In this document: piece by piece, positions 1 to 64,000 of the stretch
Numbering within the stretch: position 1 is the first letter of the stretch
How the letters are laid out: each line of letters opens with the position of its first letter
NCBI RefSeq assembly: GCF_014764445.1
Contig: NZ_CP061721.1
Span: 248,001-312,000, forward strand
DNA from: Pseudarthrobacter sp. BIM B-2242
Lineage (GTDB): Bacteria; Actinomycetota; Actinomycetes; Actinomycetales; Micrococcaceae
Reading direction: 5' to 3'
DNA: 64,000 nt
The notes under the pieces: generated by a model
The model's database searches: none
What the model saw: the letters and a program-made list of their open reading frames with translations, nothing else
Told to the model about the DNA's origin: nothing
Translations under genes and position numbers: made by a program

Positions 1-1
1 C

Positions 2-1594
2 ATCGACGCTGCGTCCATCCTCAAGCCCATGCTGGCCCGCGGTGAACTGCAGACCATCGGTGCCACCACACTGGATGAGTACCGCAAGCACATCGAGAAG
101 GATGCCGCGCTGGAGCGCCGCTTCCAGCCGATCCAGGTCAAGGAGCCCTCTGTCGCGCACGCGATCGAGATCCTCAAGGGCCTGCGTGACCGCTACGAGG
201 CACACCACCGCGTCACCATCACCGACGGCGCCCTTGCCTCGGCCGCCAGCCTCGCCGAGCGCTACATCTCGGATCGCTTCCTGCCGGACAAGGCCATCGA
301 CCTGATCGACGAGGCCGGTGCACGGCTGCGTATCCGCCGGATGACCGCTCCGCCGGAGCTGAAGGCCATGGACGAGCGGATTGCCCAGCTGAAGATGGAG
401 AAGGAATCCGCCATCGACGCGCAGGACTTCGAAGGCGCAGCGGCACTCCGTGACAAGGAGCAGAAGCTCATCACCGAGCGTTCCGAGAAGGAACGCCACT
501 GGAAGTCCGGCGGCATGGACGACATCTCCGAGGTGGATGAGGACCTCATCGCCGAGGTGCTGGCCAACTCCACGGGCATCCCGGTCTTCAAGCTGACCGA
601 GGAAGAATCCTCGCGCCTGCTGAAGATGGAAGACGAACTGCACAAGCGTGTGGTTGGCCAGGACGAGGCCATCAAGGCCCTGTCCCAGGCAATCCGCCGC
701 ACCCGTGCAGGCCTGAAGGACCCGAAGCGTCCGGGCGGTTCGTTCATCTTCGCCGGCCCCACCGGCGTCGGCAAAACCGAGCTGGCCAAGGCCCTGGCTG
801 AGTTCCTGTTCGGTGAAGAGGATGCCCTCATTACGCTGGACATGTCCGAGTACTCCGAGAAGCACACGGTTTCGCGGCTGTTCGGTGCCCCTCCGGGCTA
901 CGTCGGCTACGAAGAGGGTGGCCAGCTCACCGAGAAGGTCCGCCGTCGTCCGTTCTCCGTGGTCCTGTTCGACGAAGTGGAGAAGGCACACGCTGACCTC
1001 TTCAACTCGCTCCTGCAGATCCTCGAAGACGGCCGCCTGACCGACTCCCAGGGCCGCGTGGTGGACTTCAAGAACACGGTGATCATCATGACCACCAACC
1101 TTGGCACCCGGGACATCTCGAAGAGCGTTGCCACCGGCTTCCAGTCCGGCACCGACACCCAGACCGGCTACAACCGGATGCGTGCCCGTGTGACGGAGGA
1201 GCTCAAGCAGCACTTCCGCCCCGAGTTCCTGAATCGTGTGGATGACGTTGTGGTGTTCCCGCAGCTGACCCAGGACGAGATCATCGAGATCGTGGACATG
1301 TTCGTTGGCCGGCTGGAGAAGCGCCTCAAGGACAAGGACATGGGCATCGAGCTCACGCCCGCGGCCAAGGTGCTCCTGGCGACCCGCGGCTACGACCCCG
1401 CCATGGGTGCCCGGCCGCTTCGCCGCACCATCCAGCGCGAGATCGAGGACCAGCTTTCCGAGAAGATCCTGTTCGGCGAGATCCACGCCGGCGACATCGT
1501 GGTGGTGGATGTGGACGGCGAAGGCGACGACGCCAAGTTCACCTTCGCCGGCAACGCCAAGCCGCGCATCCCGGAGATCGCCCCGAGCGTCTAA
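2..1594 (+). CDS. clpC: ATP-dependent Clp protease ATP-binding subunit ClpC (3' part)
   Basis: This is the C-terminal part of a class I Clp/Hsp100 unfoldase that feeds substrates to ClpP. The reading frame is open from the first bases of the window, so the N-domain and the first Walker motifs lie upstream. Visible in order are the sensor region of AAA domain 1 ([13 protein letters not shown]), the UVR-type middle segment (about residues 113-150 counted from the first ATG in the window), and a complete second AAA domain with Walker [10 protein letters not shown], Walker [12 protein letters not shown] and a C-terminal D2-small domain ([15 protein letters not shown]). The UVR motif identifies ClpC rather than ClpB. 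A strong terminator follows directly. Confidence 0.97.
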
Positions 1595-1603
1595 CCAGCA
1601 ATC

Positions 1604-1645
1604 GCGAAAGCCCCGCCACTCCACCAGGAGCGGCGGGGCTTTCGC
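1604..1645 (+). terminator. Rho-independent terminator after clpC
   Basis: A perfect 14-bp stem (1604-1617 with 1632-1645, arm GCGAAAGCCCCGCC) encloses a 14-nt loop and begins nine bases after the clpC stop codon. A short T run follows. It should end clpC transcription. Confidence 0.9.
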
Positions 1646-1703
1646 CGTTTATGTCCCAATGGCTGGGTCCGGCGCCGCCGGTGTCAGAGTTCTGCCTCTT
1701 AGG

Positions 1704-2222
1704 ATGGTTAGTGTGACTGACTCCTTCCATATCCGCCCTGCCCGCACTGGCGATGTTGCCGCGATCAAGAGGCTGGTGGCACCGCTGGCGGATCAGCGGA
1801 TCCTGATGGCCAAGGAGACGGTTGCCTACTACGAGAGCCTGCAGGAATTCAGGATTGCTGAGTCGGACGACGGCGAAGTCATCGGCTGCGGGGCCCTGCA
1901 TGTGATGTGGGAAGACCTGGCGGAAGTGCGCACCCTGGCTGCGTCGGATGCGTGGCGCGGCAAGGGCGTGGGCCACGTGCTTGTGGAGAGCCTGCTCGAG
2001 GAAGCACGCGCGCTCGGCGTTGACCGGGTCTTTTGCCTTACGTTCGAAGTTGACTTCTTCAAACGTCACGGCTTTGAGGTCATGGCCGATCAGTCAGCGG
2101 TGGACCCCGTGGTCTACTCCGAACTGCTGCGTTCCCATGACGAAGGCGTGGCCGAATTCCTTGACCTGGCGCGGGTCAAGCCCAACACCCTGGGCAATAC
2201 GCGCATGATCAAGTCCCTTTAG
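1704..2222 (+). CDS. argA: GNAT acetyltransferase, actinobacterial ArgA-like N-acetylglutamate synthase
   Basis: This 172-residue protein is a single GNAT domain. The acetyl-CoA loop is visible as WRGKGVGHVL, preceded by the strand AEVRTLAASD. Its short length and motifs such as IRPARTGDVAAIKRLV and DRVFCLTFEVDFFKRHGF resemble the stand-alone N-acetylglutamate synthase of actinobacteria (the M. tuberculosis Rv2747 type), which starts arginine biosynthesis from glutamate and acetyl-CoA. The ATG at 1704 gives the family's usual N-terminus; a GTG at 1713 is an alternative, and neither has a strong ribosome site. It is monocistronic between two hairpins. The family is clear; the exact amino-acid substrate is inferred from similarity. 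Confidence 0.8.
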   Translation: MVSVTDSFHIRPARTGDVAAIKRLVAPLADQRILMAKETVAYYESLQEFRIAESDDGEVIGCGALHVMWEDLAEVRTLAASDAWRGKGVGHVLVESLLEEARALGVDRVFCLTFEVDFFKRHGFEVMADQSAVDPVVYSELLRSHDEGVAEFLDLARVKPNTLGNTRMIKSL

Positions 2223-2310
2223 GGAGCACCTGTCGTTAACCGTGGGTCACTTTTGCTGCTTTTAGTCGAATTGATAGATAAACTAGACGGGCCGCAGTTT
2301 GGGGCCTGCC

Positions 2311-2344
2311 GGTAAGGGACAGTCATTGGGGGCTGTCCCTTACC
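2311..2344 (+). terminator. Terminator-like hairpin
   Basis: A perfect 12-bp stem (GGTAAGGGACAG at 2311-2322 with its complement at 2333-2344) has a 10-nt loop. It lies between the acetyltransferase and dhaK and is not followed by a T run, so it may be a weak terminator or a leader structure of the dha operon. Confidence 0.55.
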
Positions 2345-2438
2345 TCTGCGCTGATTCCGCAGGCTACCGGAGTCCATGCCGCGGTAGTAGGGTCAAAGTG
2401 CATCGTGTAGGACGAGCCCAGACCCCAGGAGTTCTGCC

Positions 2439-3440
2439 ATGAAGAAGCTCATCAATGACCCACGTTCCGTAGTCGACGAGTCTGTAGAGGGCTTTGGTCT
2501 TGCCCATGCGCACCTCGTCAACGTCAGTGCCGACCCCAAGTACGTCACGCGCAAAGACGCTCCCGTGGCGGGCAAAGTCGGGCTGGTTTCCGGTGGGGGA
2601 AGCGGCCACGAACCACTGCACGCCGGTTTTGTGGGGCAGGGAATGCTCGACGCCGCCGTGCCCGGTGCGGTGTTCACCTCACCAACGCCGGACCAGATCC
2701 TTCCGGCGACGCTTGCTGTCAACTCCGGTGCCGGCGTCGTGCACATCGTTAAGAACTACACCGGTGACGTCCTGAACTTTGAGACCGCCGCCGAACTGGC
2801 GCAGGCCGAGGGGGTGGAGGTCCGCACGGTCCTAGTCAACGACGACGTCGCTGTGGAGGACTCGCTCTATACGGCAGGCCGCCGTGGAGTGGGCGGAACC
2901 GTCCTGGTAGAGAAGATCGCCGGTGCGGCAGCCGAGCGGGGTGACAGCCTTGATGCCGTGGCCGCGATCGGTGACCGCGTCAACAGCAATGTCCGCACCA
3001 TGGGCGTCGCACTGTCGGCCTGCACCGTTCCGCACGCCGGGTCGCCGAGCTTCGACCTGGCCGATAACGAGATCGAGATCGGCATTGGTATCCACGGCGA
3101 ACCCGGCCGCCACAAGATCCCGATGGAGAACGCGGACGGCATCACGAACCGGCTGCTGGAGCCTGTGCTCAGCGACCTGGGCATTTCCGGTGGCGAGAAG
3201 GTCCTGCTGTTCGTCAATGGAATGGGCGGCACGCCATTGAGCGAGCTGTACATCGTGTACCGCCGCGCAACGCAGGTGCTCGCGGAACGCGGAGTCACCG
3301 TGGAGCGCTCACTGGTGGGAAACTACATCACCTCTTTGGAGATGCAGGGCTGCTCCATCTCGGTGCTCCGGCTCGACGACGAACTGACGCAGCTGTGGGA
3401 CGCCCCGGTCCACACGGCCGCGCTGCGATGGGGGGTCTAA
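2439..3440 (+). CDS. dhaK: Dihydroxyacetone kinase, DhaK subunit
   Basis: DhaK binds dihydroxyacetone covalently through a histidine and, with DhaL and DhaM, phosphorylates it to dihydroxyacetone phosphate in the cytoplasm. The 333-residue length is normal for the family. The N-terminal glycine-rich [11 protein letters not shown] is present, and the substrate-binding histidine is H219 in GIGIHGEPG. The ATG is preceded by an AGGAG ribosome site seven bases upstream. It is the first gene of dhaKLM, with dhaL starting three bases after its stop. The three-gene arrangement means phosphate comes from the PTS and not from ATP. Confidence 0.96.
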
Positions 3441-3442
3441 CG

Positions 3443-4075
3443 ATGCTGCTCGACGTCAAATGGGCCGTGAAATGGCTGACAATGTGCGCCGAGTCGATGG
3501 CCGAAAACCGGGTGTGGCTCATCGAGCTCGACCGCGCCATCGGCGACTCGGACCACGGCGAGAACATGGACCGCGGATTCCAGGCCGTGCTGGAGAAGCT
3601 GGCCGAAGCGCCGCCGGAGACACCCGGTGCGGCACTCAAGCTGACCGCCATGACCCTGATGTCAAAGGTGGGCGGCGCGGCCGGCCCCCTGTATGGCACA
3701 GCGTTCCTGCGCGCCTCCACGTCACTCGGTGACGCCCGCGAAGTGGATCCCTCGGCCCTGGCTGCAGCATTGCTGGCTGCGCGTGACGGGATCGTGGCCA
3801 GGGGAAAGGCGGAGTCGGGCGACAAAACCATGGTGGACGCGTGGACGCCCGCTGTGGAGGCAGCCCAGGCCGTCGCAGCGGACGGTACCGGTAATGTCCT
3901 GGCAGTGCTCGTGGCCGCAGCCGAGGCCGCCGAAGCAGGCGCCGTGGCAACCGAACCGCTGGTGGCCCGCAAGGGCCGGGCCAGCTATCTGGGGGAGCGC
4001 AGTGCCGGCCATCGCGATCCCGGTGCTGCCTCCAGCGCCCTGATACTCCGCGCCGCTGTCGGGGCCGCCGCGTGA
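3443..4075 (+). CDS. dhaL: Dihydroxyacetone kinase, DhaL (ADP-binding) subunit
   Basis: DhaL carries a tightly bound ADP that is re-phosphorylated by DhaM and passes phosphate to dihydroxyacetone on DhaK. The metal-binding acidic loop is visible near the N-terminus as AIGDSDHGENMDRGF, and SKVGGAAGPLYGT matches the family nucleotide-binding region. The protein has 210 residues, as usual. An in-frame start 48 bases upstream exists, but the ATG at 3443 has a G-rich ribosome site overlapping the dhaK end and gives the normal N-terminus. Its stop overlaps the GTG of dhaM by four bases, which indicates translational coupling. Confidence 0.95.
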   Translation: MLLDVKWAVKWLTMCAESMAENRVWLIELDRAIGDSDHGENMDRGFQAVLEKLAEAPPETPGAALKLTAMTLMSKVGGAAGPLYGTAFLRASTSLGDAREVDPSALAAALLAARDGIVARGKAESGDKTMVDAWTPAVEAAQAVAADGTGNVLAVLVAAAEAAEAGAVATEPLVARKGRASYLGERSAGHRDPGAASSALILRAAVGAAA

Positions 4076-4764
4076 CGGTTCGCCTGGTGGTGGTCTCCCA
4101 TAGTGAAAAAATAGCCGACGGCGCCGTGGAGCTTGCCGCCCAAATGGCGCCCGACGTGGTGATGCTGGCCGCCGGGGGCACCGCGGACGGCAGGATCGGT
4201 ACGAGCCTGGAGAAAGTCATGTCCGCCATGGACCAGGCCGCCGGCGGCGAGGGCGTAGTGGTCCTGACTGATCTCGGTTCGGCCGTGCTGACTGCGGAGT
4301 CCGCACTGGAACTCGCAGCTGACCCCTCCGGGGTTCTTCTGGCGGACGCGCCCTTGGTGGAAGGCCTGGTGGCGGCCGCGGTGGCCGCCCAGGGCGGCGC
4401 CGATGCGCAAGCTGTTAAGCGGGCCGCTGAGGCTGTATATGGCCGGGTTTCGCCCGCGTCGTCCCCGGTCAGCTCTGTTTCGGAAGGCTCCGTAACGGGT
4501 GCCGGACCGGAATTCACCGGGAACTTTGAGCTCATCAATCAGGCCGGCATGCATGCCCGGCCCGCAGCGAAAATCGCGGGTGGTCTGGCGGCCATGGACG
4601 CAGAAGTCACTGTCAACGGGGTGGATGGCGCCTCAATGACATCGCTCATGACCTTGGCCGCGGGCAAGGGATCCGTGCTTCATGTCGAGGCCTGGGGGCC
4701 TGACGCCGAACGCGCGCTGAACTACGTGGGCGGACTGGTCCAGGCAGGCTTCGGCGAGCCATAG
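4072..4764 (+). CDS. dhaM: PTS-dependent dihydroxyacetone kinase phosphotransferase DhaM (EIIA-HPr)
   Basis: DhaM relays phosphate from PTS enzyme I and HPr to the ADP on DhaL. The N-terminal mannose-type EIIA domain has its phospho-histidine at H10 (VVSHSEKIADG). After a linker rich in serine and proline comes an HPr domain with H161 (NQAGMHARPAAKI). The protein ends after HPr at 230 residues, so it lacks the truncated enzyme I domain found in E. coli DhaM and must draw on a separate enzyme I. The GTG start overlaps the dhaL stop. The gene is convergent with the DUF3040 gene, only three bases apart. Confidence 0.93.
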   Translation: MTVRLVVVSHSEKIADGAVELAAQMAPDVVMLAAGGTADGRIGTSLEKVMSAMDQAAGGEGVVVLTDLGSAVLTAESALELAADPSGVLLADAPLVEGLVAAAVAAQGGADAQAVKRAAEAVYGRVSPASSPVSSVSEGSVTGAGPEFTGNFELINQAGMHARPAAKIAGGLAAMDAEVTVNGVDGASMTSLMTLAAGKGSVLHVEAWGPDAERALNYVGGLVQAGFGEP

Positions 4765-4767
4765 CCT

Positions 4768-5091
4768 TCACCCCTTGGGGTCGGCGTCAGGGCTCTTGGG
4801 GGATTTCAGGAACCGGAAGGAGTGGGCGCCCACGAGCAGGTAGGCACCTGCGCCCATCACAAGGAAGCCACCGACGCCCACCACAACAATTTGCGTGCTG
4901 ACACCGGCTATCAGCACAACCAGTCCGATCAAACACACGAGTGCTCCGATAGACATGCGGGCCTTGAGCCTGGACTTAAGGGACCCCGACGAGAGCCTCT
5001 GCGCGAGTCGGGGATCGTCCGCTGCCAGGTCAGCTTCCAGCTCTTCCAACTGCTTGCGCTCCCGATCTGAGAGTGGCATCGGAACCCCCAT
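4768..5091 (-). CDS. DUF3040 family membrane protein
   Basis: The family is recognised from the N-terminus PLSDRERKQLEELEADLAADDP, which is typical of the short actinobacterial DUF3040 proteins. Two hydrophobic segments (roughly residues 46-64 and 68-86) follow, and the tail is charged. The function of the family is not known. A second ATG four codons downstream gives MPLSDRE and is an equally good start. A 19-bp palindrome (5116-5134) lies just upstream and may be part of its control region. Confidence 0.8.
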   Translation of the reverse strand: MGVPMPLSDRERKQLEELEADLAADDPRLAQRLSSGSLKSRLKARMSIGALVCLIGLVVLIAGVSTQIVVVGVGGFLVMGAGAYLLVGAHSFRFLKSPKSPDADPKG

Positions 5092-5115
5092 TGGTGTCCA
5101 GTTAAGTCACTAAAT

Positions 5116-5134
5116 CTAACATTCACAGTGTTAG
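5116..5134. promoter_or_regulatory. Palindrome upstream of DUF3040 gene
   Basis: CTAACA and TGTTAG arms of six bases flank a 7-nt centre in an AT-rich patch about 25 bp upstream of the DUF3040 start. The position fits an operator or promoter element. No known regulator was matched. Confidence 0.4.
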
Positions 5135-5264
5135 TAAAACTGACGCTAAGAGTGTTGCGGATGGAAGTCAAGAGCCCGCTTCGGGGTGCGCCGAAGGCCT
5201 CCCGGGAGCCGCCTCGCACCCCGCAGATTTGCCCCGAAATGACCGCGTGGAGGGGCATCGCGCC

Positions 5265-5756
5265 CTATGCCGGGGCCTCCCGCAACCCCTCGGCGTCGAG
5301 CACTACGGAGGCGGTGACGAACCTCCCGCACTGTTCGCCAAACGGGTAGTCTCCGCGCGGCCGGAAGTCCAGCGTCCGCACCGGAAGAGCCTTCCCGTCG
5401 GGGGAGGTTCCGGTAGCTGTCACCGCCATCGGAGCCTCGGTGAGGGAGTCCAGGAAGAGCGCGCCGGTCAACGTTCCGTCGGGGGAGGCCGTGGCGGAGC
5501 AGACACCGTCCGGCGTGCAGCCCTGGTCCACGGATACCGAGCCCGGGCGCAGTTCCACGGCGTCTTCCTTGCACAAGCCATCCTGGCAGGCCTTCAGACG
5601 AAGTGTCGCCACCTGCGGCACGTACGAAGCCGGGATGGTTACCGAGACAGCTGTCGCCTGCGCGATCGCCGGGCAGGGCTGAGGGCCCTCGTAGTAATAG
5701 CAGGAGGTGAGAAGCGCTGTGGTCATCAGCGCCGGGAGCAGTCCGGACTTGCGCAT
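5265..5756 (-). CDS. Putative lipoprotein of unknown function
   Basis: The 163-residue product begins with a type II signal peptide: MRKSG, a hydrophobic stretch, then the lipobox LLTSC with the acylated cysteine at residue 19, followed by YYYEG. The mature part contains four further cysteines (for example KACQDGLCKED and DQGCTPDGVC) spaced as two likely disulphide pairs, plus beta-rich sequence. It should sit on the outer face of the cytoplasmic membrane. I do not recognise a named domain. It lies in a minus-strand run after the DUF3592 pair, with a 37-bp gap, and may be co-transcribed with them. Confidence 0.7.
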   Translation of the reverse strand: MRKSGLLPALMTTALLTSCYYYEGPQPCPAIAQATAVSVTIPASYVPQVATLRLKACQDGLCKEDAVELRPGSVSVDQGCTPDGVCSATASPDGTLTGALFLDSLTEAPMAVTATGTSPDGKALPVRTLDFRPRGDYPFGEQCGRFVTASVVLDAEGLREAPA

Positions 5757-5793
5757 ACTTCAGCGTAGATCCGGCGGAATCCGCACCGCACTG

Positions 5794-6225
5794 CTACCAG
5801 AGAAGTGTGCCAAACATTGTTATGGCCCCGGCCCCAAAGAGCACCAGAATGAGACCTGTGGAGAGGCGGCCCTTGGCGACCAAAAAACCCGGACGGGTGG
5901 ACTCGGCCGGGTTGGCCGGGTTGTAGCGCACTGGAATGGCGTTGCCGATGATCTCCTGGTCCGGGCCGTAGATATCGGATTGGCCCAGCCACCGCTTGCC
6001 GGCAGCGTCGTGGAATTCGAAGGACGGTGCGAAGCGGTTACGGCCGTTGCTGCCGTGGCCGTCCCGGCCGTGGAGGTTTCCGGTGACGGTGGCCGAGGCC
6101 TCCACCCACCCGCGCGTAGAGGTGCGGCGCCGGAACGACGGTGCCAGTGACATCCCCACCAGGATCAGGCCGAGGGCAAGGAACAGGCCGGGCAGGACGA
6201 TAAAAATCAGTTTCACGGAGTCCAT
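5794..6225 (-). CDS. DUF3592 membrane protein, second of a tandem pair
   Basis: This 143-residue protein has one hydrophobic segment at each end (about residues 6-27 and 122-141) and a soluble middle with the pattern ATVTGN...F.P.F.F.D..G, ending in IPVRYNPANP. These are the features of DUF3592, a family of unknown function. Its neighbour at 6229-6660 has the same length, topology and motifs (VTGN, YNPANP), so the two arose by duplication. Only three bases separate them, so they are certainly one transcript. Confidence 0.78.
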   Translation of the reverse strand: MDSVKLIFIVLPGLFLALGLILVGMSLAPSFRRRTSTRGWVEASATVTGNLHGRDGHGSNGRNRFAPSFEFHDAAGKRWLGQSDIYGPDQEIIGNAIPVRYNPANPAESTRPGFLVAKGRLSTGLILVLFGAGAITMFGTLLW

Positions 6226-6228
6226 GGT

Positions 6229-6660
6229 TCAGCCCAGCGGAAAGGCGCCGGCGGCCCAAAACAGCACCAGGGCGAAGAAAGCGAATGCCGGGATAGCGCA
6301 GCCGATCATTGCCTTGGAGTCGGACGACATCTCGAACGACTGGTTCGGGTTCGCCGGGTTGTAGGCCACATTCAGGAGCGACCCCGGTTCCTGCCGGTTG
6401 CGGTACGACACCTCGGATTCACCGGCATACAGGGCACCGTTCGGGTGAAGGAACTGGTAGGTGGGGTAAAAAACCCGGTTTCGGGTGCCGTTACCGCCGC
6501 CGTTTGTCCAGCCACCGACGTTGCCCGTCACGGTGGCCTGCACTTTTGGCCAGCCGGCGATCTGCTGTTCATGCCGCCTTGCCTGCCGCAGGTGCTTGGC
6601 GAGCAGGTAAGTGGCAGTGACAACAAACAGCGCCCAGATGATGTAGAGCACGATTCTCAT
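6229..6660 (-). CDS. DUF3592 membrane protein, first of a tandem pair
   Basis: This protein also has 143 residues and two terminal transmembrane segments. Its middle domain contains QATVTGNVGGW, FYPTYQFLHPNGALY and LNVAYNPANPNQSFE, matching the DUF3592 pattern. It is a diverged paralogue of the next gene downstream, sharing the VTGN and YNPANP signatures and identical length. The function is unknown. The two may form a heteromer, but that is only a guess from the tandem arrangement. Confidence 0.78.
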   Translation of the reverse strand: MRIVLYIIWALFVVTATYLLAKHLRQARRHEQQIAGWPKVQATVTGNVGGWTNGGGNGTRNRVFYPTYQFLHPNGALYAGESEVSYRNRQEPGSLLNVAYNPANPNQSFEMSSDSKAMIGCAIPAFAFFALVLFWAAGAFPLG

Positions 6661-6725
6661 TTATTTCCCCCGGTTCAAGTCACCAGAAAGTATGTCACCC
6701 TGACCTTAGGTGCCCTAAAAATTCG

Positions 6726-7754
6726 TCACGCGGGCAGCCGGTAACCGCCCTGGTGCAGTTCGGCCAGACCGTCACCCAGCAGGCCTGCCAGCGCACGCTC
6801 CAGCTGCTCGGGGGCGGGGCCCAGCCGGTGCAGCGCGGCCAACGGCACACTGATCCCTTCCGCCGCGAAGCCAAGATCCGCGGGCTCCTGCTGGAACAGT
6901 TCCGCCGGCACCGGGGCGTCGGCCAGCCGCAGCACGGCGATCACGGCCCCCCGGACCTGGCGGTCAGTGCCGTGCCACGCCTGGCCCTTGGGAACATACG
7001 ACGGCGGCGGCTCGCCGGCTGCCAGCCAGGCGCAGGAATTCCGCACGGGGCAGTCCGCGCACTTTGGCGATCGGGCCGTGCACACCAGCGCCCCCAGCTC
7101 CATAACCGCTGCGTTCCAGCGCACGGAGGTGCCGTCGTCGTCCGGCAGCAGTTCCGCCGCAAGCCGCATCTCCGCGGCGCTCAGCGACGGTGCAGGAAGC
7201 GCGACGCCGGAAATGAGGCGTGCGTGCACGCGCCGGATGTTGGTGTCCACCACAGTCTCACGGCGTCCGAAAGCAAAGGCAGCCACCGCTGCGGCCGTGT
7301 AGCTGCCCACCCCGGGCAGGGCCAGCAGTTCGGCATAGGCTCCGGGGACCTCGCCGCCGTGGTCGCGGACAATGGCAGTGGCCGCTGCATGCAGCCGCAG
7401 TGCGCGTCGGGGGTAGCCGAGGCGGCCCCAGGCGCGGACTGCTTCGCCCGCCGGTTCGCCCGCAAGTTCTGCCGGGGTGGGCCAGCGCTCCAGCCACTCA
7501 CTCCAGACAGGCAGCACGCGGACCACCGGAGTCTGCTGCAGCATGACCTCGCTGACCAGGATGCCCCACGGCGGGCAGTCCGGTTCGCGCCAGGGAAGCT
7601 CCCGTGCCGTCTCCGCAAACCAGCCGGTGATCCGGCGGTGCAGGCCGGTGAGGTGGCTTGTGCCGGCTTCAGCGGCGAGGCCGGCACCGGCGTCACGAAG
7701 GGGTGTGCCGTCCGAGGGCAGGGCTGGGGAAAGGGTTGTAGCGTCGATCCCCAC
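6726..7754 (-). CDS. mutY: A/G-specific adenine glycosylase MutY
   Basis: MutY removes adenine mispaired with 8-oxoguanine in base excision repair. The HhH-GPD core is clear: ELPWR, SEVMLQQTPVVRVLP, the hairpin LLALPGVGSYTAAAVAAF, and the catalytic aspartate in VVDTNIRRVHARL. The [4Fe-4S] loop follows as C-x6-C-x2-C-x5-C (CTARSPKCADCPVRNSC). The C-terminal region is shorter than the NUDIX-like domain of E. coli MutY, as in many actinobacteria. The frame stays open up to a TTG at 7838; I chose the GTG at 7754 because residues before it do not resemble the family, but the start is uncertain. It sits near disA, as in other actinobacteria. Confidence 0.93.
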   Translation of the reverse strand: MGIDATTLSPALPSDGTPLRDAGAGLAAEAGTSHLTGLHRRITGWFAETARELPWREPDCPPWGILVSEVMLQQTPVVRVLPVWSEWLERWPTPAELAGEPAGEAVRAWGRLGYPRRALRLHAAATAIVRDHGGEVPGAYAELLALPGVGSYTAAAVAAFAFGRRETVVDTNIRRVHARLISGVALPAPSLSAAEMRLAAELLPDDDGTSVRWNAAVMELGALVCTARSPKCADCPVRNSCAWLAAGEPPPSYVPKGQAWHGTDRQVRGAVIAVLRLADAPVPAELFQQEPADLGFAAEGISVPLAALHRLGPAPEQLERALAGLLGDGLAELHQGGYRLPA

Positions 7755-7885
7755 ACTGTAGTTGATGCTCCGGAGGGCACGCCAAAGTGCCGGGCAGGCC
7801 GCCGCCGGGAAACTGTGACCTGAGCGTTGGCCGGGCAACGGCGTGGTGGGCGGGCAGAATTCGACGGGTTCTCTAGCCTAGAAGG

Positions 7886-8587
7886 ATGGGCAGGCAAGGC
7901 AATTCATCACAGCGCAACACGGCTTCCGCTTCCGGTTCGGGTGACCGGACCGGTTCCGGGGTGCCGCGCAAGCCCAGCCCCGCCGTCTATCGCCGCCGTC
8001 GCATGTTTCTGGGAGTAGCCCTCCTTATCGTGGCGGGCCTGGTGTTTGGCGGATTTGCCATGGCCGGGGCCTTCAAAGGCACTGAGCAGGTGTCAGCCAC
8101 GGACAACCCCAACCCCGGCGCTACCGCAGCGGCCCCCGCTCCCGGCGGTTCGCCGTCGGCCGCGCCCAGCGCCACTCCCACGCCCACACCGACTCCCACG
8201 TGCAACCAGAACCTGGTCACAGTTTCGGGTTCCACGGACAAGCCGGCGTACAGCCTTGACGAAAAACCGCTGCTGAGCCTGAAGGTGACAAACGGCGGCA
8301 CGATGCCCTGTGAAGTGAACATCGGGACTTCCCAGATGGAGTTCCTGGTGACCAGCGGGGCAGACCGGATTTTCTCGTCCAGGGACTGCCAGGCCAAGAG
8401 CGAAGACCTTGTGAAGACCATCGCGCCGGGTGCCAGCGAGACGGCCAACTTCCCGTGGGCCATGAACCGGTCGCTCGAAGGGTGCCAGCCGGTTGCGGCA
8501 AAGCCCGGCGGCGGCGGGGCCTACTACATCTTCACGGCCAAGCTCGGCTCGAAAGCCAGCCCCAAGGCAGTGTTCCAGCTCAACTGA
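7886..8587 (+). CDS. Exported protein with one N-terminal membrane anchor
   Basis: The 233-residue product has a polar, serine-rich and basic N-terminus (about residues 1-39), one transmembrane segment (about 40-62, FLGVALLIVAGLVFGG), a low-complexity Ala/Pro/Thr linker (SATPTPTPTPT) and a C-terminal domain of about 125 residues. That domain looks beta-rich (DKPAYSLDEKPLLSLKVTNGG) and carries four cysteines. The topology implies an extracytoplasmic domain held away from the membrane by the linker. It is divergent from mutY and convergent with disA. I do not recognise a specific function. Confidence 0.75.
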   Translation: MGRQGNSSQRNTASASGSGDRTGSGVPRKPSPAVYRRRRMFLGVALLIVAGLVFGGFAMAGAFKGTEQVSATDNPNPGATAAAPAPGGSPSAAPSATPTPTPTPTCNQNLVTVSGSTDKPAYSLDEKPLLSLKVTNGGTMPCEVNIGTSQMEFLVTSGADRIFSSRDCQAKSEDLVKTIAPGASETANFPWAMNRSLEGCQPVAAKPGGGGAYYIFTAKLGSKASPKAVFQLN

Positions 8588-8596
8588 CGCTGCCCT

Positions 8597-8662
8597 CCCA
8601 TCGATTGCTCCGTAACGGTCCTTTTGAGCGCCCAAAACGGCCGTTACGGAGCAATCGATGGG
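8597..8662. repeat. Intergenic palindromic repeat, copy 1 (possible bidirectional terminator)
   Basis: A perfect 22-bp inverted repeat (8597-8618 with 8641-8662) contains ATCGATTGCTCCGTAACGG. Its 22-nt centre can form a second small stem (TTTTG with CAAAA). It fills the gap between two convergent genes. A related palindrome occurs at 45641-45700, also between convergent genes, so this is a dispersed element and not just a local hairpin. Confidence 0.8.
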
Positions 8663-8667
8663 TGGGG

Positions 8668-9744
8668 CTACAGGAAGCGGTCCAGCAGGCTGGCTTCGGC
8701 CATCCGGCTCAGGCCCTCGCGGACGGTGCGGGCGCGTTGGTCGCCGATGCCGTCCACGGTCATCAGGTCATCAATGGTGGCCGCCATCAGGAACTGCAGG
8801 CCACCGAAGTGGTCCACCAGGCGGTCCGCGACGGCCTTGGGGACTGCCTTAAGGCCGGAGAGCAGCCGGTAACCGCGGGGCTGCACCACGGCGTCGAGGT
8901 TGGCCTCGCCGCCTGCGAAACCGACAATTCCTGAGATCTTGCCAAGGTCGATCAGCTCCGTGGGCCCAAGGCTTACCAGGGCGTTCACGGCCTTTTCGAT
9001 GTCTTCGGCGGAGGCGTCCGGGGAGGCGTAGTCACGGATGATGACGTCGCTGCCCGGGCCGCGGCCAACTGTGAGCTCGTCCAACTGGAGGGACAAAAGG
9101 CGGCCGTCCTCGCCGAGTTCCAGGACGTACTGCGAGATTTCCTCGGAGATGCGGCGTACCATTTCCTGGCGCTGCAGGGTGACAGCAACATCGCGGACGG
9201 TCACCATGGCTTCGATCTCCAGGGCTGACAGGGAGCTGGTGACCTGGTCCAGCCGCGAACGGTACCGCTCGAGGGTTGCGAGGGCCTGGTTGGCGCGGGC
9301 CAGTACCTTCTCGGATCCTTCCAGGACGTGCCGGAGGCCGTTGACGTACAGCGCGATGATTTGCATGGACTGGCTGACGGAAATCACGGGAACGCCGGTC
9401 TGGATGGCCACGCGTTCGGCGGTCCGGTGCCGGGTGCCGGACTCCTGGGTTTCGATGCTCGAGTCCGGGACCAGCTGGACGGCGGCTCGGAGGATGTTCC
9501 CGGCGTCCTTGTCGCAGATGATGGCACCGTCCATCTTGGCCAGTTCGCGGAGCCTTGTGGGGGAGAAGTCGATGCCGATGTCGAAGCCGCCGGAGCAGAT
9601 GGATTCGATGGTCCGATCGATGCCCAGGACTATCAGGGCGCCGGTGCGCCCGCGGAGGATGCGTTCGAGTCCGTCCCGCAGCGGCGTTCCTGGAGCCACT
9701 CTGCCCAGAGTCGCCTTGAGCGATTCTTCGGGGCTCCGCGCCAT
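8668..9744 (-). CDS. disA: DNA integrity scanning protein / diadenylate cyclase DisA
   Basis: DisA makes cyclic di-AMP from two ATP molecules and scans DNA for branched structures. The N-terminal DAC domain shows the two catalytic motifs, MDGAIICD and GTRHRTAERVA. A helical spine and a C-terminal helix-hairpin-helix domain (TIDDLMTVDGIGDQRARTV) follow. At 358 residues it has normal length. An in-frame TTG at 9759 is possible, but the ATG at 9744 has a GAAGGGA ribosome site and the usual N-terminus (MARSPEE). In several actinobacteria disA lies directly after radA; here radA is about 22 kb away on the same strand. Confidence 0.96.
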   Translation of the reverse strand: MARSPEESLKATLGRVAPGTPLRDGLERILRGRTGALIVLGIDRTIESICSGGFDIGIDFSPTRLRELAKMDGAIICDKDAGNILRAAVQLVPDSSIETQESGTRHRTAERVAIQTGVPVISVSQSMQIIALYVNGLRHVLEGSEKVLARANQALATLERYRSRLDQVTSSLSALEIEAMVTVRDVAVTLQRQEMVRRISEEISQYVLELGEDGRLLSLQLDELTVGRGPGSDVIIRDYASPDASAEDIEKAVNALVSLGPTELIDLGKISGIVGFAGGEANLDAVVQPRGYRLLSGLKAVPKAVADRLVDHFGGLQFLMAATIDDLMTVDGIGDQRARTVREGLSRMAEASLLDRFL

Positions 9745-10272
9745 AGGTGTTCCCTTCAAAGGTGCAGACCGACGCCCGCAGAATGCCGGAATTCACGCTC
9801 AGCCGGCAGGACAAAAAATACTCATTTTCCCGCTAGGTCAATGATAGGGGTAGAAAACCCGAACAACCGCACGGGCAAGCCCCAAAGTGCCCCATACGGG
9901 GGTGCCCGCAACAGGCAAGGATTGCGTTCGACGGCGGCCGGTCGGGGAGGCATTTTGGCGCCCCTGCCCGGGGGCCCGGCACACGACGCAGCGCCGCCGC
10001 CGCGGGATTTCGACGCGCATCTGGCTGGCGACTCGCATTTTCTGGCGACCCCAATAAACCAAGCTCCCCGGGGAAGATGCGGGTCGAAGTGGAAAAGAAG
10101 CGGAAAAGCGCGTCGAAAGCCGTCGCCGCCTCTTGAACAGACGGGTACCATGCCCAGTCTTCGGCGCCTGCCCGGCACTGCGATAAACTTGAGCTTGGCT
10201 GTCTCAGAGCCATGCTTCCCCTTAAGGCCTGCCGATCGCCTTGGGGTAACCCATCGCAGCGAAAGTAGCACC
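9745..10272. other. 528-bp gene-free stretch between disA and prfC
   Basis: This holds the divergent control regions of disA and prfC. Several overlapping open frames occur on both strands, but none has a ribosome site or sensible composition. An AT-richer patch around 10190-10200 (CGATAAACTT) could be the prfC -10 region. I see no riboswitch or strong hairpin. Confidence 0.5.
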
Positions 10273-11886
10273 GTGTCCCAAGATGTCCTAAGCCCCGCCA
10301 GGGTCAACGAGATTCACAAACAGGCGGCCCGGCGTCGGACCTTTGCTGTTATTTCGCACCCCGACGCCGGCAAGTCCACGCTCACCGAGGCCTTGGCACT
10401 GCACGCGAAGGTGATCGGCACCGCCGGTGCTTCCAGCGGCAAGGCCAACCGCAAGGAAACCGTCTCGGACTGGATGCAAATGGAGAAGGACCGCGGCATC
10501 TCCATCAGTTCCGCCGCCCTGCAGTTCTCCTACCGGGACACCGTCATCAACCTGCTGGACACCCCCGGCCACGCTGACTTCTCCGAGGACACGTACCGCG
10601 TCCTCGCCGCCGTCGACTGTGCCGTGATGCTGGTCGATGCCGCCAAGGGCCTGGAAACGCAGACCATGAAGCTGTTCGAAGTCTGCAAGGCCCGGAACCT
10701 GCCCATCATCACGGTGATCAACAAGTGGGACAGGCCCGGCCTGGACGCCCTGGCGCTGATGGACGAGATCACCGAGCGGACCGGCCTGCAGCCCATGCCG
10801 CTGACCTGGGCCGTGGGCATCTCGGGCGACTTCCGCGGGGTCTGGGACCTCCGTAACGACCGCTTTGCCCGGTTCCAGCGCAACAACGCCGGGGCCAACA
10901 TCGCGCTGACTGAGTACTTCACACCGGAGGAAGCCGCGGAAAGCCAGGGCAATAACTGGTCCGACGCCGTGGACGAAGCCGGCCTGGTGATCGAATCCAA
11001 CCTCGAGTTCGACGTTGATGCTTTCCACGCGGGATCGGCCACGCCCATCCTGTTCAGCTCCGCCGCCCTGAACTTCGGCGTGAAGGAAATCCTGGACGCC
11101 CTGGTGGACTTCGCGCCGCCGGCGGCTCCCCGGCCGGACATCGACGGCAGCCCCCGCGCCGTCGAGTCGCCATTCTCCGGCTTCGTCTTCAAGGTCCAGG
11201 CCGGCATGAACAAGGCCCACCGCGACCACGTGGCTTTCATCCGCGTCTGCTCGGGCGTCTTCGAGCGGGGCATGGTGGTCACCCAGACCCGGACCGGGAA
11301 GTCCTTCGCCACGAAATACGCCCAGCAGGTCTTCGGCCGCGAACGCGAGGTCATCGACGAGGCCTACCCCGGCGACGTTGTGGGCCTGGTCAACGCCTCT
11401 TCCCTGCGCGTTGGCGACAGCCTCTTCCTCGAAGAAGCGGTGGAGTACCCCGCCATCCCGCTGTTCGCCCCCGAACACTTCCAAGTGGCCCGGTCCAAGG
11501 ACCCCAGCAAGTTCAAGCAGTTCCGCCGCGGCATCGAGCAGCTCGAGCACGAGGGTGTTATCCAGCTGCTCCGCTCCGACCTCCGCGGCGACCAGGCGCC
11601 GGTGCTTGCCGCCGTCGGCCCCATGCAGTTCGAGGTGGTGGAAGACCGGATGGCACATGACTTCAGCGCGCCCATGCGGCTGGAACGCCTGCCCTATTCC
11701 ATTGCCAGGATTTCGACGGCGGATGCCATGCCCGCGCTGGCAAATGTGCCGGGCGCCGAGGTGCTGTTGAGGTCCGACGGCGAATACCTCGCCTTGTTCA
11801 ATGACGTCTGGGCGCTTCGCCGGATCGAGAAGAACCACCCGGATCTGACCCTTGTGCCCATCGGCACGCATAACCCGGCAAAGTAG
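10273..11886 (+). CDS. prfC: Peptide chain release factor 3
   Basis: RF3 is a translational GTPase that removes RF1 and RF2 from the ribosome after termination. All G motifs are visible: SHPDAGKST (G1), DTPGHADF (G3) and NKWDRPG (G4), with the family-specific insert ALQFSYRDTVINLLD. The 537-residue product matches the usual length of about 530. The open frame runs far upstream without sense, and the GTG at 10273 gives the family N-terminus. Its ribosome site is weak (GAAAG). The gene is followed 68 bases later by the fabF-like gene. Confidence 0.95.
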   Translation: MSQDVLSPARVNEIHKQAARRRTFAVISHPDAGKSTLTEALALHAKVIGTAGASSGKANRKETVSDWMQMEKDRGISISSAALQFSYRDTVINLLDTPGHADFSEDTYRVLAAVDCAVMLVDAAKGLETQTMKLFEVCKARNLPIITVINKWDRPGLDALALMDEITERTGLQPMPLTWAVGISGDFRGVWDLRNDRFARFQRNNAGANIALTEYFTPEEAAESQGNNWSDAVDEAGLVIESNLEFDVDAFHAGSATPILFSSAALNFGVKEILDALVDFAPPAAPRPDIDGSPRAVESPFSGFVFKVQAGMNKAHRDHVAFIRVCSGVFERGMVVTQTRTGKSFATKYAQQVFGREREVIDEAYPGDVVGLVNASSLRVGDSLFLEEAVEYPAIPLFAPEHFQVARSKDPSKFKQFRRGIEQLEHEGVIQLLRSDLRGDQAPVLAAVGPMQFEVVEDRMAHDFSAPMRLERLPYSIARISTADAMPALANVPGAEVLLRSDGEYLALFNDVWALRRIEKNHPDLTLVPIGTHNPAK

Positions 11887-11954
11887 CCGTTCCACCCACG
11901 CTGCGCCGGCAGGCCCACCAACACCCTTGAAAAACCCGAGAGCCAGGAACGACG

Positions 11955-13184
11955 ATGTCTGCAAATCAACCCCGCGCGCTGATCACCGGCGCAGGGACCA
12001 TCAATCCCCTCGGTTCCACCGTTGCCGAGACATGGTCCGGCCTGGTGGCAGGGAAATCGGGAATCGCCGCGCTGGAGGCGGACTGGGCTGAGCAGCTGCC
12101 GGTCCGGATGGCCGGGCAGATCACCGCCGACCTCTCCGAGCACCTGACCACCCGCGAGCTGAAGCGGATGGACCGCTGCGGCCAGTTGGCGCTGGTTGCA
12201 GCCCGCGAAGCCTGGAAGCAGGCAGGGGAGCCCGAGGTTGATCCCGAGCGGTTCGCCGTGGTGATCGGCTCGGCCTACGGCGGACTGGGCTCCACCTTGG
12301 AACAGGACCGCGCACTGGCCAGCGGCGGCCCGCGCCGGGTATCGCCGCACACGCTCACCCGCCTGATGGTCAACGGCCCGGCCGCGTGGGTGTCGATCGA
12401 TCTTGGCGCGCGCGGCGGCGCCCGCACCCCTGTCAGCGCCTGCGCGTCCGGCGCTGAAGCAATTGTCCAAGGTGCCGAAATGATTAGATCCGGTGCAGCC
12501 GACGTCGTTATCGCCGGCGGTGTGGACGCCTCCGTCAACGACCTGGTGATCACCGGCTTCTCCCAGATCCGCGCACTCTCAACCCGCAACGATGAGCCAC
12601 AGCGCGCCTCACGGCCGTTCGACGGCGGCCGCGACGGTTTTGTTCTCGCTGAAGGCGCCGGCATTGTGGTGCTGGAAAGCGAGGCGCATGCCCGCGCGCG
12701 TGGCGCCGCCGTCCTCGGGGCCGTAGCGGGTGGCTCGGTCACCTCCGACGCAAACGACATCGTGGCAGCCGACCCGGTCATGCAGCGGCGCGTGATGCAG
12801 AAAGCGCTGGACTCCGCGGGATTGCAGGCCTCGGACATCGGCTTTGTCCACGCCCACGCCACCTCCACCCCGGTGGGGGACCGGCTTGAGGCGCAGGCCA
12901 TCAACGCCATCTTCGGCTCAGACGTGCCGGTGACCTCCACGAAGGGCCACACCGGCCACCTGCTGGGCGGCGCCGGTGCGCTTGCCGCCGTCGTGGTGGT
13001 GCAGACGCTGCAGACCGGACAGCTCCCGGGCACGGTGAATATCGAGGCGCTGGATCCCGAAGTGAACCTGAACGTCATCACCGAAAACGCCCACACGCTT
13101 GCGCCCGGAACAGCCCCCGCCGGCCTGGTCAACGCCTTCGGCTTCGGCGGACACAGCGTTGCCCTGGTGATTACCGGGAGCTGA
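11955..13184 (+). CDS. Beta-ketoacyl-ACP synthase II-like protein (FabF/KAS family)
   Basis: The 409-residue protein is a thiolase-fold condensing enzyme with the KAS catalytic triad: Cys163 in VSACASGAEA, His301 in VHAHATSTPVGD and His335 in KGHTGHLLGGAGA. This should extend acyl-ACP with malonyl-ACP. The flanking residues deviate from housekeeping FabF: HATSTPVGD replaces the usual HGTSTPLND, and the C-terminal signature ends GFGGHS instead of GFGGHN. It stands alone, with no acpP, fabD or fabH nearby, so it may be a second, specialised ketosynthase. It overlaps the 3' end of the convergent next gene by 14 bases. Confidence 0.82.
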   Translation: MSANQPRALITGAGTINPLGSTVAETWSGLVAGKSGIAALEADWAEQLPVRMAGQITADLSEHLTTRELKRMDRCGQLALVAAREAWKQAGEPEVDPERFAVVIGSAYGGLGSTLEQDRALASGGPRRVSPHTLTRLMVNGPAAWVSIDLGARGGARTPVSACASGAEAIVQGAEMIRSGAADVVIAGGVDASVNDLVITGFSQIRALSTRNDEPQRASRPFDGGRDGFVLAEGAGIVVLESEAHARARGAAVLGAVAGGSVTSDANDIVAADPVMQRRVMQKALDSAGLQASDIGFVHAHATSTPVGDRLEAQAINAIFGSDVPVTSTKGHTGHLLGGAGALAAVVVVQTLQTGQLPGTVNIEALDPEVNLNVITENAHTLAPGTAPAGLVNAFGFGGHSVALVITGS

Positions 13185-13722
13185 GCGGCGCATCGCAGGC
13201 CGCCACTGTTCGCGGCCGGGGAGTGACACCGCGGGTTATTTTCCTGATGTGTTCGGGTCTGAGCCCTGTGAGGGACGCCAACTCGAAGTCGTCCAGGATC
13301 CGCTGTTTGCTGGCCGCTGCAAGCAGTTGCCGGCGCTCTTCCTCGACATTTGCCCTCGATTCCTCCAGGGCTGTCAGTTCGTGCAGCATGTGGGAGATCA
13401 GCCGGAGATGCTCGGCCGCGGGAAGGCCCGAGGGCTGCATATCGTCGAAGGCGAGGCCGGTTCTGCGCACCGCCCCGGTGGAAAGCCGGGTAATACGCGA
13501 TAGTGCTGTCACCGGGGCGCCGTCGCGGAGCGCCTGCGCCACCAGCACGTTGAGGTTTGCCGCGAGATCCCGGATCCGGCTGGACCTGAAACGGATGGCA
13601 CTTTGTTTGTCCAGCAACTGTTGACTCAGTTCGTTCCGTTGCTGATCAGGCGACTGCGGTGGCCGGCCGCCGCGGTACCGGTAGCCTCCCGCGACCGCCT
13701 TGGCACTCTGCTGGCCTGCCAT
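13171..13722 (-). CDS. Hypothetical cytoplasmic protein with coiled-coil and HTH-like segments
   Basis: The 183-residue product is highly polar, with no signal or membrane segment. A long helical stretch (HELTALEESRANVEEERRQ) suggests a coiled coil. The segments VTALSRITRLSTGAVRRTG and LASLTGLRPEHIRKIT look like short helix-turn-helix or tandem DNA-binding helices, which would fit a small DNA-binding protein. I do not recognise the family. Its 3' end overlaps the convergent fabF-like gene by 14 bases, and it diverges from the aminotransferase operon. Confidence 0.65.
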   Translation of the reverse strand: MAGQQSAKAVAGGYRYRGGRPPQSPDQQRNELSQQLLDKQSAIRFRSSRIRDLAANLNVLVAQALRDGAPVTALSRITRLSTGAVRRTGLAFDDMQPSGLPAAEHLRLISHMLHELTALEESRANVEEERRQLLAAASKQRILDDFELASLTGLRPEHIRKITRGVTPRPRTVAACDAPLSSR

Positions 13723-13830
13723 ATGTTCCTCTCCTCAAAACATCAGGTCCAACCCTAGGCAGGGGCGCCCTTCTGCGGGAAATACCTATATCCGTTGCCG
13801 CGATAAGCGGATTGTGTGGCCGCCGGGGCC

Positions 13831-13845
13831 ATAAGGGTTGCTTAT
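13831..13845. promoter_or_regulatory. ATA-N9-TAT site (Nac/LysR-type) upstream of the aminotransferase
   Basis: ATAAGGGTTGCTTAT fits the Nac consensus ATA-N9-TAT and is itself nearly palindromic. It lies 96 bp upstream of the aminotransferase start. A related half (GATAAGCGG) precedes it at 13802. Similar sites occur at 18383, 19368 and 23779, all in the same gene neighbourhood as a Nac-like LysR gene. Confidence 0.5.
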
Positions 13846-13893
13846 CCGCCCACTCAGTATTGGTCTTATCCATACCCGCCGGATTTCCCTAGT

Positions 13894-13924
13894 GTCGAAG
13901 GAAACGAGTACCGCTCGCTTCGAC
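13894..13924 (+). promoter_or_regulatory. Leader hairpin before the aminotransferase
   Basis: GTCGAAG (13894-13900) pairs with CTTCGAC (13918-13924), with an inner CGAG/CTCG stem. It ends six bases before the GGAAGAG ribosome site and could affect translation or message stability. Confidence 0.45.
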
Positions 13925-13940
13925 TCCCTAGGAAGAGACC

Positions 13941-15149
13941 ATGTCTGAATTTGTACCTGCCTCGCGGGTGTCCCGCATCAAGTCTTCCGCCAGCGTGGCC
14001 GCAGCCGCCCGTGTGCGGGAGTTGAAAGCGGAAGGGCGCCGAATCCTCGACCTCACCGTCGGCGAGCCGGACTTCGACACCCCCGGGCACATCAAGGCGG
14101 CGGCCGTCGAGGCGATCAGCCGCGGCGAAACCAAGTACACCTCCGTCACCGGAACGCCGGCCCTCCAAACGGCCATCCTGCAGACCCTTGAACAGCGCAC
14201 CGGCCTGCACTACACCCCGGCCGAGATCACGATTGGCGGCGGGGCCAAACAGGTCATCTTCACGGCGTTTATGGCGTCCCTCGACGCCGGGGACGAGGTG
14301 ATCGTGCCCGCGCCCTACTGGGTCTCCTACCCGGACATGGTGCTGGCCAACGAAGGCACCCCCGTCGTTGTAGCCTGCGGCGAGGACACCGGATTCAAAC
14401 TCACACCGGAGGTCCTGGCCGGCGCCATTACCGGGCGCACCAAATGGGTCATCCTCAACGCGCCGTCCAACCCCACCGGGGCCGTCTACTCACGCGATGA
14501 GCTCCGGGCCCTTGCGGATGTTCTGGCTGCCTTCCCGCACGTCTACGTCCTTACCGACGAAATCTACGACCAGATCTACTTCGGCGCCGGCAAGCTGACC
14601 AGCCTGGTGGAGGTGGCCCCCGAACTGAAGGACCGCATCCTCGCCGTCAACGGTGTGTCCAAGGCCTACGCCATGACAGGCTGGCGGCTGGGGTACGCGG
14701 CCGGGCCGGCCCCGGTGATTGCCGCCATCAACAAACTGCAGTCCCAGATCTCCTCGTGCCCCTCCTCAGTGAGCCAGGCCGCCGCCGTCGCCGCCCTGAC
14801 CGGGGACCAGTCCTTTGTCCGCGAGAGCCTGGATGTGTACCGCACCAGGCGGGACACCGCTGTCGCCGCACTGAACGCCGTCGACGGTTTGTCATGCACG
14901 ACGCCGGAAGGCGCCTTCTACGCCTACGTCAACTGTGCGGGCGTCATCGGCAGGACGGCTCCGGATGGAACTGTCATCGGCGACGACCAGGACTTCACCC
15001 TCTACCTGCTGGATGCCGCCTCCGTAGCCGTAATCCAGGGCTCCGCCTATGGCCTGGGCCCGTACTTCCGCATCTCCTACGCCACCAGCCTGGATGTCAT
15101 CGAGGAGTCCATCGCTGCCATCGACAAGGCTGTCCGGGCCCTTAACTGA
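13941..15149 (+). CDS. PLP-dependent aminotransferase, class I/II (aspartate aminotransferase-like)
   Basis: The 402-residue enzyme belongs to fold-type I aminotransferases. The PLP-binding lysine is K241 in NGVSKAYAMTGWRLGY; other signatures are DLTVGEPDFDTP, NAPSNPTGAVYS, TDEIYDQIYF and the substrate-carboxylate arginine in YFRISYATS. It should move an amino group from an amino acid to a 2-oxo acid. A GGAAGAG ribosome site precedes the ATG. It is followed 25 bases later by an RraA/HMG-aldolase-like gene, so the two are one operon. That pairing suggests the 2-oxo acid product is cleaved to pyruvate. An ATA-N9-TAT site lies upstream. Confidence 0.92.
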   Translation: MSEFVPASRVSRIKSSASVAAAARVRELKAEGRRILDLTVGEPDFDTPGHIKAAAVEAISRGETKYTSVTGTPALQTAILQTLEQRTGLHYTPAEITIGGGAKQVIFTAFMASLDAGDEVIVPAPYWVSYPDMVLANEGTPVVVACGEDTGFKLTPEVLAGAITGRTKWVILNAPSNPTGAVYSRDELRALADVLAAFPHVYVLTDEIYDQIYFGAGKLTSLVEVAPELKDRILAVNGVSKAYAMTGWRLGYAAGPAPVIAAINKLQSQISSCPSSVSQAAAVAALTGDQSFVRESLDVYRTRRDTAVAALNAVDGLSCTTPEGAFYAYVNCAGVIGRTAPDGTVIGDDQDFTLYLLDAASVAVIQGSAYGLGPYFRISYATSLDVIEESIAAIDKAVRALN

Positions 15150-15174
15150 TCCAAACCCACCGAAGGAAAACACC

Positions 15175-15852
15175 GTGATCCACGTCAAAACCACCATCGA
15201 ACGCCCAAGCGCGGACGCCATCAGCCGGCTCGCGAAGTTCTCGTCAGCCACGATCCACGAGGCGCAGGGACGCAAGGGCGCCCTCAGCGCCCGCATCAAA
15301 CCCATCGACAGGTCCATGTCCTTCTGCGGCCCGGCCACCACAGTCCGGTGTGCGCCGCGTGACAACCTGATGCTGCAGGTGGCCATCCACTACGCCCAGC
15401 CGGGGGATGTCATCCTGGCCGCGGCGGGGGAGTACGAGGAGGCCGGAACCTTCGGCGACGTCCTCGGCAACGCCATGAAAGCGAAGGGACTGGCCGGCCT
15501 GGTGACGGACTCGGGGGTCCGCGACACCCAGGACCTCATCGAGCTGGGCCTGCCGGTCTTCTCAGGCAGTGTCTCCATCAAGGGCACGGTCAAGGAAACC
15601 ATCGGCCCGATCAACCACCCCGTGGTCTTCGGCGACGAGATCATCTACCCGGGCGACGTCCTCCGCGGCGACGCTGACGGTGTGGTGGTGGTCCGCAAGG
15701 ACGAGATCGAGGAAGTCATCCGCCTCTCGCAGGAACGGGACGACGCCGAGCGTGAGCTCATCAGCCTGTACAAGGCCGGCGGCACCACCATTGACCTGTG
15801 CAACCTGACCGACGTCCTGAAGGCCAAGGGACTGCTGGTCGAGCAGGCCTAG
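15175..15852 (+). CDS. RraA-like protein, probable HMG/CHA aldolase
   Basis: The 225-residue product has the RraA/demethylmenaquinone-methyltransferase-like fold, seen in GDVILAAAGEYEEAGTFGDVLGNAMKAKG, of which the GDV and GD.LG segments are typical, and in LAGLVTDSGVRDTQDL, where the Arg-Asp pair matches catalytic and metal-binding residues of 4-hydroxy-4-methyl-2-oxoglutarate aldolases. Such enzymes split HMG into two pyruvates. RraA proper inhibits RNase E and lacks this activity; the catabolic context favours the aldolase. The GTG at 15175 has a GAAGGAAAA ribosome site. It forms an operon with the aminotransferase. Confidence 0.82.
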   Translation: MIHVKTTIERPSADAISRLAKFSSATIHEAQGRKGALSARIKPIDRSMSFCGPATTVRCAPRDNLMLQVAIHYAQPGDVILAAAGEYEEAGTFGDVLGNAMKAKGLAGLVTDSGVRDTQDLIELGLPVFSGSVSIKGTVKETIGPINHPVVFGDEIIYPGDVLRGDADGVVVVRKDEIEEVIRLSQERDDAERELISLYKAGGTTIDLCNLTDVLKAKGLLVEQA

Positions 15853-15856
15853 TAAC

Positions 15857-15964
15857 ACTCGGCCTAGTGATACTCGGCCTGGGAGCACTACGGCTAGGAT
15901 CACCACGCCGAGAAGCAGTACGGCTAGAAGCACTACACCGAGAAGCACCACACCGAGTAGCACG
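15857..15964. repeat. Degenerate 15-bp tandem repeat
   Basis: About seven units of 15 bp (one of 18) run head to tail directly after the aldolase stop codon. Clear units are ACGCCGAGAAGCAGT (15905), ACGGCTAGAAGCACT (15920) and ACACCGAGAAGCACC (15935). On the minus strand one frame reads as hydrophobic pentapeptides of the VLLGV type, though no gene there is convincing. Confidence 0.8.
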
Positions 15965-15981
15965 GGTGCGGTAGAACGCTC

Positions 15982-16019
15982 GCAAAGCCGCCACAGGGTT
16001 TGTCCTGCGGCGGCTTTGC
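15982..16019 (+). terminator. Terminator after the aminotransferase/aldolase operon
   Basis: An 11-bp perfect stem (GCAAAGCCGCC at 15982-15992 with 16009-16019), extended by further pairs inside, lies after the 15-bp repeat array. It can serve both the plus-strand operon and, partly, the minus-strand HNH gene that ends at 16133. Confidence 0.8.
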
Positions 16020-16063
16020 TGCACTCACGGTGGCTTCGTTGGGGAGCCAAACCCAGTCGCGGC

Positions 16064-16143
16064 CATGATCAGCCGCGGGCATGATCGGCTGCGAGCGTGA
16101 TCAGGCGCGGGCGTGACCAGCTGCGGGCATGGTCAGCTGTGGG
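16064..16143. repeat. 16-bp tandem repeat reaching into the end of the HNH gene
   Basis: Five consecutive 16-bp units of the form CATGATCAGCCGCGGG start at 16064, 16080, 16096, 16112 and 16128, with a partial sixth. The last copies include the stop codon and the final residues (HAHS) of the DUF222/HNH protein, so copy-number change could alter its C-terminus. Confidence 0.82.
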
Positions 16144-17731
16144 CATGGAGGAGGCGTTCGAGGCCGTCTTCGCCGAGGGATATCCCGAGGTGGACGAAGT
16201 CCGGCGGGCCGCCCCGGGGTCCTTCCCGCCTTTTCGGGTGGCCTGGCTGTTTGAGTGGGCGTGGCCGGTCCTGTAGATCCGGATGTTCCTGCACGTCTGG
16301 ATGTTCCTCGTCTGGCTGTTTCAGTAAGTCTGGCCAGTGTGGTGGTTCCCAGTCCTGGTGTTCGCTTCGGTATCGTCGGCCGGAGGGTGAGATCCAGCCG
16401 GGTGGTTCGTTTTGGGTGGCCGGGGTGGGGGTCCAGGGTGTGGTGTGTCGGAGTTTGTGGTGGGCCGGGCAGGCCTGGCCGAGGTTGCTGATGCCGGTGG
16501 TCCCGCCTTGGGCCCAGGCGAGGAGGTGGTCCGCTTCGTTGTCCAGGGACTGGTTGTTACAGCCCGGGAAGGAGCACTTGCCGTCGCGCAGCCGCAGCCA
16601 GTTCCGCATGGCTTTGGTGAGCCGGTAACTTGTCCGGCCGATTTCCAGCGGCGCCCCGTCCCGCGGATCGATCAGGACCCGGTAGAACGAGCCGGCCCCG
16701 TTCGCCACGAGGTCCCGGGCCATCGAGGCCGGGATCGGGCCGTAGCCGTCCAGCATCGCCGGTTCCTCGGTGACGCCGAGCAGGGAAAACACCGGGACCG
16801 TCACCAGGACCTGGGCCCGCGGCGGCGGGACCTGCCCCGGACCGGATCCTTCGTGGTCTCCGTTGCTGAGTTGGTCTCCGCCGCTGAGCTGGTTTCCGTG
16901 GTTGAGGAGGGCGGTGGCGAAGGCGTCGGCGCGGAGTTGGGTGAGGGTGCGGTCCTCGTCCGGGCCCTGCAGGCCGCGGGCGATCGCGGTGGTCCGGTTC
17001 CAGATGGCTGCGGCCTGGTCTGCGGGGAGGTAGGCGGTGAGCCAGGCCATGCCGTCCTGGTCCGGGCAGTATTCCACCCGCCGGTCCAGGAGGCCTTTGG
17101 CGTGGCGTTTCTCGAGGCTTTCGGTGTGGTGGCGTTCGCGCCAGGTCCGGGCCCGGTGCCGGAACCGGGACGCTGGCATTTCCCCGGCGGGACAGCCGCT
17201 GGCCGCGCCTGGCGCGTCCGGGTCCAGGAAGTGGGCTTCCAGTGCGGCGGCGCCGGCGGGGTCGAGGGTGGCGGCTTCGTCCGCCATGACCCGGGCGTGC
17301 TGCCACGAAATGGACCCGGATTGCAGGGCGGCCAACGTCAGCGGCAGAGCAGTGGTCAGGGCGTGGGACACGGCGAGGAACGAACCGGCCGCCCGGCCGC
17401 CAATGGTCAGGGCGCACGCGACCTCGGCGGTGACTGCCATCTCCCGGGCCTGTGGCGAAGCGTCCGGCGAGGCCGCCGCGTCTGCGGCCGCGACAAATGT
17501 CGCGGCCGCAAGGGCTTTCAGCCCGGCCAGTTGCGCGTCCGCTTCCGCGGCCCCGGTCAGGATATCCAGGCAATCCCCGGATAATTCCTGCAACGGATCG
17601 ACCCCTGGAGAAAGTCCACCAGGGCCGGATTCGCCCGCCTCACCGGTGAGCACGCCGTTGACGACTCCGGTGAGCACTGCAACGGCAGCGGTGATCTCCG
17701 CGTACGCCTTCGCCACCACCGGATTCCTCAT
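16133..17731 (-). CDS. DUF222 and HNH endonuclease domain protein (13E12-repeat type)
   Basis: The 532-residue product has an Ala-rich N-terminal DUF222 region and a C-terminal HNH nuclease motif: two cysteines in CSFPGCNNQSLDNEADH, a central asparagine in TGISNLGQACPAHHKLRH, and the downstream histidines. Such proteins occur in many copies in Arthrobacter and mycobacteria; their role is unsettled and has been linked to mobile DNA. A TTG at 17764 could add 11 residues, but the ATG at 17731 is a better start. The C-terminal tail after the HNH motif is low complexity (HPDVQEHPDLQDRPR) and repetitive. Repeat arrays lie on both sides of the gene. Confidence 0.87.
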   Translation of the reverse strand: MRNPVVAKAYAEITAAVAVLTGVVNGVLTGEAGESGPGGLSPGVDPLQELSGDCLDILTGAAEADAQLAGLKALAAATFVAAADAAASPDASPQAREMAVTAEVACALTIGGRAAGSFLAVSHALTTALPLTLAALQSGSISWQHARVMADEAATLDPAGAAALEAHFLDPDAPGAASGCPAGEMPASRFRHRARTWRERHHTESLEKRHAKGLLDRRVEYCPDQDGMAWLTAYLPADQAAAIWNRTTAIARGLQGPDEDRTLTQLRADAFATALLNHGNQLSGGDQLSNGDHEGSGPGQVPPPRAQVLVTVPVFSLLGVTEEPAMLDGYGPIPASMARDLVANGAGSFYRVLIDPRDGAPLEIGRTSYRLTKAMRNWLRLRDGKCSFPGCNNQSLDNEADHLLAWAQGGTTGISNLGQACPAHHKLRHTTPWTPTPATQNEPPGWISPSGRRYRSEHQDWEPPHWPDLLKQPDEEHPDVQEHPDLQDRPRPLKQPGHPKRREGPRGGPPDFVHLGISLGEDGLERLLHAHS

Positions 17732-18044
17732 AGACCCATCATGACAAGGGGGTCTGACATTCAACCGAAACAGCCGCGGGCGCGGACAGCGGACGGACGG
17801 ACGGTACTTTCCGGCGTCGTCCGGAACCCTCGCGTGACGGTCCTTCCCGCGTCGTCCGGAACCCTCGCGTGACGGTCCTTCCCGCGTCGTCCGTCACCCT
17901 CGCGTGAAGTCCATCGGGTCACGGCCTAACCGGGTGCCCATCAACTGCAGGGTGCCGGTCCGGCCGGGTATCCCGCCGCCCTCGCCGTCGCAAACTCCCT
18001 TTGCCAGCCAGCTGCTGAGACAAGGCGCGGGCAACCGCAACTCC
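17732..18044. other. 313-bp gene-free stretch with repeat array
   Basis: This stretch upstream of the HNH gene contains the 35-bp direct repeats at 17814-17912. The rest (17913-18044) is GC-rich sequence with only short open frames that lack ribosome sites. I see nothing else in it. Confidence 0.5.
17814..17912. repeat. 35-bp direct tandem repeat, about 2.8 copies
   Basis: Two identical 35-bp units (17814-17848 and 17849-17883) are followed by a diverged partial third (17884-17912). Each starts GCGTCGTCCGGAACCCTCGC. A weak partial copy precedes the first. It lies in the intergenic region upstream of the HNH gene. Confidence 0.85.
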
Positions 18045-18275
18045 CTATTGCGTCGGGAGCAGATGGGTCGGGGGACCAAAGACTGCGTCCTCCAAAAGCC
18101 AGATGGCTGACCCGCCCCTGGCTGCCGGCATGATGCTGCCTTCGAAGACAAAGATGGGGCCCGTTGATCCGTCCTCCGGGCGCCAAAAGCCATTTGCGGG
18201 GCAGTGGAAACCGGTTTTGGCCATAAGGCCCAAGCCTTTACCGGAGACTCTCCGGAGGGTACTGATTTTTTTCAC
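18045..18275 (-). CDS. Small hypothetical protein with CP-x-GFW motif
   Basis: The frame encodes 76 residues from a GTG with a GGAG ribosome site seven bases upstream (a later ATG at 18224 would give 60). The core GFHCPANGFWRPEDG and VFEGSIMPAARGG looks like a real folded domain and not shadow translation: it resembles a group of small actinobacterial and proteobacterial proteins with a Cys-Pro, Gly-x-Trp and GS-x-MP pattern whose function I do not know. It follows lysR on the same strand after 129 bp, with an ATA-N9-TAT site (18383-18397) between. Whether it is expressed is uncertain. Confidence 0.5.
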   Translation of the reverse strand: MKKISTLRRVSGKGLGLMAKTGFHCPANGFWRPEDGSTGPIFVFEGSIMPAARGGSAIWLLEDAVFGPPTHLLPTQ

Positions 18276-18382
18276 GGCTCGCTCCAATTAATCCTTCAAA
18301 ATGTAACCGCCGTAATTTACCGGCTGTGCACAATTTTAGGATCCGGGGAGTTTCCTTACTAAGACTAATGATGCGTGACCCA

Positions 18383-18397
18383 ATAAGCGGATGATAT
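18383..18397. promoter_or_regulatory. ATA-N9-TAT site between lysR and the small ORF
   Basis: ATAAGCGGATGATAT fits the Nac-type consensus. It lies a few bases beyond the lysR stop, upstream of the small minus-strand gene at 18045-18275. The AT-rich stretch 18290-18375 around it is consistent with a promoter. Confidence 0.4.
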
Positions 18398-18404
18398 GGA
18401 AGGG

Positions 18405-19325
18405 CTAGCGCGCGTATTTGTTGGTGAGCATTTCCTGGAGCATTTCCTTCAGTACCAGGAGAACCGCCGAGGCAGCTTCGGAAAGCGGGTCATGGTCAGG
18501 TGTGCACAGTGCAATCTTGCACTGCAGTGCCGGATCCACAATCCGAAGCACCTGGAAGTCCTCCTCGTGGAACAAGGCGTCCGCCGCTGATTTGGGCATG
18601 ATGGTGGCTCCGAGATCGGCCCGGAGCAGCCTGGCGAGCGAGGGCACGGATTCCACTTCGCCCACAAGCTTGACCTTGAGTTCCTTGCTGGTGAAGCCGG
18701 CCTCCACTGTCTGCCTCAAGGTATGGATCTGCTCAGGCAGGAACAGCCCGTGCTGTGCCACCTCCTCCAACGGGATTTCGCCGTCAGCGTGGTTCAAACC
18801 AGCCCTGTTGGCGTTGACCACAAAGTGCAGGTCCTCCACGATCATGGTGGTGAACTGGACGCCGCGGATGGCTCCCGGCTCGTAGATCAGCGCCATGTCC
18901 AGCCGGCCGTTCTTGATGGCCTCACTGAGCACACCGCCGTAAATCTCCGTGACATGCAGGGTGATGTCGGGGTACCTGCTGGCCACCTCGCTGATGATCC
19001 TGGGCGTCAGGCTCGAGGCCATGCTGTACGGCGCAATGGCAATGGACACCCGGCCGGAGGGTGCCGCCCCGGACTTGGCGACGTCCAACCGTGCCTGGTC
19101 TACCAGACGGAGGATCGACTGGGCGTGCCGGTACAGCGTGTGCCCGGCCGCGGTGGGCTTTACACCCTGTTTGCTGCGGATCAGCAGCCGTTGCTTCAGT
19201 TCCGTTTCAAGGGCCGACACCTGCTGGCTCAGGGCCGGCTGGGCCACGTGCAGCGCTGCTGCGGCCTTGGTGATGCTGCCCGAATCCACAATCTGCACAA
19301 AGTACGCAAGCTTGCGCGTATCCAC
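18405..19325 (-). CDS. LysR-type regulator, Nac-like
   Basis: The 306-residue product has the N-terminal winged HTH of LysR regulators (KLAYFVQIVDSGSITKAAAA and LHVAQPALSQQVSALE) and a C-terminal periplasmic-binding-like effector domain. The HTH resembles that of the nitrogen assimilation control protein Nac more than that of CatR-type regulators. The frame extends upstream to 19427, but the GTG at 19325 has an AGAGGG ribosome site and gives the family start (VDTRKLAYF). It diverges from the ABC importer at 19638. An ATA-N9-TAT box lies 43 bp upstream, fitting autoregulation. The effector is not known. Confidence 0.92.
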   Translation of the reverse strand: MDTRKLAYFVQIVDSGSITKAAAALHVAQPALSQQVSALETELKQRLLIRSKQGVKPTAAGHTLYRHAQSILRLVDQARLDVAKSGAAPSGRVSIAIAPYSMASSLTPRIISEVASRYPDITLHVTEIYGGVLSEAIKNGRLDMALIYEPGAIRGVQFTTMIVEDLHFVVNANRAGLNHADGEIPLEEVAQHGLFLPEQIHTLRQTVEAGFTSKELKVKLVGEVESVPSLARLLRADLGATIMPKSAADALFHEEDFQVLRIVDPALQCKIALCTPDHDPLSEAASAVLLVLKEMLQEMLTNKYAR

Positions 19326-19363
19326 TGCCGCCCTCTTTCTCCGCGACGTCCTGAACCCAGAAA

Positions 19364-19415
19364 GGTCATAACCGGATGCTATGGAGGGATACGCAAATGG
19401 TCTTTGTGTGATCCA
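19364..19415. promoter_or_regulatory. Shared two-part regulatory element, copy 1 (lysR/ABC divergent region)
   Basis: GGTCATAACCGG (19364-19375) contains the start of an ATA-N9-TAT box (19368-19382), and a second block GTCTTTGTGTGATCCA lies at 19400-19415. Both blocks recur, with the same 36-bp offset, at 23775-23826 upstream of pxpA. It sits just upstream of lysR and about 220 bp upstream of the ABC importer. Confidence 0.72.
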
Positions 19416-19637
19416 CATCTCTGACACTAGGTTGAACCCAGAACGCTATTTCACTAGCAGTACATTCTACCCCCGCCAGACATGCATTTTTACGATGACG
19501 TAAGACGCATATTGCATAAATGTGCCTTTTACCGGAATAGACGTTTTCTTTTACATTTCCGAAATATTCAGTCCATAGCTTCAGAGCATCCAGGATCCGC
19601 CATCACAGTCCGGATCTTCTTGAGAAAGAGATAGCAA
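19416..19637. other. AT-rich leader of the ABC importer
   Basis: With the lysR upstream region this makes a 312-bp gap (19326-19637). It is clearly more AT-rich than its surroundings, particularly 19480-19570. TTGCAT at 19512-19517 with an AT-rich stretch about 17 bp later could be a promoter, but the match is poor. No strong hairpin is seen. Confidence 0.4.
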
Positions 19638-20720
19638 ATGCGAGTAACCATCAAAGGCAAAATGGCGGCCGTGGCCGCGCTCTCCGCAGCGGCCCTGGTC
19701 CTCTCGGGCTGCGGGGGTGGCACCGAGGCGGCCAGCACCGGCAGCGCCACTTCCGGCGAAGTTAACCTGATTGCGTATTCCGGTGTGTGGCAGGACCAGT
19801 ACACCGCCGCCGTCATTGAGCCGTTCAAGGCGAAGTACCCGGACATCACAATCAATTACTCCTCCAAGCGCTCCTCCGCCGAAATGCTCAGCGCCCTGCA
19901 GGGCCAGAAGAACAACCCGGCCACCGACGTCGCCATTATGGACAACTCCGTTTCCACAACGGGCAACAAGCAGGGACTCTTCGAAAAGATTGATGCCGAC
20001 GGCGTCCCGAATCTTGCCAACGTTGCCGAGAAGTTCCAGGACAAGGACGGGTACGGCCCGGTGGCCATGCTCGACGCCGTTGGCCTGGTCTACGACACTG
20101 CAACCTTCCCCGAGGCCCCCGACAGCTGGGAAGTCCTGTGGGACCCTGCGTACGCGGGCAAGATCAACGTGAACGCCCCGCCGTCGTTGCTGGGCCTGTC
20201 CCTGACCGCCATCACGTCCAAGATGGAGGGCGAGGACTACACCCAGGGCATTGACTCCGCAGTGGAACGCCTGAAGGAGATGGCACCGGGCGTGCAGACC
20301 TTCGCACCCAACCCGGACGAATACCAGAACGTGATCACCGGACAGACGGTGCTGGGCCTCGGCCAGAACGCCCGCGGCCAGTTCTACAGTGACCAGAGCA
20401 ACAAGAAGATGGGCGTTACCTTCCCCAAGGAAGGCACTGTCTACCAGATCAACACCGTCAACCTGGTGAAGGATGCCCCACACTCCGCTGCGGCCAAGAC
20501 GTTCATCGACTACGCGCTCTCCGCCGAGGCGCAGACGGCATTCGCCAAGGCACTCTTCTACGCACCCTCCGTTACGAACGCCGAACTGCCCGCCGACATC
20601 AAGGACCGCGTGGTACCCACGGACGGCTCCCTGAACATCGTCCCCCTGGACGTCGATTTCCTGTCCTCGGCCCGCGACAAGTGGACCGAAACCTGGAAGC
20701 GCCAGATCATCACCAAGTAG
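19638..20720 (+). CDS. ABC transporter substrate-binding lipoprotein, spermidine/putrescine-type
   Basis: The product (360 residues) starts with a lipoprotein signal peptide; the lipobox is LVLSGC with Cys25. The mature part is a family 1-like extracellular solute-binding protein (EVNLIAYSGVWQDQYTAAVI and later VGLVYDTATF). Such proteins capture polyamines, thiamine, iron or small organic acids outside the cell; the ligand cannot be read from the sequence. A GAGAAAGAG ribosome site precedes the ATG. It heads a four-gene operon with an ATPase and two permeases, and diverges from the Nac-like lysR. Confidence 0.9.
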   Translation: MRVTIKGKMAAVAALSAAALVLSGCGGGTEAASTGSATSGEVNLIAYSGVWQDQYTAAVIEPFKAKYPDITINYSSKRSSAEMLSALQGQKNNPATDVAIMDNSVSTTGNKQGLFEKIDADGVPNLANVAEKFQDKDGYGPVAMLDAVGLVYDTATFPEAPDSWEVLWDPAYAGKINVNAPPSLLGLSLTAITSKMEGEDYTQGIDSAVERLKEMAPGVQTFAPNPDEYQNVITGQTVLGLGQNARGQFYSDQSNKKMGVTFPKEGTVYQINTVNLVKDAPHSAAAKTFIDYALSAEAQTAFAKALFYAPSVTNAELPADIKDRVVPTDGSLNIVPLDVDFLSSARDKWTETWKRQIITK

Positions 20721-20768
20721 CGCCCGCCGCTGCCCCTCCCCAAACTTCCCTTCAGGAGAACTGAACCC

Positions 20769-21896
20769 GTGACTGAATCAAAACTGTCGATCGTAGATCT
20801 GACCAAACGATACGCAGCAGGTCTGGAACCCGCCGTCGACCGCCTGAACATGGAAGTGGAGGAGGGGCACCTGGTGGCGCTTCTCGGCCCGTCCGGCTGC
20901 GGCAAGACCACTACCCTCCGCATGGTTGCCGGCCTGATGGATCCCACCGCCGGATCCATCGTGGTGGACGGCAAGGAAATCACGCACACCCCGGTCAACA
21001 AGCGGGGAATGGGCATGGTCTTCCAGTCCTACGCCCTGTTCCCGCACATGAACGTGGAGCAGAACGTGGGATTCGGCCTGGAAATGCGCCAAGTCCCCAA
21101 GAATGAGCAGAAGGCACGCGTTGCGGCGGCCCTGGATATGGTCCAGCTTGGTCACCTTGGCAAGCGGCAGACCAAGGAACTCTCCGGCGGCCAGCAGCAG
21201 CGCATCGCCCTGGCCCGTGCCCTGGTGGTGGAGCCCACGCTCCTCCTGCTGGACGAACCGCTCTCCAACCTGGATGCCAAACTCCGCGAAACCATGCGAA
21301 CCGAAATCCGGTCCATCCAGCAACGCACCAGGGCAACCACCCTCTTCGTCACCCACGACCAGGACGAGGCCCTGGACATGGCGGACCGGATCGCTGTTAT
21401 GAACGGCGGCCTGATCGAACAGTTCGGGTCCCCCACCGATGTGTACGAACGCCCGCGCACGCATTTCGTGGCCAACTTCATCGGGCAGGCCAACTTCCTC
21501 ACCGCCCGCGTGGGTCCCGAAACCGGACGGGCCGGCCTGGCCGGCGAAAGCTACTACGCGGTGGACGTCGAGGGCCTGGGCCAGTTTGGTGCCGTCGGAT
21601 CCGCCGGTCTGACCGGCAGCACCCATGAGTTGGTCATCCGCCCCCACCGGCTGAACGTCGCCCTGCACCCGGGGGCTGCACAGGCACCCCTCGCCGGGAC
21701 CATCGAGCGGGTCAGCTACACCGGTGATGCCCTGGCCGTGTCCGTCCGCGTCGGGGACCAGCACCTCCAGGCACAAATGCTCACCAGCAGCGGGGACCTG
21801 CCCCGCATCGGCGACGCCGCCTACCTTTCCTGGGCTCCCGAAGATGCCTACCTCCTGCCCACCCCGGTGGCCGCGCAAAGGCTGGTTGCGGCATGA
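20769..21896 (+). CDS. ABC transporter ATPase, PotA-like
   Basis: The 375-residue protein energises the importer. Walker A (GPSGCGKTT), the signature [15 protein letters not shown], Walker B (LLLLDEPLSNLD) and the switch histidine (FVTHDQDEAL) are all present in the first 240 residues. The C-terminal part is a TOBE/MOP-like domain (ELVIRPHRLNV) usual in polyamine and iron importers. It starts with GTG after a CAGGAG ribosome site. The last four bases overlap the next gene (ATGA), which indicates coupling. Confidence 0.93.
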   Translation: MTESKLSIVDLTKRYAAGLEPAVDRLNMEVEEGHLVALLGPSGCGKTTTLRMVAGLMDPTAGSIVVDGKEITHTPVNKRGMGMVFQSYALFPHMNVEQNVGFGLEMRQVPKNEQKARVAAALDMVQLGHLGKRQTKELSGGQQQRIALARALVVEPTLLLLDEPLSNLDAKLRETMRTEIRSIQQRTRATTLFVTHDQDEALDMADRIAVMNGGLIEQFGSPTDVYERPRTHFVANFIGQANFLTARVGPETGRAGLAGESYYAVDVEGLGQFGAVGSAGLTGSTHELVIRPHRLNVALHPGAAQAPLAGTIERVSYTGDALAVSVRVGDQHLQAQMLTSSGDLPRIGDAAYLSWAPEDAYLLPTPVAAQRLVAA

Positions 21897-22813
21897 CCCT
21901 CCTGCAAGCCGCCGCAGCCCCTGAAAAGCCCCGGGGCCAGGACGAGGGGCAGCTGGAGAAAGCCACCGAACGGCGCAACCGCCGCACCTACCTTGCCCTC
22001 CTGCTGCCAGGCCTCCTTGGCCTGGTGGTCAGCTTCGTCTTCCCTCTGGCCTACATGGTCCGGATGTCTTTCAACCAGGGCGCCCCGGACGGGGTCATCG
22101 TTGAGACGTTCACACTGGACACCTACATCCAGCCGTTGACGGACCCGTACTACTGGAAAGTCACGCTTGACACCTTCCAGATGGGCGTGACCGTGGGCAT
22201 CCTCTGCGTCATCGTGTCCTACCCCGTGGCCCTGTTCCTGGCCCGCAGCACCAGCAAATGGCGTGGCCTGCTTATCGCCATTGCCATCGCGCCGCTGCTC
22301 ACCTCCGCCGTGGTCCGCACCTACGGCTGGATGGTCATCCTGGGAACCAACGGCCTGATCAACTCCTCCCTGGACGGGCTGGGCCTGATCGACACACCAC
22401 TGAAGCTCACCAACAACATGACCGGTGTGACAATCGGCCTGGTGGAGATCTTTATGCCCTACGCCATCCTGGCCATGATCTCCGGGTTCGGCCGGCTCAG
22501 CCCCCAGCTCGAGGAGGCTGCCGGATCCTTGGGAGCTTCCAAGTTCAAAGTGTTCACCAAGATCACCCTCCCGCTGTGCCTCCCGGGCCTGCTGACGGCG
22601 TTCCTGCTGGTCTTCGTGCTCTCCATCAGCACCTTCATCACGCCGCGGCTCCTGGGCGGCGGCAGTGTTCAGGTCCTCGCCACCGAGATCTATGACCAGA
22701 CCACCGGCCTGCTCAACTGGCCCTTCGCTGCCGCCCTGTCCGTCATCCTGCTGGTGCTCTTCGGCCTGATCATCGCCGTCTACCAGCGCCTCACCAAGAA
22801 GATCGGAGGCTGA
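21893..22813 (+). CDS. ABC transporter permease, PotB-like
   Basis: This 306-residue inner-membrane subunit has six predicted transmembrane segments, beginning around residue 35 (LALLLPGLLGLVVSFVFPLA). The cytoplasmic EAA loop that contacts the ATPase is visible as EEAAGSLGASKFKVFTKITL. The order PotB-like then PotC-like permease is normal for spermidine/putrescine-type importers. The ATG overlaps the ATPase stop by four bases. Confidence 0.92.
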   Translation: MTLLQAAAAPEKPRGQDEGQLEKATERRNRRTYLALLLPGLLGLVVSFVFPLAYMVRMSFNQGAPDGVIVETFTLDTYIQPLTDPYYWKVTLDTFQMGVTVGILCVIVSYPVALFLARSTSKWRGLLIAIAIAPLLTSAVVRTYGWMVILGTNGLINSSLDGLGLIDTPLKLTNNMTGVTIGLVEIFMPYAILAMISGFGRLSPQLEEAAGSLGASKFKVFTKITLPLCLPGLLTAFLLVFVLSISTFITPRLLGGGSVQVLATEIYDQTTGLLNWPFAAALSVILLVLFGLIIAVYQRLTKKIGG

Positions 22814-22815
22814 CC

Positions 22816-23631
22816 GTGAGCGACGTCAAGGTATTCAAGCCGCGCTTCAACCCTGCCAAGCCTGCGTTCGGGCTGCTGGTGTTCCTGCTGTACCTGTTCC
22901 TGCTGGCACCCCTGCTGATCGTGTTCGTGGTGTCCTTCGCCTCCAACCAGTACCTGTCCTTCCCGCCCGAAGGGTTCACTCTGAAGTGGTACGAGATGCT
23001 TCCGGAGGAAAGCACGTTTATGGAGGGCATGAAGGTCAGCCTGATCGTGGCCGTGATTGTCACGCTCATTGTGCTCGCTCTGGGCGTGCCTGCTGCGCTG
23101 GCCTTGGACCGTTTTGAGTTCAAGGCGAAGGCGGCTGTCCAGTCTTTTTTCCTCTCGCCGCTGCTGATTCCCAGCATCGTCCTGGCCCTGGGCATGGTCC
23201 TGCTGTTCGGGCCGCTGGAGCTGAACAACACCTATGCCGGCATCATCATCGGCCACGTGGCCATCACCATCCCGTTTGTCATCCGGACCACGCTGATGAG
23301 CCTGGCCACCACGGACACGTCCTGTGAGGCGGCGGCCCGCATCCTGGGGGCCGGCTCCTGGACGGTGTTCCGGCGGGTGACCCTGCCCATCATCCAGCCG
23401 GGTGTGATTGCCGGCGGCGTCATAGCCTTCATCGTTTCCTTCGACGAAGCGGTGATCTCCCTGTTCGTGGCCGAATCGGGCCTGCCCACCCTGCCCGTGC
23501 AGGTGCTGCGGTATGTCGAAAACTCCGCCGATGCCGCCGTCGCGGCCCTGTCCGTCATCCTGATTCTGATCTCGCTGGCTGTGGTGGTAGTCGTCGAACG
23601 CGTCATGGGGCTCCGCAAGGCCCTCCGCTAG
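22816..23631 (+). CDS. ABC transporter permease, PotC-like
   Basis: The second permease (271 residues) has about six membrane segments and its own EAA loop (CEAAARILGAGSWTVFRRV). The GTG start lies two bases after the previous stop, with a GGAGG ribosome site in the end of that gene. It is the last gene of the importer operon; a strong hairpin at 23711-23740 follows. Confidence 0.92.
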   Translation: MSDVKVFKPRFNPAKPAFGLLVFLLYLFLLAPLLIVFVVSFASNQYLSFPPEGFTLKWYEMLPEESTFMEGMKVSLIVAVIVTLIVLALGVPAALALDRFEFKAKAAVQSFFLSPLLIPSIVLALGMVLLFGPLELNNTYAGIIIGHVAITIPFVIRTTLMSLATTDTSCEAAARILGAGSWTVFRRVTLPIIQPGVIAGGVIAFIVSFDEAVISLFVAESGLPTLPVQVLRYVENSADAAVAALSVILILISLAVVVVVERVMGLRKALR

Positions 23632-23710
23632 GGCAGCGGGCGGCCCTCCAACCGGGCCGACCTGCCCTGCCCAGCAAGCCAATAACGCAACACCCAACAA
23701 CCGAACAGCC

Positions 23711-23740
23711 CTGCCCGGTCCGCACCAGCGGACCGGGCAG
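23711..23740 (+). terminator. Terminator after the ABC importer operon
   Basis: A perfect 13-bp GC-rich stem (CTGCCCGGTCCGC at 23711-23723 with 23728-23740) closes a 4-nt loop, about 80 bp after the last permease. It separates the importer from the pxp genes, which have their own upstream element. The 340-bp gap from 23632 to 23971 holds this hairpin and that element. Confidence 0.8.
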
Positions 23741-23774
23741 AACGCCGTCCGGGTCATGCTCCGGAAGAGGTGCG

Positions 23775-23826
23775 GGTCATAACCGGCACCTATCCCGTGA
23801 CACCGATTACGTCTTTGTGTGATCCA
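23775..23826. promoter_or_regulatory. Shared two-part regulatory element, copy 2 (upstream of pxpA)
   Basis: GGTCATAACCGG (23775-23786), an ATA-N9-TAT box (23779-23793) and GTCTTTGTGTGATCCA (23811-23826) repeat the arrangement found at 19364-19415, with the same 36-bp offset between blocks. Sequence between the blocks is not conserved, which points to selected protein-binding sites. Confidence 0.72.
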
Positions 23827-23971
23827 AATCCCGGTGTCAGACTTTTTCTACAAGCCCGGTAATCCGGGCCACGGGACCCAAGCTCCATCAGGCCGGTCCA
23901 CCCACTTCCGCTTCCGGCAGCTGCCGCTGTGCATGGCCAGCGCCGTGCCAACACCCCCAAGGAGGGCTCAC

Positions 23972-24760
23972 ATGGGACCCATGGTTGATCTCGTAGCAGA
24001 TCTCGGAGAAGGCTTCGGCGCCTACTCGATGGGCGACGACGCGGCCCTGCTCGACGTGGTCTCCAGCGCCAACATCGCCTGCGGCTTCCATGCCGGCGAC
24101 CCGGACATCATGAACGCCACCGTCGCCGAATGCGTGCGCCGCGGCGTGGCCATCGGCGCGCACCCCAGCTTCCCTGACCTCCGCGGCTTCGGCCGCCGCG
24201 CCATGGACCTCACAGCAGATGAAGTCCGCCACGACGTCCTGTACCAGTTCGGGGCGCTGAGCGCTTTCGCTGCCTACCATGGCGCCGGCGTCGTCCACCT
24301 CGCACCCCACGGCCGCCTGGGCAACCTCGTGGCCACCCGCCCCGACTACGCGGAGGCCGTGGCTGACGCCGCCGCCCGCATCAATCCGGATCTGATTGTC
24401 CTGGCCCAGGACGGCGAACTCGCTGACGCTGCCACAGCCCGCCGGCTCCCCGTGGGCATCGTGGGAATCGCAGACCGGGCCTACGAAGCAGACGGGACCC
24501 TGGTGCCGCGCAGCCGGCCCGGCGCCGTGATCCACGATCCCAAAACCATCGTGGCCCGAACCATCCGCATGGTCTGCGAAGGCGTCATCGAGACCGTCGC
24601 CGGAACCGACCTGCCGATCGTTGCAGACACCATCCTGCTCCACGGTGACACCCCGGGCGCCGTCCAGCTGGCACGTCAGGTCCGCGCTGAACTGGAACGC
24701 GCCGGCGTGACCATTGCCCCGCTCGCCCGGGTGCTCGCCGCCAAAGTGAAAGCCGCCTGA
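23972..24760 (+). CDS. pxpA: 5-oxoprolinase subunit PxpA (LamB/YcsF family)
   Basis: PxpA works with PxpB and PxpC to open 5-oxoproline to glutamate using ATP. The family start VDLVADLGEGFGAYSMGDD and the motifs NIACGFHAGDP and GAHPSFPDLRGFGRR are clear. The usual VKPHGALYN segment reads LAPHGRLGNL here, so this belongs to a diverged subgroup and its lactam may differ. The ATG at 23972 has a perfect AAGGAGGG ribosome site; the frame is open further upstream but has no support. With pxpB (1-bp gap) and pxpC it forms an operon behind the shared regulatory element. Confidence 0.9.
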   Translation: MGPMVDLVADLGEGFGAYSMGDDAALLDVVSSANIACGFHAGDPDIMNATVAECVRRGVAIGAHPSFPDLRGFGRRAMDLTADEVRHDVLYQFGALSAFAAYHGAGVVHLAPHGRLGNLVATRPDYAEAVADAAARINPDLIVLAQDGELADAATARRLPVGIVGIADRAYEADGTLVPRSRPGAVIHDPKTIVARTIRMVCEGVIETVAGTDLPIVADTILLHGDTPGAVQLARQVRAELERAGVTIAPLARVLAAKVKAA

Positions 24761-24761
24761 C

Positions 24762-25493
24762 ATGACCGCCACGCCAACTCCAGCACTGCCTCCGGTGGAG
24801 GTGTTTGAATCCGGCGACGCCGCACTGCGCGTCGTCGCGTCCTCTCCGGACCGGGAGGCCAACTGGGCCACCGTCCACGCCCTTGCGGAGTGGCTGGACG
24901 CTGCGGGTGCCGACGGCGTCCACGGCGCAGTGCCCACCTACGACTCGCTGCTGGTGGAATTTGATCCCGGCGTCACGTCCGCGCGGCAGGTCAGGGCCTT
25001 TGTCCTCCTGGGCCTGCGCCAGCTCGAATTCACCGGCGCCCCCGCCCGCACGCCCCGGGAATTCAGCGTTCCCGTGGTGTACGGCGGCGAGTACGGTCCC
25101 GACCTGGAGCGCGTTGCCGGGCAGCAGCAGCTCTCGGTCGAGCAGATCATCGAGCTTCACACCACCAAGTCCTACGTGATCCGCTGCCTCGGCGCTCCGG
25201 CCGGCTCGCCCATGATGGACGGTCCCGATTTTCCCTTCCCCGTGCCGCGGCTGAAGGACCCCCGGCTGTCCGTCCCGGCAGGCGCCGTGTCGGTGGCCGG
25301 CCGGCAGGCGGTCATCGCCCCCGCCGTGGCACCGGGTGGCTGGTGTGTGATCGGACAGACTCCGCTGACCGTTCTTGACGCCATGGCTGAGCCGCTGGTT
25401 CCCTACGTCCCCGGCGACACCCTCCGGTTCCACCGGATCCAGCCCGAAGAGTTCGCCCAGTATGCAGGCCGGAAAATGGAGGCGGCGCAATGA
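24762..25493 (+). CDS. pxpB: 5-oxoprolinase subunit PxpB (KipI/allophanate hydrolase subunit 1 family)
   Basis: This 243-residue protein has the carboxyltransferase C/D-type domain of KipI/PxpB, recognised from VHGAVPTYDSLLVEFDP, the YGGEYGPDLE strand and CVIGQTPLTV. In B. subtilis the homologue KipI was described as a kinase inhibitor, but the conserved pxpABC operon supports the 5-oxoprolinase role. The ATG begins one base after pxpA, and the stop overlaps the pxpC start by four bases. Confidence 0.9.
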   Translation: MTATPTPALPPVEVFESGDAALRVVASSPDREANWATVHALAEWLDAAGADGVHGAVPTYDSLLVEFDPGVTSARQVRAFVLLGLRQLEFTGAPARTPREFSVPVVYGGEYGPDLERVAGQQQLSVEQIIELHTTKSYVIRCLGAPAGSPMMDGPDFPFPVPRLKDPRLSVPAGAVSVAGRQAVIAPAVAPGGWCVIGQTPLTVLDAMAEPLVPYVPGDTLRFHRIQPEEFAQYAGRKMEAAQ

Positions 25494-26497
25494 GCCTGAT
25501 CATCCAGCAGCCGGGCAACACCGTGGTCACGGACCTGGGACGCTTCCGCGGCCCCCGGTTCGGACTCCCTGTCAACGGTGCGCTGGACCAGTTCTCTGCC
25601 CGGGCCGCCAACATCCTGGCCGGAAACGCTGACAAAGCTCCATTGATGGAGGCCACCGCACTGGACTTCCGCATGCGGGCCACCACGGACATCCTCATCG
25701 CCGTCACCGGCGCACCCTTGCACCTCACGGTGGGCGGGCGCGAGTGCCAGCAGTGGGAGCCGGTGTCCGTACGGGCGGGGGAGACCGTAGCGCTGCGAAG
25801 GATCGACGGCGGCCTCCGCGCCTACGTCGCTGTCCACGGCTCGGTTGAGGCACCGGTCCTCCTGGGCAGCTGCGCGCCGGACACCGTCGTCGGCTTCGGG
25901 CTGCGGCTGACGGAAGGGACCGAACTGAAGACCTTCCGCGCTATCCCGCCGATCCGCCAGCCGTACTTCGATCTCCCGCTGTTCCGCCTGGGCCTCATCC
26001 GGCCGGAATTCAGCAGCACTGCGGTGGTGGACGTGACGGACGGCCCGGATGTGGACGAGTTCGGCGACACCGCGGACCTGCTCTACAGCACCGAATACAC
26101 GGTCAGCGGCCGGAGCAACCATATCGGCCTGCGGCTGGGCGGAGCACTCCCGGAACGCCAGTCCACAGCCGAGGTGTTGTCCCGGGGCGTCCCCGTGGGA
26201 GCCATCGAGGTACCGTCCCGCGAAGAACTCCTGGTGCTGCACCGCGGACGTGGGGTCACCGCCGGCTACCCCGTCCTCGCCGTTGTCACCAGCCGCTCGC
26301 TGGACGTCCTGGCCCAGGCGCGGCCAGGCCACAAGATCCGGTTCAGAAGAACCACCGTCACCGAAGCAACAGCGAAACACCGGGCAGCGATCAGGGAACT
26401 GGAAACACTGCGTTCCACTGTCGGCACAGTGTTCTCGCTCCTGGGCATCGGCGACCAGCCGGGCTGGCACCAGCTCGCGCCGGCCGCCGGAGGCTAA
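25490..26497 (+). CDS. pxpC: 5-oxoprolinase subunit PxpC (KipA/allophanate hydrolase subunit 2 family)
   Basis: The 335-residue protein has the carboxyltransferase A/B-type domain: IIQQPGNTVVTDLGRFR at the start, then GLPVNGALDQFSARAAN, and NHIGLRLGG near the C-terminus. It completes the PxpABC complex. The start overlaps pxpB by four bases. The last codons and stop are followed by an almost exact 21-bp duplication of themselves, so the gene appears to have had a recent small tandem duplication at its end. Confidence 0.9.
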   Translation: MSLIIQQPGNTVVTDLGRFRGPRFGLPVNGALDQFSARAANILAGNADKAPLMEATALDFRMRATTDILIAVTGAPLHLTVGGRECQQWEPVSVRAGETVALRRIDGGLRAYVAVHGSVEAPVLLGSCAPDTVVGFGLRLTEGTELKTFRAIPPIRQPYFDLPLFRLGLIRPEFSSTAVVDVTDGPDVDEFGDTADLLYSTEYTVSGRSNHIGLRLGGALPERQSTAEVLSRGVPVGAIEVPSREELLVLHRGRGVTAGYPVLAVVTSRSLDVLAQARPGHKIRFRRTTVTEATAKHRAAIRELETLRSTVGTVFSLLGIGDQPGWHQLAPAAGG

Positions 26498-26519
26498 ACG
26501 CCGGCCGCCGGAAGCTAAA
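26478..26519. repeat. 21-bp tandem duplication over the pxpC stop codon
   Basis: Two adjacent 21-bp copies (26478-26498 and 26499-26519), starting CGCCGGCCGCCGGA, differ at one base. The first includes the pxpC stop TAA, so the second duplicates the end of the gene into the intergenic space. Confidence 0.8.
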
Positions 26520-26573
26520 AGCCCTCGCTTCATCCACAAAGCATTGTTACCATCCCCATAAGTAAGGAACGCC

Positions 26574-27914
26574 ATGTCCACCTCTACGCACGCGGCCCAG
26601 CCGCACCAAGAGCGGCTCAGCAGCAAGCAGACCCGCAAGGTCGTCACGGCCGGCTGCGTCGGCATCTTCGTGGAACTCTATGACAACGGCATCTTCGCCT
26701 TTATGGCTGGAACACTCGCCCTCGTCTTCCTGGCTCCCGGCAACCCGGACAACGCCCTGCTGTTCGTCTTCGCCGGCTACGCTGTGTCCTTCTTCGTGCG
26801 CCCCCTTGGCGCTGTGGTCTGCGGTTACCTGGGGGACCGGATCGGGCGGCAAAAGCTGCTGGTCTTTGTCATCCTGCTGATCAGCGTTGCGACGGCGGGC
26901 ATCGGCTTACTTCCGGCCTACTCGGCCATCGGCATCGCCGCACCGGTCCTCCTGGTGCTGCTCCGCATGCTCCAAGGCTTCTCCGTTGGCGGCGAAGCCG
27001 CCGGCGCCATGACCTTCCTCGCCGAGCACGCCCCTGAAGGCAAGCGCGGCATCATCACCTCCTACGCCCAGATCGCCTCGTTCGCAGCCCTGCTCACCGG
27101 TACGCTGGTCGCGTTCTCCATGTCGCCCTGGCTCACGCAGGCAGCGATCGACGGCGGCGGCTTCGGTTCGTTCGCATGGCGCATTCCGTTCCTGGTTGCC
27201 ATCCCCATGGGCGTCATTGGTTGGTACATCCGAAAGGCGATCAGCGACACCCCCAACTTCGAGAAGCTGAAGGAAGAGGGCGGGCTGTCCAATAACCCGC
27301 TGAAGGAAGCCTTCGCTTCACCTGAGCACCGCCGTGCCATGCTGTTGGCCCTGTTCATCCCGCTGATGAACGGCTCCGGCTATTACGTCCTGTTCTCCTA
27401 CATGCCCACGTTCCTCAAGGGCAAACAGCTGAACTTCACCATCGGCGAAGCACTCCTCGTGACCGCCTGCAGCCTGGTGGTCATCTGCATCGCGATTCCG
27501 TTCATGGGCGCCCTGTCGGACCGCATCGGCCGCAAGAAAGTCATCGCCGGCTCGGCCATCGCCATGGCCGTCATCGGCATACCCGCCTACGCCCTGATCG
27601 CCACGGGCGAGATGGCATTGGCCATCCTGGGAGCCTGCCTTATGGCTGTGGTCTTCGCCGGCCACACCGCCGTGATCCACATCCTGATCGTCGAACTGTT
27701 CCCCACCCGGGTCCGCTACTCCGCCTACGGCCTGGGCTATAACATCTCTTCGGCACTCTTCGGCGGCACGGCGCCGCTGCTGCTGACCTGGCTGATCTCC
27801 ATCACCGGCAACATCTACATGCCCGCCTTCTACGCCGTCATCACGGCGCTGGGCACCCTCGCGGCCGTCAGCACTGTCAAGGACCGGGCACACCTGCCGC
27901 TCCGCGACGCCTAA
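26574..27914 (+). CDS. MFS transporter, metabolite:H+ symporter family
   Basis: The 446-residue protein has the twelve-segment major facilitator pattern. The loop 2-3 motif is GYLGDRIGRQKLL and its repeat in the second half is GALSDRIGRKKVI. LRMLQGFSVGGEAAGAM is typical of the metabolite:H+ symporter group (ProP, ShiA, KgtP), which import organic acids or zwitterions. The substrate is not identifiable. An AAGGAA ribosome site precedes the ATG. It follows pxpC by 76 bp and precedes the dehydrogenase genes, so it may serve either group. Confidence 0.9.
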   Translation: MSTSTHAAQPHQERLSSKQTRKVVTAGCVGIFVELYDNGIFAFMAGTLALVFLAPGNPDNALLFVFAGYAVSFFVRPLGAVVCGYLGDRIGRQKLLVFVILLISVATAGIGLLPAYSAIGIAAPVLLVLLRMLQGFSVGGEAAGAMTFLAEHAPEGKRGIITSYAQIASFAALLTGTLVAFSMSPWLTQAAIDGGGFGSFAWRIPFLVAIPMGVIGWYIRKAISDTPNFEKLKEEGGLSNNPLKEAFASPEHRRAMLLALFIPLMNGSGYYVLFSYMPTFLKGKQLNFTIGEALLVTACSLVVICIAIPFMGALSDRIGRKKVIAGSAIAMAVIGIPAYALIATGEMALAILGACLMAVVFAGHTAVIHILIVELFPTRVRYSAYGLGYNISSALFGGTAPLLLTWLISITGNIYMPAFYAVITALGTLAAVSTVKDRAHLPLRDA

Positions 27915-27964
27915 TCTTCCACTTCATCAAGCAGCACTGGGCTGCACCCTCAGAGGAGATCTTC

Positions 27965-28714
27965 ATGTCTTTTTCCGATTACTCAACGGCTGTTGTCACC
28001 GGTGCTTCCACCGGAATGGGCGCCGCCATCGCCGAGCGCCTGACCAAACGGGGACTCACGGTCCACGCCCTGGCCAGGAACGAGGAACGCCTGAAGGAAC
28101 TGGCGGACAAGACCGGCGCAGTCCCGCACGTGGTGGACCTGACTGACACTGCCGCGCTGGCCGCCGTCGTCGGTGATCTTGAGGTGGATGTCCTGGTGAA
28201 CTGCGCCGGTGTGTCACGGCCGGGCAACATCCTGGACTCCAGCGAGAACGACATCGACGAACTCATTGACGTCAACCTGCGCGGCCTCCTCCAGCTGACC
28301 AGGCTGGTCCTGCCGGGCATGGTGGAACGCGACCGCGGCCACGTGGTCAACGTCAGCTCCATCGCCGGCCTCTACAACTTCTACGGCCACACGGTCTACC
28401 ACGCCACCAAGGCCGCGGTGCACCAGATCTCCCGCCAGCTGCGCAACGACACCGTCGGCAAGCGCATACGCGTCACCGAAATCTGCCCCGGCCGCGTTGA
28501 AACGGAAATTTTCGGGCGCAATATGGGCGGCACACCCGAGGCCATGGAAGAGGCGTGGAAGACCTACTACGAAGGCTATGAGTCGCTGACCACCGACGAC
28601 ATCGTCAACGCCATGGACTACGCCATCGAAACACCCCGGCACGTAAATGTTGGCATGCTGGAGCTTATGCCCACGTTCCAGGTCCCCGGCGGCCTCACCT
28701 TCGACCGGCGCTAA
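27965..28714 (+). CDS. Short-chain dehydrogenase, YdfG-like
   Basis: The 249-residue oxidoreductase has the cofactor motif TGASTGMG, the NCAG motif (VLVNCAGVS), and the catalytic Ser/Tyr/Lys in NVSSIAG and YHATKAA. The C-terminal part (RVTEICPGRVETEIF) resembles YdfG-type 3-hydroxy acid dehydrogenases that act on serine, allo-threonine or 3-hydroxypropionate. Arg in the loop after strand 2 (ALARNEERL) suggests NADP. The gene begins 50 bp after the MFS gene with a good GAGGAGA ribosome site. Confidence 0.87.
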   Translation: MSFSDYSTAVVTGASTGMGAAIAERLTKRGLTVHALARNEERLKELADKTGAVPHVVDLTDTAALAAVVGDLEVDVLVNCAGVSRPGNILDSSENDIDELIDVNLRGLLQLTRLVLPGMVERDRGHVVNVSSIAGLYNFYGHTVYHATKAAVHQISRQLRNDTVGKRIRVTEICPGRVETEIFGRNMGGTPEAMEEAWKTYYEGYESLTTDDIVNAMDYAIETPRHVNVGMLELMPTFQVPGGLTFDRR

Positions 28715-28757
28715 ACGGCCCGCACCCACCTACCACCGATTGAAACAGGTTTACCCG

Positions 28758-29702
28758 ATGCAAACAGTCCGCACCGTCAGCTTCCCCGACCAGCAGCTCC
28801 TCGACGATCTCTCACCCCTGCCCGGAGGGCTGCGGGGAGTCGTCTGGGACCTGGAATCGGATCCCGACGGCGGGACGCTGGCTGAGATTGACGGCGTCAT
28901 CCTGCCGTATATCAACGCCGGCGCGGTGTTGGGATCCCTGGGCAAAGCCCCCAACCTGAAGTACGTGCAGACGCAGTCCACCGGGTACGACGGCGTGATC
29001 GAGGCGGCCGGCCCGGCCGCCGGCGTGGCCAGCGCCTCGGGTGTCCATGCGGCCGCGACGGCGGAGCTTGCCATTGGTCTGATCCTCGCCAAACTGCGCG
29101 GCATCGACCAGGCAGTCCGCGATGCGCAGTACGGCCTCTGGAGGCCGGAGCGCCGCCAGTCCCTGGCAGACCGTCGGGTGCTGCTGGTGGGCGTGGGCGG
29201 AATCGGTCACGAAATTGCCCTGCGCCTGGCGCCGTTCGAAGTCACCGTCACCCGCGTCGGCAGCTCGGCCCGCACAGACGAACACGGCGACGTGCACGCC
29301 TCGTCCGAGCTGACTGAGCTGGCCGCCACGCACGACATTCTTGTGTCGGTACTGCCACTGAACGAGCACACCCACCAGCTGATCGGCGAAGAGGTCCTGG
29401 CGGCCCTTCCGTACGGCGCCCTGGTGGTGAACGTTGGCCGCGGCTCTGTGGTGGACACCGCTGCGCTGACCAAGGAGGTTCTGTCCGGACGCCTGAACTG
29501 CGCCATCGACGTCGTCGATCCCGAACCGCTGCCGCAGGACCACCCGCTGTGGTCCGCCACCAACGCCCTGATCACCCCGCACGTCGGCGGCAACGCCTCG
29601 GCGTTCCAGCCGCGGATCCTGAAACTCCTCCGGAAGCAGCTCGAGGCGCTGGCCGCGGGACAGGCCCCGGCCAACCTGGTACAGGCAGGACCGTTCGCAT
29701 GA
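28758..29702 (+). CDS. D-isomer specific 2-hydroxyacid dehydrogenase
   Basis: The 314-residue enzyme interconverts a 2-oxo acid and a D-2-hydroxy acid with NAD(P). The Rossmann motif is VGVGGIGHEIALRL; the catalytic Arg, Glu and His lie in NVGRGSVVD, VVDPEPLPQDHPLW and ITPHVGGNAS. The substrate may be a keto-gluconate, glyoxylate or hydroxypyruvate, but this cannot be decided. The frame is open upstream to 28647, but the ATG at 28758 starts at the usual point. Its stop overlaps the next start by four bases. Confidence 0.88.
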   Translation: MQTVRTVSFPDQQLLDDLSPLPGGLRGVVWDLESDPDGGTLAEIDGVILPYINAGAVLGSLGKAPNLKYVQTQSTGYDGVIEAAGPAAGVASASGVHAAATAELAIGLILAKLRGIDQAVRDAQYGLWRPERRQSLADRRVLLVGVGGIGHEIALRLAPFEVTVTRVGSSARTDEHGDVHASSELTELAATHDILVSVLPLNEHTHQLIGEEVLAALPYGALVVNVGRGSVVDTAALTKEVLSGRLNCAIDVVDPEPLPQDHPLWSATNALITPHVGGNASAFQPRILKLLRKQLEALAAGQAPANLVQAGPFA

Positions 29703-30469
29703 GTCCACTTTTTGATTTGACGGGTCGGGTTGCTTTGGTGACGGGGTCGAGCCGGGGGATTGGTTTTGCGTTGGCGCGGGCGTTGGCTGAGGCCGGGGCG
29801 ACGGTGGTGTTGAACGGGATTAATGCGGAGCGGTTGAAGGCCGCGGAGGCGGCGTTGGCTGCCGATTTCGCGCCGGGCCGGGTCCATAGTGTGGCGTTTG
29901 ATGTCACCAGTGATGCGGAGGCTGCCCGGGGTGTGGCGTGGGTGGAGGAGCATGTGGGCCCGTTGCGGGTCCTGGTGAATAACGCCGGGATCCAGCACCG
30001 GGTGCCGATGCTGGAGCTGGACGTCGCGGATTGGGAGCGGGTGATCGCCACGGACCTGACCAGCGCGTTCCTGGTGGGCCGGGCGGCTGCCCGGTTCATG
30101 ATCCCGCGCGGGAAGGGCAAGATCATTAACATCTGTTCGGTGCAGACGGACCTGGCCCGGCCCACGATCGCCCCGTATGTGGCGGCGAAGGGCGGTTTGC
30201 GGAACCTGACCCGGGCGATGACGGCCGAGTGGGCGGGCTCGGGGTTGCAGATCAACGGGATCGCGCCGGGGTATATCCATACGGAGATGACGCAGAACCT
30301 GGTGGACGATGAGCAGTTCAATGCCTGGATCCTGGGCCGGACCCCGGCGCACCGGTGGGGGACCGTGCAGGACCTGGCCGGGCCCGCGGTGTGGCTGGCC
30401 TCGGACGGGTCGGATTTTGTCAACGGCCAGACGGTCTTTATCGACGGCGGCATGACGGTGGTGGTCTGA
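29699..30469 (+). CDS. idnO: SDR oxidoreductase, gluconate 5-dehydrogenase-like
   Basis: The 256-residue SDR has TGSSRGIGFALARALAEAG, VNNAGIQHR, the catalytic serine in NICSVQ and Tyr/Lys in YVAAKGG. The NAGIQHR and APGYIHTEMTQ segments match gluconate 5-dehydrogenase (5-keto-D-gluconate reductase, IdnO), and the next gene is an idonate 5-dehydrogenase-like protein, which supports this. Codon use differs from upstream genes: many TTG, GCG and CCG codons replace the usual CTC/CTG, GCC and CCC in the first half, which suggests acquisition with idnD from elsewhere. The start overlaps the previous stop (ATGA). Confidence 0.85.
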   Translation: MSPLFDLTGRVALVTGSSRGIGFALARALAEAGATVVLNGINAERLKAAEAALAADFAPGRVHSVAFDVTSDAEAARGVAWVEEHVGPLRVLVNNAGIQHRVPMLELDVADWERVIATDLTSAFLVGRAAARFMIPRGKGKIINICSVQTDLARPTIAPYVAAKGGLRNLTRAMTAEWAGSGLQINGIAPGYIHTEMTQNLVDDEQFNAWILGRTPAHRWGTVQDLAGPAVWLASDGSDFVNGQTVFIDGGMTVVV

Positions 30470-31584
30470 TGGAGGCCTCAGCGGTGACAGGGTCAGCCCG
30501 GGAAACCCACGGGACAGCCCCGGCAGCAGGGACAGCCCTGCCCGTCTCCGGCCCGGCCGTGGTGGCGTATGCGGCGGGGGATCTGCGGATCGAGGACGTG
30601 CCGCTCGCGGTGCCGGGACCGGATGAGGCGGTGGTGGAGGTCGCGTACGGCGGGATCTGCGGGTCGGACCTGCATTACTGGCTCCACGGCGCGGCCGGCG
30701 AATCGATCCTGAAGGCCCCGATGGTGCTGGGGCACGAGATTTCCGGTGTTGTGGTGGTCGCCGCGGCGGACGGGACGGGCCCGGCCGCGGGCACCCCGGT
30801 CGCGGTCCACCCGGCGACCCCCGGCCCCGGTGACGGGACGGTCCGGTACCCGGGGGAGCGGCCGAACCTGTCTCCGGGCTGCACCTACCTGGGGTCCGCG
30901 GCGCGGTTCCCGCACACCGACGGGGCGTTCGCCCGGTACGTGAACCTGCCCGCCCGGATGCTCCGGGCCCTGCCGGAGGCCCTGGACCTGCGCACCGCGG
31001 CGCTGATCGAACCGGCGTCGGTGGCCTGGCACGCGGTGGCCCGGGCCGGGGACGTAGCCGGCAAGTCCGCCCTGGTGATCGGGTCCGGCCCGATCGGGGC
31101 CCTGTGTGTTGCGGTCCTCAAACGTGCCGGCGCGGCCCGGATCACCGCCGTCGACATGCACCCCAAGCCGCTGGAGATCGCCACAGCGGTCGGGGCGGAC
31201 GCGGTCCTGCAGGCACCGGACGCGGACACGATCGCGGCCGTGCAGGCCGATATCGTGATCGAATCCTCCGGCAGCCACCACGGCCTGGCCTCGGCCATCG
31301 GCGGCGCGGCCCGCGGCGGGACCGTGGTCATGGTCGGGCTGCTGCCCACCGGACCCCAGCCGGTCCTGATCTCCCTGGCCATTACCCGCGAACTGGACCT
31401 CAAAGGCTCATTCCGGTTCAACGACGAGATCGATGACGTCATCACTGCCCTCGCCGACGGCACCTTGCACATCGGGCCCGTCATCACCCACGACTACCCC
31501 CTCAGCCAGGGACTCGACGCCTTCACCACCGCCAAAAACTCCGCCCAATCCGGCAAAGTCCTCCTCAACTTCAAACCGGAATGA
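30469..31584 (+). CDS. idnD: Zinc-type alcohol dehydrogenase, L-idonate 5-dehydrogenase-like
   Basis: The 371-residue MDR-family protein has the catalytic zinc ligands in GGICGSDLHYW and LGHEISG, and the cofactor motif VIGSGPIGALC. CTYLGSAARFPHTDGAF matches IdnD, which oxidises L-idonate to 5-keto-D-gluconate; idnO upstream would reduce that to gluconate. The loop that normally carries four cysteines for the structural zinc keeps only one cysteine (SPGCTYLG); the other positions are glycine/proline-rich. It may therefore bind a single zinc. The start overlaps the idnO stop by one base. It is convergent with radA. Confidence 0.82.
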   Translation: MEASAVTGSARETHGTAPAAGTALPVSGPAVVAYAAGDLRIEDVPLAVPGPDEAVVEVAYGGICGSDLHYWLHGAAGESILKAPMVLGHEISGVVVVAAADGTGPAAGTPVAVHPATPGPGDGTVRYPGERPNLSPGCTYLGSAARFPHTDGAFARYVNLPARMLRALPEALDLRTAALIEPASVAWHAVARAGDVAGKSALVIGSGPIGALCVAVLKRAGAARITAVDMHPKPLEIATAVGADAVLQAPDADTIAAVQADIVIESSGSHHGLASAIGGAARGGTVVMVGLLPTGPQPVLISLAITRELDLKGSFRFNDEIDDVITALADGTLHIGPVITHDYPLSQGLDAFTTAKNSAQSGKVLLNFKPE

Positions 31585-31629
31585 GCGGGGCACCGCCTGG
31601 CCGGCCCGTAAGGAACGAGATCCCGCCAG

Positions 31630-33003
31630 CTACCCGATCAGCAGGCTCAGTGCCTCCGTGAGGTGCTCCACTTCGCGGACGGAGAACCCCGCGGGGACAG
31701 GGCCGGGGCCGTTATGGCTGGCCGGAACCACAGCGTGCGTGAAGCCCAGCCGGTGCGCTTCCTGGATCCGCTGGTTGATCCCGGGCACGGGCCGCACTTC
31801 GCCCGCCAAACCCACTTCCCCGAAGGCAATCAGCCGGATGGGCAGGGGCTTGCGGGCCTTGGCAGAGGCCACGGCCAAGGCAACGGCCAGGTCCGTGGCG
31901 GGTTCGCTGAGCTTCACGCCGCCCACCGTGGCCACATAGGAATCGTCCTTGTGCAGGAGGCAGCCGGCCCGCTGCTGCAGGACGGCCAAAAGCATGGACA
32001 CCCGGGAACTGTCCAGGCCGCTGGTGGCACGCCGGGGCTGGGAGTTGGGGCTTTCGGCCAGCAACGACTGCACCTCCGCCAGCAACGGCCGCCGGCCTTC
32101 CATGGTCACCGTGATGCAGGTGCCGGAAACGGGCTCCTTGGTGCGGCTGACAAACAGCCCGCTGGGATCCGTCAGGCCCTCGATCCCCTTCTCGTTCAGG
32201 TCGAAACAGCCCACATCATCCGTGGGACCGTACCGGTTTTTCACCGCGCGCAGCATCCGGAGCCGGGAATGGCGTTCGCCTTCGAACTGGCACACCACGT
32301 CCACCAGGTGCTCGAGCAGGCGCGGCCCGGCGATGGAGCCGTCCTTGGTCACGTGGCCCACCAGCAGCGTGGTCATGTTGCGCCGCTTGGCGGCCGCAAT
32401 GATGGACGCAGCCACCTCGCGCACCTGCGATACGCCGCCGGCACTGCCGTCCACGTCCGCGCTGCTGAGGGTCTGGACCGAGTCCACAATCAGCAGCCGC
32501 GGCTCGATCTTTTCGACCTGCCCCAGGGCCTGGCCCAGGTCCGTTTCCGCTGACAGGTAGAGGGAATCCGCGACGGCGTCGATCCGTTCCGCGCGCAGCT
32601 TCACCTGGGCCGCGGACTCCTCGCCCGTGACATAGAGGACGTCCTGCGCGGTGCGGGCGAACTTCGCGGCGACATCCAGCAGCAGCGTGGACTTGCCCAC
32701 ACCCGGCTCGCCGGCCAGGAGGATCACAGCGCCGGGGACCAGCCCGCCGCCCAAAACGCGGTCCAGTTCGTCGACGCCGGTGGGCAGGAAAGCCGCCGTG
32801 GTGGCGTCTACCTCGGCAATCCGGCGCGCCGGTTCCACAACTGTTGTTGCCGCCGTCGTGCGCGCCACAGCCGTACCGGTTTCCTCAACGGTGCCCCACG
32901 CCTGGCATTCGCCGCAGCGCCCCACCCACTTGACGGCGGTCCAGCCGCATTCGGCGCATTTGTACGCGGGCGCCTTGGATGCGCGGGAAGTCTTTGTTGC
33001 CAT
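31630..33003 (-). CDS. radA: DNA repair protein RadA
   Basis: RadA is a RecA-like, DnaB-type motor that helps branch migration during recombination. The 457-residue product has the N-terminal C4 zinc finger (Cys16, 19, 30, 33), Walker A GEPGVGKST, the RadA signature KNRYG, and the C-terminal Lon-like domain (GLAGEVRPVPGINQRI). The frame is open to 33072, but the ATG at 33003 gives the normal start. In M. tuberculosis radA lies next to disA. Here disA is on the same strand but about 22 kb downstream, beyond metabolic genes. Confidence 0.96.
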   Translation of the reverse strand: MATKTSRASKAPAYKCAECGWTAVKWVGRCGECQAWGTVEETGTAVARTTAATTVVEPARRIAEVDATTAAFLPTGVDELDRVLGGGLVPGAVILLAGEPGVGKSTLLLDVAAKFARTAQDVLYVTGEESAAQVKLRAERIDAVADSLYLSAETDLGQALGQVEKIEPRLLIVDSVQTLSSADVDGSAGGVSQVREVAASIIAAAKRRNMTTLLVGHVTKDGSIAGPRLLEHLVDVVCQFEGERHSRLRMLRAVKNRYGPTDDVGCFDLNEKGIEGLTDPSGLFVSRTKEPVSGTCITVTMEGRRPLLAEVQSLLAESPNSQPRRATSGLDSSRVSMLLAVLQQRAGCLLHKDDSYVATVGGVKLSEPATDLAVALAVASAKARKPLPIRLIAFGEVGLAGEVRPVPGINQRIQEAHRLGFTHAVVPASHNGPGPVPAGFSVREVEHLTEALSLLIG

Positions 33004-33085
33004 GGGTTCCACCCTAACCGCCGGGCCTGACATTGCTCTCCCGGTCCGGCGAAGCGACGTACTGGCGGTCAATTAAACACCTCTG

Positions 33086-33155
33086 AGAGAGCGCTCTCTT
33101 GACAGTGATCAGCGCCGCCTTTAGAGTTGTGGAACTTGCGAGAGAGCGCTCTCTC
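33086..33155 (+). promoter_or_regulatory. Promoter with two LacI-type operators before the beta-glucoside operon
   Basis: A near-consensus promoter, TTGACA (33099-33104), 17-bp spacer, TAGAGT (33122-33127), is framed by two perfect palindromes. The first (33086-33099) is AGAGAGCGCTCTCT and overlaps the -35 box; the second (33140-33155) extends it to GAGAGAGCGCTCTCTC and lies just after the -10 box. Centres are 55 bp apart. The GCGC-centred dyad fits a LacI-family repressor, and one is encoded at the end of this operon. Confidence 0.9.
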
Positions 33156-33189
33156 GGCCCCGGGCAATTTCCCCCACAAAGGAGTGAAC

Positions 33190-34506
33190 GTGAAATTTTC
33201 ACGACGAAATACCGCTGCCGCCATAGCGGGCGCAGCAGCTTTGGCCCTTATCGCCACGGGCTGCGGCAGCAGTTCTGATCAGCCTGCAAGCGCAGAAAAC
33301 CCGATTGAACTGACGGTCACCACGTTCGGAACCTTTGGCTACGGCGATCTTTACGGCCAGTACGAGGCCGCAAACCCCGGCGTCAAGATCAAGGCAACAA
33401 ACATTGACCGCGGCGCCAACGCCCGCACCGATGCCTTCACGAAGCTGGCCGCAGGCTCAGGTCTCAGCGACGTGGTAGCCATCGAGGAAGGCTGGCTGGG
33501 CTCCATCATGGAGGTCTCGGACCAGTTCACGGACCTCAACGAACACGGTGCGGCCGACATCAAAGCCAATTGGGTGGACTGGAAATTCAAGCAGGGAACC
33601 GATCCTGACGACCGCGTCATCGGATACGGGACCGACATCGGGCCTCAAGGCCTCTGCTACAACGGCAAACTCTTTGAAGCCGCCGGACTGCCCAGCGACC
33701 GCGAATCCGTTGCCAAGCTGTTTGGCGGCGAGGACGCCACCTGGGAGAAGTACTTCGAACTGGGCAAGCAGTACAAGGCCGCCACCGGCAAGGCCTGGTA
33801 CGACCAGTCCGGCTTTGTGTGGAACTCCATGGTGAACCAGATGGAGGAGGGGTACTACAGCAAGGACGGTGAGCTGAACATCGACGGTAACGCCGAGATG
33901 AAGGGCAAGTTCGAGATGCTTGCCGCCGGCACCGCAGCCGGGCTGTCAGCCAACCAGACCCAGTTCGACTGGGGCAAAGGCAAGGCATTCGTTGACGGCT
34001 CCTTCGCCACCTTCGTCTGCCCCGGCTGGATGCTCGGCACCATCAAAGGCCAGCTGGAATCGGCCGGCGGCGGCGCAGACAGCGGCTGGGACTTCGCGGA
34101 CGTCTTCCCGGGCGGCGCCTCCAACTGGGGCGGAGCCTTCCTCACGGTGCCCAAGACCTCCGAACACCCCGCAGAAGCCGCAAAACTGGCCGCCTGGCTG
34201 ACGGCTCCCGAGCAACAGGTCAAGCAGTCCGCTGCAGCCAACAACTTCCCCAGTACGCTCAAAGCCCAGGAGAAGCTGGTATCGGATGCCACCCCCAACG
34301 TCCTGTTCAACAACGCCTCCACCGGCGTTATCCTGGCAAACCGCGCCAAGGGTGTAGTGGCCCAGTTCAAGGGCCCGCAGGATTCAGTCATCCAGGAAAA
34401 CGTCTTCGGCCCTGCGCTGAAGAGCCTCGACGCCGGAAAGGCCGATGCGGGCCAGGCCTGGACTGAAGCGCTGCGCCTCCTCAACGACCTGGTCGTCAAC
34501 AACTAG
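33190..34506 (+). CDS. ABC transporter sugar-binding lipoprotein (beta-glucoside/cellobiose type)
   Basis: The 438-residue product is a family 1 solute-binding protein with a lipoprotein signal peptide (lipobox IATGC, Cys25). The mature region reads LTVTTFGTFGYGDLYGQYEAA, and later NWGGAFLTVPKTSEHP, which is typical of CebE/MalE-type sugar receptors. The GTG at 33190 lies five bases after AAAGGAG; a GTG two codons earlier overlaps that site and is unlikely. It heads an operon with two sugar permeases, a GH1 beta-glucosidase and a LacI repressor, so its ligand is probably cellobiose or another beta-glucoside. No ATPase is encoded, so a shared MsiK-type ATPase must serve it. Confidence 0.9.
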   Translation: MKFSRRNTAAAIAGAAALALIATGCGSSSDQPASAENPIELTVTTFGTFGYGDLYGQYEAANPGVKIKATNIDRGANARTDAFTKLAAGSGLSDVVAIEEGWLGSIMEVSDQFTDLNEHGAADIKANWVDWKFKQGTDPDDRVIGYGTDIGPQGLCYNGKLFEAAGLPSDRESVAKLFGGEDATWEKYFELGKQYKAATGKAWYDQSGFVWNSMVNQMEEGYYSKDGELNIDGNAEMKGKFEMLAAGTAAGLSANQTQFDWGKGKAFVDGSFATFVCPGWMLGTIKGQLESAGGGADSGWDFADVFPGGASNWGGAFLTVPKTSEHPAEAAKLAAWLTAPEQQVKQSAAANNFPSTLKAQEKLVSDATPNVLFNNASTGVILANRAKGVVAQFKGPQDSVIQENVFGPALKSLDAGKADAGQAWTEALRLLNDLVVNN

Positions 34507-34519
34507 CAGGACCCGCTGT

Positions 34520-34543
34520 GGGGCCTCCCGGCCGGGAGGCCCC
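34520..34543 (+). promoter_or_regulatory. Intra-operon hairpin between binding protein and permease
   Basis: A perfect 24-bp palindrome (arm GGGGCCTCCCGG) begins 13 bases after the stop of the binding-protein gene. There is no T run. Such hairpins typically stabilise the upstream message, giving more binding protein than permease. Confidence 0.75.
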
Positions 34544-34563
34544 CCGATGGAGTGCGAGAACCC

Positions 34564-35583
34564 ATGACAACCACCCTGAACCGATCCGCCAAGCCCCCGG
34601 TGACCAAACCCAAAGCCACCTTCAGGCAACGCCTGAGCATCTTCGACGTCAAGGCATCGCCATACCTCTACGTCGCGCCATTCTTTATCCTGTTCGCCCT
34701 CGTGGGCCTTTTCCCGCTGGTCTACACCTTCTTTGTCAGCCTCTTTGACTGGCACCTCCTCAAAGGCCAAGGGCAGTTCGTAGGCCTGGACAACTTCGCG
34801 GAGGTCCTGCAGGACCGCTTCTTCTGGAATTCCCTTCTCAACACCATGAGCATTTTCCTGCTCTCCGCCATTCCGCAGCTGGCAGTGGCGCTTTTCCTGG
34901 CCGCGGTACTGGACCAGAACCTCCGTGCCAAGACCTTCTGGCGGATGAGCGTCCTGCTGCCGTACATCGTGACCCCGGTTGCGGTGGCCATGATCTTCAC
35001 CAACATGTTCGGTGAGCAGTACGGCCTGATCAACAACATCATCGGCAACTTCGGCCTTGACCCTGTGCTGTGGCAAAACGAAACGTTCCCCAGCCACGTA
35101 GCCATCGCCACCATGGTCAACTGGCGCTGGACAGGCTACAACGCGCTGATCCTGCTGGCCGCCATGCAGGCGGTGCCGCGGGATCTCTACGAATCGGCGG
35201 CCCTGGACGGGGCGGGGGCCATGCGCCGGTTCTTCAGCATCACCCTGCCCAGCATCCGGCCCACCATGGTGTTTGTTGTTATCACGGCCACCATCGGCGG
35301 ACTGCAGATCTTCACCGAACCCAGGCTGTTTGACCCGGCCACAGCAGGCGGATCACAGCGCCAGTTCCAAACCACTGTCCTGTACCTCTGGGAAATGGCC
35401 TTCCAGCGCCAGAACTTCGGCAAAGCATCAACCATCGCCTGGCTGCTGTTCCTGATCATCCTGCTTTTCGGCCTCGTCAACTACCTGATCTCCCGCCGGA
35501 TTGCCACAGCTGACACGCCCAAGCCTTCGCGTGCTGCCCGGCGGAAGGCGCTTCGGAAGCGCGCTGAAAGGACTGAACGATGA
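34564..35583 (+). CDS. Sugar ABC transporter permease (MalF type)
   Basis: The 339-residue inner-membrane protein has six membrane segments starting near residue 35 (LYVAPFFILFALVGLFPLVY) and the EAA loop ESAALDGAGAMRRFFSITL. It forms the membrane channel with the next gene product. A GTG at 34552 could add four residues; the ATG at 34564 has GCGAGA upstream. The C-terminus is unusually basic (RAARRKALRKRAERTER). The stop overlaps the next start by four bases. Confidence 0.92.
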   Translation: MTTTLNRSAKPPVTKPKATFRQRLSIFDVKASPYLYVAPFFILFALVGLFPLVYTFFVSLFDWHLLKGQGQFVGLDNFAEVLQDRFFWNSLLNTMSIFLLSAIPQLAVALFLAAVLDQNLRAKTFWRMSVLLPYIVTPVAVAMIFTNMFGEQYGLINNIIGNFGLDPVLWQNETFPSHVAIATMVNWRWTGYNALILLAAMQAVPRDLYESAALDGAGAMRRFFSITLPSIRPTMVFVVITATIGGLQIFTEPRLFDPATAGGSQRQFQTTVLYLWEMAFQRQNFGKASTIAWLLFLIILLFGLVNYLISRRIATADTPKPSRAARRKALRKRAERTER

Positions 35584-36500
35584 GCATCATGGACCGTGCG
35601 GAACCCATGGCAGGCAGGGGCCCGGTCCCTGCAGCAGTGCCCCCGGCAAAGCCAGCCCTCTTCCGCAAGCGCGTGTTCGGCACCGGCGAACGCCCCGGAT
35701 TCCTCAGCTACGGCCTGCTGCTGGCCTTCCTGGCAGCCTCCGCCTATCCGCTGTGGTGGTCCGTGGTCATCGGCAGCCGGTCAAACGAAGCACTGGGGGA
35801 GACCTGGCCGCCCCTTCTGCCCGGCGGAAACTTCTGGAAGAACGTAGCGGAGGTCTTCGACACCATTCCGTTCTGGCTGGCACTGGGAAACAGCGTCCTG
35901 ATCTCCGGCATCATCACCGTTTCGGTGGTCAGCTTTTCAACCCTTGCCGGCTACGCCTTCGCAAAACTCAGGTTCCGTGGCCGCAACGGACTGATGCTGA
36001 TGGTCGTTGCCACCATGGCCATCCCCACTCAGCTGGGCATCATCCCCCTCTTTATGGTGATGCGGACCCTGGGCTGGACCGGTGAGATCGGCGCCGTTGT
36101 GGTGCCCACCCTGGTGACCGCCTTCGGTGTGTTCTTCATGCGGCAGTACCTGGTGGATGTCATCCCGGATGAGCTCATTGAATCCGCCCGCATGGACGGA
36201 GCCAACATGATCTCCACCTTCTGGCACGTGGCGATTCCCGCAGCCCGCCCGGCAATGGCCATCCTGGGCCTGTTCACCTTTATGACAGCGTGGACGGACT
36301 TCCTCTGGCCGCTGCTGGTGCTCGATGCGGGCAACCCGACGTTGCAGACGGCGCTCAGCCAACTGCAGTCGGCCCGGTACGTGGACTACTCTGTGGTCCT
36401 ATCAGGTGCGGTGCTTGCCACCCTGCCGTTGCTGGTGCTGTTCGTCGTTGCAGGAAAACAACTCATTTCAGGAATTATGCAAGGAGCAGTGAAGGGCTAA
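35580..36500 (+). CDS. Sugar ABC transporter permease (MalG type)
   Basis: The second permease (306 residues) has six membrane segments and the EAA loop ESARMDGANMISTFWHVAI. The order MalF-type then MalG-type is standard for carbohydrate importers. Start and stop both overlap neighbours (ATGA with the upstream gene; TAATG with the beta-glucosidase), so the genes are tightly coupled. Confidence 0.92.
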   Translation: MSIMDRAEPMAGRGPVPAAVPPAKPALFRKRVFGTGERPGFLSYGLLLAFLAASAYPLWWSVVIGSRSNEALGETWPPLLPGGNFWKNVAEVFDTIPFWLALGNSVLISGIITVSVVSFSTLAGYAFAKLRFRGRNGLMLMVVATMAIPTQLGIIPLFMVMRTLGWTGEIGAVVVPTLVTAFGVFFMRQYLVDVIPDELIESARMDGANMISTFWHVAIPAARPAMAILGLFTFMTAWTDFLWPLLVLDAGNPTLQTALSQLQSARYVDYSVVLSGAVLATLPLLVLFVVAGKQLISGIMQGAVKG

Positions 36501-37942
36501 TGCCACATTCGACGTACTCACGGCAGTGGCCGGACGGATTCATCTGGGGGTCAGCGACGGCGGCCGCCCAAATCGAGGGAGCCGGACACGAAGGCGGCAA
36601 GGAGGACTCCGTGTGGGACCACTTTGCCCGGATCCCCGGCGCCATCGCCAAGGGCGAGAACCTGGAGCAGGCCGTGGACCACTACCACCGGATGCCCGAA
36701 GACGTCCGGCTGATGAAGGAGCTGGGGCTGGACTCCTACCGTTTCTCCACCAGCTGGGCCCGCGTCCGGCCAGGGGACCGGGCAGCAAACCCGGAGGGCC
36801 TGGATTTCTACTCGCGCCTTGTGGACGAACTGCTGGAGGCGGGAATCCTGCCCTGGCTCACCCTGTATCACTGGGACCTCCCGCAGGCCTTGGAGGAAAA
36901 AGGCGGCTGGGCGAACAGGGACACCGCCTACCGGTTCGTCGAGTATGCCTACGACGTTTACGACGTCCTCGGCGACAGGGTGCAGCACTGGACCACGTTC
37001 AACGAGCCCTTCTGTTCCTCGTTGCTGGGCTACGGTTCCGGGGTCCACGCCCCGGGCCGCCAGGAACCGCGGGCAGCCATCGCGGCGGTGCACCACCAGC
37101 ATCTGGCGCACGGCCTGGCCGTTAACGCCCTGCGGGAACGCGGCGCCCAAAACCTGGGGATCACCCTCAACCTGAGCAACTCCATTCCCCGGGACCCGGC
37201 GGACCCCGTCGACCTGGACGCTGCCCGGCGCTTCGACTCCCTGCAGAACCGGATCTTCCTGGACCCGATCCTGCTCGGAAGCTATCCGCAGGACACACTG
37301 GTGGATCTCGCGCCGTTCGGACTCCCGGAACTCATCCTCCCCGGGGACCTGGAAGTAATCAGCGCACCGCTGGAGTTCCTGGGCGTCAACCACTATCACG
37401 ATGACCTGATCAGCGGCCACGCGGACCACGAGGGCGGGGACGGACACTCCGGCGGTGCCGAACGTGTGGCCGCCTCACCATGGATCGGGTCCGAGGACAT
37501 CGCGTTCCCCAGCCGGGGGCTGCCGCGGACCGCCATGGACTGGGAAGTGAACCCGGACGGGTTGCGGAAGCTGCTGGTCCGCCTTGGCGAGGAATACCCC
37601 GGCCTCCCGCCGCTGTACATTACTGAAAACGGCGCCGCCTACGACGACACCGTGGAACCGGACGGCTCAGTGCAGGATACGGAGCGCACCGGCTTTATCC
37701 TTGACCACATCGCGGCTGTCGGGGAAGCGCTCGATCAGGGCGTGGATGTTCGCGGCTATTTCGTCTGGTCGTTGCTGGACAACTTCGAATGGTCCTGGGG
37801 ATACGGCAAGCGCTTCGGTATAGTCCGGGTGGATTACGGCACCTTCGAGCGCACCGTGAAGGCCAGCGGCCACGCATACGCACGGCTAATCGCCGCCGCG
37901 AAGCAGCATGCCCGCGCGCTCCCGGCCTCTCGCTCTGCCTAA
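36500..37942 (+). CDS. Beta-glucosidase, glycoside hydrolase family 1
   Basis: The 480-residue cytoplasmic enzyme hydrolyses beta-glucosides such as cellobiose with retention. The acid/base glutamate is E169 in TTFNEP, and the nucleophile is E376 in YITENG. The N-terminal GH1 signature FIWGSATAAAQIEG and the substrate-binding NHYHDD and WSLLDNFEW segments are also present. No signal peptide is seen, so imported sugar is cleaved inside. The ATG overlaps the permease stop by one base, with GAAGGG as ribosome site. Confidence 0.96.
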   Translation: MPHSTYSRQWPDGFIWGSATAAAQIEGAGHEGGKEDSVWDHFARIPGAIAKGENLEQAVDHYHRMPEDVRLMKELGLDSYRFSTSWARVRPGDRAANPEGLDFYSRLVDELLEAGILPWLTLYHWDLPQALEEKGGWANRDTAYRFVEYAYDVYDVLGDRVQHWTTFNEPFCSSLLGYGSGVHAPGRQEPRAAIAAVHHQHLAHGLAVNALRERGAQNLGITLNLSNSIPRDPADPVDLDAARRFDSLQNRIFLDPILLGSYPQDTLVDLAPFGLPELILPGDLEVISAPLEFLGVNHYHDDLISGHADHEGGDGHSGGAERVAASPWIGSEDIAFPSRGLPRTAMDWEVNPDGLRKLLVRLGEEYPGLPPLYITENGAAYDDTVEPDGSVQDTERTGFILDHIAAVGEALDQGVDVRGYFVWSLLDNFEWSWGYGKRFGIVRVDYGTFERTVKASGHAYARLIAAAKQHARALPASRSA

Positions 37943-37988
37943 ACTGGAGTACCGGGCGAAGCCCGCTCAACGTCACGGAGCGAAGATC

Positions 37989-39005
37989 TTGAAGCAAGAC
38001 CCCAGCGGAAGCCGGCCGGCGCCCACCCTTGAAATGGTGGCTGCGCTGGCCGGCGTGTCCCGAGCCACCGTCTCCCGCGTGGTTAACCACGTTCCCAGCG
38101 TGGACGAAGACATCGCCGCGAAGGTCCGCCAAGCCATTCTCGCCGTGAATTACACACCCAACCGTGCCGCGCGGTCCCTCGCCAGCCGGAAGCCCAATTC
38201 CATCAGCCTGATCGTGCCGGAATCCACCTCCAAGGTCTTCGCGGATCCGTTCTTCGCCTCCGTTGTCCAGGGCGTGGCCCTCTATCTCGCAGACACCGAC
38301 TACACGCTGAACATGGTCATCGCATCAGAAGCCAAACCCGAAAAGACCAGGGCATTCCTGCTCGGCGGCAACGTCGCAGGTGCCCTGGTGGTCTCCCACC
38401 ACGCAGGGGACCGGTCCTGGGCCCACGTCAGCGACCACATCCCCATGGTTTTCGCGGGCAGGCCGCTGGCCGAGGGCGGAAGCTACTACGTGGACGTTGA
38501 CAACGAGGCCGCCGCCGAAGGCGCAACCCGGCTGCTGGTTGAGGGCGGCCGCACCCACATCGCCACCATCGCCGGACCGCAGGACATGCCGCCCGGCGTC
38601 GACCGTTTTACCGGCTGGCGGAAGGCCATGGAAGCGTCCGGACTGGACGATTCCCTGGTGGAGTACGGGGACTTCACGCTTTCCTCCGGCGCCAAGGCCA
38701 TGCGGCGGCTCCTTGAGCGCGGCAAGCCCATCGACGGGCTGTTCGTGGCCAATGACCAGATGGCCGCGGGCGCCTACACCGTGCTCCAGGAGCGCGGGAT
38801 CCGGATCCCGGCTGACGTGGCGGTGGTGGGGTTCGACGACGATTCGTTTGCCACCTCTGTCAATCCGCCGCTGACAACCGTGCATCACCCCGTCATCGAG
38901 ATGGGCAAAAAAATGGCAGAGACACTGGTTGAGTTGATCGACGGAAAACCCGCGGACAGGGTCACCCGGATTCCCACGTCGCTGGTCATACGGGCATCTG
39001 CCTGA
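37989..39005 (+). CDS. LacI-family repressor of the beta-glucoside operon
   Basis: The 338-residue protein has the LacI headpiece: HTH PTLEMVAALAGVSRATVSRV and hinge helix AARSLASRK, then a periplasmic-binding-protein-like sensor domain (FADPFFASVVQGV, VVGFDDDSFA). It probably binds the two palindromes at 33086-33155 and is released by a beta-glucoside. The frame is open from 37908, but a TTG at 37989 with GGAG eight bases upstream gives the right N-terminus. The gene follows the beta-glucosidase by 46 bp and is likely autoregulated. Confidence 0.9.
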   Translation: MKQDPSGSRPAPTLEMVAALAGVSRATVSRVVNHVPSVDEDIAAKVRQAILAVNYTPNRAARSLASRKPNSISLIVPESTSKVFADPFFASVVQGVALYLADTDYTLNMVIASEAKPEKTRAFLLGGNVAGALVVSHHAGDRSWAHVSDHIPMVFAGRPLAEGGSYYVDVDNEAAAEGATRLLVEGGRTHIATIAGPQDMPPGVDRFTGWRKAMEASGLDDSLVEYGDFTLSSGAKAMRRLLERGKPIDGLFVANDQMAAGAYTVLQERGIRIPADVAVVGFDDDSFATSVNPPLTTVHHPVIEMGKKMAETLVELIDGKPADRVTRIPTSLVIRASA

Positions 39006-39044
39006 CCTTTAAGGCCGGCCACACCTATCGAGCGGAACACACTC

Positions 39045-40064
39045 ATGATCCCTGCTGCCCAAGGTCAACCCCTGAACTGGGGCGTGGTGGCCACCGGGCG
39101 GATCGCCCACCGCGTCACCGCCGACCTCGCCCGCCTGGAAAACTCGGTCCTGCATGCTGTGAGCTCGCGGAGCGCGGCCGCGGCGAAGGCGTTCGCGGGG
39201 CAGTATGGCTTCGCCACGAGTTATCACGACCAGCCCGGGGCGACAGCCTATGAGCAACTCTTTGATGATCCGGACGTGGACGTGGTCTACATCGCGACGC
39301 CGCATGCACGGCACCATGAGGTTGCCACGGCGGCCCTCACAGCAGGCAAGCACGTCGTGTGCGAGAAACCGCTCACGGTCAACGCCCGGGAAGCCCAGGA
39401 GCTCATACTGTTGGCGCGTGAGCAGGAACTGTTCCTCATGGAGGCGATGTGGACGCGGTTCCTGCCGTCAACGCGGCGGGCGCTTGAAGTGGTCCGTGCC
39501 GGCGGAATCGGCACAGTCCGCTGGGTGCAGGCCGATCTCGGCTTTGCGGCCACGTACGATCCCCGCGACAGGCTCTGGGATCCGGCGGCCGGCGGCGGTG
39601 CCCTGCTGGATCTCGCCGCCTATCCGCTGACTTGGGCGGTGGGCATGCTGGGCTTTCCGGACAGCGTCACCGCCGCCGGCCGGCTGAATCGCGACGGAAT
39701 CGACGTCCAGAACACCCTGACCCTCGGATACGCTGACGGCGCCGCAGCCCAGCTGGTGTCCTCCCTGGAATCCGCCAGCCCCGGCATCGTGACCGTGAGC
39801 GGCACCAAGGGCTGGCTTCGCACCGGCTCGCCCCTCTACAACGCCCGCCGGCTGGAATACGCAGGGCCGGACGGGAGGGTGCAGGTGGAGGAGTTCTACG
39901 AGGCAACCGAAGGCTTCATCCATGAACTGCGTGAAGCCGGCCGGTGCATCCGCGCAGGGCTTCCGGAAAGCCCCCTGATGCCCTGGCATGAAAGCGTGAA
40001 AATCATGCAAATCCTCGACGATGCAAGGTCACAGCTGGGCGTTCATTACGAAAACGACCGGTAG
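39045..40064 (+). CDS. Gfo/Idh/MocA family oxidoreductase
   Basis: The 339-residue protein has an N-terminal Rossmann domain (NWGVVATGRIAHRVTADLA) and the family motif CEKPLTVNAREAQEL, where the lysine of EKP is the usual catalytic residue. The C-terminal domain is the beta-sheet substrate domain of glucose-fructose oxidoreductase-like enzymes. Most members oxidise or reduce sugars or inositols. It follows lacI by 39 bp on the same strand and may be the last gene of the beta-glucoside operon, perhaps handling a modified glucose. Confidence 0.9.
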   Translation: MIPAAQGQPLNWGVVATGRIAHRVTADLARLENSVLHAVSSRSAAAAKAFAGQYGFATSYHDQPGATAYEQLFDDPDVDVVYIATPHARHHEVATAALTAGKHVVCEKPLTVNAREAQELILLAREQELFLMEAMWTRFLPSTRRALEVVRAGGIGTVRWVQADLGFAATYDPRDRLWDPAAGGGALLDLAAYPLTWAVGMLGFPDSVTAAGRLNRDGIDVQNTLTLGYADGAAAQLVSSLESASPGIVTVSGTKGWLRTGSPLYNARRLEYAGPDGRVQVEEFYEATEGFIHELREAGRCIRAGLPESPLMPWHESVKIMQILDDARSQLGVHYENDR

Positions 40065-40070
40065 CACCCG

Positions 40071-41198
40071 CTAGAGCGCCGGCAGAATGTCCCTGGCCTC
40101 GCGCGAGTCCATCCCGGTGGCCTCCAACAGGTCCACCATCAGCGGCCGGAACAGCATCACCACGGTTTCACCCTCCAGCCGTTCCACCCGGAGAAGCTTG
40201 GGATGGAGCCGCAGCGCGATCTCGCTGAGGTCCTGCCGGGCGGTGCGCAGATGGGCGCGGCGGACGCCGTCGTGCGTCTCGGCCAGGCCCAGCGCGAGTT
40301 CATCAATCGCGGCCGCGGTGTCCTGGAGCACCTCCGCAATGTTCTCGGTCGCCTCGTCCGACAGTGCGGCATGGTTGATGGCGCTGGTGAGCCGGCGCGC
40401 AAACACGCGGCTGTTGCGGAGCGCCAGATCGATGAAGTCCAGGGAGGTGTCCAGCCGCTCCAGCTCGTCACGGTGCCGTCGGTGGGCCGGCGCGAGCGTG
40501 GCCACCTCGCCGGAAGCGCGCAGGGAATGGCGCATCGCGTCCACAAGCGGCTGGCAGTTCCGGCCGCGGATCAGCGCGTGCCACGCCTGCGTGGAGTCGC
40601 TGTTGCTTAGCGCAGTGGCACATTCCCGCAACACTTCGGCCAGTTCGTGGAGCAGTTTCCGGACATCCTTGCGGGGCTCCCGCCGCGGATCCTTGGGCAC
40701 CAGGATGGTCACCAGCAGCGCAACCACCCCGCCAACAATGGCATCGATGCTGCGGGTGAACGGCCCGCCGTCGGGCGCCGGCAGCAGCACCACCAGCAGC
40801 GACTGCAGTCCCAGCTGCGTGGTGAAAATATTGCCGCTGTCCAGGAAGCGGGCCAGCAGGATGGAGAAGAGAAGGACGACTGCGGCCTGCCAGATTCCGC
40901 TGCCCAGCCAGTGCAGCAACAGATCACCAACGGCAATGCCGATGGTGCAGCCCAAGCCCACCTCCATGACCCTTCGCAGGCGCGGTTCACGCGAGAAGCC
41001 CAGGGCAATCAGTGAGGACGTTGCTGCGAACAGGGGACCGGAATGCCCCAGGACGTACTCAGCGAAGGCGTACGCGCCCACCGCGCAAGCCGTCATCTGG
41101 ATAGCGGGGACCAGCGAGTTCCTGCTCCGGATCAGGCCCGTGCGGATTCGCCCGCGCAGGAAACGCCTGCTTGCTGAGAGTCCTGCTGCTGCGGCCAT
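40071..41198 (-). CDS. FUSC-family membrane protein (aromatic acid exporter-like)
   Basis: The 375-residue protein has an N-terminal membrane region of about six segments (for example IQMTACAVGAYAFAEYVLG and WQAAVVLLFSILLARFLDSG) and a long helical cytoplasmic C-terminal domain. This matches half-size FUSC/ArAE proteins, thought to export aromatic or other organic acids. The frame is open to 41321; the ATG at 41198 starts a normal N-terminus (MAAAAGLSASRRFL). It diverges from pstS, with a PHO-box-like repeat between them. Confidence 0.82.
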   Translation of the reverse strand: MAAAAGLSASRRFLRGRIRTGLIRSRNSLVPAIQMTACAVGAYAFAEYVLGHSGPLFAATSSLIALGFSREPRLRRVMEVGLGCTIGIAVGDLLLHWLGSGIWQAAVVLLFSILLARFLDSGNIFTTQLGLQSLLVVLLPAPDGGPFTRSIDAIVGGVVALLVTILVPKDPRREPRKDVRKLLHELAEVLRECATALSNSDSTQAWHALIRGRNCQPLVDAMRHSLRASGEVATLAPAHRRHRDELERLDTSLDFIDLALRNSRVFARRLTSAINHAALSDEATENIAEVLQDTAAAIDELALGLAETHDGVRRAHLRTARQDLSEIALRLHPKLLRVERLEGETVVMLFRPLMVDLLEATGMDSREARDILPAL

Positions 41199-41291
41199 GC
41201 CGTCCAGTCTATTTGCCGGCGGTCCCCCTACGGCGGAAAGTGTGACCCGCGCAATGGTGACGCTGCACATGTAAGACAAAATGCCGCTGCC

Positions 41292-41313
41292 GTTAACCTT
41301 CTGTTCACTTTCG
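41292..41313 (+). promoter_or_regulatory. PHO box upstream of pstS
   Basis: Two adjacent 11-bp direct repeats, GTTAACCTTCT (41292-41302) and GTTCACTTTCG (41303-41313), match the actinobacterial PhoP box built of GTTCA-type units at 11-bp spacing. A weaker unit (CTTTACCTGCA) lies 22 bp further on. It sits about 120 bp before pstS, so phosphate starvation should induce the pst operon through PhoRP. Confidence 0.72.
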
Positions 41314-41434
41314 GCCGCCAATCCCTTTACCTGCAGCCCCTAAATTCGATGAAGGTACAAAACGTACGCATCGCGCTGCAGGGCGTCTCCGGCCCTGCCC
41401 GCTACTGAATATCCCTGGAAGGGGTACACATCTA

Positions 41435-42553
41435 GTGAAGGCACTCCGTTTCGGCCGCCACGCGGCTATTGCTGTTATCGCTGCCGGCGCACTCGCGCTT
41501 ACCGCCTGCGGTTCAGACAACGCCACGGGCAACACGCCTGCCGGCACCCAGACTTCCGGCACCAAGGTGACCGGCACCCTCACCGGCATCGGCGCCTCCT
41601 CCACCGGCCCGGCCATGGATGCCTGGAAGGCCGGCTTCGCTGCCGCCAACTCCGGCGCCACCGTGCAGTACTCCCCGGACGGCTCCGGCGCCGGCCGCAA
41701 GGCCATCATCGACGGCTCGGCACAGTTCGCCGGCTCCGACGCGTACCTCAAAGACGAAGAGCTGGAGAGCTCCAAGGCCCAGTGCGGCCCCGACGGCGCC
41801 CTCAACATCCCTGTCTACATCTCCCCGATCGCCGTGGCCTTCAACCTCCCGGGCATCACCGAGCTGAAGCTGGACGCCGCCACCGTAGCCAAGATCTTCC
41901 GCGGCGAAATCGCCACCTGGAACGATCCGGCGATTGCCGCCCTGAACGAAGGCGTCACCCTCCCGGACCTGAAGGTCACGCCGGTGAACCGCTCTGACGA
42001 TTCCGGCACCACCACCAACTTCACCGAGTACCTCTCCGCTGCTGCGGCTGAGGTCTGGACCGACAAGGCTTCCGGTGTCTGGCCCGCAACCCTGCAGGGC
42101 GAGAACGCCAAGGGCACCTCCGGCGTCGTCAAGACCGTCACCGACACACCGGGCGCCGTGACCTACGCCGATGACTCCGCTGTGGGCGGCAAGCTGGGCA
42201 CCGCCTCCATCAAGGTCGGCGAGGAGTTCGTCAAGATCTCCGCCGACGCAGCCGCCAAGGCTGTCGAAGCCGGCAAGCCCGTCGAAGGCCGCTCCGCCAC
42301 CGACGTCGCCATCAAGCTGGACCGCAAGACCACCGCTGCCGGTGCCTACCCGATCGTTCTGGTTTCCTACCACGTTGTCTGCTCCACCTACGACAAGCAG
42401 GAAACCGTTGACCTGGTCAAGGCTTTCGAAAGCTATGTAGTCTCGGACGCAGGCCAGCAGGCAGCCGCCGACTCCGCGAAGTCCGCACCGCTGTCCCCGG
42501 CCCTCGCCGAGAAGGCCACCACGGCCATCGAATCCATCAAGGTCAAGTCCTAG
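41435..42553 (+). CDS. pstS: Phosphate ABC transporter substrate-binding protein PstS
   Basis: PstS captures inorganic phosphate outside the membrane for high-affinity uptake. The 372-residue product has a lipoprotein signal peptide (ALALTAC, Cys25). Phosphate-binding segments are visible as GIGASSTGPAMDAW, DGSGAGRKAIIDG and NRSDDSGTTTNFTEYL. The GTG start has GGAAGGGG upstream. It is the first gene of pstSCAB, behind a PHO box, and is separated from pstC by a hairpin that could favour higher PstS levels. Confidence 0.96.
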   Translation: MKALRFGRHAAIAVIAAGALALTACGSDNATGNTPAGTQTSGTKVTGTLTGIGASSTGPAMDAWKAGFAAANSGATVQYSPDGSGAGRKAIIDGSAQFAGSDAYLKDEELESSKAQCGPDGALNIPVYISPIAVAFNLPGITELKLDAATVAKIFRGEIATWNDPAIAALNEGVTLPDLKVTPVNRSDDSGTTTNFTEYLSAAAAEVWTDKASGVWPATLQGENAKGTSGVVKTVTDTPGAVTYADDSAVGGKLGTASIKVGEEFVKISADAAAKAVEAGKPVEGRSATDVAIKLDRKTTAAGAYPIVLVSYHVVCSTYDKQETVDLVKAFESYVVSDAGQQAAADSAKSAPLSPALAEKATTAIESIKVKS

Positions 42554-42570
42554 TAACTGCCTTGAACCAG

Positions 42571-42604
42571 GTTCCCCGCCACGCCGAAAGGCGGGGCGGG
42601 GAAC
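42571..42604 (+). terminator. Hairpin between pstS and pstC (partial terminator)
   Basis: A 10-bp stem (GTTCCCCGCC at 42571-42580 with 42595-42604) encloses an inner CGCC-GAAA-GGCG hairpin and is followed by a short T-containing stretch. It probably acts as an attenuator or RNA-stabilising element, since pstC lacks an obvious own promoter. Confidence 0.7.
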
Positions 42605-42654
42605 TTGCCTTTGTAAGCTAGCTTTTGGGCACCACCACAATCGAAGGGTCTGGA

Positions 42655-43587
42655 ATGACCGCCACCCCCCTGAGTAGTTCCCAGGGCGCAGGCCGCGCCG
42701 GGGATAAGATCTTTTCCGGCGCCGCACTTGCCGCCGGGTGCCTCATCCTCGCCGTCCTGTTCGGCGTGGCAATTTTCCTTGTTGTCCAGTCCATTCCGGC
42801 ACTGACAGCACCTGCCGCCGAGATCCAGGGCGGAGCAGGCTTCTTCGCCTACATCTGGCCGATTGTGATCGGTACCCTCATCGCGGCCACCATTGCCCTG
42901 GTGATCGCCACCCCCGTCGCCATCGGTGTGGCACTGTTCATCTCGCATTTCGCACCGCGCGGGCTCGCCAACGGCCTTGGCTACGTGGTTGACCTCCTGG
43001 CCGCCATCCCGTCCGTGATCTACGGAGCCTGGGGCGCAGCGTTCCTCGCCAAGGAGATCTCCCCGGCATACAACTGGCTTGCCGACAACATGGGCTGGCT
43101 GCCCATCTTCCAGGGCCCGGCGTCGGCCACCGGCAAGACCATCCTCACAGCGGGCATTGTGCTCTCGGTGATGGTCCTGCCCATCATCACCTCCCTGAGC
43201 CGCGAAATCTTCCTGCAGACCCCCAAACTGCACGAGGAAGCCGCCCTGGCACTGGGCGCCACGCGCTGGGAAATGATCAAGATGTCGGTCCTGCCGTTCG
43301 CCCGTCCGGGCATCATCAGCGCCGTTATGCTCGGCCTGGGCCGCGCACTGGGAGAGACCATGGCCGTGGCCCTGGTGCTCTCCTCCGGCGCCCTGACCGC
43401 CAGCCTGATCACCTCCGGAAACCAGACCATTGCCGCTGAAATCGCCCTGAACTTCCCTGAAGCCAGCGGCCTCAAGGTCAGCACGCTGATCGCTGCCGGC
43501 CTGGTCCTGTTCGTCATCACGCTGGCCGTGAACATGGTGGCCCGCTGGATCATCACCCGGCACAAAGAATTCTCGGGAGCCAACTAA
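42655..43587 (+). CDS. pstC: Phosphate ABC transporter permease PstC
   Basis: PstC and PstA form the membrane channel. The 310-residue protein has six membrane segments and the EAA loop EEAALALGATRWEMIKMSV. The segment YVVDLLAAIPSVIYGAWG is characteristic of PstC. The ATG at 42655 has GAAGGG upstream and is preferred to an in-frame start ten codons earlier. PstA starts at the base after its stop. Confidence 0.95.
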   Translation: MTATPLSSSQGAGRAGDKIFSGAALAAGCLILAVLFGVAIFLVVQSIPALTAPAAEIQGGAGFFAYIWPIVIGTLIAATIALVIATPVAIGVALFISHFAPRGLANGLGYVVDLLAAIPSVIYGAWGAAFLAKEISPAYNWLADNMGWLPIFQGPASATGKTILTAGIVLSVMVLPIITSLSREIFLQTPKLHEEAALALGATRWEMIKMSVLPFARPGIISAVMLGLGRALGETMAVALVLSSGALTASLITSGNQTIAAEIALNFPEASGLKVSTLIAAGLVLFVITLAVNMVARWIITRHKEFSGAN

Positions 43588-44700
43588 ATGTCCTCCACTC
43601 TCACTCCCGTCCGCAGCAAGCGTTCAGCCCTCACGAAGGGCCAGCTGCCGTCCTACGCGCCGTACATTGTCCTGGCAGCCGCCCTCATCCTCGGTGCGGC
43701 AGTCATGGCACTGATCGGTTTCAACGCCTTTGGCTGGGGAATCGTCTCGGCACTGCTCTTCGCCACCGGCCTGGTGAGCTGGAGCGGCGTCGTCGAAGGT
43801 TCACGCAAAGCCAAGGACAAACTGGCCACCTGCCTCGTGGTCGGTTCGTTCCTGATCGCACTGCTGCCCCTGATCTCGGTGATCTGGACAGTGCTGGTCA
43901 ACGGCATTCCCGGCCTGATCGCCCCCGGATTCCTCACCAGCTCCATGAACGGCGTCACGGGCGTCTACGACAACAGGGCCGTCGAAGAAGGCGCCCCCGT
44001 CATCGGCGGCATCTACCACGCACTGGTTGGCACCATCCAGATGACGGTGGTTGCCACCGTCATCTCCGTGCCTGTGGGCCTCCTGACGGCCATTTACCTG
44101 GTGGAGTACGGCAACGACGGCCGCCTGGCCCGTGCCATCACGTTCTTTGTGGATGTTATGACAGGCATCCCGTCCATCGTCGCCGGCCTGTTCGCCGCGG
44201 CCTTCTTCTTCGCGGTAGTCGGGCCCGGCACCAAGACCGGCGCCGTCGCCGCCGTCGCACTTTCCGTGCTGATGATCCCCGTGGTGGTGCGCTCCAGCGA
44301 GGAAATGCTGAAGATAGTCCCCAACGAACTGCGCGAAGCAGCCTACGCGCTGGGCGTACGGAAGTGGCGCACCATCATCAAGGTGGTCATCCCGACGGCG
44401 ATCTCCGGCATCGCATCCGGCGTCACCCTCGCGATCGCCCGCGTTATCGGTGAGACCGCGCCCATCCTGGTCACCGCCGGTTTCGCCACCAGCATCAACA
44501 ACAACGTGTTCGGCGGCTGGATGGCGTCACTGCCAACGTTCATCTACACGCAGATCCTGAACCCCACATCGCCCGCCAACCCGGACCCGTCCTCGCAGCG
44601 GGCCTGGGGCGCTGCCCTGGTGCTGATCATCCTGGTGATGGTCCTGAACCTCGGTGCCCGGCTGATCGCCAAGATTTTCGCCCCCAAGACGGGCCGCTAA
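43588..44700 (+). CDS. pstA: Phosphate ABC transporter permease PstA
   Basis: The 370-residue permease has an extra N-terminal pair of hydrophobic segments before the common core, as often in actinobacteria. Signatures are FVDVMTGIPSIVAGLFAAAF and the EAA loop REAAYALGVRKWRTIIKVV. It starts directly after the pstC stop. An 81-bp gap then precedes pstB, with a TAGACT-like sequence that could be a minor internal promoter. Confidence 0.95.
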   Translation: MSSTLTPVRSKRSALTKGQLPSYAPYIVLAAALILGAAVMALIGFNAFGWGIVSALLFATGLVSWSGVVEGSRKAKDKLATCLVVGSFLIALLPLISVIWTVLVNGIPGLIAPGFLTSSMNGVTGVYDNRAVEEGAPVIGGIYHALVGTIQMTVVATVISVPVGLLTAIYLVEYGNDGRLARAITFFVDVMTGIPSIVAGLFAAAFFFAVVGPGTKTGAVAAVALSVLMIPVVVRSSEEMLKIVPNELREAAYALGVRKWRTIIKVVIPTAISGIASGVTLAIARVIGETAPILVTAGFATSINNNVFGGWMASLPTFIYTQILNPTSPANPDPSSQRAWGAALVLIILVMVLNLGARLIAKIFAPKTGR

Positions 44701-44781
44701 AAATCTTTCCGGCAGGCCGTTCCGGTCCCCGCGACCAAACCCTAGACTTCAATCCGTACCCCCAGCAAGTGAAGGAACATC

Positions 44782-45561
44782 ATGTCTAAGCGCATCGACG
44801 TCAAAGACCTGAACGTGTACTACGGCGATTTTCTGGCCGTGGAGGATGTCAGCATCGCCATCGAGGCCAAATCAGTGACGGCCTTCATCGGCCCCTCAGG
44901 CTGCGGAAAGTCCACGTTCCTGCGCACCCTGAACCGTATGCATGAGGTGCTTCCCGGCGCCCGCGTTGAAGGTGAAGTCCTGATGGACGGCGACAACCTT
45001 TACGGACCCGGCGTTGACCCCGTAACCGTGCGCTCGCAGATCGGCATGGTGTTCCAGCGGCCCAACCCGTTCCCCACCATGTCCATCCGGGACAACGTCC
45101 TGGCCGGCGTAAAGCTGAACAACAAGAAGATCTCCAAGGGAGAGGCTGACGCGCTGGTGGAAAGCTCGCTGCGGGGCGCCAATCTGTGGAACGAGGTCAA
45201 GGACCGCCTGGAGAAGCCGGGTTCCGGCCTGTCAGGCGGCCAGCAGCAGCGTCTCTGCATCGCCCGCGCCATCGCCGTGCAGCCCCAGGTGATCCTGATG
45301 GATGAGCCGTGTTCTGCACTGGACCCGATCTCCACGCTGGCCATCGAGGATCTCATCAACGAGCTCAAGGATCAGTACACCGTGGTGATCGTGACGCACA
45401 ACATGCAGCAGGCCGCCCGCGTCTCCGACAAGACGGCGTTCTTCAACATTGCCGGCACCGGCAAGCCTGGCAAGCTGATCGAATACGGGAACACCCAGAA
45501 CATCTTCAGCAACCCCACGGTGAAGGCCACCGAAGACTACGTCTCCGGCCGCTTCGGATAG
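44782..45561 (+). CDS. pstB: Phosphate ABC transporter ATPase PstB
   Basis: PstB powers the importer. The 259-residue protein has Walker [10 protein letters not shown], the signature [15 protein letters not shown] and Walker [13 protein letters not shown], where the Cys-Ser pair is typical of PstB. A GAAGGAA ribosome site precedes the ATG. No phoU follows, unlike many pst operons; the nearest PhoU-like gene is the DUF47 gene of the convergent pit operon. A palindromic repeat lies downstream. Confidence 0.96.
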
Positions 45562-45640
45562 TCCCCACCGGCTCCCAGCCTTCGCAAGCTCAGGCAGGGG
45601 CCCTCGCCGGCGTGGGCCCACCACCGCCGCCGCGCACCCA

Positions 45641-45700
45641 ATCGACTGCTCCGTAAGCGCCCTTTTGATAGCTCAGAAGGGCCCCTACGGAGCAGTCGAT
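45641..45700. repeat. Intergenic palindromic repeat, copy 2
   Basis: A 15-bp inverted repeat (ATCGACTGCTCCGTA at 45641-45655 with 45686-45700) holds a second stem, GCCCTT (45659-45664) with AAGGGC (45677-45682). The outer arm is the same as that at 8597-8662 except for one base in ATCGAYTGCTCCGTA. Both copies lie between convergent genes, which suggests a two-way terminator or REP-like element. Confidence 0.8.
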
Positions 45701-45707
45701 TCCGTGT

Positions 45708-46718
45708 TTAAGCCAGGGGCGAGAGCGCCAGCGCGAACACAAAGGCCAATGCCGCAGCAGCGGCGGGTGTGAGGACCCAGAGCCCCAGGATCTGCAGGAC
45801 CAGCTTCCGGTTGGTGACCGCGAAGTGCTGGTTCTCGCCGGCGCCCAGTACGGACGCCGTCACCGTGTGTGTTGTGGAGAGGGGGGCCTGAAGCGCGATG
45901 GCCCCCACAAAAAGCATCACGGCGCTGAACGTCTGGGCCACCGAGCCCCGCAACGGATCAACACGGGTGATTTTGTAGCCGATGGTGTGCGAGATCCGCC
46001 AGCCGCCGAACAGGGTTCCGGCTGCAATCATCACCGCGGACAGCAGCGCCACCCACAGGGGGATGCTGTCGCCGTCGGCGTAGCCTGCGGCGACCATGGC
46101 AAGCAGCAGCACAGCACCCACCCGCTGGCCGTCCTGCAGGCCGTGGCCGAAAGCGACAGCGCCGGCAGCGATGGCCTGGCTGCGGCGGAAGCGCTGGTTG
46201 ACCACATGGGGCTGGGTGTGGCGTGCCGCCCACGTGACCGGGAAAACCATCAGGTACGCGCCCACGTAGGCGACGATGGGCGAGAGCAGCAGTGGCAGGA
46301 GCACCTGGACCACCAGGGAACGGTCCACTCCTCCCACTCCCACACCGCCCACGGCGAGGCTGGCGAGGCCCGCACCAGCCAGTCCGCCCACCAATGCATG
46401 GGTGGACGAGGACGGCATCCCGTGCCACCACATCAGGAGGCCCCAGGCGCAGGCGCTGGCTACACCCGCCATCAGGATGCTCAGGCCGCTGAGCCCGTCC
46501 GGCAGGTGGATCCACGTGTGGCTGATGGCGACCACCACGGTGGCGCTCAGCAGGGCGCCCAGCAGGTTGAAGAAGGCTGCCAGCAGCACGGCCACGCTGG
46601 GAGTCAGGGCCCTGGTGCGGACAGCCAGTGCCACCGCGTTGGGGACGTCGCGGAAGCCGTTGAGGAACGCGAACGCCGCGGTGATCAGGACCACGGCGCC
46701 GAAGACGAATCCTGTCAC
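45708..46718 (-). CDS. pit: Low-affinity inorganic phosphate transporter, PiT family
   Basis: The 336-residue integral membrane protein imports metal phosphate with protons. The PiT signatures are the N-terminal AFLNGFRDVPNAVALAVRTR and the internal repeat VAFGHGLQDGQRVGAVLL, each with the conserved Gly and Asp residues, and the STHALVGGLAGAG segment. GFRDVPN and GLQDGQR replace the commonest GFHDAAN/GFNDAQK forms but keep the pattern. It is the second gene after DUF47 on the minus strand and is convergent with pstB. Confidence 0.92.
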   Translation of the reverse strand: MTGFVFGAVVLITAAFAFLNGFRDVPNAVALAVRTRALTPSVAVLLAAFFNLLGALLSATVVVAISHTWIHLPDGLSGLSILMAGVASACAWGLLMWWHGMPSSSTHALVGGLAGAGLASLAVGGVGVGGVDRSLVVQVLLPLLLSPIVAYVGAYLMVFPVTWAARHTQPHVVNQRFRRSQAIAAGAVAFGHGLQDGQRVGAVLLLAMVAAGYADGDSIPLWVALLSAVMIAAGTLFGGWRISHTIGYKITRVDPLRGSVAQTFSAVMLFVGAIALQAPLSTTHTVTASVLGAGENQHFAVTNRKLVLQILGLWVLTPAAAAALAFVFALALSPLA

Positions 46719-46719
46719 G

Positions 46720-47337
46720 TCAGGATTCCTTGACGATGATGCTGCCTACCTGTGTGGCGATGCGGCGCATGTCCTTGGTGACTTCCACGAGCTGGTTGGC
46801 GACGTCGCGGTTACGGGAGTACTGCGCCCACTTCATCTCCTTGATCATGTCCGCCACCCAGACCCGGTGCGTCCGTTCTGCACGTTTGGCGAGCCGTAGG
46901 ATCTCGATCCAGTAGTCCTCGAGGTCATCGAGGTTGTTCAACCGGCGCATGGCCTCCACGGTGAGTTCGGCCTGCCTGCTGATGATCTCCAGCTGGTCCG
47001 CGGCACGCCGGGGCAGCCGGTCCAGCTTGTATAGAGAGACGAGTTCCGCCGCGCCATCCAGCTTCTCGATGGCTTCGTTAAGGAACCGGGACAGCGAGTA
47101 CATGTCTTCACGGGGGAGCGGGTTTACGAAGCTCGTACGCATATGGGTCAGCAGGGCGAAGTGCAGCTCACCGGATTTGGCCTCGTGGTTATGCATGTCG
47201 TCCACCAGCTTGGCGTGCTCAGCGGCGGGGACGCCCAGGATCTCGGCCATGGTGGCGCTTGCGTGCACAATTTGCTGGGCCATCTGGGACAACAGGGTCA
47301 GCCCGGCGGGCTCCTGGGGAAAAAGGCTCAGCTTCAC
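46720..47337 (-). CDS. DUF47 (PhoU-like) phosphate transport regulator
   Basis: The 205-residue all-helical protein belongs to the DUF47/PhoU-like group, seen in HEAKSGELHFALLTHMRTSF, LPREDMYSLSRFLNEAIEKLD and a long run of helices. Members are encoded next to PiT transporters and modulate their activity. The GTG start yields MKLSLFPQ. One base separates its stop from the start of pit, so the two are co-translated. Confidence 0.92.
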   Translation of the reverse strand: MKLSLFPQEPAGLTLLSQMAQQIVHASATMAEILGVPAAEHAKLVDDMHNHEAKSGELHFALLTHMRTSFVNPLPREDMYSLSRFLNEAIEKLDGAAELVSLYKLDRLPRRAADQLEIISRQAELTVEAMRRLNNLDDLEDYWIEILRLAKRAERTHRVWVADMIKEMKWAQYSRNRDVANQLVEVTKDMRRIATQVGSIIVKES

Positions 47338-47462
47338 GTTGGGTTACCGGTCTCCGGGTGATCTACTGGGTCGGGGGCCGCCCACTTGTGACTTGACGCA
47401 GGCCAGCAACTGGTGTTGATTCTACCCGGCCCCTGCCCGCGGCCTGTAAACAGGCATAAAAA

Positions 47463-47548
47463 TGGTGCCGAACCGGATACGCCTCTCGGCGGTAGGCCGC
47501 TCTAGGCGGCTAAATGTTGAAGCCCGGGGGTTTCGCGGTTCGACACCA
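47463..47548. other. Long-range inverted repeat with structured centre
   Basis: TGGTGCCGAACCG (47463-47475) pairs with 47536-47548 at 12 of 13 positions. The enclosed 60 nt contain a further GCCGC/GCGGC hairpin. The element lies in the 269-bp gap upstream of the DUF47-pit operon and downstream of the next minus-strand gene. It may be a terminator or a structured leader. It is not an acceptable tRNA. Confidence 0.45.
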
Positions 47549-47606
47549 GTTTCAGTGTTCTACGTCGGCTGGCTCAAGTCAACATTGACAGATCGGGTCT
47601 GCTGCG

Positions 47607-48266
47607 TCAGTCGAGCTCGCCCAAACGCCACGCATTGGCCGCATGTTCGAGGTCTTCAGCGGTTTTCACGAGCTGATGGGAGTTGCGGGTGAGCTTGCTC
47701 GCGTGGGCCTCATTGCCGTGTTCGGCACCGTCGGCGAGGGTCGCCTGGCCAAGCGCCACTACGCGGCAGAAAGCGGCGGAGCGTTCCAGCGCGACGTCGA
47801 ACTCGCCGTCGAACGCGCCCGAGAGAATGGCGTCCGCCATGGCCCGCATTTCCTCGGCTCCGGGCGGTTCGGCAGCGCCGGCCACCACATGGGAGACCTG
47901 GGCGGTGTCTTTTCCTGCGCGGAAGTAGACCGAGATCCGTTCCGGGTCCTGGACGGTGGCGGCGCGCAGTGCGTAGAGCCGCCAGAGGGCGCCAGGCAGC
48001 GACCGTGCGGGGCTTTCGGCCCACATCTCGGCGATGGCTTCCAGGCCCTGTTCGTCCGTCAGTTTGACCAGGCGTTCCGTGATCACGGGATCGTCACTGT
48101 CGCGGCCGTGGCGGACCAGCGCCTGCGCCGCGAGGTGTGCCGCCTCCGAGACGCGCGCAGGATCCGGGCCGCCGGCGAACGGTTCAAAGTCGATGGGTGC
48201 GAACGGCTTCGGTTTGTGATGCCGGTTGGCGCCGCCGTAGTGACTGGGTCCTGCTTGCTCGCTCAT
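47607..48266 (-). CDS. Conserved hypothetical actinobacterial protein
   Basis: The 219-residue protein is soluble and mostly helical, without signal or membrane segment. Its N-terminus is proline- and histidine-rich (GGANRHHKPKPFAPIDFEPF), followed by an Ala-rich helical domain (VSEAAHLAAQALVRHGRD). I recognise it only as a type of protein common in Micrococcaceae and related actinobacteria, and I know no function. The ATG at 48266 is well placed. It is divergent from the tRNA-Lys gene. Confidence 0.7.
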   Translation of the reverse strand: MSEQAGPSHYGGANRHHKPKPFAPIDFEPFAGGPDPARVSEAAHLAAQALVRHGRDSDDPVITERLVKLTDEQGLEAIAEMWAESPARSLPGALWRLYALRAATVQDPERISVYFRAGKDTAQVSHVVAGAAEPPGAEEMRAMADAILSGAFDGEFDVALERSAAFCRVVALGQATLADGAEHGNEAHASKLTRNSHQLVKTAEDLEHAANAWRLGELD

Positions 48267-48491
48267 GCCCCCACGCTACTCCTGTGCCGCACGGGAAATC
48301 GAGTACTTCCCCGTAGCCAGGACGCAGGTGGCCGTGGCTGCGAAACGCTGGGGAACTGGAAGCGTACGACGGCGGCACGCACCTTGGGTGACCTGCGCGT
48401 GGCATGTGCGTGCAACGCGGGTCCGCAGGTGAGGTAGAGTATTTATCGTCCAGAAATGGACTGGGCTGATCGGTCGGTAGACCATCAGTTG

Positions 48492-48564
48492 GGGCCTTTA
48501 GCTCAGTTGGTAGAGCATCGGACTTTTAATCCGTGGGTCGTGGGTTCGATCCCCACAGGGCCCA
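48492..48564 (+). tRNA. tRNA-Lys (anticodon TTT)
   Basis: The 73-nt sequence folds as a standard cloverleaf. The acceptor stem is GGGCCTT with AGGGCCC, the D-arm contains GCTCAGTTGGTAGAGC, the anticodon loop is CTTTTAA (TTT, reading AAA and AAG), and the T-arm is GTGGGTTCGATCCCCAC. The discriminator base is A. The encoded 3' end continues CCC, so a full CCA is not genomically encoded. A strong terminator follows. Confidence 0.96.
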
Positions 48565-48572
48565 CCCGCGCG

Positions 48573-48603
48573 AAAGCCCGGAGACACACTGTCTCCGGGC
48601 TTT
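48573..48603 (+). terminator. Terminator after tRNA-Lys
   Basis: A perfect 14-bp stem (AAAGCCCGGAGACA at 48573-48586 with 48590-48603) has a 3-nt loop and is followed by a T-rich stretch. It starts nine bases after the tRNA. Confidence 0.92.
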
Positions 48604-48676
48604 CTGCTTTAACCCTTCACCTGCTTTGACCTGCTTGGCCCGACGCTCAGGTCAGGCTCCGGCAGGCAGGCAGGTC

Positions 48677-49066
48677 TCAGCTGAGCGACAGCACCAGATA
48701 GAGCGCCGCCAGCACCAGCGCGACGGGCGTCATCGTGAAGCGCTCAGGCCGGCTGCGCGAGATCCCGTTCATCACAACGCCCACGGCAAAGTAGGCCGTA
48801 AGCACCCAGGCAGCCACGTCCGTGAAGGTCCCGCTGATCAGGGGTGCCGCCAGCCCCGCCCTCGCCAGGGCAATATAAGCGAACAGCGCATACAGGACGA
48901 TGGACACCGCGCTGCCGATGCGGAGGTTGGGTGGCAGGACCTTGTGCTGGCCGCCCCAGGCCAGATGCCCCAGGGGAGCACCAGCGATCAGCGCTGCCTG
49001 GAAAACGGCCAAGGCACCAAGGATGACAGTGGCGAAAATCGCACATGCTGGAACCAGAGCTAACAC
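48677..49066 (-). CDS. Small integral membrane protein, unknown function
   Basis: The 129-residue product has four hydrophobic segments (ACAIFATVILGALAVFQAAL, AVSIVLYALFAYIALARAGL, AAWVLTAYFAVGVVMNG and VALVLAALYLVLSLS) with short polar loops; Arg-rich RSRPERF lies between the last two. The pattern resembles small actinobacterial membrane proteins of unknown role. It lies 12 bp after the ANTAR gene on the same strand and is probably co-transcribed with it. Confidence 0.72.
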   Translation of the reverse strand: MLALVPACAIFATVILGALAVFQAALIAGAPLGHLAWGGQHKVLPPNLRIGSAVSIVLYALFAYIALARAGLAAPLISGTFTDVAAWVLTAYFAVGVVMNGISRSRPERFTMTPVALVLAALYLVLSLS

Positions 49067-49078
49067 CCGGGCAGCGTC

Positions 49079-49942
49079 TTAGTGTTCGAAATGCGTGCGG
49101 GGTGCTCCACCCGGCAGCTTCTCCAGGATGCCCTCCGCCACCTTTCGCAGCTTGAGGTTCCGGTGGCTGGACGCCTTGGCGATGATGGCAATAGCGTCGT
49201 CGTAGGAGCACCGGTTCTGCGCCATGATCACCCCACACGCAATGTCAATGGACGTCCGGCTTTCGAGGGCCGACTGCAGGTCTGATGCCCTGGTGCTGGT
49301 GGTCTGCAGTTCCAGGACCAGCATGAGGCCCCGGGCCGCGAGGTCCGCGAAATTCCGCGCAGCGGCGATGACGTGAAGCGGAAACGCCTGGGCACCCGGC
49401 GCGAAGAAGGCGAGGGCTGCTTCCGCTCCGTCATCGAGCCGGAGCCGCAGGCCAAGAACACTATCGAACCCGGCGTTTTGCAGATGCGGCCGGTACCGCG
49501 CCCAGCGGAAGTCCGACGTGACGTGGTTCATGGCCACGGTCCCGTTACCGGCCAGGGCTTCGGTCAGGGGACCTTCGCCCGCTTCCTGCTCCAGCCTGGC
49601 GAGTAGTGCTGCCTCCGGGCTTGTGCCAGCGGTGGCGGGGATGTTTTTGACCCTCTTTAACACGATGGCGCATTCAACGGGTGAGTCCATGAGGCCGGCC
49701 AGGGTCTCCGAGGCCGTGCGGGTCAGGATCTCGAGAGAATCGGCGAGGCTTTTCGCCCCGGTAGCCAAGTCAGGGATAAAACCGGCGGTGCTTGCCGGGC
49801 CACTTTCAGTCCCTGCCCGCGCCGGGCCCGGGACCTGGCTTGGAAGCGTTGCCGGATGTCCGGTCGCGTGCTGGGTCTGATGCGTCGGACGCCGGGCCGC
49901 CGAAGCGTGTGCCGGGGAAACCTGCGATGTTGAATACTTCAT
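49079..49942 (-). CDS. GAF-ANTAR RNA-binding antitermination regulator
   Basis: The 287-residue protein has an N-terminal low-complexity stretch, a GAF-like sensor domain (about residues 60-215) and a C-terminal ANTAR domain, seen in SRTSIDIACGVIMAQNRCSYDDA. ANTAR domains bind paired RNA hairpins and prevent transcription termination. The frame is open to 50116, but the ATG at 49942 with GGGGAAG upstream is preferred. The signal sensed and the RNA targets are unknown. Confidence 0.85.
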   Translation of the reverse strand: MKYSTSQVSPAHASAARRPTHQTQHATGHPATLPSQVPGPARAGTESGPASTAGFIPDLATGAKSLADSLEILTRTASETLAGLMDSPVECAIVLKRVKNIPATAGTSPEAALLARLEQEAGEGPLTEALAGNGTVAMNHVTSDFRWARYRPHLQNAGFDSVLGLRLRLDDGAEAALAFFAPGAQAFPLHVIAAARNFADLAARGLMLVLELQTTSTRASDLQSALESRTSIDIACGVIMAQNRCSYDDAIAIIAKASSHRNLKLRKVAEGILEKLPGGAPRTHFEH

Positions 49943-50398
49943 GGCCGGCTTCCCCGGAATTGCAGGGCCGGTCCATTCATCACGGGAGCTGCCGGAAGAT
50001 GGAAGGCTGACCGCCAAACCATGGGGATAAGAGGGCCGGCGACGGCTGGGGGAGAGGCCTTGGTCTCGAAGACCTCCTCGTCGCCGGCCCCGCTCAGTAC
50101 CCGGGCCCGAAGGCACGGGAAAACGTGGCTGCTAAGTCCTGTATTCATTCCTGCTCACACCCCCTAGTGAGACATCCAACGCAGTGAGATAGCGAGTGTT
50201 GGCTCTAAGACGAAGGTAGTGGGGGCGGGGTCCCGGGCAAACGCGTATTCGGTACTCGTATTTGAGATTAGGTAGTACTTGGTTTCGTGGACCACCGTTC
50301 AAGTTTGAGCTTCAATTTGTGATCGGTTCCGGGTCCCGGGATGGCTCTCTGCCGTGTCCCGGTGGTTCATGACGCAGGCAGTCCGAGGTGGAAAGATA
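49943..50398. other. 456-bp stretch without a convincing gene
   Basis: This divergent region lies between the ANTAR gene and the HhH-GPD gene. The ANTAR frame stays open to 50116, but the extra codons read as GC-rich low-complexity sequence. From 50160 to 50340 the DNA is more AT-rich and contains a CCAAC...GTTGG dyad near 50172-50197, likely promoter sequence. Confidence 0.45.
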
Positions 50399-50980
50399 AT
50401 GGCCATGGAACTGCACATCACAGGTGACCCGGCTGCCGACCAACTGCTCACTGACGACGCGTTTGCGCTGCTGACCGGCATGCTGCTGGATCAGCAGGTG
50501 ACCATGGAATCAGCGTTTGCCGGCCCCGAAAAAATCCGGGCACGGATCGGATCCATAGATCCGGCAGCCGTGGCCGCGTACGAACCGGAAGCGTTCGTGG
50601 AGGTGTTCAAGGAACGTCCTGCGGTCCACCGGTATCCCGGCTCCATGGCGGCGCGCGTCCAGGCGCTCGCCCAGGCCGTGCAGCGCGACTGGGACGGCGA
50701 TGCCACGCTAATCTGGACCAAGGATGCACCCGACGGCAAGGAAGTGCTGCGCCGGCTGCAGGCGCTGCCCGGCTTCGGGGAGCAGAAGGCCAGGATTTTC
50801 CTTGCCCTGTTGGGCAAGCAGTGCGGGTTGGAGGCGTCCGGATGGCGCGAGGCCGCGGGCCACTACGGCCAGGAGGACGCTTTCCTGTCGGTTGCCGACA
50901 TCGTGGATCCGGGGTCGCTCGCCAAGGTGCGGGCCAGCAAACAGGCAGCGAAGGCGGCGGCAAAGGCTGCGAAGGGCTGA
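50399..50980 (+). CDS. HhH-GPD family base-excision DNA repair protein
   Basis: The 193-residue protein has the helix-hairpin-helix and Gly/Pro-Asp architecture of small DNA glycosylases: FALLTGMLLDQQVTMESAF, the HhH segment LRRLQALPGFGEQKARIFLA, and no iron-sulfur cysteines. It resembles the actinobacterial single-domain HhH-GPD group; the damaged base is unknown. The C-terminus is Ala/Lys-rich (KQAAKAAAKAAKG), suited to DNA contact. The ATG at 50399 has GGTGGAAAG upstream. Confidence 0.85.
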   Translation: MAMELHITGDPAADQLLTDDAFALLTGMLLDQQVTMESAFAGPEKIRARIGSIDPAAVAAYEPEAFVEVFKERPAVHRYPGSMAARVQALAQAVQRDWDGDATLIWTKDAPDGKEVLRRLQALPGFGEQKARIFLALLGKQCGLEASGWREAAGHYGQEDAFLSVADIVDPGSLAKVRASKQAAKAAAKAAKG

Positions 50981-51058
50981 CTGCCGCATGACCGGCGTTT
51001 CAGCCGCGGCGCGCCCCGTACCCGGCTGGCTCAGCCAGTTCTGTAGTCTGAGGGCGTG

Positions 51059-52117
51059 ATGCGATCAGCGGTCATTATCGGCGCGGGAATCGGTGGCCTG
51101 AGCACGGCGCGGGCCCTGAAACGTCATGGCTGGTCGGTAACGGTCTTCGAACAGAGCGGAGCACTGCCGGAGACAGGCACCATGCTTGGTATGTGGCCGG
51201 CCGCGCTGCAGGCCCTGGGCGACCTTGGCGTCGTCGAAGCGTCACGCCGGACTGACGGCTGGGCGCACATTGCTGCCGGTGCCTCAACCCGGCTGTGGAC
51301 GCCGGCCGGACGCACGCTGCTCACGGCGCCCGGCGGAGCGGACCTCCATCTGGTTGCCCGGCCGGCACTGCTCTCCGCCCTCGCCCAAGGCGTGGACATC
51401 TCCTTCAACACTCAGGTTGTTGACCCGGAACAGGTCAGCGACGCCGACCTTGTGGTGGGTGCGGACGGCACGTTCAGCCGCACCCGGCAGCGGATTTTTG
51501 GTGCCGGCTTCAGTGCACGGCCGCTCGGATCTGTGGCCTGGCGGGGAACGGTGCAGGGAGCGGTTGCCGAATATGGCGAGACCTGGGCTCCCGGCGCACT
51601 CTTTGGCATCACACCGGCAGGCCCCCACGCGACGAACTGGTACGCCAGCGTCCGCTCCGACCGGACATTCGCCGGACCGCACCTTCCGCACCTGCAGGGG
51701 TATTTCGGTTCCTGGCACCGCAGTGTGCGGGAGGTGCTGGACAGGATCGACGAGGACGCGATTTTGCATCACGGACTCTTCGAGACGCCGAAGCTGCCCT
51801 CCTTCGTCAAGGGAGGAACAGCGTTGGTAGGTGATGCTGCCCACGCCATGGCGCCCTTCCTTGGCCGTGGTGCCTGCGAAGCCATCGTGGACGGGGCAAC
51901 GTTGGGGCGGTGCGTGGGGCAGGCATCCTCTCTCGAAGCGGGCCTTGCCGCCTACGACAAAGCCCGCAGGAAGCGAACGCAACGGCTGGTGCTGTCCTCG
52001 CGCCTCATGGGCCGCTTCGCCATGCTCGGCACCGGCGCAGCACCGCGCAACGCCGCGATGGCCGCGGCCGGCTCCATGGCCAGGGTTATCAAACCCAAGC
52101 CGCGGAGCCAACGCTGA
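51059..52117 (+). CDS. FAD-dependent monooxygenase
   Basis: The 352-residue enzyme belongs to the aromatic hydroxylase-like flavin monooxygenases. The FAD-binding motif is VIIGAGIGGLSTARALKRHG, the second motif is DLVVGADGTFSRTRQ, and GDAAHAMAPFLGRGACEAI is the family's GD motif. It hydroxylates an organic, often aromatic, substrate with NAD(P)H and oxygen; the substrate is unknown. GTG at 51056 or ATG at 51059 could start; AGGG upstream slightly favours the ATG. The gene is monocistronic. Confidence 0.88.
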   Translation: MRSAVIIGAGIGGLSTARALKRHGWSVTVFEQSGALPETGTMLGMWPAALQALGDLGVVEASRRTDGWAHIAAGASTRLWTPAGRTLLTAPGGADLHLVARPALLSALAQGVDISFNTQVVDPEQVSDADLVVGADGTFSRTRQRIFGAGFSARPLGSVAWRGTVQGAVAEYGETWAPGALFGITPAGPHATNWYASVRSDRTFAGPHLPHLQGYFGSWHRSVREVLDRIDEDAILHHGLFETPKLPSFVKGGTALVGDAAHAMAPFLGRGACEAIVDGATLGRCVGQASSLEAGLAAYDKARRKRTQRLVLSSRLMGRFAMLGTGAAPRNAAMAAAGSMARVIKPKPRSQR

Positions 52118-52139
52118 CCATTCACCCAGGGCCAGGCCA

Positions 52140-53414
52140 TCAGCTGATCATCAGCGCCTGCAGGGCATCGGCCAGGGTGCGTGCCCCTGTTTCAGCGTCC
52201 TCATCCACTACGTGTTCCTCGGGGGAGTGGGAAACGCCGCTAGGGTTGCGGACGAAGATCATCGCCGTGGGGAGGAAGGGCGCCAGAACGCCGGCGTCAT
52301 GGCCCGCGCCGGTGTCCAGGATGGGTGCCTGCGGCAGGGCCCGCTGGAGGTCCTTTTGCAGGCCTTGATCGAAGTGCACGGTGCGGCTCAGCGACTCTTC
52401 CCGCAGCTCAACCCGGCAGCCCTCCTCGGCCGCAATAACCTGTGCCTGCAAGTGGATGCTCTGCACCACGGCAGCCGTCACGGCGTCGTCGGGATGCCGG
52501 ACATCCAGCCAGAAATCAACACGCGAGGCGATGACGTTGGTCCCGCCCGGGACCGGCTGGAGCCGTCCTACCGTGGCCCGGGTGTGGGGCTGCTTCCGGG
52601 CGATGTCCCGCACAGCCACCACCATACGGGAGGCCGACACCATGGGATCGTGCCGGTCCGCCATCAGCGTGGTACCGGCGTGGTTTCCCTGTCCGTGGAC
52701 GCTCAGGCGCCAGCGGCCGTGGCCAAGGATGGACGATGCGATCGCTACGGGCTGGTCCAGGTCGATCAGGCCACGGCCCTGCTCAAGATGCAGCTCCACA
52801 AAAGCACCGATTTGGCCAAGAAGTTCTTCATCCCGGCCAATGAAACGGGGGTCCAGTCCGTTGGCCTGCGCGACGTCCGCGAAGGTGGAGCCATCAGGAT
52901 CCCGCAGGTTCCGGGCCTTGTCCGGATCGATGGCGCCGGTCATCAGCCGCGAACCGAGGCAGGCCACACCGAACCGCGAACCTTCCTCTTCCGGGAACAC
53001 CACAACAGCCAGCGGACGCGTGGGAACAGCTATCCGGGCCTTGAGGATGTCCACTGCCACCAGTGCTGAGGCGACGCCGAGGGGCCCGTCGAAGGGCCCG
53101 CCGCCAGGCACCGAGTCCAGGTGACTGCCGGTGACCAGGCTGTTGCTGCGGTCCCCGCCAGGCACGTCCCACCAGGCCCAGATGGCGCCGTTACGGTCGG
53201 TTTCCACGGAAAGCCCGCGCTTCGAGGCCTGCTCGATGAACCAGGTACGCAGGTCCAGTTCCGCGGTGGAGTACACGGGCCGGGTGTAGCCGCCGCGGAG
53301 CGCGTCGGTGCCGGTGCCGGCGATGTCGGAGAGCAGGCCCGTTACCGTAGCAGCGGGAGTGGCAGCGGGAGCCGGGGCCTCGGCCAGGTGAGTGGTTTCG
53401 GTACGCGGCGACAT
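52140..53414 (-). CDS. M20-family amidohydrolase (allantoate/N-carbamoyl amino acid amidase type)
   Basis: The 424-residue metallohydrolase has the zinc-binding segments GSHLDSVPGGGPFDGPLG, FPEEEGSRFG and ELHLEQGRGL, which identify the AllC/HyuC group that hydrolyses allantoate, ureidoglycolate or N-carbamoyl amino acids. It lies directly after the SolA-like oxidase and overlaps its stop by one base, so it may act on a methylated or carbamoylated amino acid in the same route. The ATG at 53414 is certain from that coupling; the frame further upstream is shadow. Confidence 0.88.
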   Translation of the reverse strand: MSPRTETTHLAEAPAPAATPAATVTGLLSDIAGTGTDALRGGYTRPVYSTAELDLRTWFIEQASKRGLSVETDRNGAIWAWWDVPGGDRSNSLVTGSHLDSVPGGGPFDGPLGVASALVAVDILKARIAVPTRPLAVVVFPEEEGSRFGVACLGSRLMTGAIDPDKARNLRDPDGSTFADVAQANGLDPRFIGRDEELLGQIGAFVELHLEQGRGLIDLDQPVAIASSILGHGRWRLSVHGQGNHAGTTLMADRHDPMVSASRMVVAVRDIARKQPHTRATVGRLQPVPGGTNVIASRVDFWLDVRHPDDAVTAAVVQSIHLQAQVIAAEEGCRVELREESLSRTVHFDQGLQKDLQRALPQAPILDTGAGHDAGVLAPFLPTAMIFVRNPSGVSHSPEEHVVDEDAETGARTLADALQALMIS

Positions 53415-54619
53415 CAGCGGGCCCCCAACTCTGCGTGGGTCAGCTCTGCATTGCGCAGCCCTGCGTGGCTCAACCCTGCGCGGCTGGCCTGGGATGCGAG
53501 GCGGAACTGATCCGGGACCGGCCCTGCGCCGGTGGCAAGGTCTGCGGCGAGCCGGCCGATCAGCGGGGCGAATTTGGCGCCGTGCCCGGAGCAGGGGGAG
53601 AGGATGGTGATGCCGTCGGCGCGGTCGAGGATGAAGTCCTCGGTAGGTGTGTTGGTGAACAGGCAGGTGGTTTCGGCGTACGGTTCCGGGACCAGCCCGG
53701 GCAGGTACTGCTCCACGTAGTCGATGACCCGACGGCGGTTGACGGGGTCGATCTGTCCGTCCTGATCCGCCGCGGAGGAAAGGATTTTTCCGCCGTTGTA
53801 TTCGGCGACCTTTTGGCCGCGGAACCCTGCGTCGCGGCCGCCGGGGAGGCCATAAGCCTGCCAGCCCGCACGTTTGTGAATGAAGGTGGGCCACGGTGAC
53901 GCGCCATGGTCCGTCCCGTCAGCGTAAGGGAAGTGGTAGGCCTGTTCCTGGCGCACTTCAAGCGAGGGCATTCCGGCCAGGAAGGCTGAGGGCAGTGACA
54001 GCGATCCGAGCAGCTGCGGAAGCCAGCCGCCGGCGGCAACAACCACGTTAGCGGCCCGGAGCGAACGTCCGTCCGCGGACGTCAGGAGGTACCCGCCGTC
54101 GGACGCGGCTATCGAGGTGACGGCCCAGTTGGTGTACAGCGCGGCGCCGTGCGCCGCCGCCTGGTCAACCATGGCGGCGACGGATTCGTGGGCGTCGATG
54201 ACGCCGGCGTCCGGGTGCCAGAGCACCCGGGTGTCGAAGGCGATCTGCGGCCAGCGGCGGTTAGCCTCGTCGGCGCTGAGGAGTTCGTGGTCGATGCCGC
54301 GGGCCGCCAGCACGGCGGCCAAGCGTTCGGGCTCACGGATGGCGCCGTAGTCCACGGCGCCCGTCGGGGTGATGAGTTGTTTGCCGCTGAGGCGTGCCAG
54401 TTCGTCCCACCCGGCCTTCGCCTCCTGGACGAGGCCGGCGTAGAACTCTTCCGGGTAGGCGTAGCGGAAGATCCGGGCAGAGCCGTGGGAGCTGCCGGCG
54501 TCGTTAGCGGGAGTTGAGCGTTCGAGCAGGGCAACGTCGTGGCCGCGGGCGGCGAGATGCCAGGCAGCGGCAGCTCCGGAGAGCCCGGCGCCAACAACGG
54601 CGTATTCAGTCGATTCCAT
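53414..54619 (-). CDS. Sarcosine / N-methyl-L-tryptophan oxidase-like flavoprotein (MSOX/SolA family)
   Basis: The 401-residue flavoenzyme oxidises N-methyl amino acids to the amine and formaldehyde. The FAD motif is VVGAGLSGAAAAWHLAARG, and the covalent-flavin cysteine is in ETTCLFTNTPTEDF. SPCSGHGAKFAP near the end is the family signature. The protein ends with an unusual tail of about four A-x-L-x-x pentapeptides (AGLSH, AGLRN, AELTH, AELGA) encoded by a 15-bp DNA repeat. It diverges from a LysR gene that likely controls it, and its stop overlaps the amidohydrolase start. Confidence 0.88.
   Translation of the reverse strand: MESTEYAVVGAGLSGAAAAWHLAARGHDVALLERSTPANDAGSSHGSARIFRYAYPEEFYAGLVQEAKAGWDELARLSGKQLITPTGAVDYGAIREPERLAAVLAARGIDHELLSADEANRRWPQIAFDTRVLWHPDAGVIDAHESVAAMVDQAAAHGAALYTNWAVTSIAASDGGYLLTSADGRSLRAANVVVAAGGWLPQLLGSLSLPSAFLAGMPSLEVRQEQAYHFPYADGTDHGASPWPTFIHKRAGWQAYGLPGGRDAGFRGQKVAEYNGGKILSSAADQDGQIDPVNRRRVIDYVEQYLPGLVPEPYAETTCLFTNTPTEDFILDRADGITILSPCSGHGAKFAPLIGRLAADLATGAGPVPDQFRLASQASRAGLSHAGLRNAELTHAELGAR
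53426..53485. repeat. 15-bp tandem repeat encoding the C-terminal tail of the oxidase
   Basis: Four 15-bp units start at 53426, 53441, 53456 and 53471, for example CAACTCTGCGTGGGT and CAGCCCTGCGTGGCT. Each encodes, on the minus strand, one pentapeptide of the A-x-L-x-x form at the end of the SolA-like protein. Confidence 0.82.
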
Positions 54620-54720
54620 GGGTGGCTCCTTGGTACGGGACGGGCATTGGGGTGGCTGCCCTGGGACTACATCCAGTAACTCATTCGCAAAACGTGCCCG
54701 TCCAATTCATTTGACTAGTA

Positions 54721-54735
54721 ATTATTGGCGTCAAT
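54721..54735. promoter_or_regulatory. Possible LysR box between oxidase and lysR
   Basis: ATTATTGGCGTCAAT fits the general LysR pattern T-N11-A and contains the dyad ATTG-N4-CAAT. It lies 11 bp before the lysR start in the 126-bp divergent region, where autoregulation would be expected. Confidence 0.4.
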
Positions 54736-54745
54736 CGAAAGAATC

Positions 54746-55627
54746 ATGATGGAACTCCGGCAACTTCGGTACTTCCTCGTCGTCGCCGACGAGCTGCATT
54801 TCGCCCGCGCCGCGGAGCGCCTGCACATGACCCAGCCGCCGCTGACGGTTGCCATCCGGAGGCTGGAACGTGAGCTGGGGGTCCAACTGTTCGACCGGAC
54901 CACCCGCAGCGTTGCGTTGACCGCCGCCGGGCAGGCGTTCAGGGAACGGGTCCAGGCTGCTGTGGCGGACCTCGACGACGCCGCAGGGGATGTTGCCGAC
55001 GTCGTCGCCGGAAAAAGCGGCAAAATCAGGGTTGGCTTCGTCAGTTCGGCGAGTTACACCGCCGTGCCCGAAGCAATCCGGGCCTTCCGGCAGCAGCGCC
55101 CGCGCATTGACCTGGTGTTGAACCCGCTCACCAGCGGAGAGCAGATTGAGCAACTGCTGGAGGGGAACCTGGATCTCGGCCTGATCCGGGATCCCGGTGA
55201 CGTCCCCGGGCTGAACCTCGAACTGCTCAGCACGGAGGACCTGGTGGTTGTCCTGCCCGAATCCCACCCTTTGGCGGCAGCGACCGAAATCCGGCCCCGG
55301 GACCTTGAGGGGGAGCCCATGATCCTCTTCCCATACCGGCTGATGCCCGGTTTCGTGGCGCGGGTCCTTCGCCTCTTTGACTCGCTGCCGACCCCGCCAA
55401 ACGTGGTGCAGCAGGCCATCCACCAGGAAACCGTCCTGGGCCTGGTTGCCGCAGGACTGGGAATCTCCGTCCTGCCGGAATCGGTGCAGCGGTTCCAGAT
55501 GCCCGGCGTCACCACGCGCCGCCTCGCGGGCAGGCCGCAGACCGAACTCCACGTTGCCCGGCCCCATGGCGAGTCGCCCGCCGTGGAGGAGTTTGTTTTG
55601 TGCCTCAGGGAAACCGTCCGCGCGTAA
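54746..55627 (+). CDS. LysR-type transcriptional regulator
   Basis: The 293-residue regulator has the LysR HTH (LRYFLVVADELHFARAAERL and LHMTQPPLTVAIRRLE) and an effector domain with KIRVGFVSSASYTAVPEAIR and the GLGISVLPES segment. It diverges from the SolA-like oxidase and amidohydrolase and probably controls them. A TTG at 54725 and ATGs at 54746 and 54749 are possible starts; GAAAGA upstream supports the ATGs. The inducer is unknown. Confidence 0.9.
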   Translation: MMELRQLRYFLVVADELHFARAAERLHMTQPPLTVAIRRLERELGVQLFDRTTRSVALTAAGQAFRERVQAAVADLDDAAGDVADVVAGKSGKIRVGFVSSASYTAVPEAIRAFRQQRPRIDLVLNPLTSGEQIEQLLEGNLDLGLIRDPGDVPGLNLELLSTEDLVVVLPESHPLAAATEIRPRDLEGEPMILFPYRLMPGFVARVLRLFDSLPTPPNVVQQAIHQETVLGLVAAGLGISVLPESVQRFQMPGVTTRRLAGRPQTELHVARPHGESPAVEEFVLCLRETVRA

Positions 55628-55666
55628 GGGGCTGTGCCGCCCGCCTTCGGTTCCTACACTGGATGG

Positions 55667-56107
55667 ATGATCACAGTCAGCGGCAGCGTGGAAACCAAAC
55701 TTTCTCCCGGGAAGGCCTTCGCCTTCCTCTCCGAGTTCGAGAACACAAGCGAATGGGACCCGGGCACGCCGGTGATGGACAAGCTCACGCCGGGACCGGT
55801 GGCAGTCGGTCACCGCTACCATGCCGAATCCGAATTCCGGGGTAAGCGTCAGTCCTTGGAATACGAAGTCATTGAGCTGACCGACAGCCACATCAAGCTC
55901 CGCGGCGAGAACAAGACTGTCACCGCGTTCGATTCCATCGACGTCAGCCCCTCCGCTCAGGGTTCGTTGGTCAAGTACACGGCTGAGTTCAGCATCAAGG
56001 GGCCGGCGAAGATCCTCCAGCCCTTCCTCAAGCCGGCGTTTATGTCCTTGCGGGATCCTGCGTTGAACGGGATCCGGGACACGTTGAATTCACTCGCGGC
56101 ACGCTGA
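55667..56107 (+). CDS. SRPBCC-family protein (polyketide cyclase/dehydrase type)
   Basis: The 146-residue single-domain protein has the START-like fold, seen in VSGSVETKLSPGKAFAFLSE, then FENTSEWDPGTP, and a long C-terminal helix (ALNGIRDTLNSLAAR). Such proteins bind small hydrophobic ligands or membranes; this one has no assigned role. The ATG at 55667 gives the family start. It follows lysR by 39 bp on the same strand and may be co-transcribed. Confidence 0.85.
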   Translation: MITVSGSVETKLSPGKAFAFLSEFENTSEWDPGTPVMDKLTPGPVAVGHRYHAESEFRGKRQSLEYEVIELTDSHIKLRGENKTVTAFDSIDVSPSAQGSLVKYTAEFSIKGPAKILQPFLKPAFMSLRDPALNGIRDTLNSLAAR

Positions 56108-56345
56108 ACAGCCCGCGGGCCGGCGGCGGAATGGCCGCCATCCGGGGCACAGTGCTGCCCGGACGGCGGGCGCCCCGGGCGCTGCCGCCTGCCGTTAGGT
56201 TACGGACCCGGCAACGACCCTGAGCAGGCAAAGCACGCGACCCTGCAATAATCGGAACCGACAGTTGTCCGGGGGCGACGAAGGCCGCGGTTGACCAGGA
56301 CGCAATGTAAGTTCAGGCCCATCACACCAGACGAGGCGGACATCC

Positions 56346-58586
56346 ATGAAGGCTCCAGACCAGCAGTACGCTCAATTCTCCGGAACGCCGGCTCCGCCAG
56401 GCGACGGTGGAGCGGCCGGTCATGAGTCCGTGGACCAACAACTCCTCCAGCGCCTGGCCGATGCCCACGGCGTTGGCACCTCGTTTCACGGCTGGGACGG
56501 GCTGCCCCACAGCGTCGCCCCGGAAACCCTGGTCAAGGTCCTTGCCGCGCTGGGCGTCCAGGCGCACACCAACGGGCTGATCGAAGCTGCCCTGGCCGAG
56601 GCGGAACTGGCGCCGTGGCGGCGGATGCTGCCACCCGCCGTCGTGGTTCAACACGGCGATACCGCGCTGGTTCCGGTCCATCTCCGGGACGGTGCCACGG
56701 CCCGCGTGACAGTGCTGCCGGAAGCGGGTGAACCGGTGGAGGCGGCCCAGGCGGATGTTTGGGTTCCGCCGCAGGACGTGGACGGCGTGCCAACCGGGCG
56801 GGCCACGTTCTCTGTGCCGGAGGGGCTGCCGCTGGGATGGCATACGCTGCAGGCCGAGTCCGACGGCGTCACTGCCGAATGTGCGCTGGTGGTGGTCCCG
56901 GCGCGGCTCACCACAGCCGATTCCCTGGTAGAGCGCCGCGGCTGGGGTCTGGCCACGCAACTGTATTCCGTGCGCTCGAAGCGTTCCTGGGGCATCGGCG
57001 ATTTCGCTGACCTCGCGGACCTTGCGGCGATCAGCGGCGAACGGGGTGCGGACTATGTCCTGGTCAACCCGCTGCACGCCGCGGAGCCCGTCCCGCCGGT
57101 CCAGCCATCGCCGTACTCGCCGTCCACCCGCCGGTTTTTCAACCCGCTCTACATCCGGGTGGAGGCGATTCCGGAGCTCGCCTATCTGCAGCCGCGCAGA
57201 CGTGCCACGATCGACAGGCTGCAGGACCAGATCCAGGGCCTGAACAAGGATGCGGACCGGCTGGACCGGAACGCTGTTTTCGCCGCCAAACTCCAAGCCC
57301 TGGAGCTGCTCTACCACGCACGGCGCTCGCCGGCGCGGCAGGCTGCGTTCGACGAATTTTGCCGGATCTCCGGCCGCGGACTGGACGATTTTGCGCTGTG
57401 GTCCGCTATCCGCGAGGACCTCGGGCCGGAAGACCCGCTCTGGTCAGACCCGGACTGCGCCCTGGGGTCCCCGGCTGCCGAGGCCCTGCGCGGGAAGCTT
57501 GCGGACCGGATCGGTTTCCACCGCTGGCTGCAGTGGGTCTGCGACGAGCAGCTCGAGAACGCGCAGCATGCTGCCCGCACGTCCGGGATGCGGCTGGGCG
57601 TGGTGCACGATCTCGCCGTCGGTGTTGACCAGAGCAGCGCTGACGCCTGGACGCTCCGCGGTGTGCTGGCGCCCGGGATCAGCGTGGGGGCACCGCCGGA
57701 CATGTACAACCAGCAGGGCCAGGACTGGAACCAGCCGCCGTGGCATCCTGCCCGCCTGGCCGAGGCCGGGTACGCCCCGTTCCGCAACATGCTGTCCACC
57801 GTGCTCCGGCACGCCGGCGGCATCCGCGTGGACCACGTGCTGGGCCTGTTCCGCCTGTGGTGGGTTCCGGCGGGCAACTCACCGCGCGACGGCGCCTACG
57901 TCAGGTACGACCACGATGCCCTGATCGGCATCCTGGCGCTGGAGGCCCAGCGTGCCGGCGCCGTGGTGATCGGCGAGGACCTCGGAACTTTTGAGCCGTG
58001 GGTTCGTGACTATCTGGCTGCCCGCGGCATCCTGGGAACGTCCATTCTCTGGTTCGAGAACGACGGCGACTCCCCGCTGCCGCCCGAACGCTACCGTCCG
58101 CAGGCACTCGCCAGCGTCAACACCCACGACCTTCCGCCCACTGCCGGCTACCTGGCGGGTGACCATGTGGCGCTCCGCAGCAGGCTGGGCCTGCTGGAAC
58201 GCTCCGAAGCGGAAGAACGCGAGGAGCATGAGGCAACGTTGGAGAAGATGATGGGGCTGCTGCGGGAACGCGGGCTGCTGCCGGAGTCCGCCGGCGCAGA
58301 CGGTGAGGCCGCTTCCGCCGGTTCGTCGGCAGCGGAGGAGCGCACCATCGTGGCGCTGCACCGCCTGCTTGCCCAGACGCCGTCGGCATTGCTCGGCGTG
58401 GCGCTGGTCGACGCCGTGGGGGAGCGGCGCGTCCAGAACCAGCCGGGCACCACCGAAGCGCTGTATCCGAACTGGCAGGTTCCGCTGGGAGATCCGGCCG
58501 GGAGGCCGGTCTACCTCGACGATCTTCCCGGCAACGCCAGGTTCAACACGCTCCTGGCGGCAGTGTCGGAGTCGCTGCGGAGCTGA
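56346..58586 (+). CDS. malQ: 4-alpha-glucanotransferase (amylomaltase, GH77)
   Basis: MalQ transfers alpha-1,4-glucan chains between maltodextrins and releases glucose. The 746-residue product has an N-terminal extension domain of about 170 residues common in actinobacterial MalQ, then the GH77 barrel. The catalytic residues are the nucleophile Asp in IRVDHVLGLFRLW, the acid/base Glu in VIGEDLGTFEPWV and the stabilising Asp in SVNTHDLPPTAGY. Earlier barrel motifs include WGIGDFADLADLA and QPSPYSPSTRRFFNPLYI. It is monocistronic and convergent with the D-lactate dehydrogenase gene. Confidence 0.95.
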   Translation: MKAPDQQYAQFSGTPAPPGDGGAAGHESVDQQLLQRLADAHGVGTSFHGWDGLPHSVAPETLVKVLAALGVQAHTNGLIEAALAEAELAPWRRMLPPAVVVQHGDTALVPVHLRDGATARVTVLPEAGEPVEAAQADVWVPPQDVDGVPTGRATFSVPEGLPLGWHTLQAESDGVTAECALVVVPARLTTADSLVERRGWGLATQLYSVRSKRSWGIGDFADLADLAAISGERGADYVLVNPLHAAEPVPPVQPSPYSPSTRRFFNPLYIRVEAIPELAYLQPRRRATIDRLQDQIQGLNKDADRLDRNAVFAAKLQALELLYHARRSPARQAAFDEFCRISGRGLDDFALWSAIREDLGPEDPLWSDPDCALGSPAAEALRGKLADRIGFHRWLQWVCDEQLENAQHAARTSGMRLGVVHDLAVGVDQSSADAWTLRGVLAPGISVGAPPDMYNQQGQDWNQPPWHPARLAEAGYAPFRNMLSTVLRHAGGIRVDHVLGLFRLWWVPAGNSPRDGAYVRYDHDALIGILALEAQRAGAVVIGEDLGTFEPWVRDYLAARGILGTSILWFENDGDSPLPPERYRPQALASVNTHDLPPTAGYLAGDHVALRSRLGLLERSEAEEREEHEATLEKMMGLLRERGLLPESAGADGEAASAGSSAAEERTIVALHRLLAQTPSALLGVALVDAVGERRVQNQPGTTEALYPNWQVPLGDPAGRPVYLDDLPGNARFNTLLAAVSESLRS

Positions 58587-58613
58587 CTTCGGTCTGAACT
58601 GCCTGGCGCCGGC

Positions 58614-61439
58614 TCAGCGGGTGACTTCTTCGAGGAGTTCCAGCACGTGGCGGTACTGCTCACCCGTTGCCCTGGTCATACCCAGTTCGCAGGTCCGGTT
58701 GCATGATGCGTGCGCGGCAGCGCCCATGTCGGCCACCTCCGCGGCCTGCTTCCCGGTTGCCGATGCTGTCAGTTCGGGGTGCAGCATTCCCCTGTCCCCG
58801 GCAAACGCGCAGCAGCCCCAGTTTTCCGGAACCTCCACGCGCTCGGCCACGGCGCCGGCGACGGCCCCGAGGGCATCGTTGAGGCCCATCCTGGTGGATG
58901 AACAGGTGGGATGGAGGGCAAGGGACTCGAGTTTCGCGTGGTCCGGAAGTCCGGGAAGGATCCGTTCGGCCGCGAAGTCCACGGCGTCCACCATGCGCAG
59001 CGGACGCTGCCCTGCGGCCGGCATGTCGGATTCGACAGCCTGGCGCAGGCCCTCGGTGCAGGAGGACGCGTCGCAGACGATGGGCAGCTCGCCGTCACGG
59101 GTTGCCTCCCGGAGGGCCGCCAGGGTCTTCTCCCGCATCGTTTTCTGGCCGGCCGCCATGCCTTTGGAGGACCACGGGGTGCCGCAGCAGAGCCCGTCGA
59201 TGCCTTCCGGGACGAGGAGGGTGAGCCCGGCCCGCGCGCACAGCTGTTCGAAGCTGTACTGGACACCGTGTCCCTTCGTGTCCCGGGCCGTACCCGCGGG
59301 GCCGAACATGGTCCCTACGCACGCAGGGAAGTAGACCGCGTCCACGTCACCCGTCGGCGTCGGACGCTTCCGCACCGAACCGCCGCCCGGCAGTTCGGCG
59401 GAATACAGCGGGACGGTGTCCTCGCCGAGGACTGCCCGCGCAGCCCTGTTCGGCGGCGCGATGGCGGCCGCCGGCAGCTTGTTGACTACTGTCAAGGCAA
59501 GCGCGGCACCGCGGGTGACGCCTTCCCAGTGCTTGGCGGCGGCGTTCCAAGCCCCGTTGGCGACCGGGCCGGCATCGGCCTGCCGCAGTTTCTTGACGAG
59601 CGATCCCGTGTTGATGTCCACAGGGCAGGCGGTCTGGCACATTCCGTCCACGGCGCACGTGTCCACGGACTCGTACTCGTAGTCCTTTTCCAGTTCCTTG
59701 ACCAGGGCGGTGTCCCCGGCCAGCCGCGCGGTTTCGATGGCGCGCAGCGTGACGATGCGTTGGCGCGGAGTGAGGGTGATGTCCTTGCTGGGGCACACCG
59801 GCTCGCAGTAACCGCAGGAGACGCAGCGGTCCACTTCGTCGGCCACCGGCGGCGCTGTCTTGATGTGCCGCAGGTGCGCCAGCGGATCCTCGTCCATCAG
59901 CACGCCGGGGTTGAGCATCGCGGCGGGGTCGAAAAGCTGCTTGATGCGGCGCATAACGTCGTAGAGCTCTTCGCCGTACTGCCTGCGGACATAGGGTGCC
60001 ATGACGCGCCCTGTCCCGTGCTCCGCCTTCAGGGAGCCGCCCTCGGCCAGGACCAGGTCCACCATGTCTTCGGTGAAGTCGCTGTATCGCTCCAGTTCTC
60101 CGGGGGTGGCGAAACCGTCGGTGAGCATGAAGTGGACGTTGCCGTCCTTCGCATGGCCGAAGATCACGCTGTTGTCGTAGCCGTACTTGTCGAAGAGCCG
60201 GATCAGTTCCCGGCAGGTCCGGCCCAGCACCGGAACGGGGACCACAATGTCTTCCAGCAGTGCGGTGGTGCCCTGGGGGCGGGCACCGGCGACAGATGCG
60301 TACAGGCCCTTGCGCAGCTGCCAGAGCTGCCCGCGTTCCCGTGAGTCACCGGTAAACCGGGCGGCCGCGGACAGCCCGAGGCCCGGGAGGATGCCCTCAC
60401 CTGTCCCTTGGAGTTCCGCCAGCTGCCCGGCGCTGCCGGCGGAGTACTCCACGAGCAGGGCGGCGTGATCCCGGACTGCGAGGTCCTGCACGACGGCGGG
60501 CGTTCCCTTGAGTGTTTGGCCCACCTTCAAGGACAGCGCGTCCATCAGTTCGATGGTCGCCGCCCCCGTTTCGACGAGGGCGGGCAGGGCGGCGTTGGCG
60601 GCCTCAAGGTCCGGGAACACCAACAGGCCGGCGGCGGCATGCTGGAGCCGCGGGATGGTGCGGAAGACCGCCTCCGCCACAAAACCCAGGGTGCCTTCGC
60701 TGCCGACGATCAGGTGGGCCATGATGTCCACCGGGCTCTGGAAATCCAGCAGGGAGTTCAGGCCGTAGCCCATGGTGTTTTTCATGGCGAACTGTTGCCT
60801 GATCCTGGCGGCGGAGCCGGCATTCTCCCGGACCCGTCGGGCCAGCCGGGCCAGGCCTTCGTAGAGTTCCGGTTCAAGGGCGAGGAGCCTCCGGTCCGCA
60901 TCCGGCGCTCCGGTGTCGATGACGGTGCCGGAGGGCAGCACCACGGTCAACGACCCCAGCGTCCGGTACGTGTTGTCCACGGTTCCGCAGTTCATTCCGG
61001 AGGAATTGTTGGCCACAACGCCGCCGATGGTGCACGCTGCCTCACTGGCGGGATCCGGGCCGAACTTCCGGCCGTGGCGTGCCAGCCTCGCGTTGAGCGC
61101 CCGGACGGTGACGCCGGGCTGCACGCGGACCCGTGCGCCGTCGTCGAGCACCTCGACGTCCCTGAAGTTGCGGCGGACGTCCACCAGGACGCCGTCGGTG
61201 ACCGCCTGTCCGCTCAGGCTGGTTCCGCCGGAGCGGAACGTCAGCGGCACGCCCTGGGCGGCGCTGGCACGCAGCAGTGCGCCGACTTCGGCAGCACTGC
61301 CCGCGGTCACCACGGCCTGGGGGATCAAGAGGAAGTGGGAGGCGTCGTGGGCGTTGGCGTGCAGGTCGATTGCGCGGGTCTTCACCTGCGCGGGGTCCTG
61401 CACCGCCCCGCGGAGGGCTGCCAGATCGAGGGGAGCCAT
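58614..61439 (-). CDS. FAD/[4Fe-4S] D-lactate dehydrogenase-type oxidoreductase (GlcD-GlcF fusion)
   Basis: The 941-residue enzyme joins an FAD-linked oxidase domain (about residues 35-470; FRSGGTSLSGQAVTDGV and GPDPASEAACTIGGVVANNS) to an iron-sulfur part with two clusters (CVSCGYCEPVCP and CAVDGMCQTACPVD) and a CCG-domain region (LCCGTPWSS and the weaker WGCCAFAGD). This layout is that of quinone-linked D-lactate or glycolate dehydrogenases. The preceding gene encodes lactate permease LctP and overlaps its start by one base, so lactate is the likely substrate. The second CCG motif reads CCA. Confidence 0.92.
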   Translation of the reverse strand: MAPLDLAALRGAVQDPAQVKTRAIDLHANAHDASHFLLIPQAVVTAGSAAEVGALLRASAAQGVPLTFRSGGTSLSGQAVTDGVLVDVRRNFRDVEVLDDGARVRVQPGVTVRALNARLARHGRKFGPDPASEAACTIGGVVANNSSGMNCGTVDNTYRTLGSLTVVLPSGTVIDTGAPDADRRLLALEPELYEGLARLARRVRENAGSAARIRQQFAMKNTMGYGLNSLLDFQSPVDIMAHLIVGSEGTLGFVAEAVFRTIPRLQHAAAGLLVFPDLEAANAALPALVETGAATIELMDALSLKVGQTLKGTPAVVQDLAVRDHAALLVEYSAGSAGQLAELQGTGEGILPGLGLSAAARFTGDSRERGQLWQLRKGLYASVAGARPQGTTALLEDIVVPVPVLGRTCRELIRLFDKYGYDNSVIFGHAKDGNVHFMLTDGFATPGELERYSDFTEDMVDLVLAEGGSLKAEHGTGRVMAPYVRRQYGEELYDVMRRIKQLFDPAAMLNPGVLMDEDPLAHLRHIKTAPPVADEVDRCVSCGYCEPVCPSKDITLTPRQRIVTLRAIETARLAGDTALVKELEKDYEYESVDTCAVDGMCQTACPVDINTGSLVKKLRQADAGPVANGAWNAAAKHWEGVTRGAALALTVVNKLPAAAIAPPNRAARAVLGEDTVPLYSAELPGGGSVRKRPTPTGDVDAVYFPACVGTMFGPAGTARDTKGHGVQYSFEQLCARAGLTLLVPEGIDGLCCGTPWSSKGMAAGQKTMREKTLAALREATRDGELPIVCDASSCTEGLRQAVESDMPAAGQRPLRMVDAVDFAAERILPGLPDHAKLESLALHPTCSSTRMGLNDALGAVAGAVAERVEVPENWGCCAFAGDRGMLHPELTASATGKQAAEVADMGAAAHASCNRTCELGMTRATGEQYRHVLELLEEVTR

Positions 61440-63184
61440 CAGGGCACCATCCAGCCGAGGACGGGGGTGGACTGCAGGAAGATCAGAACGGTGATGAGTG
61501 CCAGCAGGCCGAGGCTCCAGCCGATCAGCTTCCGGAAAAGTGTTCCCTCGGCGCCGTCAAGTCCCACCGCAGCGGAGGCCACGGCCAGGTTCTGCAGCGA
61601 CAGCATCTTGCCCATCACCCCTGCGGAGGAGTTTGAAGCGGCCATCAGGACAGGGGAGAGGCCGGTTTGCTCGGCTGCCGTTGCCTGCATCTGGCCGAAC
61701 AGGGAGTTCGAGGAGGTATCGGAGCCGGTGAGTGCCACGCCGATCCACCCGATCAGCGGGGAGAGGAGGGCGAAGAAGCCGCCCGCAGAGGCAAGCGCAA
61801 AGCCCAGGGTGGTGGTCTGGCCGGAGAGGTTCATGACGAAGGAGAGGCCAAGTACGGCTGTGACGGTGACGATTGTCCAGCGCAGCTGAACCAGGGTGTC
61901 CCGGTAGATGCGGAAGCCTTGGGATGCCGTGATCTTGTACAGCAGCATGGTGAGCAGGCCCGAGAAAAGCAGGAGGGTGCCGGTGGCCTTGAGGTGGTCC
62001 AGCTTGAACTTCGTGGCGGCGATGGGCTTGCCGGCTGAGTCTGTGATGTCCAGTCCGGGCCAGGCGAACGTGACGGTGCCGACGTGGCTCAGCCAGGCCT
62101 TGACGAACGGAATCTGGGCCACTGAGAACACCGCGATGATGATCAGGTACGGGGCGATCGCCATCCAGATCTGCCGCGGCTCGGGCCTCGAGTTATCGCT
62201 GGGTACACCGTTGTCAGTGGGCGCAGCGCTGCCCGGTGCGGGCCGGCCGGCAGCGTGTTTTGCGCTGACTCCGCTGGCTGAACCGCCGACCGAATCTGTG
62301 CGGGCACCGACGGCGGCTGCCTCCGCTGCTTCCGGTGCAGTCTGCACCGCTCCGCCGATTCCGACGGTTTCCTTCGGTTGCCACACTTTCAGCATCAGCA
62401 GCACGGCGGCCACTGTTACCACGGCGGCCACAACGTCAGTGAGTTCCACGGCGAAGTAGTTGGAGGTGACAAACTGCGCCGCGCCGAAGGCCACACCTGC
62501 CACGAGGGCCACGGGCCAGGTCTGCTTCACGCCACGGCGACCGTCCACGATGAACACCAGCAGCAGGGGAACGATCAGGGCGATGAACGGCGTCTGGCGT
62601 CCGGCCATGGAGGACAGCTCATTCAGCGGCAGGCCCGTGACGCCGTTCAGGGCGATGATCGGTGCGGCCATCGCCCCGAAAGCCACCGGAGCGGTGTTGG
62701 CGAGCAGCGACACAATGGCCGATTTCAAGGGCTTCATGCCGGCAGCCATCAGCATGGCGGCAGAGATCGCCACGGGTGCCCCGAAGCCGGCCAGGGACTC
62801 CAAGAGTGCGCCAAAGCAGAAGGCGATCAGGATGGACAGGATCCTGAGGTCGTTCGAAATGGAGCGGATGGTGCGCCCTAGTACCTCGAACCATGGCGTG
62901 GCCACGGTGAGCCGGTAGATCCACAGCGCGTTGATCAGGATCCACAGGATGGGGAACAGGCCATAAAAGATGCCGGCCGCGGTGGCGCTCAAGGCTTGGT
63001 TGACCGGCATCTGCCAGCCGACGACGGCCAGAACGAGGGACAGGGCGAGGCCGGCAAGGGCAGCCACGGGTGCCTTGACCTTGAAGACGCCCAGAAGGAC
63101 GAAAAGAAGTACGAGGGGAAGGGTCGCGCAAAGGGCTGAAATCACTAGGGACCCGGCGATGGGGTCGAGGATCTGCTGAAACAT
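61439..63184 (-). CDS. lctP: L-lactate permease, LctP family
   Basis: The 581-residue integral membrane protein belongs to the lactate permease family, with about 12-14 hydrophobic segments and the signatures GALLESLAGFGAPVAISAAM and LTGSDTSSNSLFGQMQ. It imports lactate or glycolate with protons. A poorly conserved, Ala/Gly-rich cytoplasmic loop (about residues 280-340) splits the two halves. The frame is open to 63211, but the ATG at 63184 has GGAG upstream. It is transcribed with the D-lactate dehydrogenase gene and diverges from gntR. Confidence 0.93.
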   Translation of the reverse strand: MFQQILDPIAGSLVISALCATLPLVLLFVLLGVFKVKAPVAALAGLALSLVLAVVGWQMPVNQALSATAAGIFYGLFPILWILINALWIYRLTVATPWFEVLGRTIRSISNDLRILSILIAFCFGALLESLAGFGAPVAISAAMLMAAGMKPLKSAIVSLLANTAPVAFGAMAAPIIALNGVTGLPLNELSSMAGRQTPFIALIVPLLLVFIVDGRRGVKQTWPVALVAGVAFGAAQFVTSNYFAVELTDVVAAVVTVAAVLLMLKVWQPKETVGIGGAVQTAPEAAEAAAVGARTDSVGGSASGVSAKHAAGRPAPGSAAPTDNGVPSDNSRPEPRQIWMAIAPYLIIIAVFSVAQIPFVKAWLSHVGTVTFAWPGLDITDSAGKPIAATKFKLDHLKATGTLLLFSGLLTMLLYKITASQGFRIYRDTLVQLRWTIVTVTAVLGLSFVMNLSGQTTTLGFALASAGGFFALLSPLIGWIGVALTGSDTSSNSLFGQMQATAAEQTGLSPVLMAASNSSAGVMGKMLSLQNLAVASAAVGLDGAEGTLFRKLIGWSLGLLALITVLIFLQSTPVLGWMVP

Positions 63185-63231
63185 GTGTCTCCAGATTGTG
63201 TTAGGCGTCACAACACCGTGGCGCCCTTCGA

Positions 63232-63242
63232 TTGTCTAACAA
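63232..63242. promoter_or_regulatory. GntR/FadR-type operator between lctP and gntR
   Basis: TTGTCTAACAA matches the TNGTNNNACNA dyad bound by FadR-subfamily GntR regulators, including lactate regulators of the LldR type. It lies 48 bp upstream of lctP and 81 bp upstream of gntR. A second dyad, TTGTG-N8-CACAA or similar, lies near 63196-63213. Confidence 0.6.
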
Positions 63243-63322
63243 GTACACATGTAGGTCAAGTGCCTTTGTTGATTTGTCTGGCAGGATTAGATGACCGGAT
63301 GGAACTTTTGAGAGGGGCGCAC

Positions 63323-64000
63323 ATGGCTGGGCGCATTGCAGCAGTCTCAATCGTCGACGCGATCGCTGCGGATCTGCGGAGCCGGGTCTTCTCGGGTGAG
63401 CTGCGTTCGGGGGAAGCGCTCACTGAGACAGACATCGCCACGTCCTATGACGTGGCACGCCCCACCGCCAAGGCCTCAATTGAGAAACTCGTCGCGGAGG
63501 GACTGCTGGACAGGGGCACGCACAAAACCGCGCGGGTGGTGGAACTGGGGCCGGAATCGGTGCGGGATATCTACCTTGCCCGCGCATATCTGGAGAGCGA
63601 AGTGCTGCGCCGGCTGGCGCGATCACACGAGGTGCCGGAAGAGGCTGTCCAGGCGAACCGGGACATCGCGGCATTAAAGACCGGGGCGCCCCTGGATGTC
63701 GTGGAACCTGACATGCGCTTCCATACGAGCCTGATCGACGCTGTGGGCAATGAGCGCATCAGCCGCATGTACCGCTCGCTGGTGGGCGAAGTGCGGCTAT
63801 GCATGGTCCGCGTCCAGTCGCTGCACCTCCTGGACACTGAACTCATCCTGGCTGAACACCGCAGGATCCTGGAACTGATTGAGGCAGGCGAGGGCGAGGC
63901 TGCGGCCCAACTGCTTGATGAACACCTGGGCCGCGCGCGGGAGCGCCTCGTCGCTGCCATGGGCGGAACCCCTGGTCCCGAGGCAGAGCAGCCCTCCGAA
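63323..64000 (+). CDS. GntR-family (FadR subfamily) regulator, 3' end cut by the window
   Basis: The open frame starts at an ATG with GAGAGGGG upstream and continues to the window edge (226 codons, no stop seen). It has the winged HTH of GntR regulators (TETDIATSYDVARPTAKASI) and an all-helical FCD effector domain (FHTSLIDAVGNERISRMYRS) with metal-binding histidines. It diverges from lctP and the D-lactate dehydrogenase gene, so it is probably the lactate-responsive repressor of that operon. The C-terminal few residues are Pro/Glu-rich, so the end is near. Confidence 0.9.
   Translation, partial: MAGRIAAVSIVDAIAADLRSRVFSGELRSGEALTETDIATSYDVARPTAKASIEKLVAEGLLDRGTHKTARVVELGPESVRDIYLARAYLESEVLRRLARSHEVPEEAVQANRDIAALKTGAPLDVVEPDMRFHTSLIDAVGNERISRMYRSLVGEVRLCMVRVQSLHLLDTELILAEHRRILELIEAGEGEAAAQLLDEHLGRARERLVAAMGGTPGPEAEQPSE

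Follow-up and report, generated by a model that had tools for sequence, protein, structure and literature searches.

Which compound would a soil bacterium degrade with a lactamase, an aminotransferase and an aldolase encoded in one gene cluster? This question is raised by a locus of Pseudarthrobacter sp. BIM B-2242 within a stretch of 64,000 nucleotides that was analyzed as a whole (the window; all positions refer to it, and features lie on the forward strand unless stated otherwise). A first-pass annotation had noted positions 13941-26497 and proposed a regulon comprising an importer, PxpABC, an aminotransferase and an RraA-like aldolase that converts 4-hydroxy-4-methyl-pyroglutamate or a similar compound to pyruvate. 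The genes named here are open frames that match named families in profile comparisons, confirming the importer, lactamase, aminotransferase and RraA-like genes at the sites claimed. This first description nevertheless needs correction: the importer is optional, a DUF222 gene interrupts the stretch and the conserved cluster is longer, extending from 13941 to 31584. Our literature search by title and abstract opening found no description of the gene set or pathway, in keeping with the earlier statement that none was known; searched for 4-hydroxy-4-methylglutamate, it gave matches on other topics only.

Gene content of the cluster

The class I/II aminotransferase (AT, 13941..15149) belongs to the PRK06107 'aspartate transaminase' family, scores 702.1 on NCBIfam model NF004769 (cut-off 617) and sits in a clade rich in such clusters. 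The adjacent gene (15175..15852, GTG start read by eye) encodes an RraA-fold aldolase of the HMG/CHA-aldolase type. The DUF222 gene (16133..17764, reverse strand) lies inside the cluster and is not counted in the pathway; among the related loci compared, only one (L040) has a match, and this is weak (23%). Three subunit families of PxpABC (PF03746, PF02682 and PF02626) stand side by side in the window: a PxpA-like subunit (23972..24760, start codon inferred), a PxpB-like subunit (24762..25493), which is the sole CT_C_D match found in the genome, and a PxpC-like subunit (25490..26497) assigned by family match. PxpA exceeds the cut-off of its subfamily model NF003814 (322.7 versus 226), while the curated cut-offs for PxpB (TIGR00370, 118.7 versus 145.55) and PxpC (NF045499, 136.4 versus 500) are not reached.

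Uptake may be served by an ABC importer, consisting of a solute-binding protein (19638..20720), an ATPase (20769..21896) and two permeases (21893..22813 and 22816..23631), or by an MHS/MFS metabolite-H+ symporter (26574..27914). The importer, including its binding protein, is facultative and present in seven of 20 fetched same-genus loci. A binding protein specific for polyamines only had been named as an argument against the pathway. Polyamine import is unsupported: the PotD equivalog model gives 49.6 (cut-off 582), and the best solved relative is 4edp, ahead of PotD (1pot) and of 6hly, an agropine permease protein. Because the binding protein is facultative and its PotD score is so low, this check weighs little.

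A LysR regulator, putatively of the NAC type (18405..19325, reverse strand, start codon inferred; 307.8 on NAC model NF008410, cut-off 309), probably controls the gene set. Candidate regulator sites lie upstream of the aminotransferase gene (13803..13817), just past the LysR stop codon (18383..18397) and between the LysR and importer genes (19368..19382, of the form ATA-N9-TAT). All three, at 13803, 18383 and 19368, are exact copies of ATAASCGGATNNTRT; shuffled sequences give an expected mean of 0, a value that overstates significance because the pattern was written after the sites had been seen. When 29 related loci were scanned with at most one mismatch, 13 had a match and 16 did not.

Further downstream reside genes for four dehydrogenases. 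SDR1 (27965..28714) scores 168 on its closest model, that of the YdfG 3-hydroxy-acid dehydrogenase (cut-off 411). HADH (28758..29702) is a D-2-hydroxyacid dehydrogenase with phenylpyruvate reductase as its best PDB match; its PDB neighbours also include glyoxylate/hydroxypyruvate reductases and a probable 2-ketogluconate reductase. The IdnO-like SDR of the gluconate 5-dehydrogenase family (29699..30469) and the IdnD-like zinc dehydrogenase of the L-idonate/sorbitol dehydrogenase family (30469..31584) stay below their equivalog cut-offs (294.2 versus 408 for PRK08085, the second-best model, and 226.9 versus 469 for PRK09880, the best model), and their PDB neighbours are named gluconate dehydrogenase and sorbitol or L-idonate dehydrogenase. 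Genes for HADH and the IdnD-like and IdnO-like enzymes are facultative; of the 20 loci fetched from the genus, 15 have them next to the other genes. The L-idonate/5-keto-D-gluconate pathway consists of IdnD, IdnO and GntK. Adjacent IdnD-like and IdnO-like enzymes are shared with it, but here the genes are coupled to a lactamase, an aminotransferase and an aldolase. A gluconokinase gene lies inside the fetched stretch of nine of the 20 same-genus loci; none adjoins the cluster in the window, and two matches are found elsewhere in the genome.

Association of the genes and replacement by unrelated enzymes

Of 196 genomes of the genus, 98 contain an RraA ortholog, and exactly these 98 also contain one of PxpB; SDR1 is present in 96 of them. 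Among 60 other same-genus genomes, where overlap was compared by hand, AT and SDR1 orthologs were each found in 33 and both in 32, always within about 12.3 kb. Since same-genus genomes are related, this co-occurrence is not independent evidence. The HADH ortholog is missing in 38 of the 98 RraA-positive genomes and present in five genomes without RraA. Across phyla, 20 of 80 named AT-anchored loci contain PxpA. PxpB and PxpC accompany PxpA in all 20 and are found in none of the remaining 60; the corresponding counts are 16 versus three for SDR1, 11 versus two for RraA and eight versus none for IdnO. An RraA of the CHA type (at least 45%) was absent from the fetched stretch of nine PxpA-positive loci, among them three of Pseudomonas (L090, L099 and L118), and some of the nine have a relative at 27-35%. 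Ten open reading frames of related loci scanned for families yielded no replacement aldolase for the Pseudomonas loci, as they were transporters, porins or without assignment (three without any family). Overall, the gene set recurs together in several distantly related bacteria, namely Actinomycetota and alpha-, beta- and gammaproteobacteria. A failure of the genes to co-occur, which had been named as evidence against the proposal, was not observed.

The same functions also recur with unrelated enzymes. In versions of the cluster from Rhizobium, Agrobacterium and Pantoea, HyuAB of the caprolactamase/hydantoinase family takes the place of PxpABC; its Pfam set (PF01968/PF02538) differs from that of the latter, and the cluster proteins score far under the caprolactamase cut-offs (529.7 and 219.9 versus 1000). 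An HpcH/HpaI-type aldolase stands for RraA in Rhizobium and Agrobacterium, while in Pantoea HyuAB is found beside RraA2. At least three aminotransferase lineages and two SDR lineages take part. The genus contains a second paralogous cluster; 27 genomes have a second PxpB, and in 12 of these HADH is found no more than about 10.3 kb away. The association with HADH and IdnO is found in differing gene orders and with differing HADH subfamilies (29% identity). The replacement by unrelated enzymes, together with the co-occurrence, lends good support to the series put forward by the first-pass annotation, i.e., lactam opening, transamination and cleavage by a pyruvate aldolase. Some proteobacterial clusters carry AccB/AccC. 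Fungal LamA/LamB enable the use of 2-pyrrolidinone together with a biotin carboxylase and are a possible analogue of these clusters.

Altered residues in the lactamase and the aldolase

The window PxpA lacks VKPHGALYN, which the annotation and we ourselves infer to be the defining mark of the PxpABC family. In its place it has LAPHGRLGNL, with Lys and Tyr lost; the motif change noted earlier is thus real. VKPHGALYN is intact in another PxpA of this genome, one that stands alone. Gly replaces Tyr in 56 of 60 PxpA rows, all 56 from loci that also have an aminotransferase gene, and the canonical side of this comparison comprises only four rows (L150, L151, L153 and L159), all with VKPHGALYN. The cluster PxpA proteins do not form one clean clade in a tree. 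The change, earlier suggested to fit an altered lactam, is a family trait, and the loss of Lys and Tyr indicates that the lactam is probably other than plain 5-oxoproline. Compared with Corynebacterium glutamicum pxpTABC, as described for that system (PMC13274462), the cluster shares the PxpA, PxpB and PxpC families, and ATP-dependent lactam opening is expected. It differs in its altered PxpA motif and the absence of an NRAMP-like PxpT and a GntR-type PxpR, instead of which an aminotransferase, an aldolase, an SDR and a putative NAC-type regulator are encoded.

The window RraA exceeds the cut-off of NCBIfam NF006731 (216.7 versus 179), though not that of the LigK model TIGR02798 (195 versus 304.5). 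It retains R40, N71, D102, R123, D124, G144, T145, K147, R195 and E199, catalytic residues of the Pseudomonas putida aldolase. It is 42% identical to the P. putida F1 HMG/CHA aldolase (PDB 3NOJ), and ten of 11 checked positions are the same; roles of several of these residues derive from the work on that enzyme (PMC5065237). The exception is H75, replaced by Gln in 44 of 58 RraA-family rows including that of the window, and the gene is not surrounded by a gallate or protocatechuate cluster. Another RraA is encoded at C1:56249, has 53% identity to 3NOJ and carries His at position 75 and Glu at position 102. It lies some 1.2 kb from a LigA match (C1:54809), which is about 207 kb from the window RraA. 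A protocatechuate pathway role was set aside for the latter because of this separate lig-linked protein, which differs from it at position 75.

Proposed pathway and its substrate

From these observations we infer reactions, order of steps, regulation and substrate as follows. With reasonable though far from complete confidence, the cluster would allow a substituted lactam, or the amino acid corresponding to it, to be degraded upon induction. After uptake through the ABC importer or the symporter of the MHS type, ATP-using PxpABC would open the lactam, the aminotransferase would yield a 2-oxo acid, and the RraA-type aldolase would split a 4-hydroxy-2-oxo acid into pyruvate and a second carbonyl compound. 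Where the genes are present, HADH and the IdnD-like and IdnO-like enzymes would carry this second product to D-gluconate. SDR1 would contribute one redox step at no fixed place in the series. Against this reading stand the nine PxpA-positive loci without a CHA-type RraA in the stretch fetched, the incomplete match of HADH and RraA orthologs in the genus, the ability of RraA enzymes to decarboxylate oxaloacetate as well, and a member of the RraA family that acts as a dehydratase/decarboxylase. The frequent adjoining of 2-hydroxyacid, L-idonate-type and gluconate-5-type dehydrogenase genes suggests that the aldolase does not give two pyruvates but one, together with a 2-keto-aldonate; the second fragment may thus be a sugar acid. 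We tentatively propose, as a possible but doubtful substrate, a compound in which glutamate (or its lactam) is joined to a hexonic acid by a C-C bond, i.e., a 4-hydroxy-4-(polyhydroxyalkyl)glutamate. Lactam opening and transamination would be followed by a cleavage that releases pyruvate along with a 2-keto-aldonate, for instance 2-keto-L-gulonate, which HADH would reduce to L-idonate; IdnD would form 5-keto-D-gluconate and IdnO D-gluconate, the substrate for gluconokinase.

The conversion of 4-hydroxy-4-methyl-pyroglutamate or -glutamate to two pyruvates, as originally suggested, agrees with the conserved HMG/CHA aldolase residues, and the lactamase and aminotransferase suit such a chain. Specific support for this substrate is nevertheless missing, and we consider it very improbable, since two pyruvates as products would leave HADH and the IdnD-like and IdnO-like enzymes without a use, although their genes are facultative. 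Gln at position 75 is a weak argument against it, because HMG is still cleaved well by the P. putida aldolase when H75 is changed to Ala (PMC5065237). 4-Hydroxyglutamate or its lactam would yield pyruvate and glyoxylate, and the glyoxylate/hydroxypyruvate reductases among the HADH neighbours would fit reduction of the latter, but this leaves unexplained why genes of the idonate/gluconate type and for gluconokinase directly adjoin those for an aldolase and HADH, and we regard it as quite unlikely. It is also unlikely, if less so, that the aminotransferase makes oxaloacetate for decarboxylation by RraA while PxpABC separately salvages 5-oxoproline. NCBIfam does name the two proteins aspartate transaminase and aldolase/oxaloacetate decarboxylase, oxaloacetate decarboxylation is a second activity of the P. 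putida enzyme (PMC5065237), and the single PxpB match of the genome may also partner the canonical PxpA. Against this stand the altered PxpA motif, the SDR and the replacement by HyuAB and an HpaI-type aldolase, none of which it explains.

Independent nitrogen and idonate modules, gathered because both serve plant-derived compounds, are conceivable yet doubtful. HADH-IdnO-IdnD occurs without PxpABC or RraA in L177, SDR1-HADH-IdnO-IdnD-GntK stands alone in L178, pRmeGR4a has RraA-HADH-IdnD-IdnO with its own importer and without PxpABC or AT in the stretch read, and HADH and RraA orthologs are not fully matched in the genus. On the other hand, the association recurs in other gene orders and with divergent HADH subfamilies, IdnO is confined to PxpA-positive named loci, and HADH accompanies the second PxpB in 12 of 27 genomes. 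For the hybrid substrate proposed above, an opine-like compound is conceivable, since HyuAB, HpaI-type aldolase, IdnO-like SDR, gluconokinase, HADH and IdnD form one co-directional run on a plasmid named pTiAF3.44. Given this Ti plasmid cluster, Amadori-type opines such as deoxyfructosyl-oxoproline were considered; we do not favour them, as direct transamination is impossible for an N-substituted amino acid and no deglycating gene was recognised there. In a published comparison (PMC8554961), a hydantoinase encoded by other Ti plasmids was connected with the rideopine lactam.

Returning to the substituted lactam or amino acid, the many plasmid records with relatives from Rhizobium, Sinorhizobium and Agrobacterium and the wide phyletic spread make it plausible that the substrate is common around plants. 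PxpA proteins without Lys and Tyr of VKPHGALYN, annotated as 5-oxoprolinase subunits, probably have a different lactam as their substrate. According to PMC5065237, many species that lack gallate and protocatechuate clusters nevertheless have copies of the HMG/CHA aldolase, whose role there is unexplained; one such subfamily now gains a concrete, testable pathway context and a sequence mark (H75Q). The glutamate-hexonic acid hybrid, if true, would stand for a kind of plant or rhizosphere metabolite not recognised so far.

Gene arrangement at the locus

The window spans G000:C1:248001-312000. The first-pass annotation had proposed a route from a lactam to pyruvate, and all genes that it named are present in the window as open frames with family matches. 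The leftmost and first gene of the cluster encodes an aminotransferase (AT, 13941-15149) and is followed by the genes for an RraA-fold aldolase of the HMG/CHA type (RraA, 15175-15852), a DUF222 protein (16133-17764, minus strand), a NAC-type LysR regulator (NAC, also minus strand), an ABC importer (four genes) and the 5-oxoprolinase-like lactamase subunits PxpA, PxpB and PxpC, which end this run at 26497. Genes for an MHS symporter, an SDR (SDR1), a 2-hydroxyacid dehydrogenase (HADH), an IdnO-like SDR and an IdnD-like dehydrogenase reside 3' of pxpC in this order and extend to 31584. The next long frame (31630-33072) lies on the strand opposite to the run. No gluconokinase (GntK) was noticed among the frames listed just beyond 31584; two gluconokinase matches are found elsewhere in the genome. 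For the DUF222 gene, only L040 among the related loci compared gave a match, which was weak, and short direct repeats were seen by eye around its region (15850-15960 and 17780-17910).

The 15-mer ATAASCGGATNNTRT, a candidate regulatory site, occurs in three exact copies within the cluster, two of which take the form ATA-N9-TAT, which is also the NAC consensus. The same form is described for another LysR regulator (PMC12016517). With at most one mismatch, the 15-mer was present in 13 of the 29 related loci scanned and absent from 16.

Co-occurrence within the genus and across phyla

Orthologs of the AT (identity at least 74%, next matches at most 43%) were found in 33 of 60 other genomes of the genus. 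SDR1 is likewise present in 33 of these 60 and accompanies the AT in 32, in all of which hand comparison showed the two genes to share a contig, at most about 12.3 kb apart; the AT occurs without SDR1 only in genome G005 and SDR1 without the AT only in G011. In a sample of 196 genomes of the genus, 98 contain RraA orthologs, and PxpB orthologs (at least 67% identity) are present in exactly these 98. SDR1 was detected in 97 of the 196, 96 of them common to the RraA/PxpB set. The 25 genomes, out of 198, that encode the importer binding protein (at least 75%) all belong to the RraA set. Fisher values for these same-genus comparisons overstate independence because the genomes are related. In 20 loci fetched whole from the 33 AT-bearing genomes, AT, RraA, NAC, PxpA, PxpB, PxpC and SDR1 were each present in all 20, the MHS symporter in 17, HADH, IdnO and IdnD in 15 each, gluconokinase in nine and the importer in seven. 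In G011 (L178, 10496-14288) the order is SDR1-HADH-IdnO-IdnD-GntK, and the 18 kb stretch analyzed contains neither AT nor RraA nor PxpABC; from this arrangement, SDR1 may go with the sugar-acid genes. The AT family model found only two of 296 genomes in the phylum at E ≤1e-150, one of them the window's own, and an AT of this kind is thus rare in Actinomycetota as sampled.

A scan of the genome collection with the AT as anchor confirmed at least 589 relatives, the best 80 of which were analyzed using identity thresholds for presence set by us; absences are soft because several contigs are short. Of these best 80 loci, 20 contain PxpA, four of them from Arthrobacter or Pseudarthrobacter. PxpB and PxpC were both found in all 20 PxpA-positive loci and in none of the 60 PxpA-negative ones. 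SDR1 and NAC were each present in 16 of the 20 (versus three and five of the 60, respectively), RraA in 11 (versus two) and IdnD in eight (versus one), while AccC (12 of 20), HADH (nine), IdnO (eight) and GntK (five) did not occur in any of the 60. In a tree of 116 ATs, calculated with a quick method and rooted at the midpoint, 46 of 56 cluster ATs fall into one half; the other half comprises a group of 47 rows without any cluster row and a separate group of nine cluster ATs, mostly rhizobial. This split of the cluster ATs shows that recruitment of an AT took place more than once.

Annotated plasmid records include proteobacterial forms that carry biotin carboxylase and biotin/lipoyl genes beside those for PxpABC, AT and SDR, and NAC and an importer for polar amino acids are frequent in these forms; the A. 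vitis record represents a PxpABC-type form without a listed biotin carboxylase. Contiguous with RraA are HADH, IdnD, IdnO-like SDR and gluconokinase genes in Shinella and Roseateles, SDR, gluconokinase and HADH genes in Sinorhizobium numidicum, and HADH, IdnD and SDR genes in S. meliloti GR4, where the 28.7 kb read contains neither PxpABC nor AT. In Bradyrhizobium sp. 62B (L156, 14620-19167), one PxpA gene has two different PxpBC pairs beside it, one with biotin carboxylase genes and the other adjoining an ABC importer and an aminotransferase. A phosphoenolpyruvate carboxylase gene lies within the cluster of Burkholderia pyrrocinia (L149, 15459-18251), adjoining an RraA-family gene.

Steps filled by unrelated enzymes

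On Rhizobium johnstonii pRL12, a single run comprises importer genes, AT (65% identity to the window AT), NAC, HyuA and HyuB of the caprolactamase/hydantoinase family, SDR and an aldolase of the HpcH/HpaI family, which is unrelated to RraA. A. fabrum Kin001 and R. etli CIAT 652 have this same run on plasmids as well, and in A. larrymoorei it is extended by SDR, gluconokinase, HADH and IdnD. The latter version (L183, 5731-16840) is located on pTiAF3.44, named as a Ti plasmid, and a role in opine catabolism is possible for this cluster. HyuA matches of at least 70% were obtained in five of the 60 PxpA-negative AT-anchored loci (L059-L062 and L072), four of which also contain the HpcH/HpaI aldolase and SDR of the pRL12 type. 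Weaker matches, about 40% for HyuA in two PxpA-positive loci (L064, L156) and 27-28% for HpaI in L057 and L058, mean that mere family presence is no proof. In Pantoea sp. SOD02 the gene order is RraA2, MFS, HyuA, HyuB, SDR, AT.

A second PxpB (34-39% identity) is encoded in 27 of 196 genomes of the window's genus, 12 of which have an HADH ortholog within about 10.3 kb of it. Seven of the 27 loci were fetched, six of them picked for nearby HADH, and all seven (L171-L175, L179, L180) showed the identical order RraA2-MHS2-PxpA2-PxpB2-PxpC2-SDR-AT2. Members of this highly diverged second cluster share about 30-50% identity with their window counterparts (AT1 versus AT2, about 32%). The window aldolase and that of L181 gave no BLAST match with each other. 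We consider unrelated proteins serving a fixed set of functions to be stronger evidence for a reaction series than linkage alone.

Candidate reaction series

The cluster can be likened to a 5-oxoprolinase route coupled to an HMG-type aldolase. However, its proteins fall short of the curated PxpB and PxpC cut-offs and lack the canonical PxpA motif, and it is therefore not classed as a plain 5-oxoprolinase. A search of open-licence papers yielded no description of this gene set. PxpA was compared in 60 rows from loci picked by AT, SDR1, PxpA or RraA matches, so that canonical PxpA is under-sampled: VKPHGALYN occurs in four rows (L150, L151, L153 and L159, the second PxpA of the window genome), and in the other 56, all from AT-bearing loci, Gly replaces Tyr. 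The Lys is lost in 55 of these 56, L152 being the exception, and both changes are present in the two PxpA2 proteins read (HVAPHGRMGS). A tree of PxpA does not unite the cluster rows in one clean clade; L150 and L152 group together on long branches. The canonical PxpA of the window genome is solitary (G000:C1:366511-367224; L159, 5511-6260), with no adjoining PxpBC match. As the cluster PxpB is the only PxpB-family match in this genome, the two PxpA proteins may share the cluster PxpBC. In P. protegens Pf-5, mutations in a pxpABC operon (PFL_1513-1515) lowered root attachment in a published screen (PMC13390462).

In 44 of 58 RraA-family rows (43 loci and the window), ten of the eleven checked residues of the P. 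putida aldolase are kept, and Gln invariably takes the place of H75. The remaining 14 rows, which are less closely related, deviate at two or more of the eleven sites. Arg-123, Asn-71 and Lys-147 matter for aldolase activity, while the H75A variant retains near-normal activity on HMG (PMC5065237). H75Q therefore marks a subfamily but does not prove that the acceptor is new. In the window genome, the lig-linked RraA has His at this position and matches the P. putida structure 3NOJ at 53%, versus 42% for the cluster RraA.

The best reading of the cluster is a series in which lactam opening would come first, transamination second and pyruvate-aldolase cleavage third, with one redox step by the SDR at some point in the series. 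HMG/CHA aldolases release pyruvate and a 2-oxo acid with a side chain R set by the substrate (PMC5065237). The sugar-acid genes are facultative, judged by HADH orthologs (at least 68%, anywhere in the genome), which are present in 65 of 196 same-genus genomes, 60 with and five without RraA, and lacking in 38 RraA-positive ones. These sugar-acid genes may form an independent neighbouring module. The HADH, IdnO and IdnD families are typical of the conversion of 2-keto-hexonate to gluconate, and a polyhydroxyalkyl R would therefore be the reading of the series that employs every gene.
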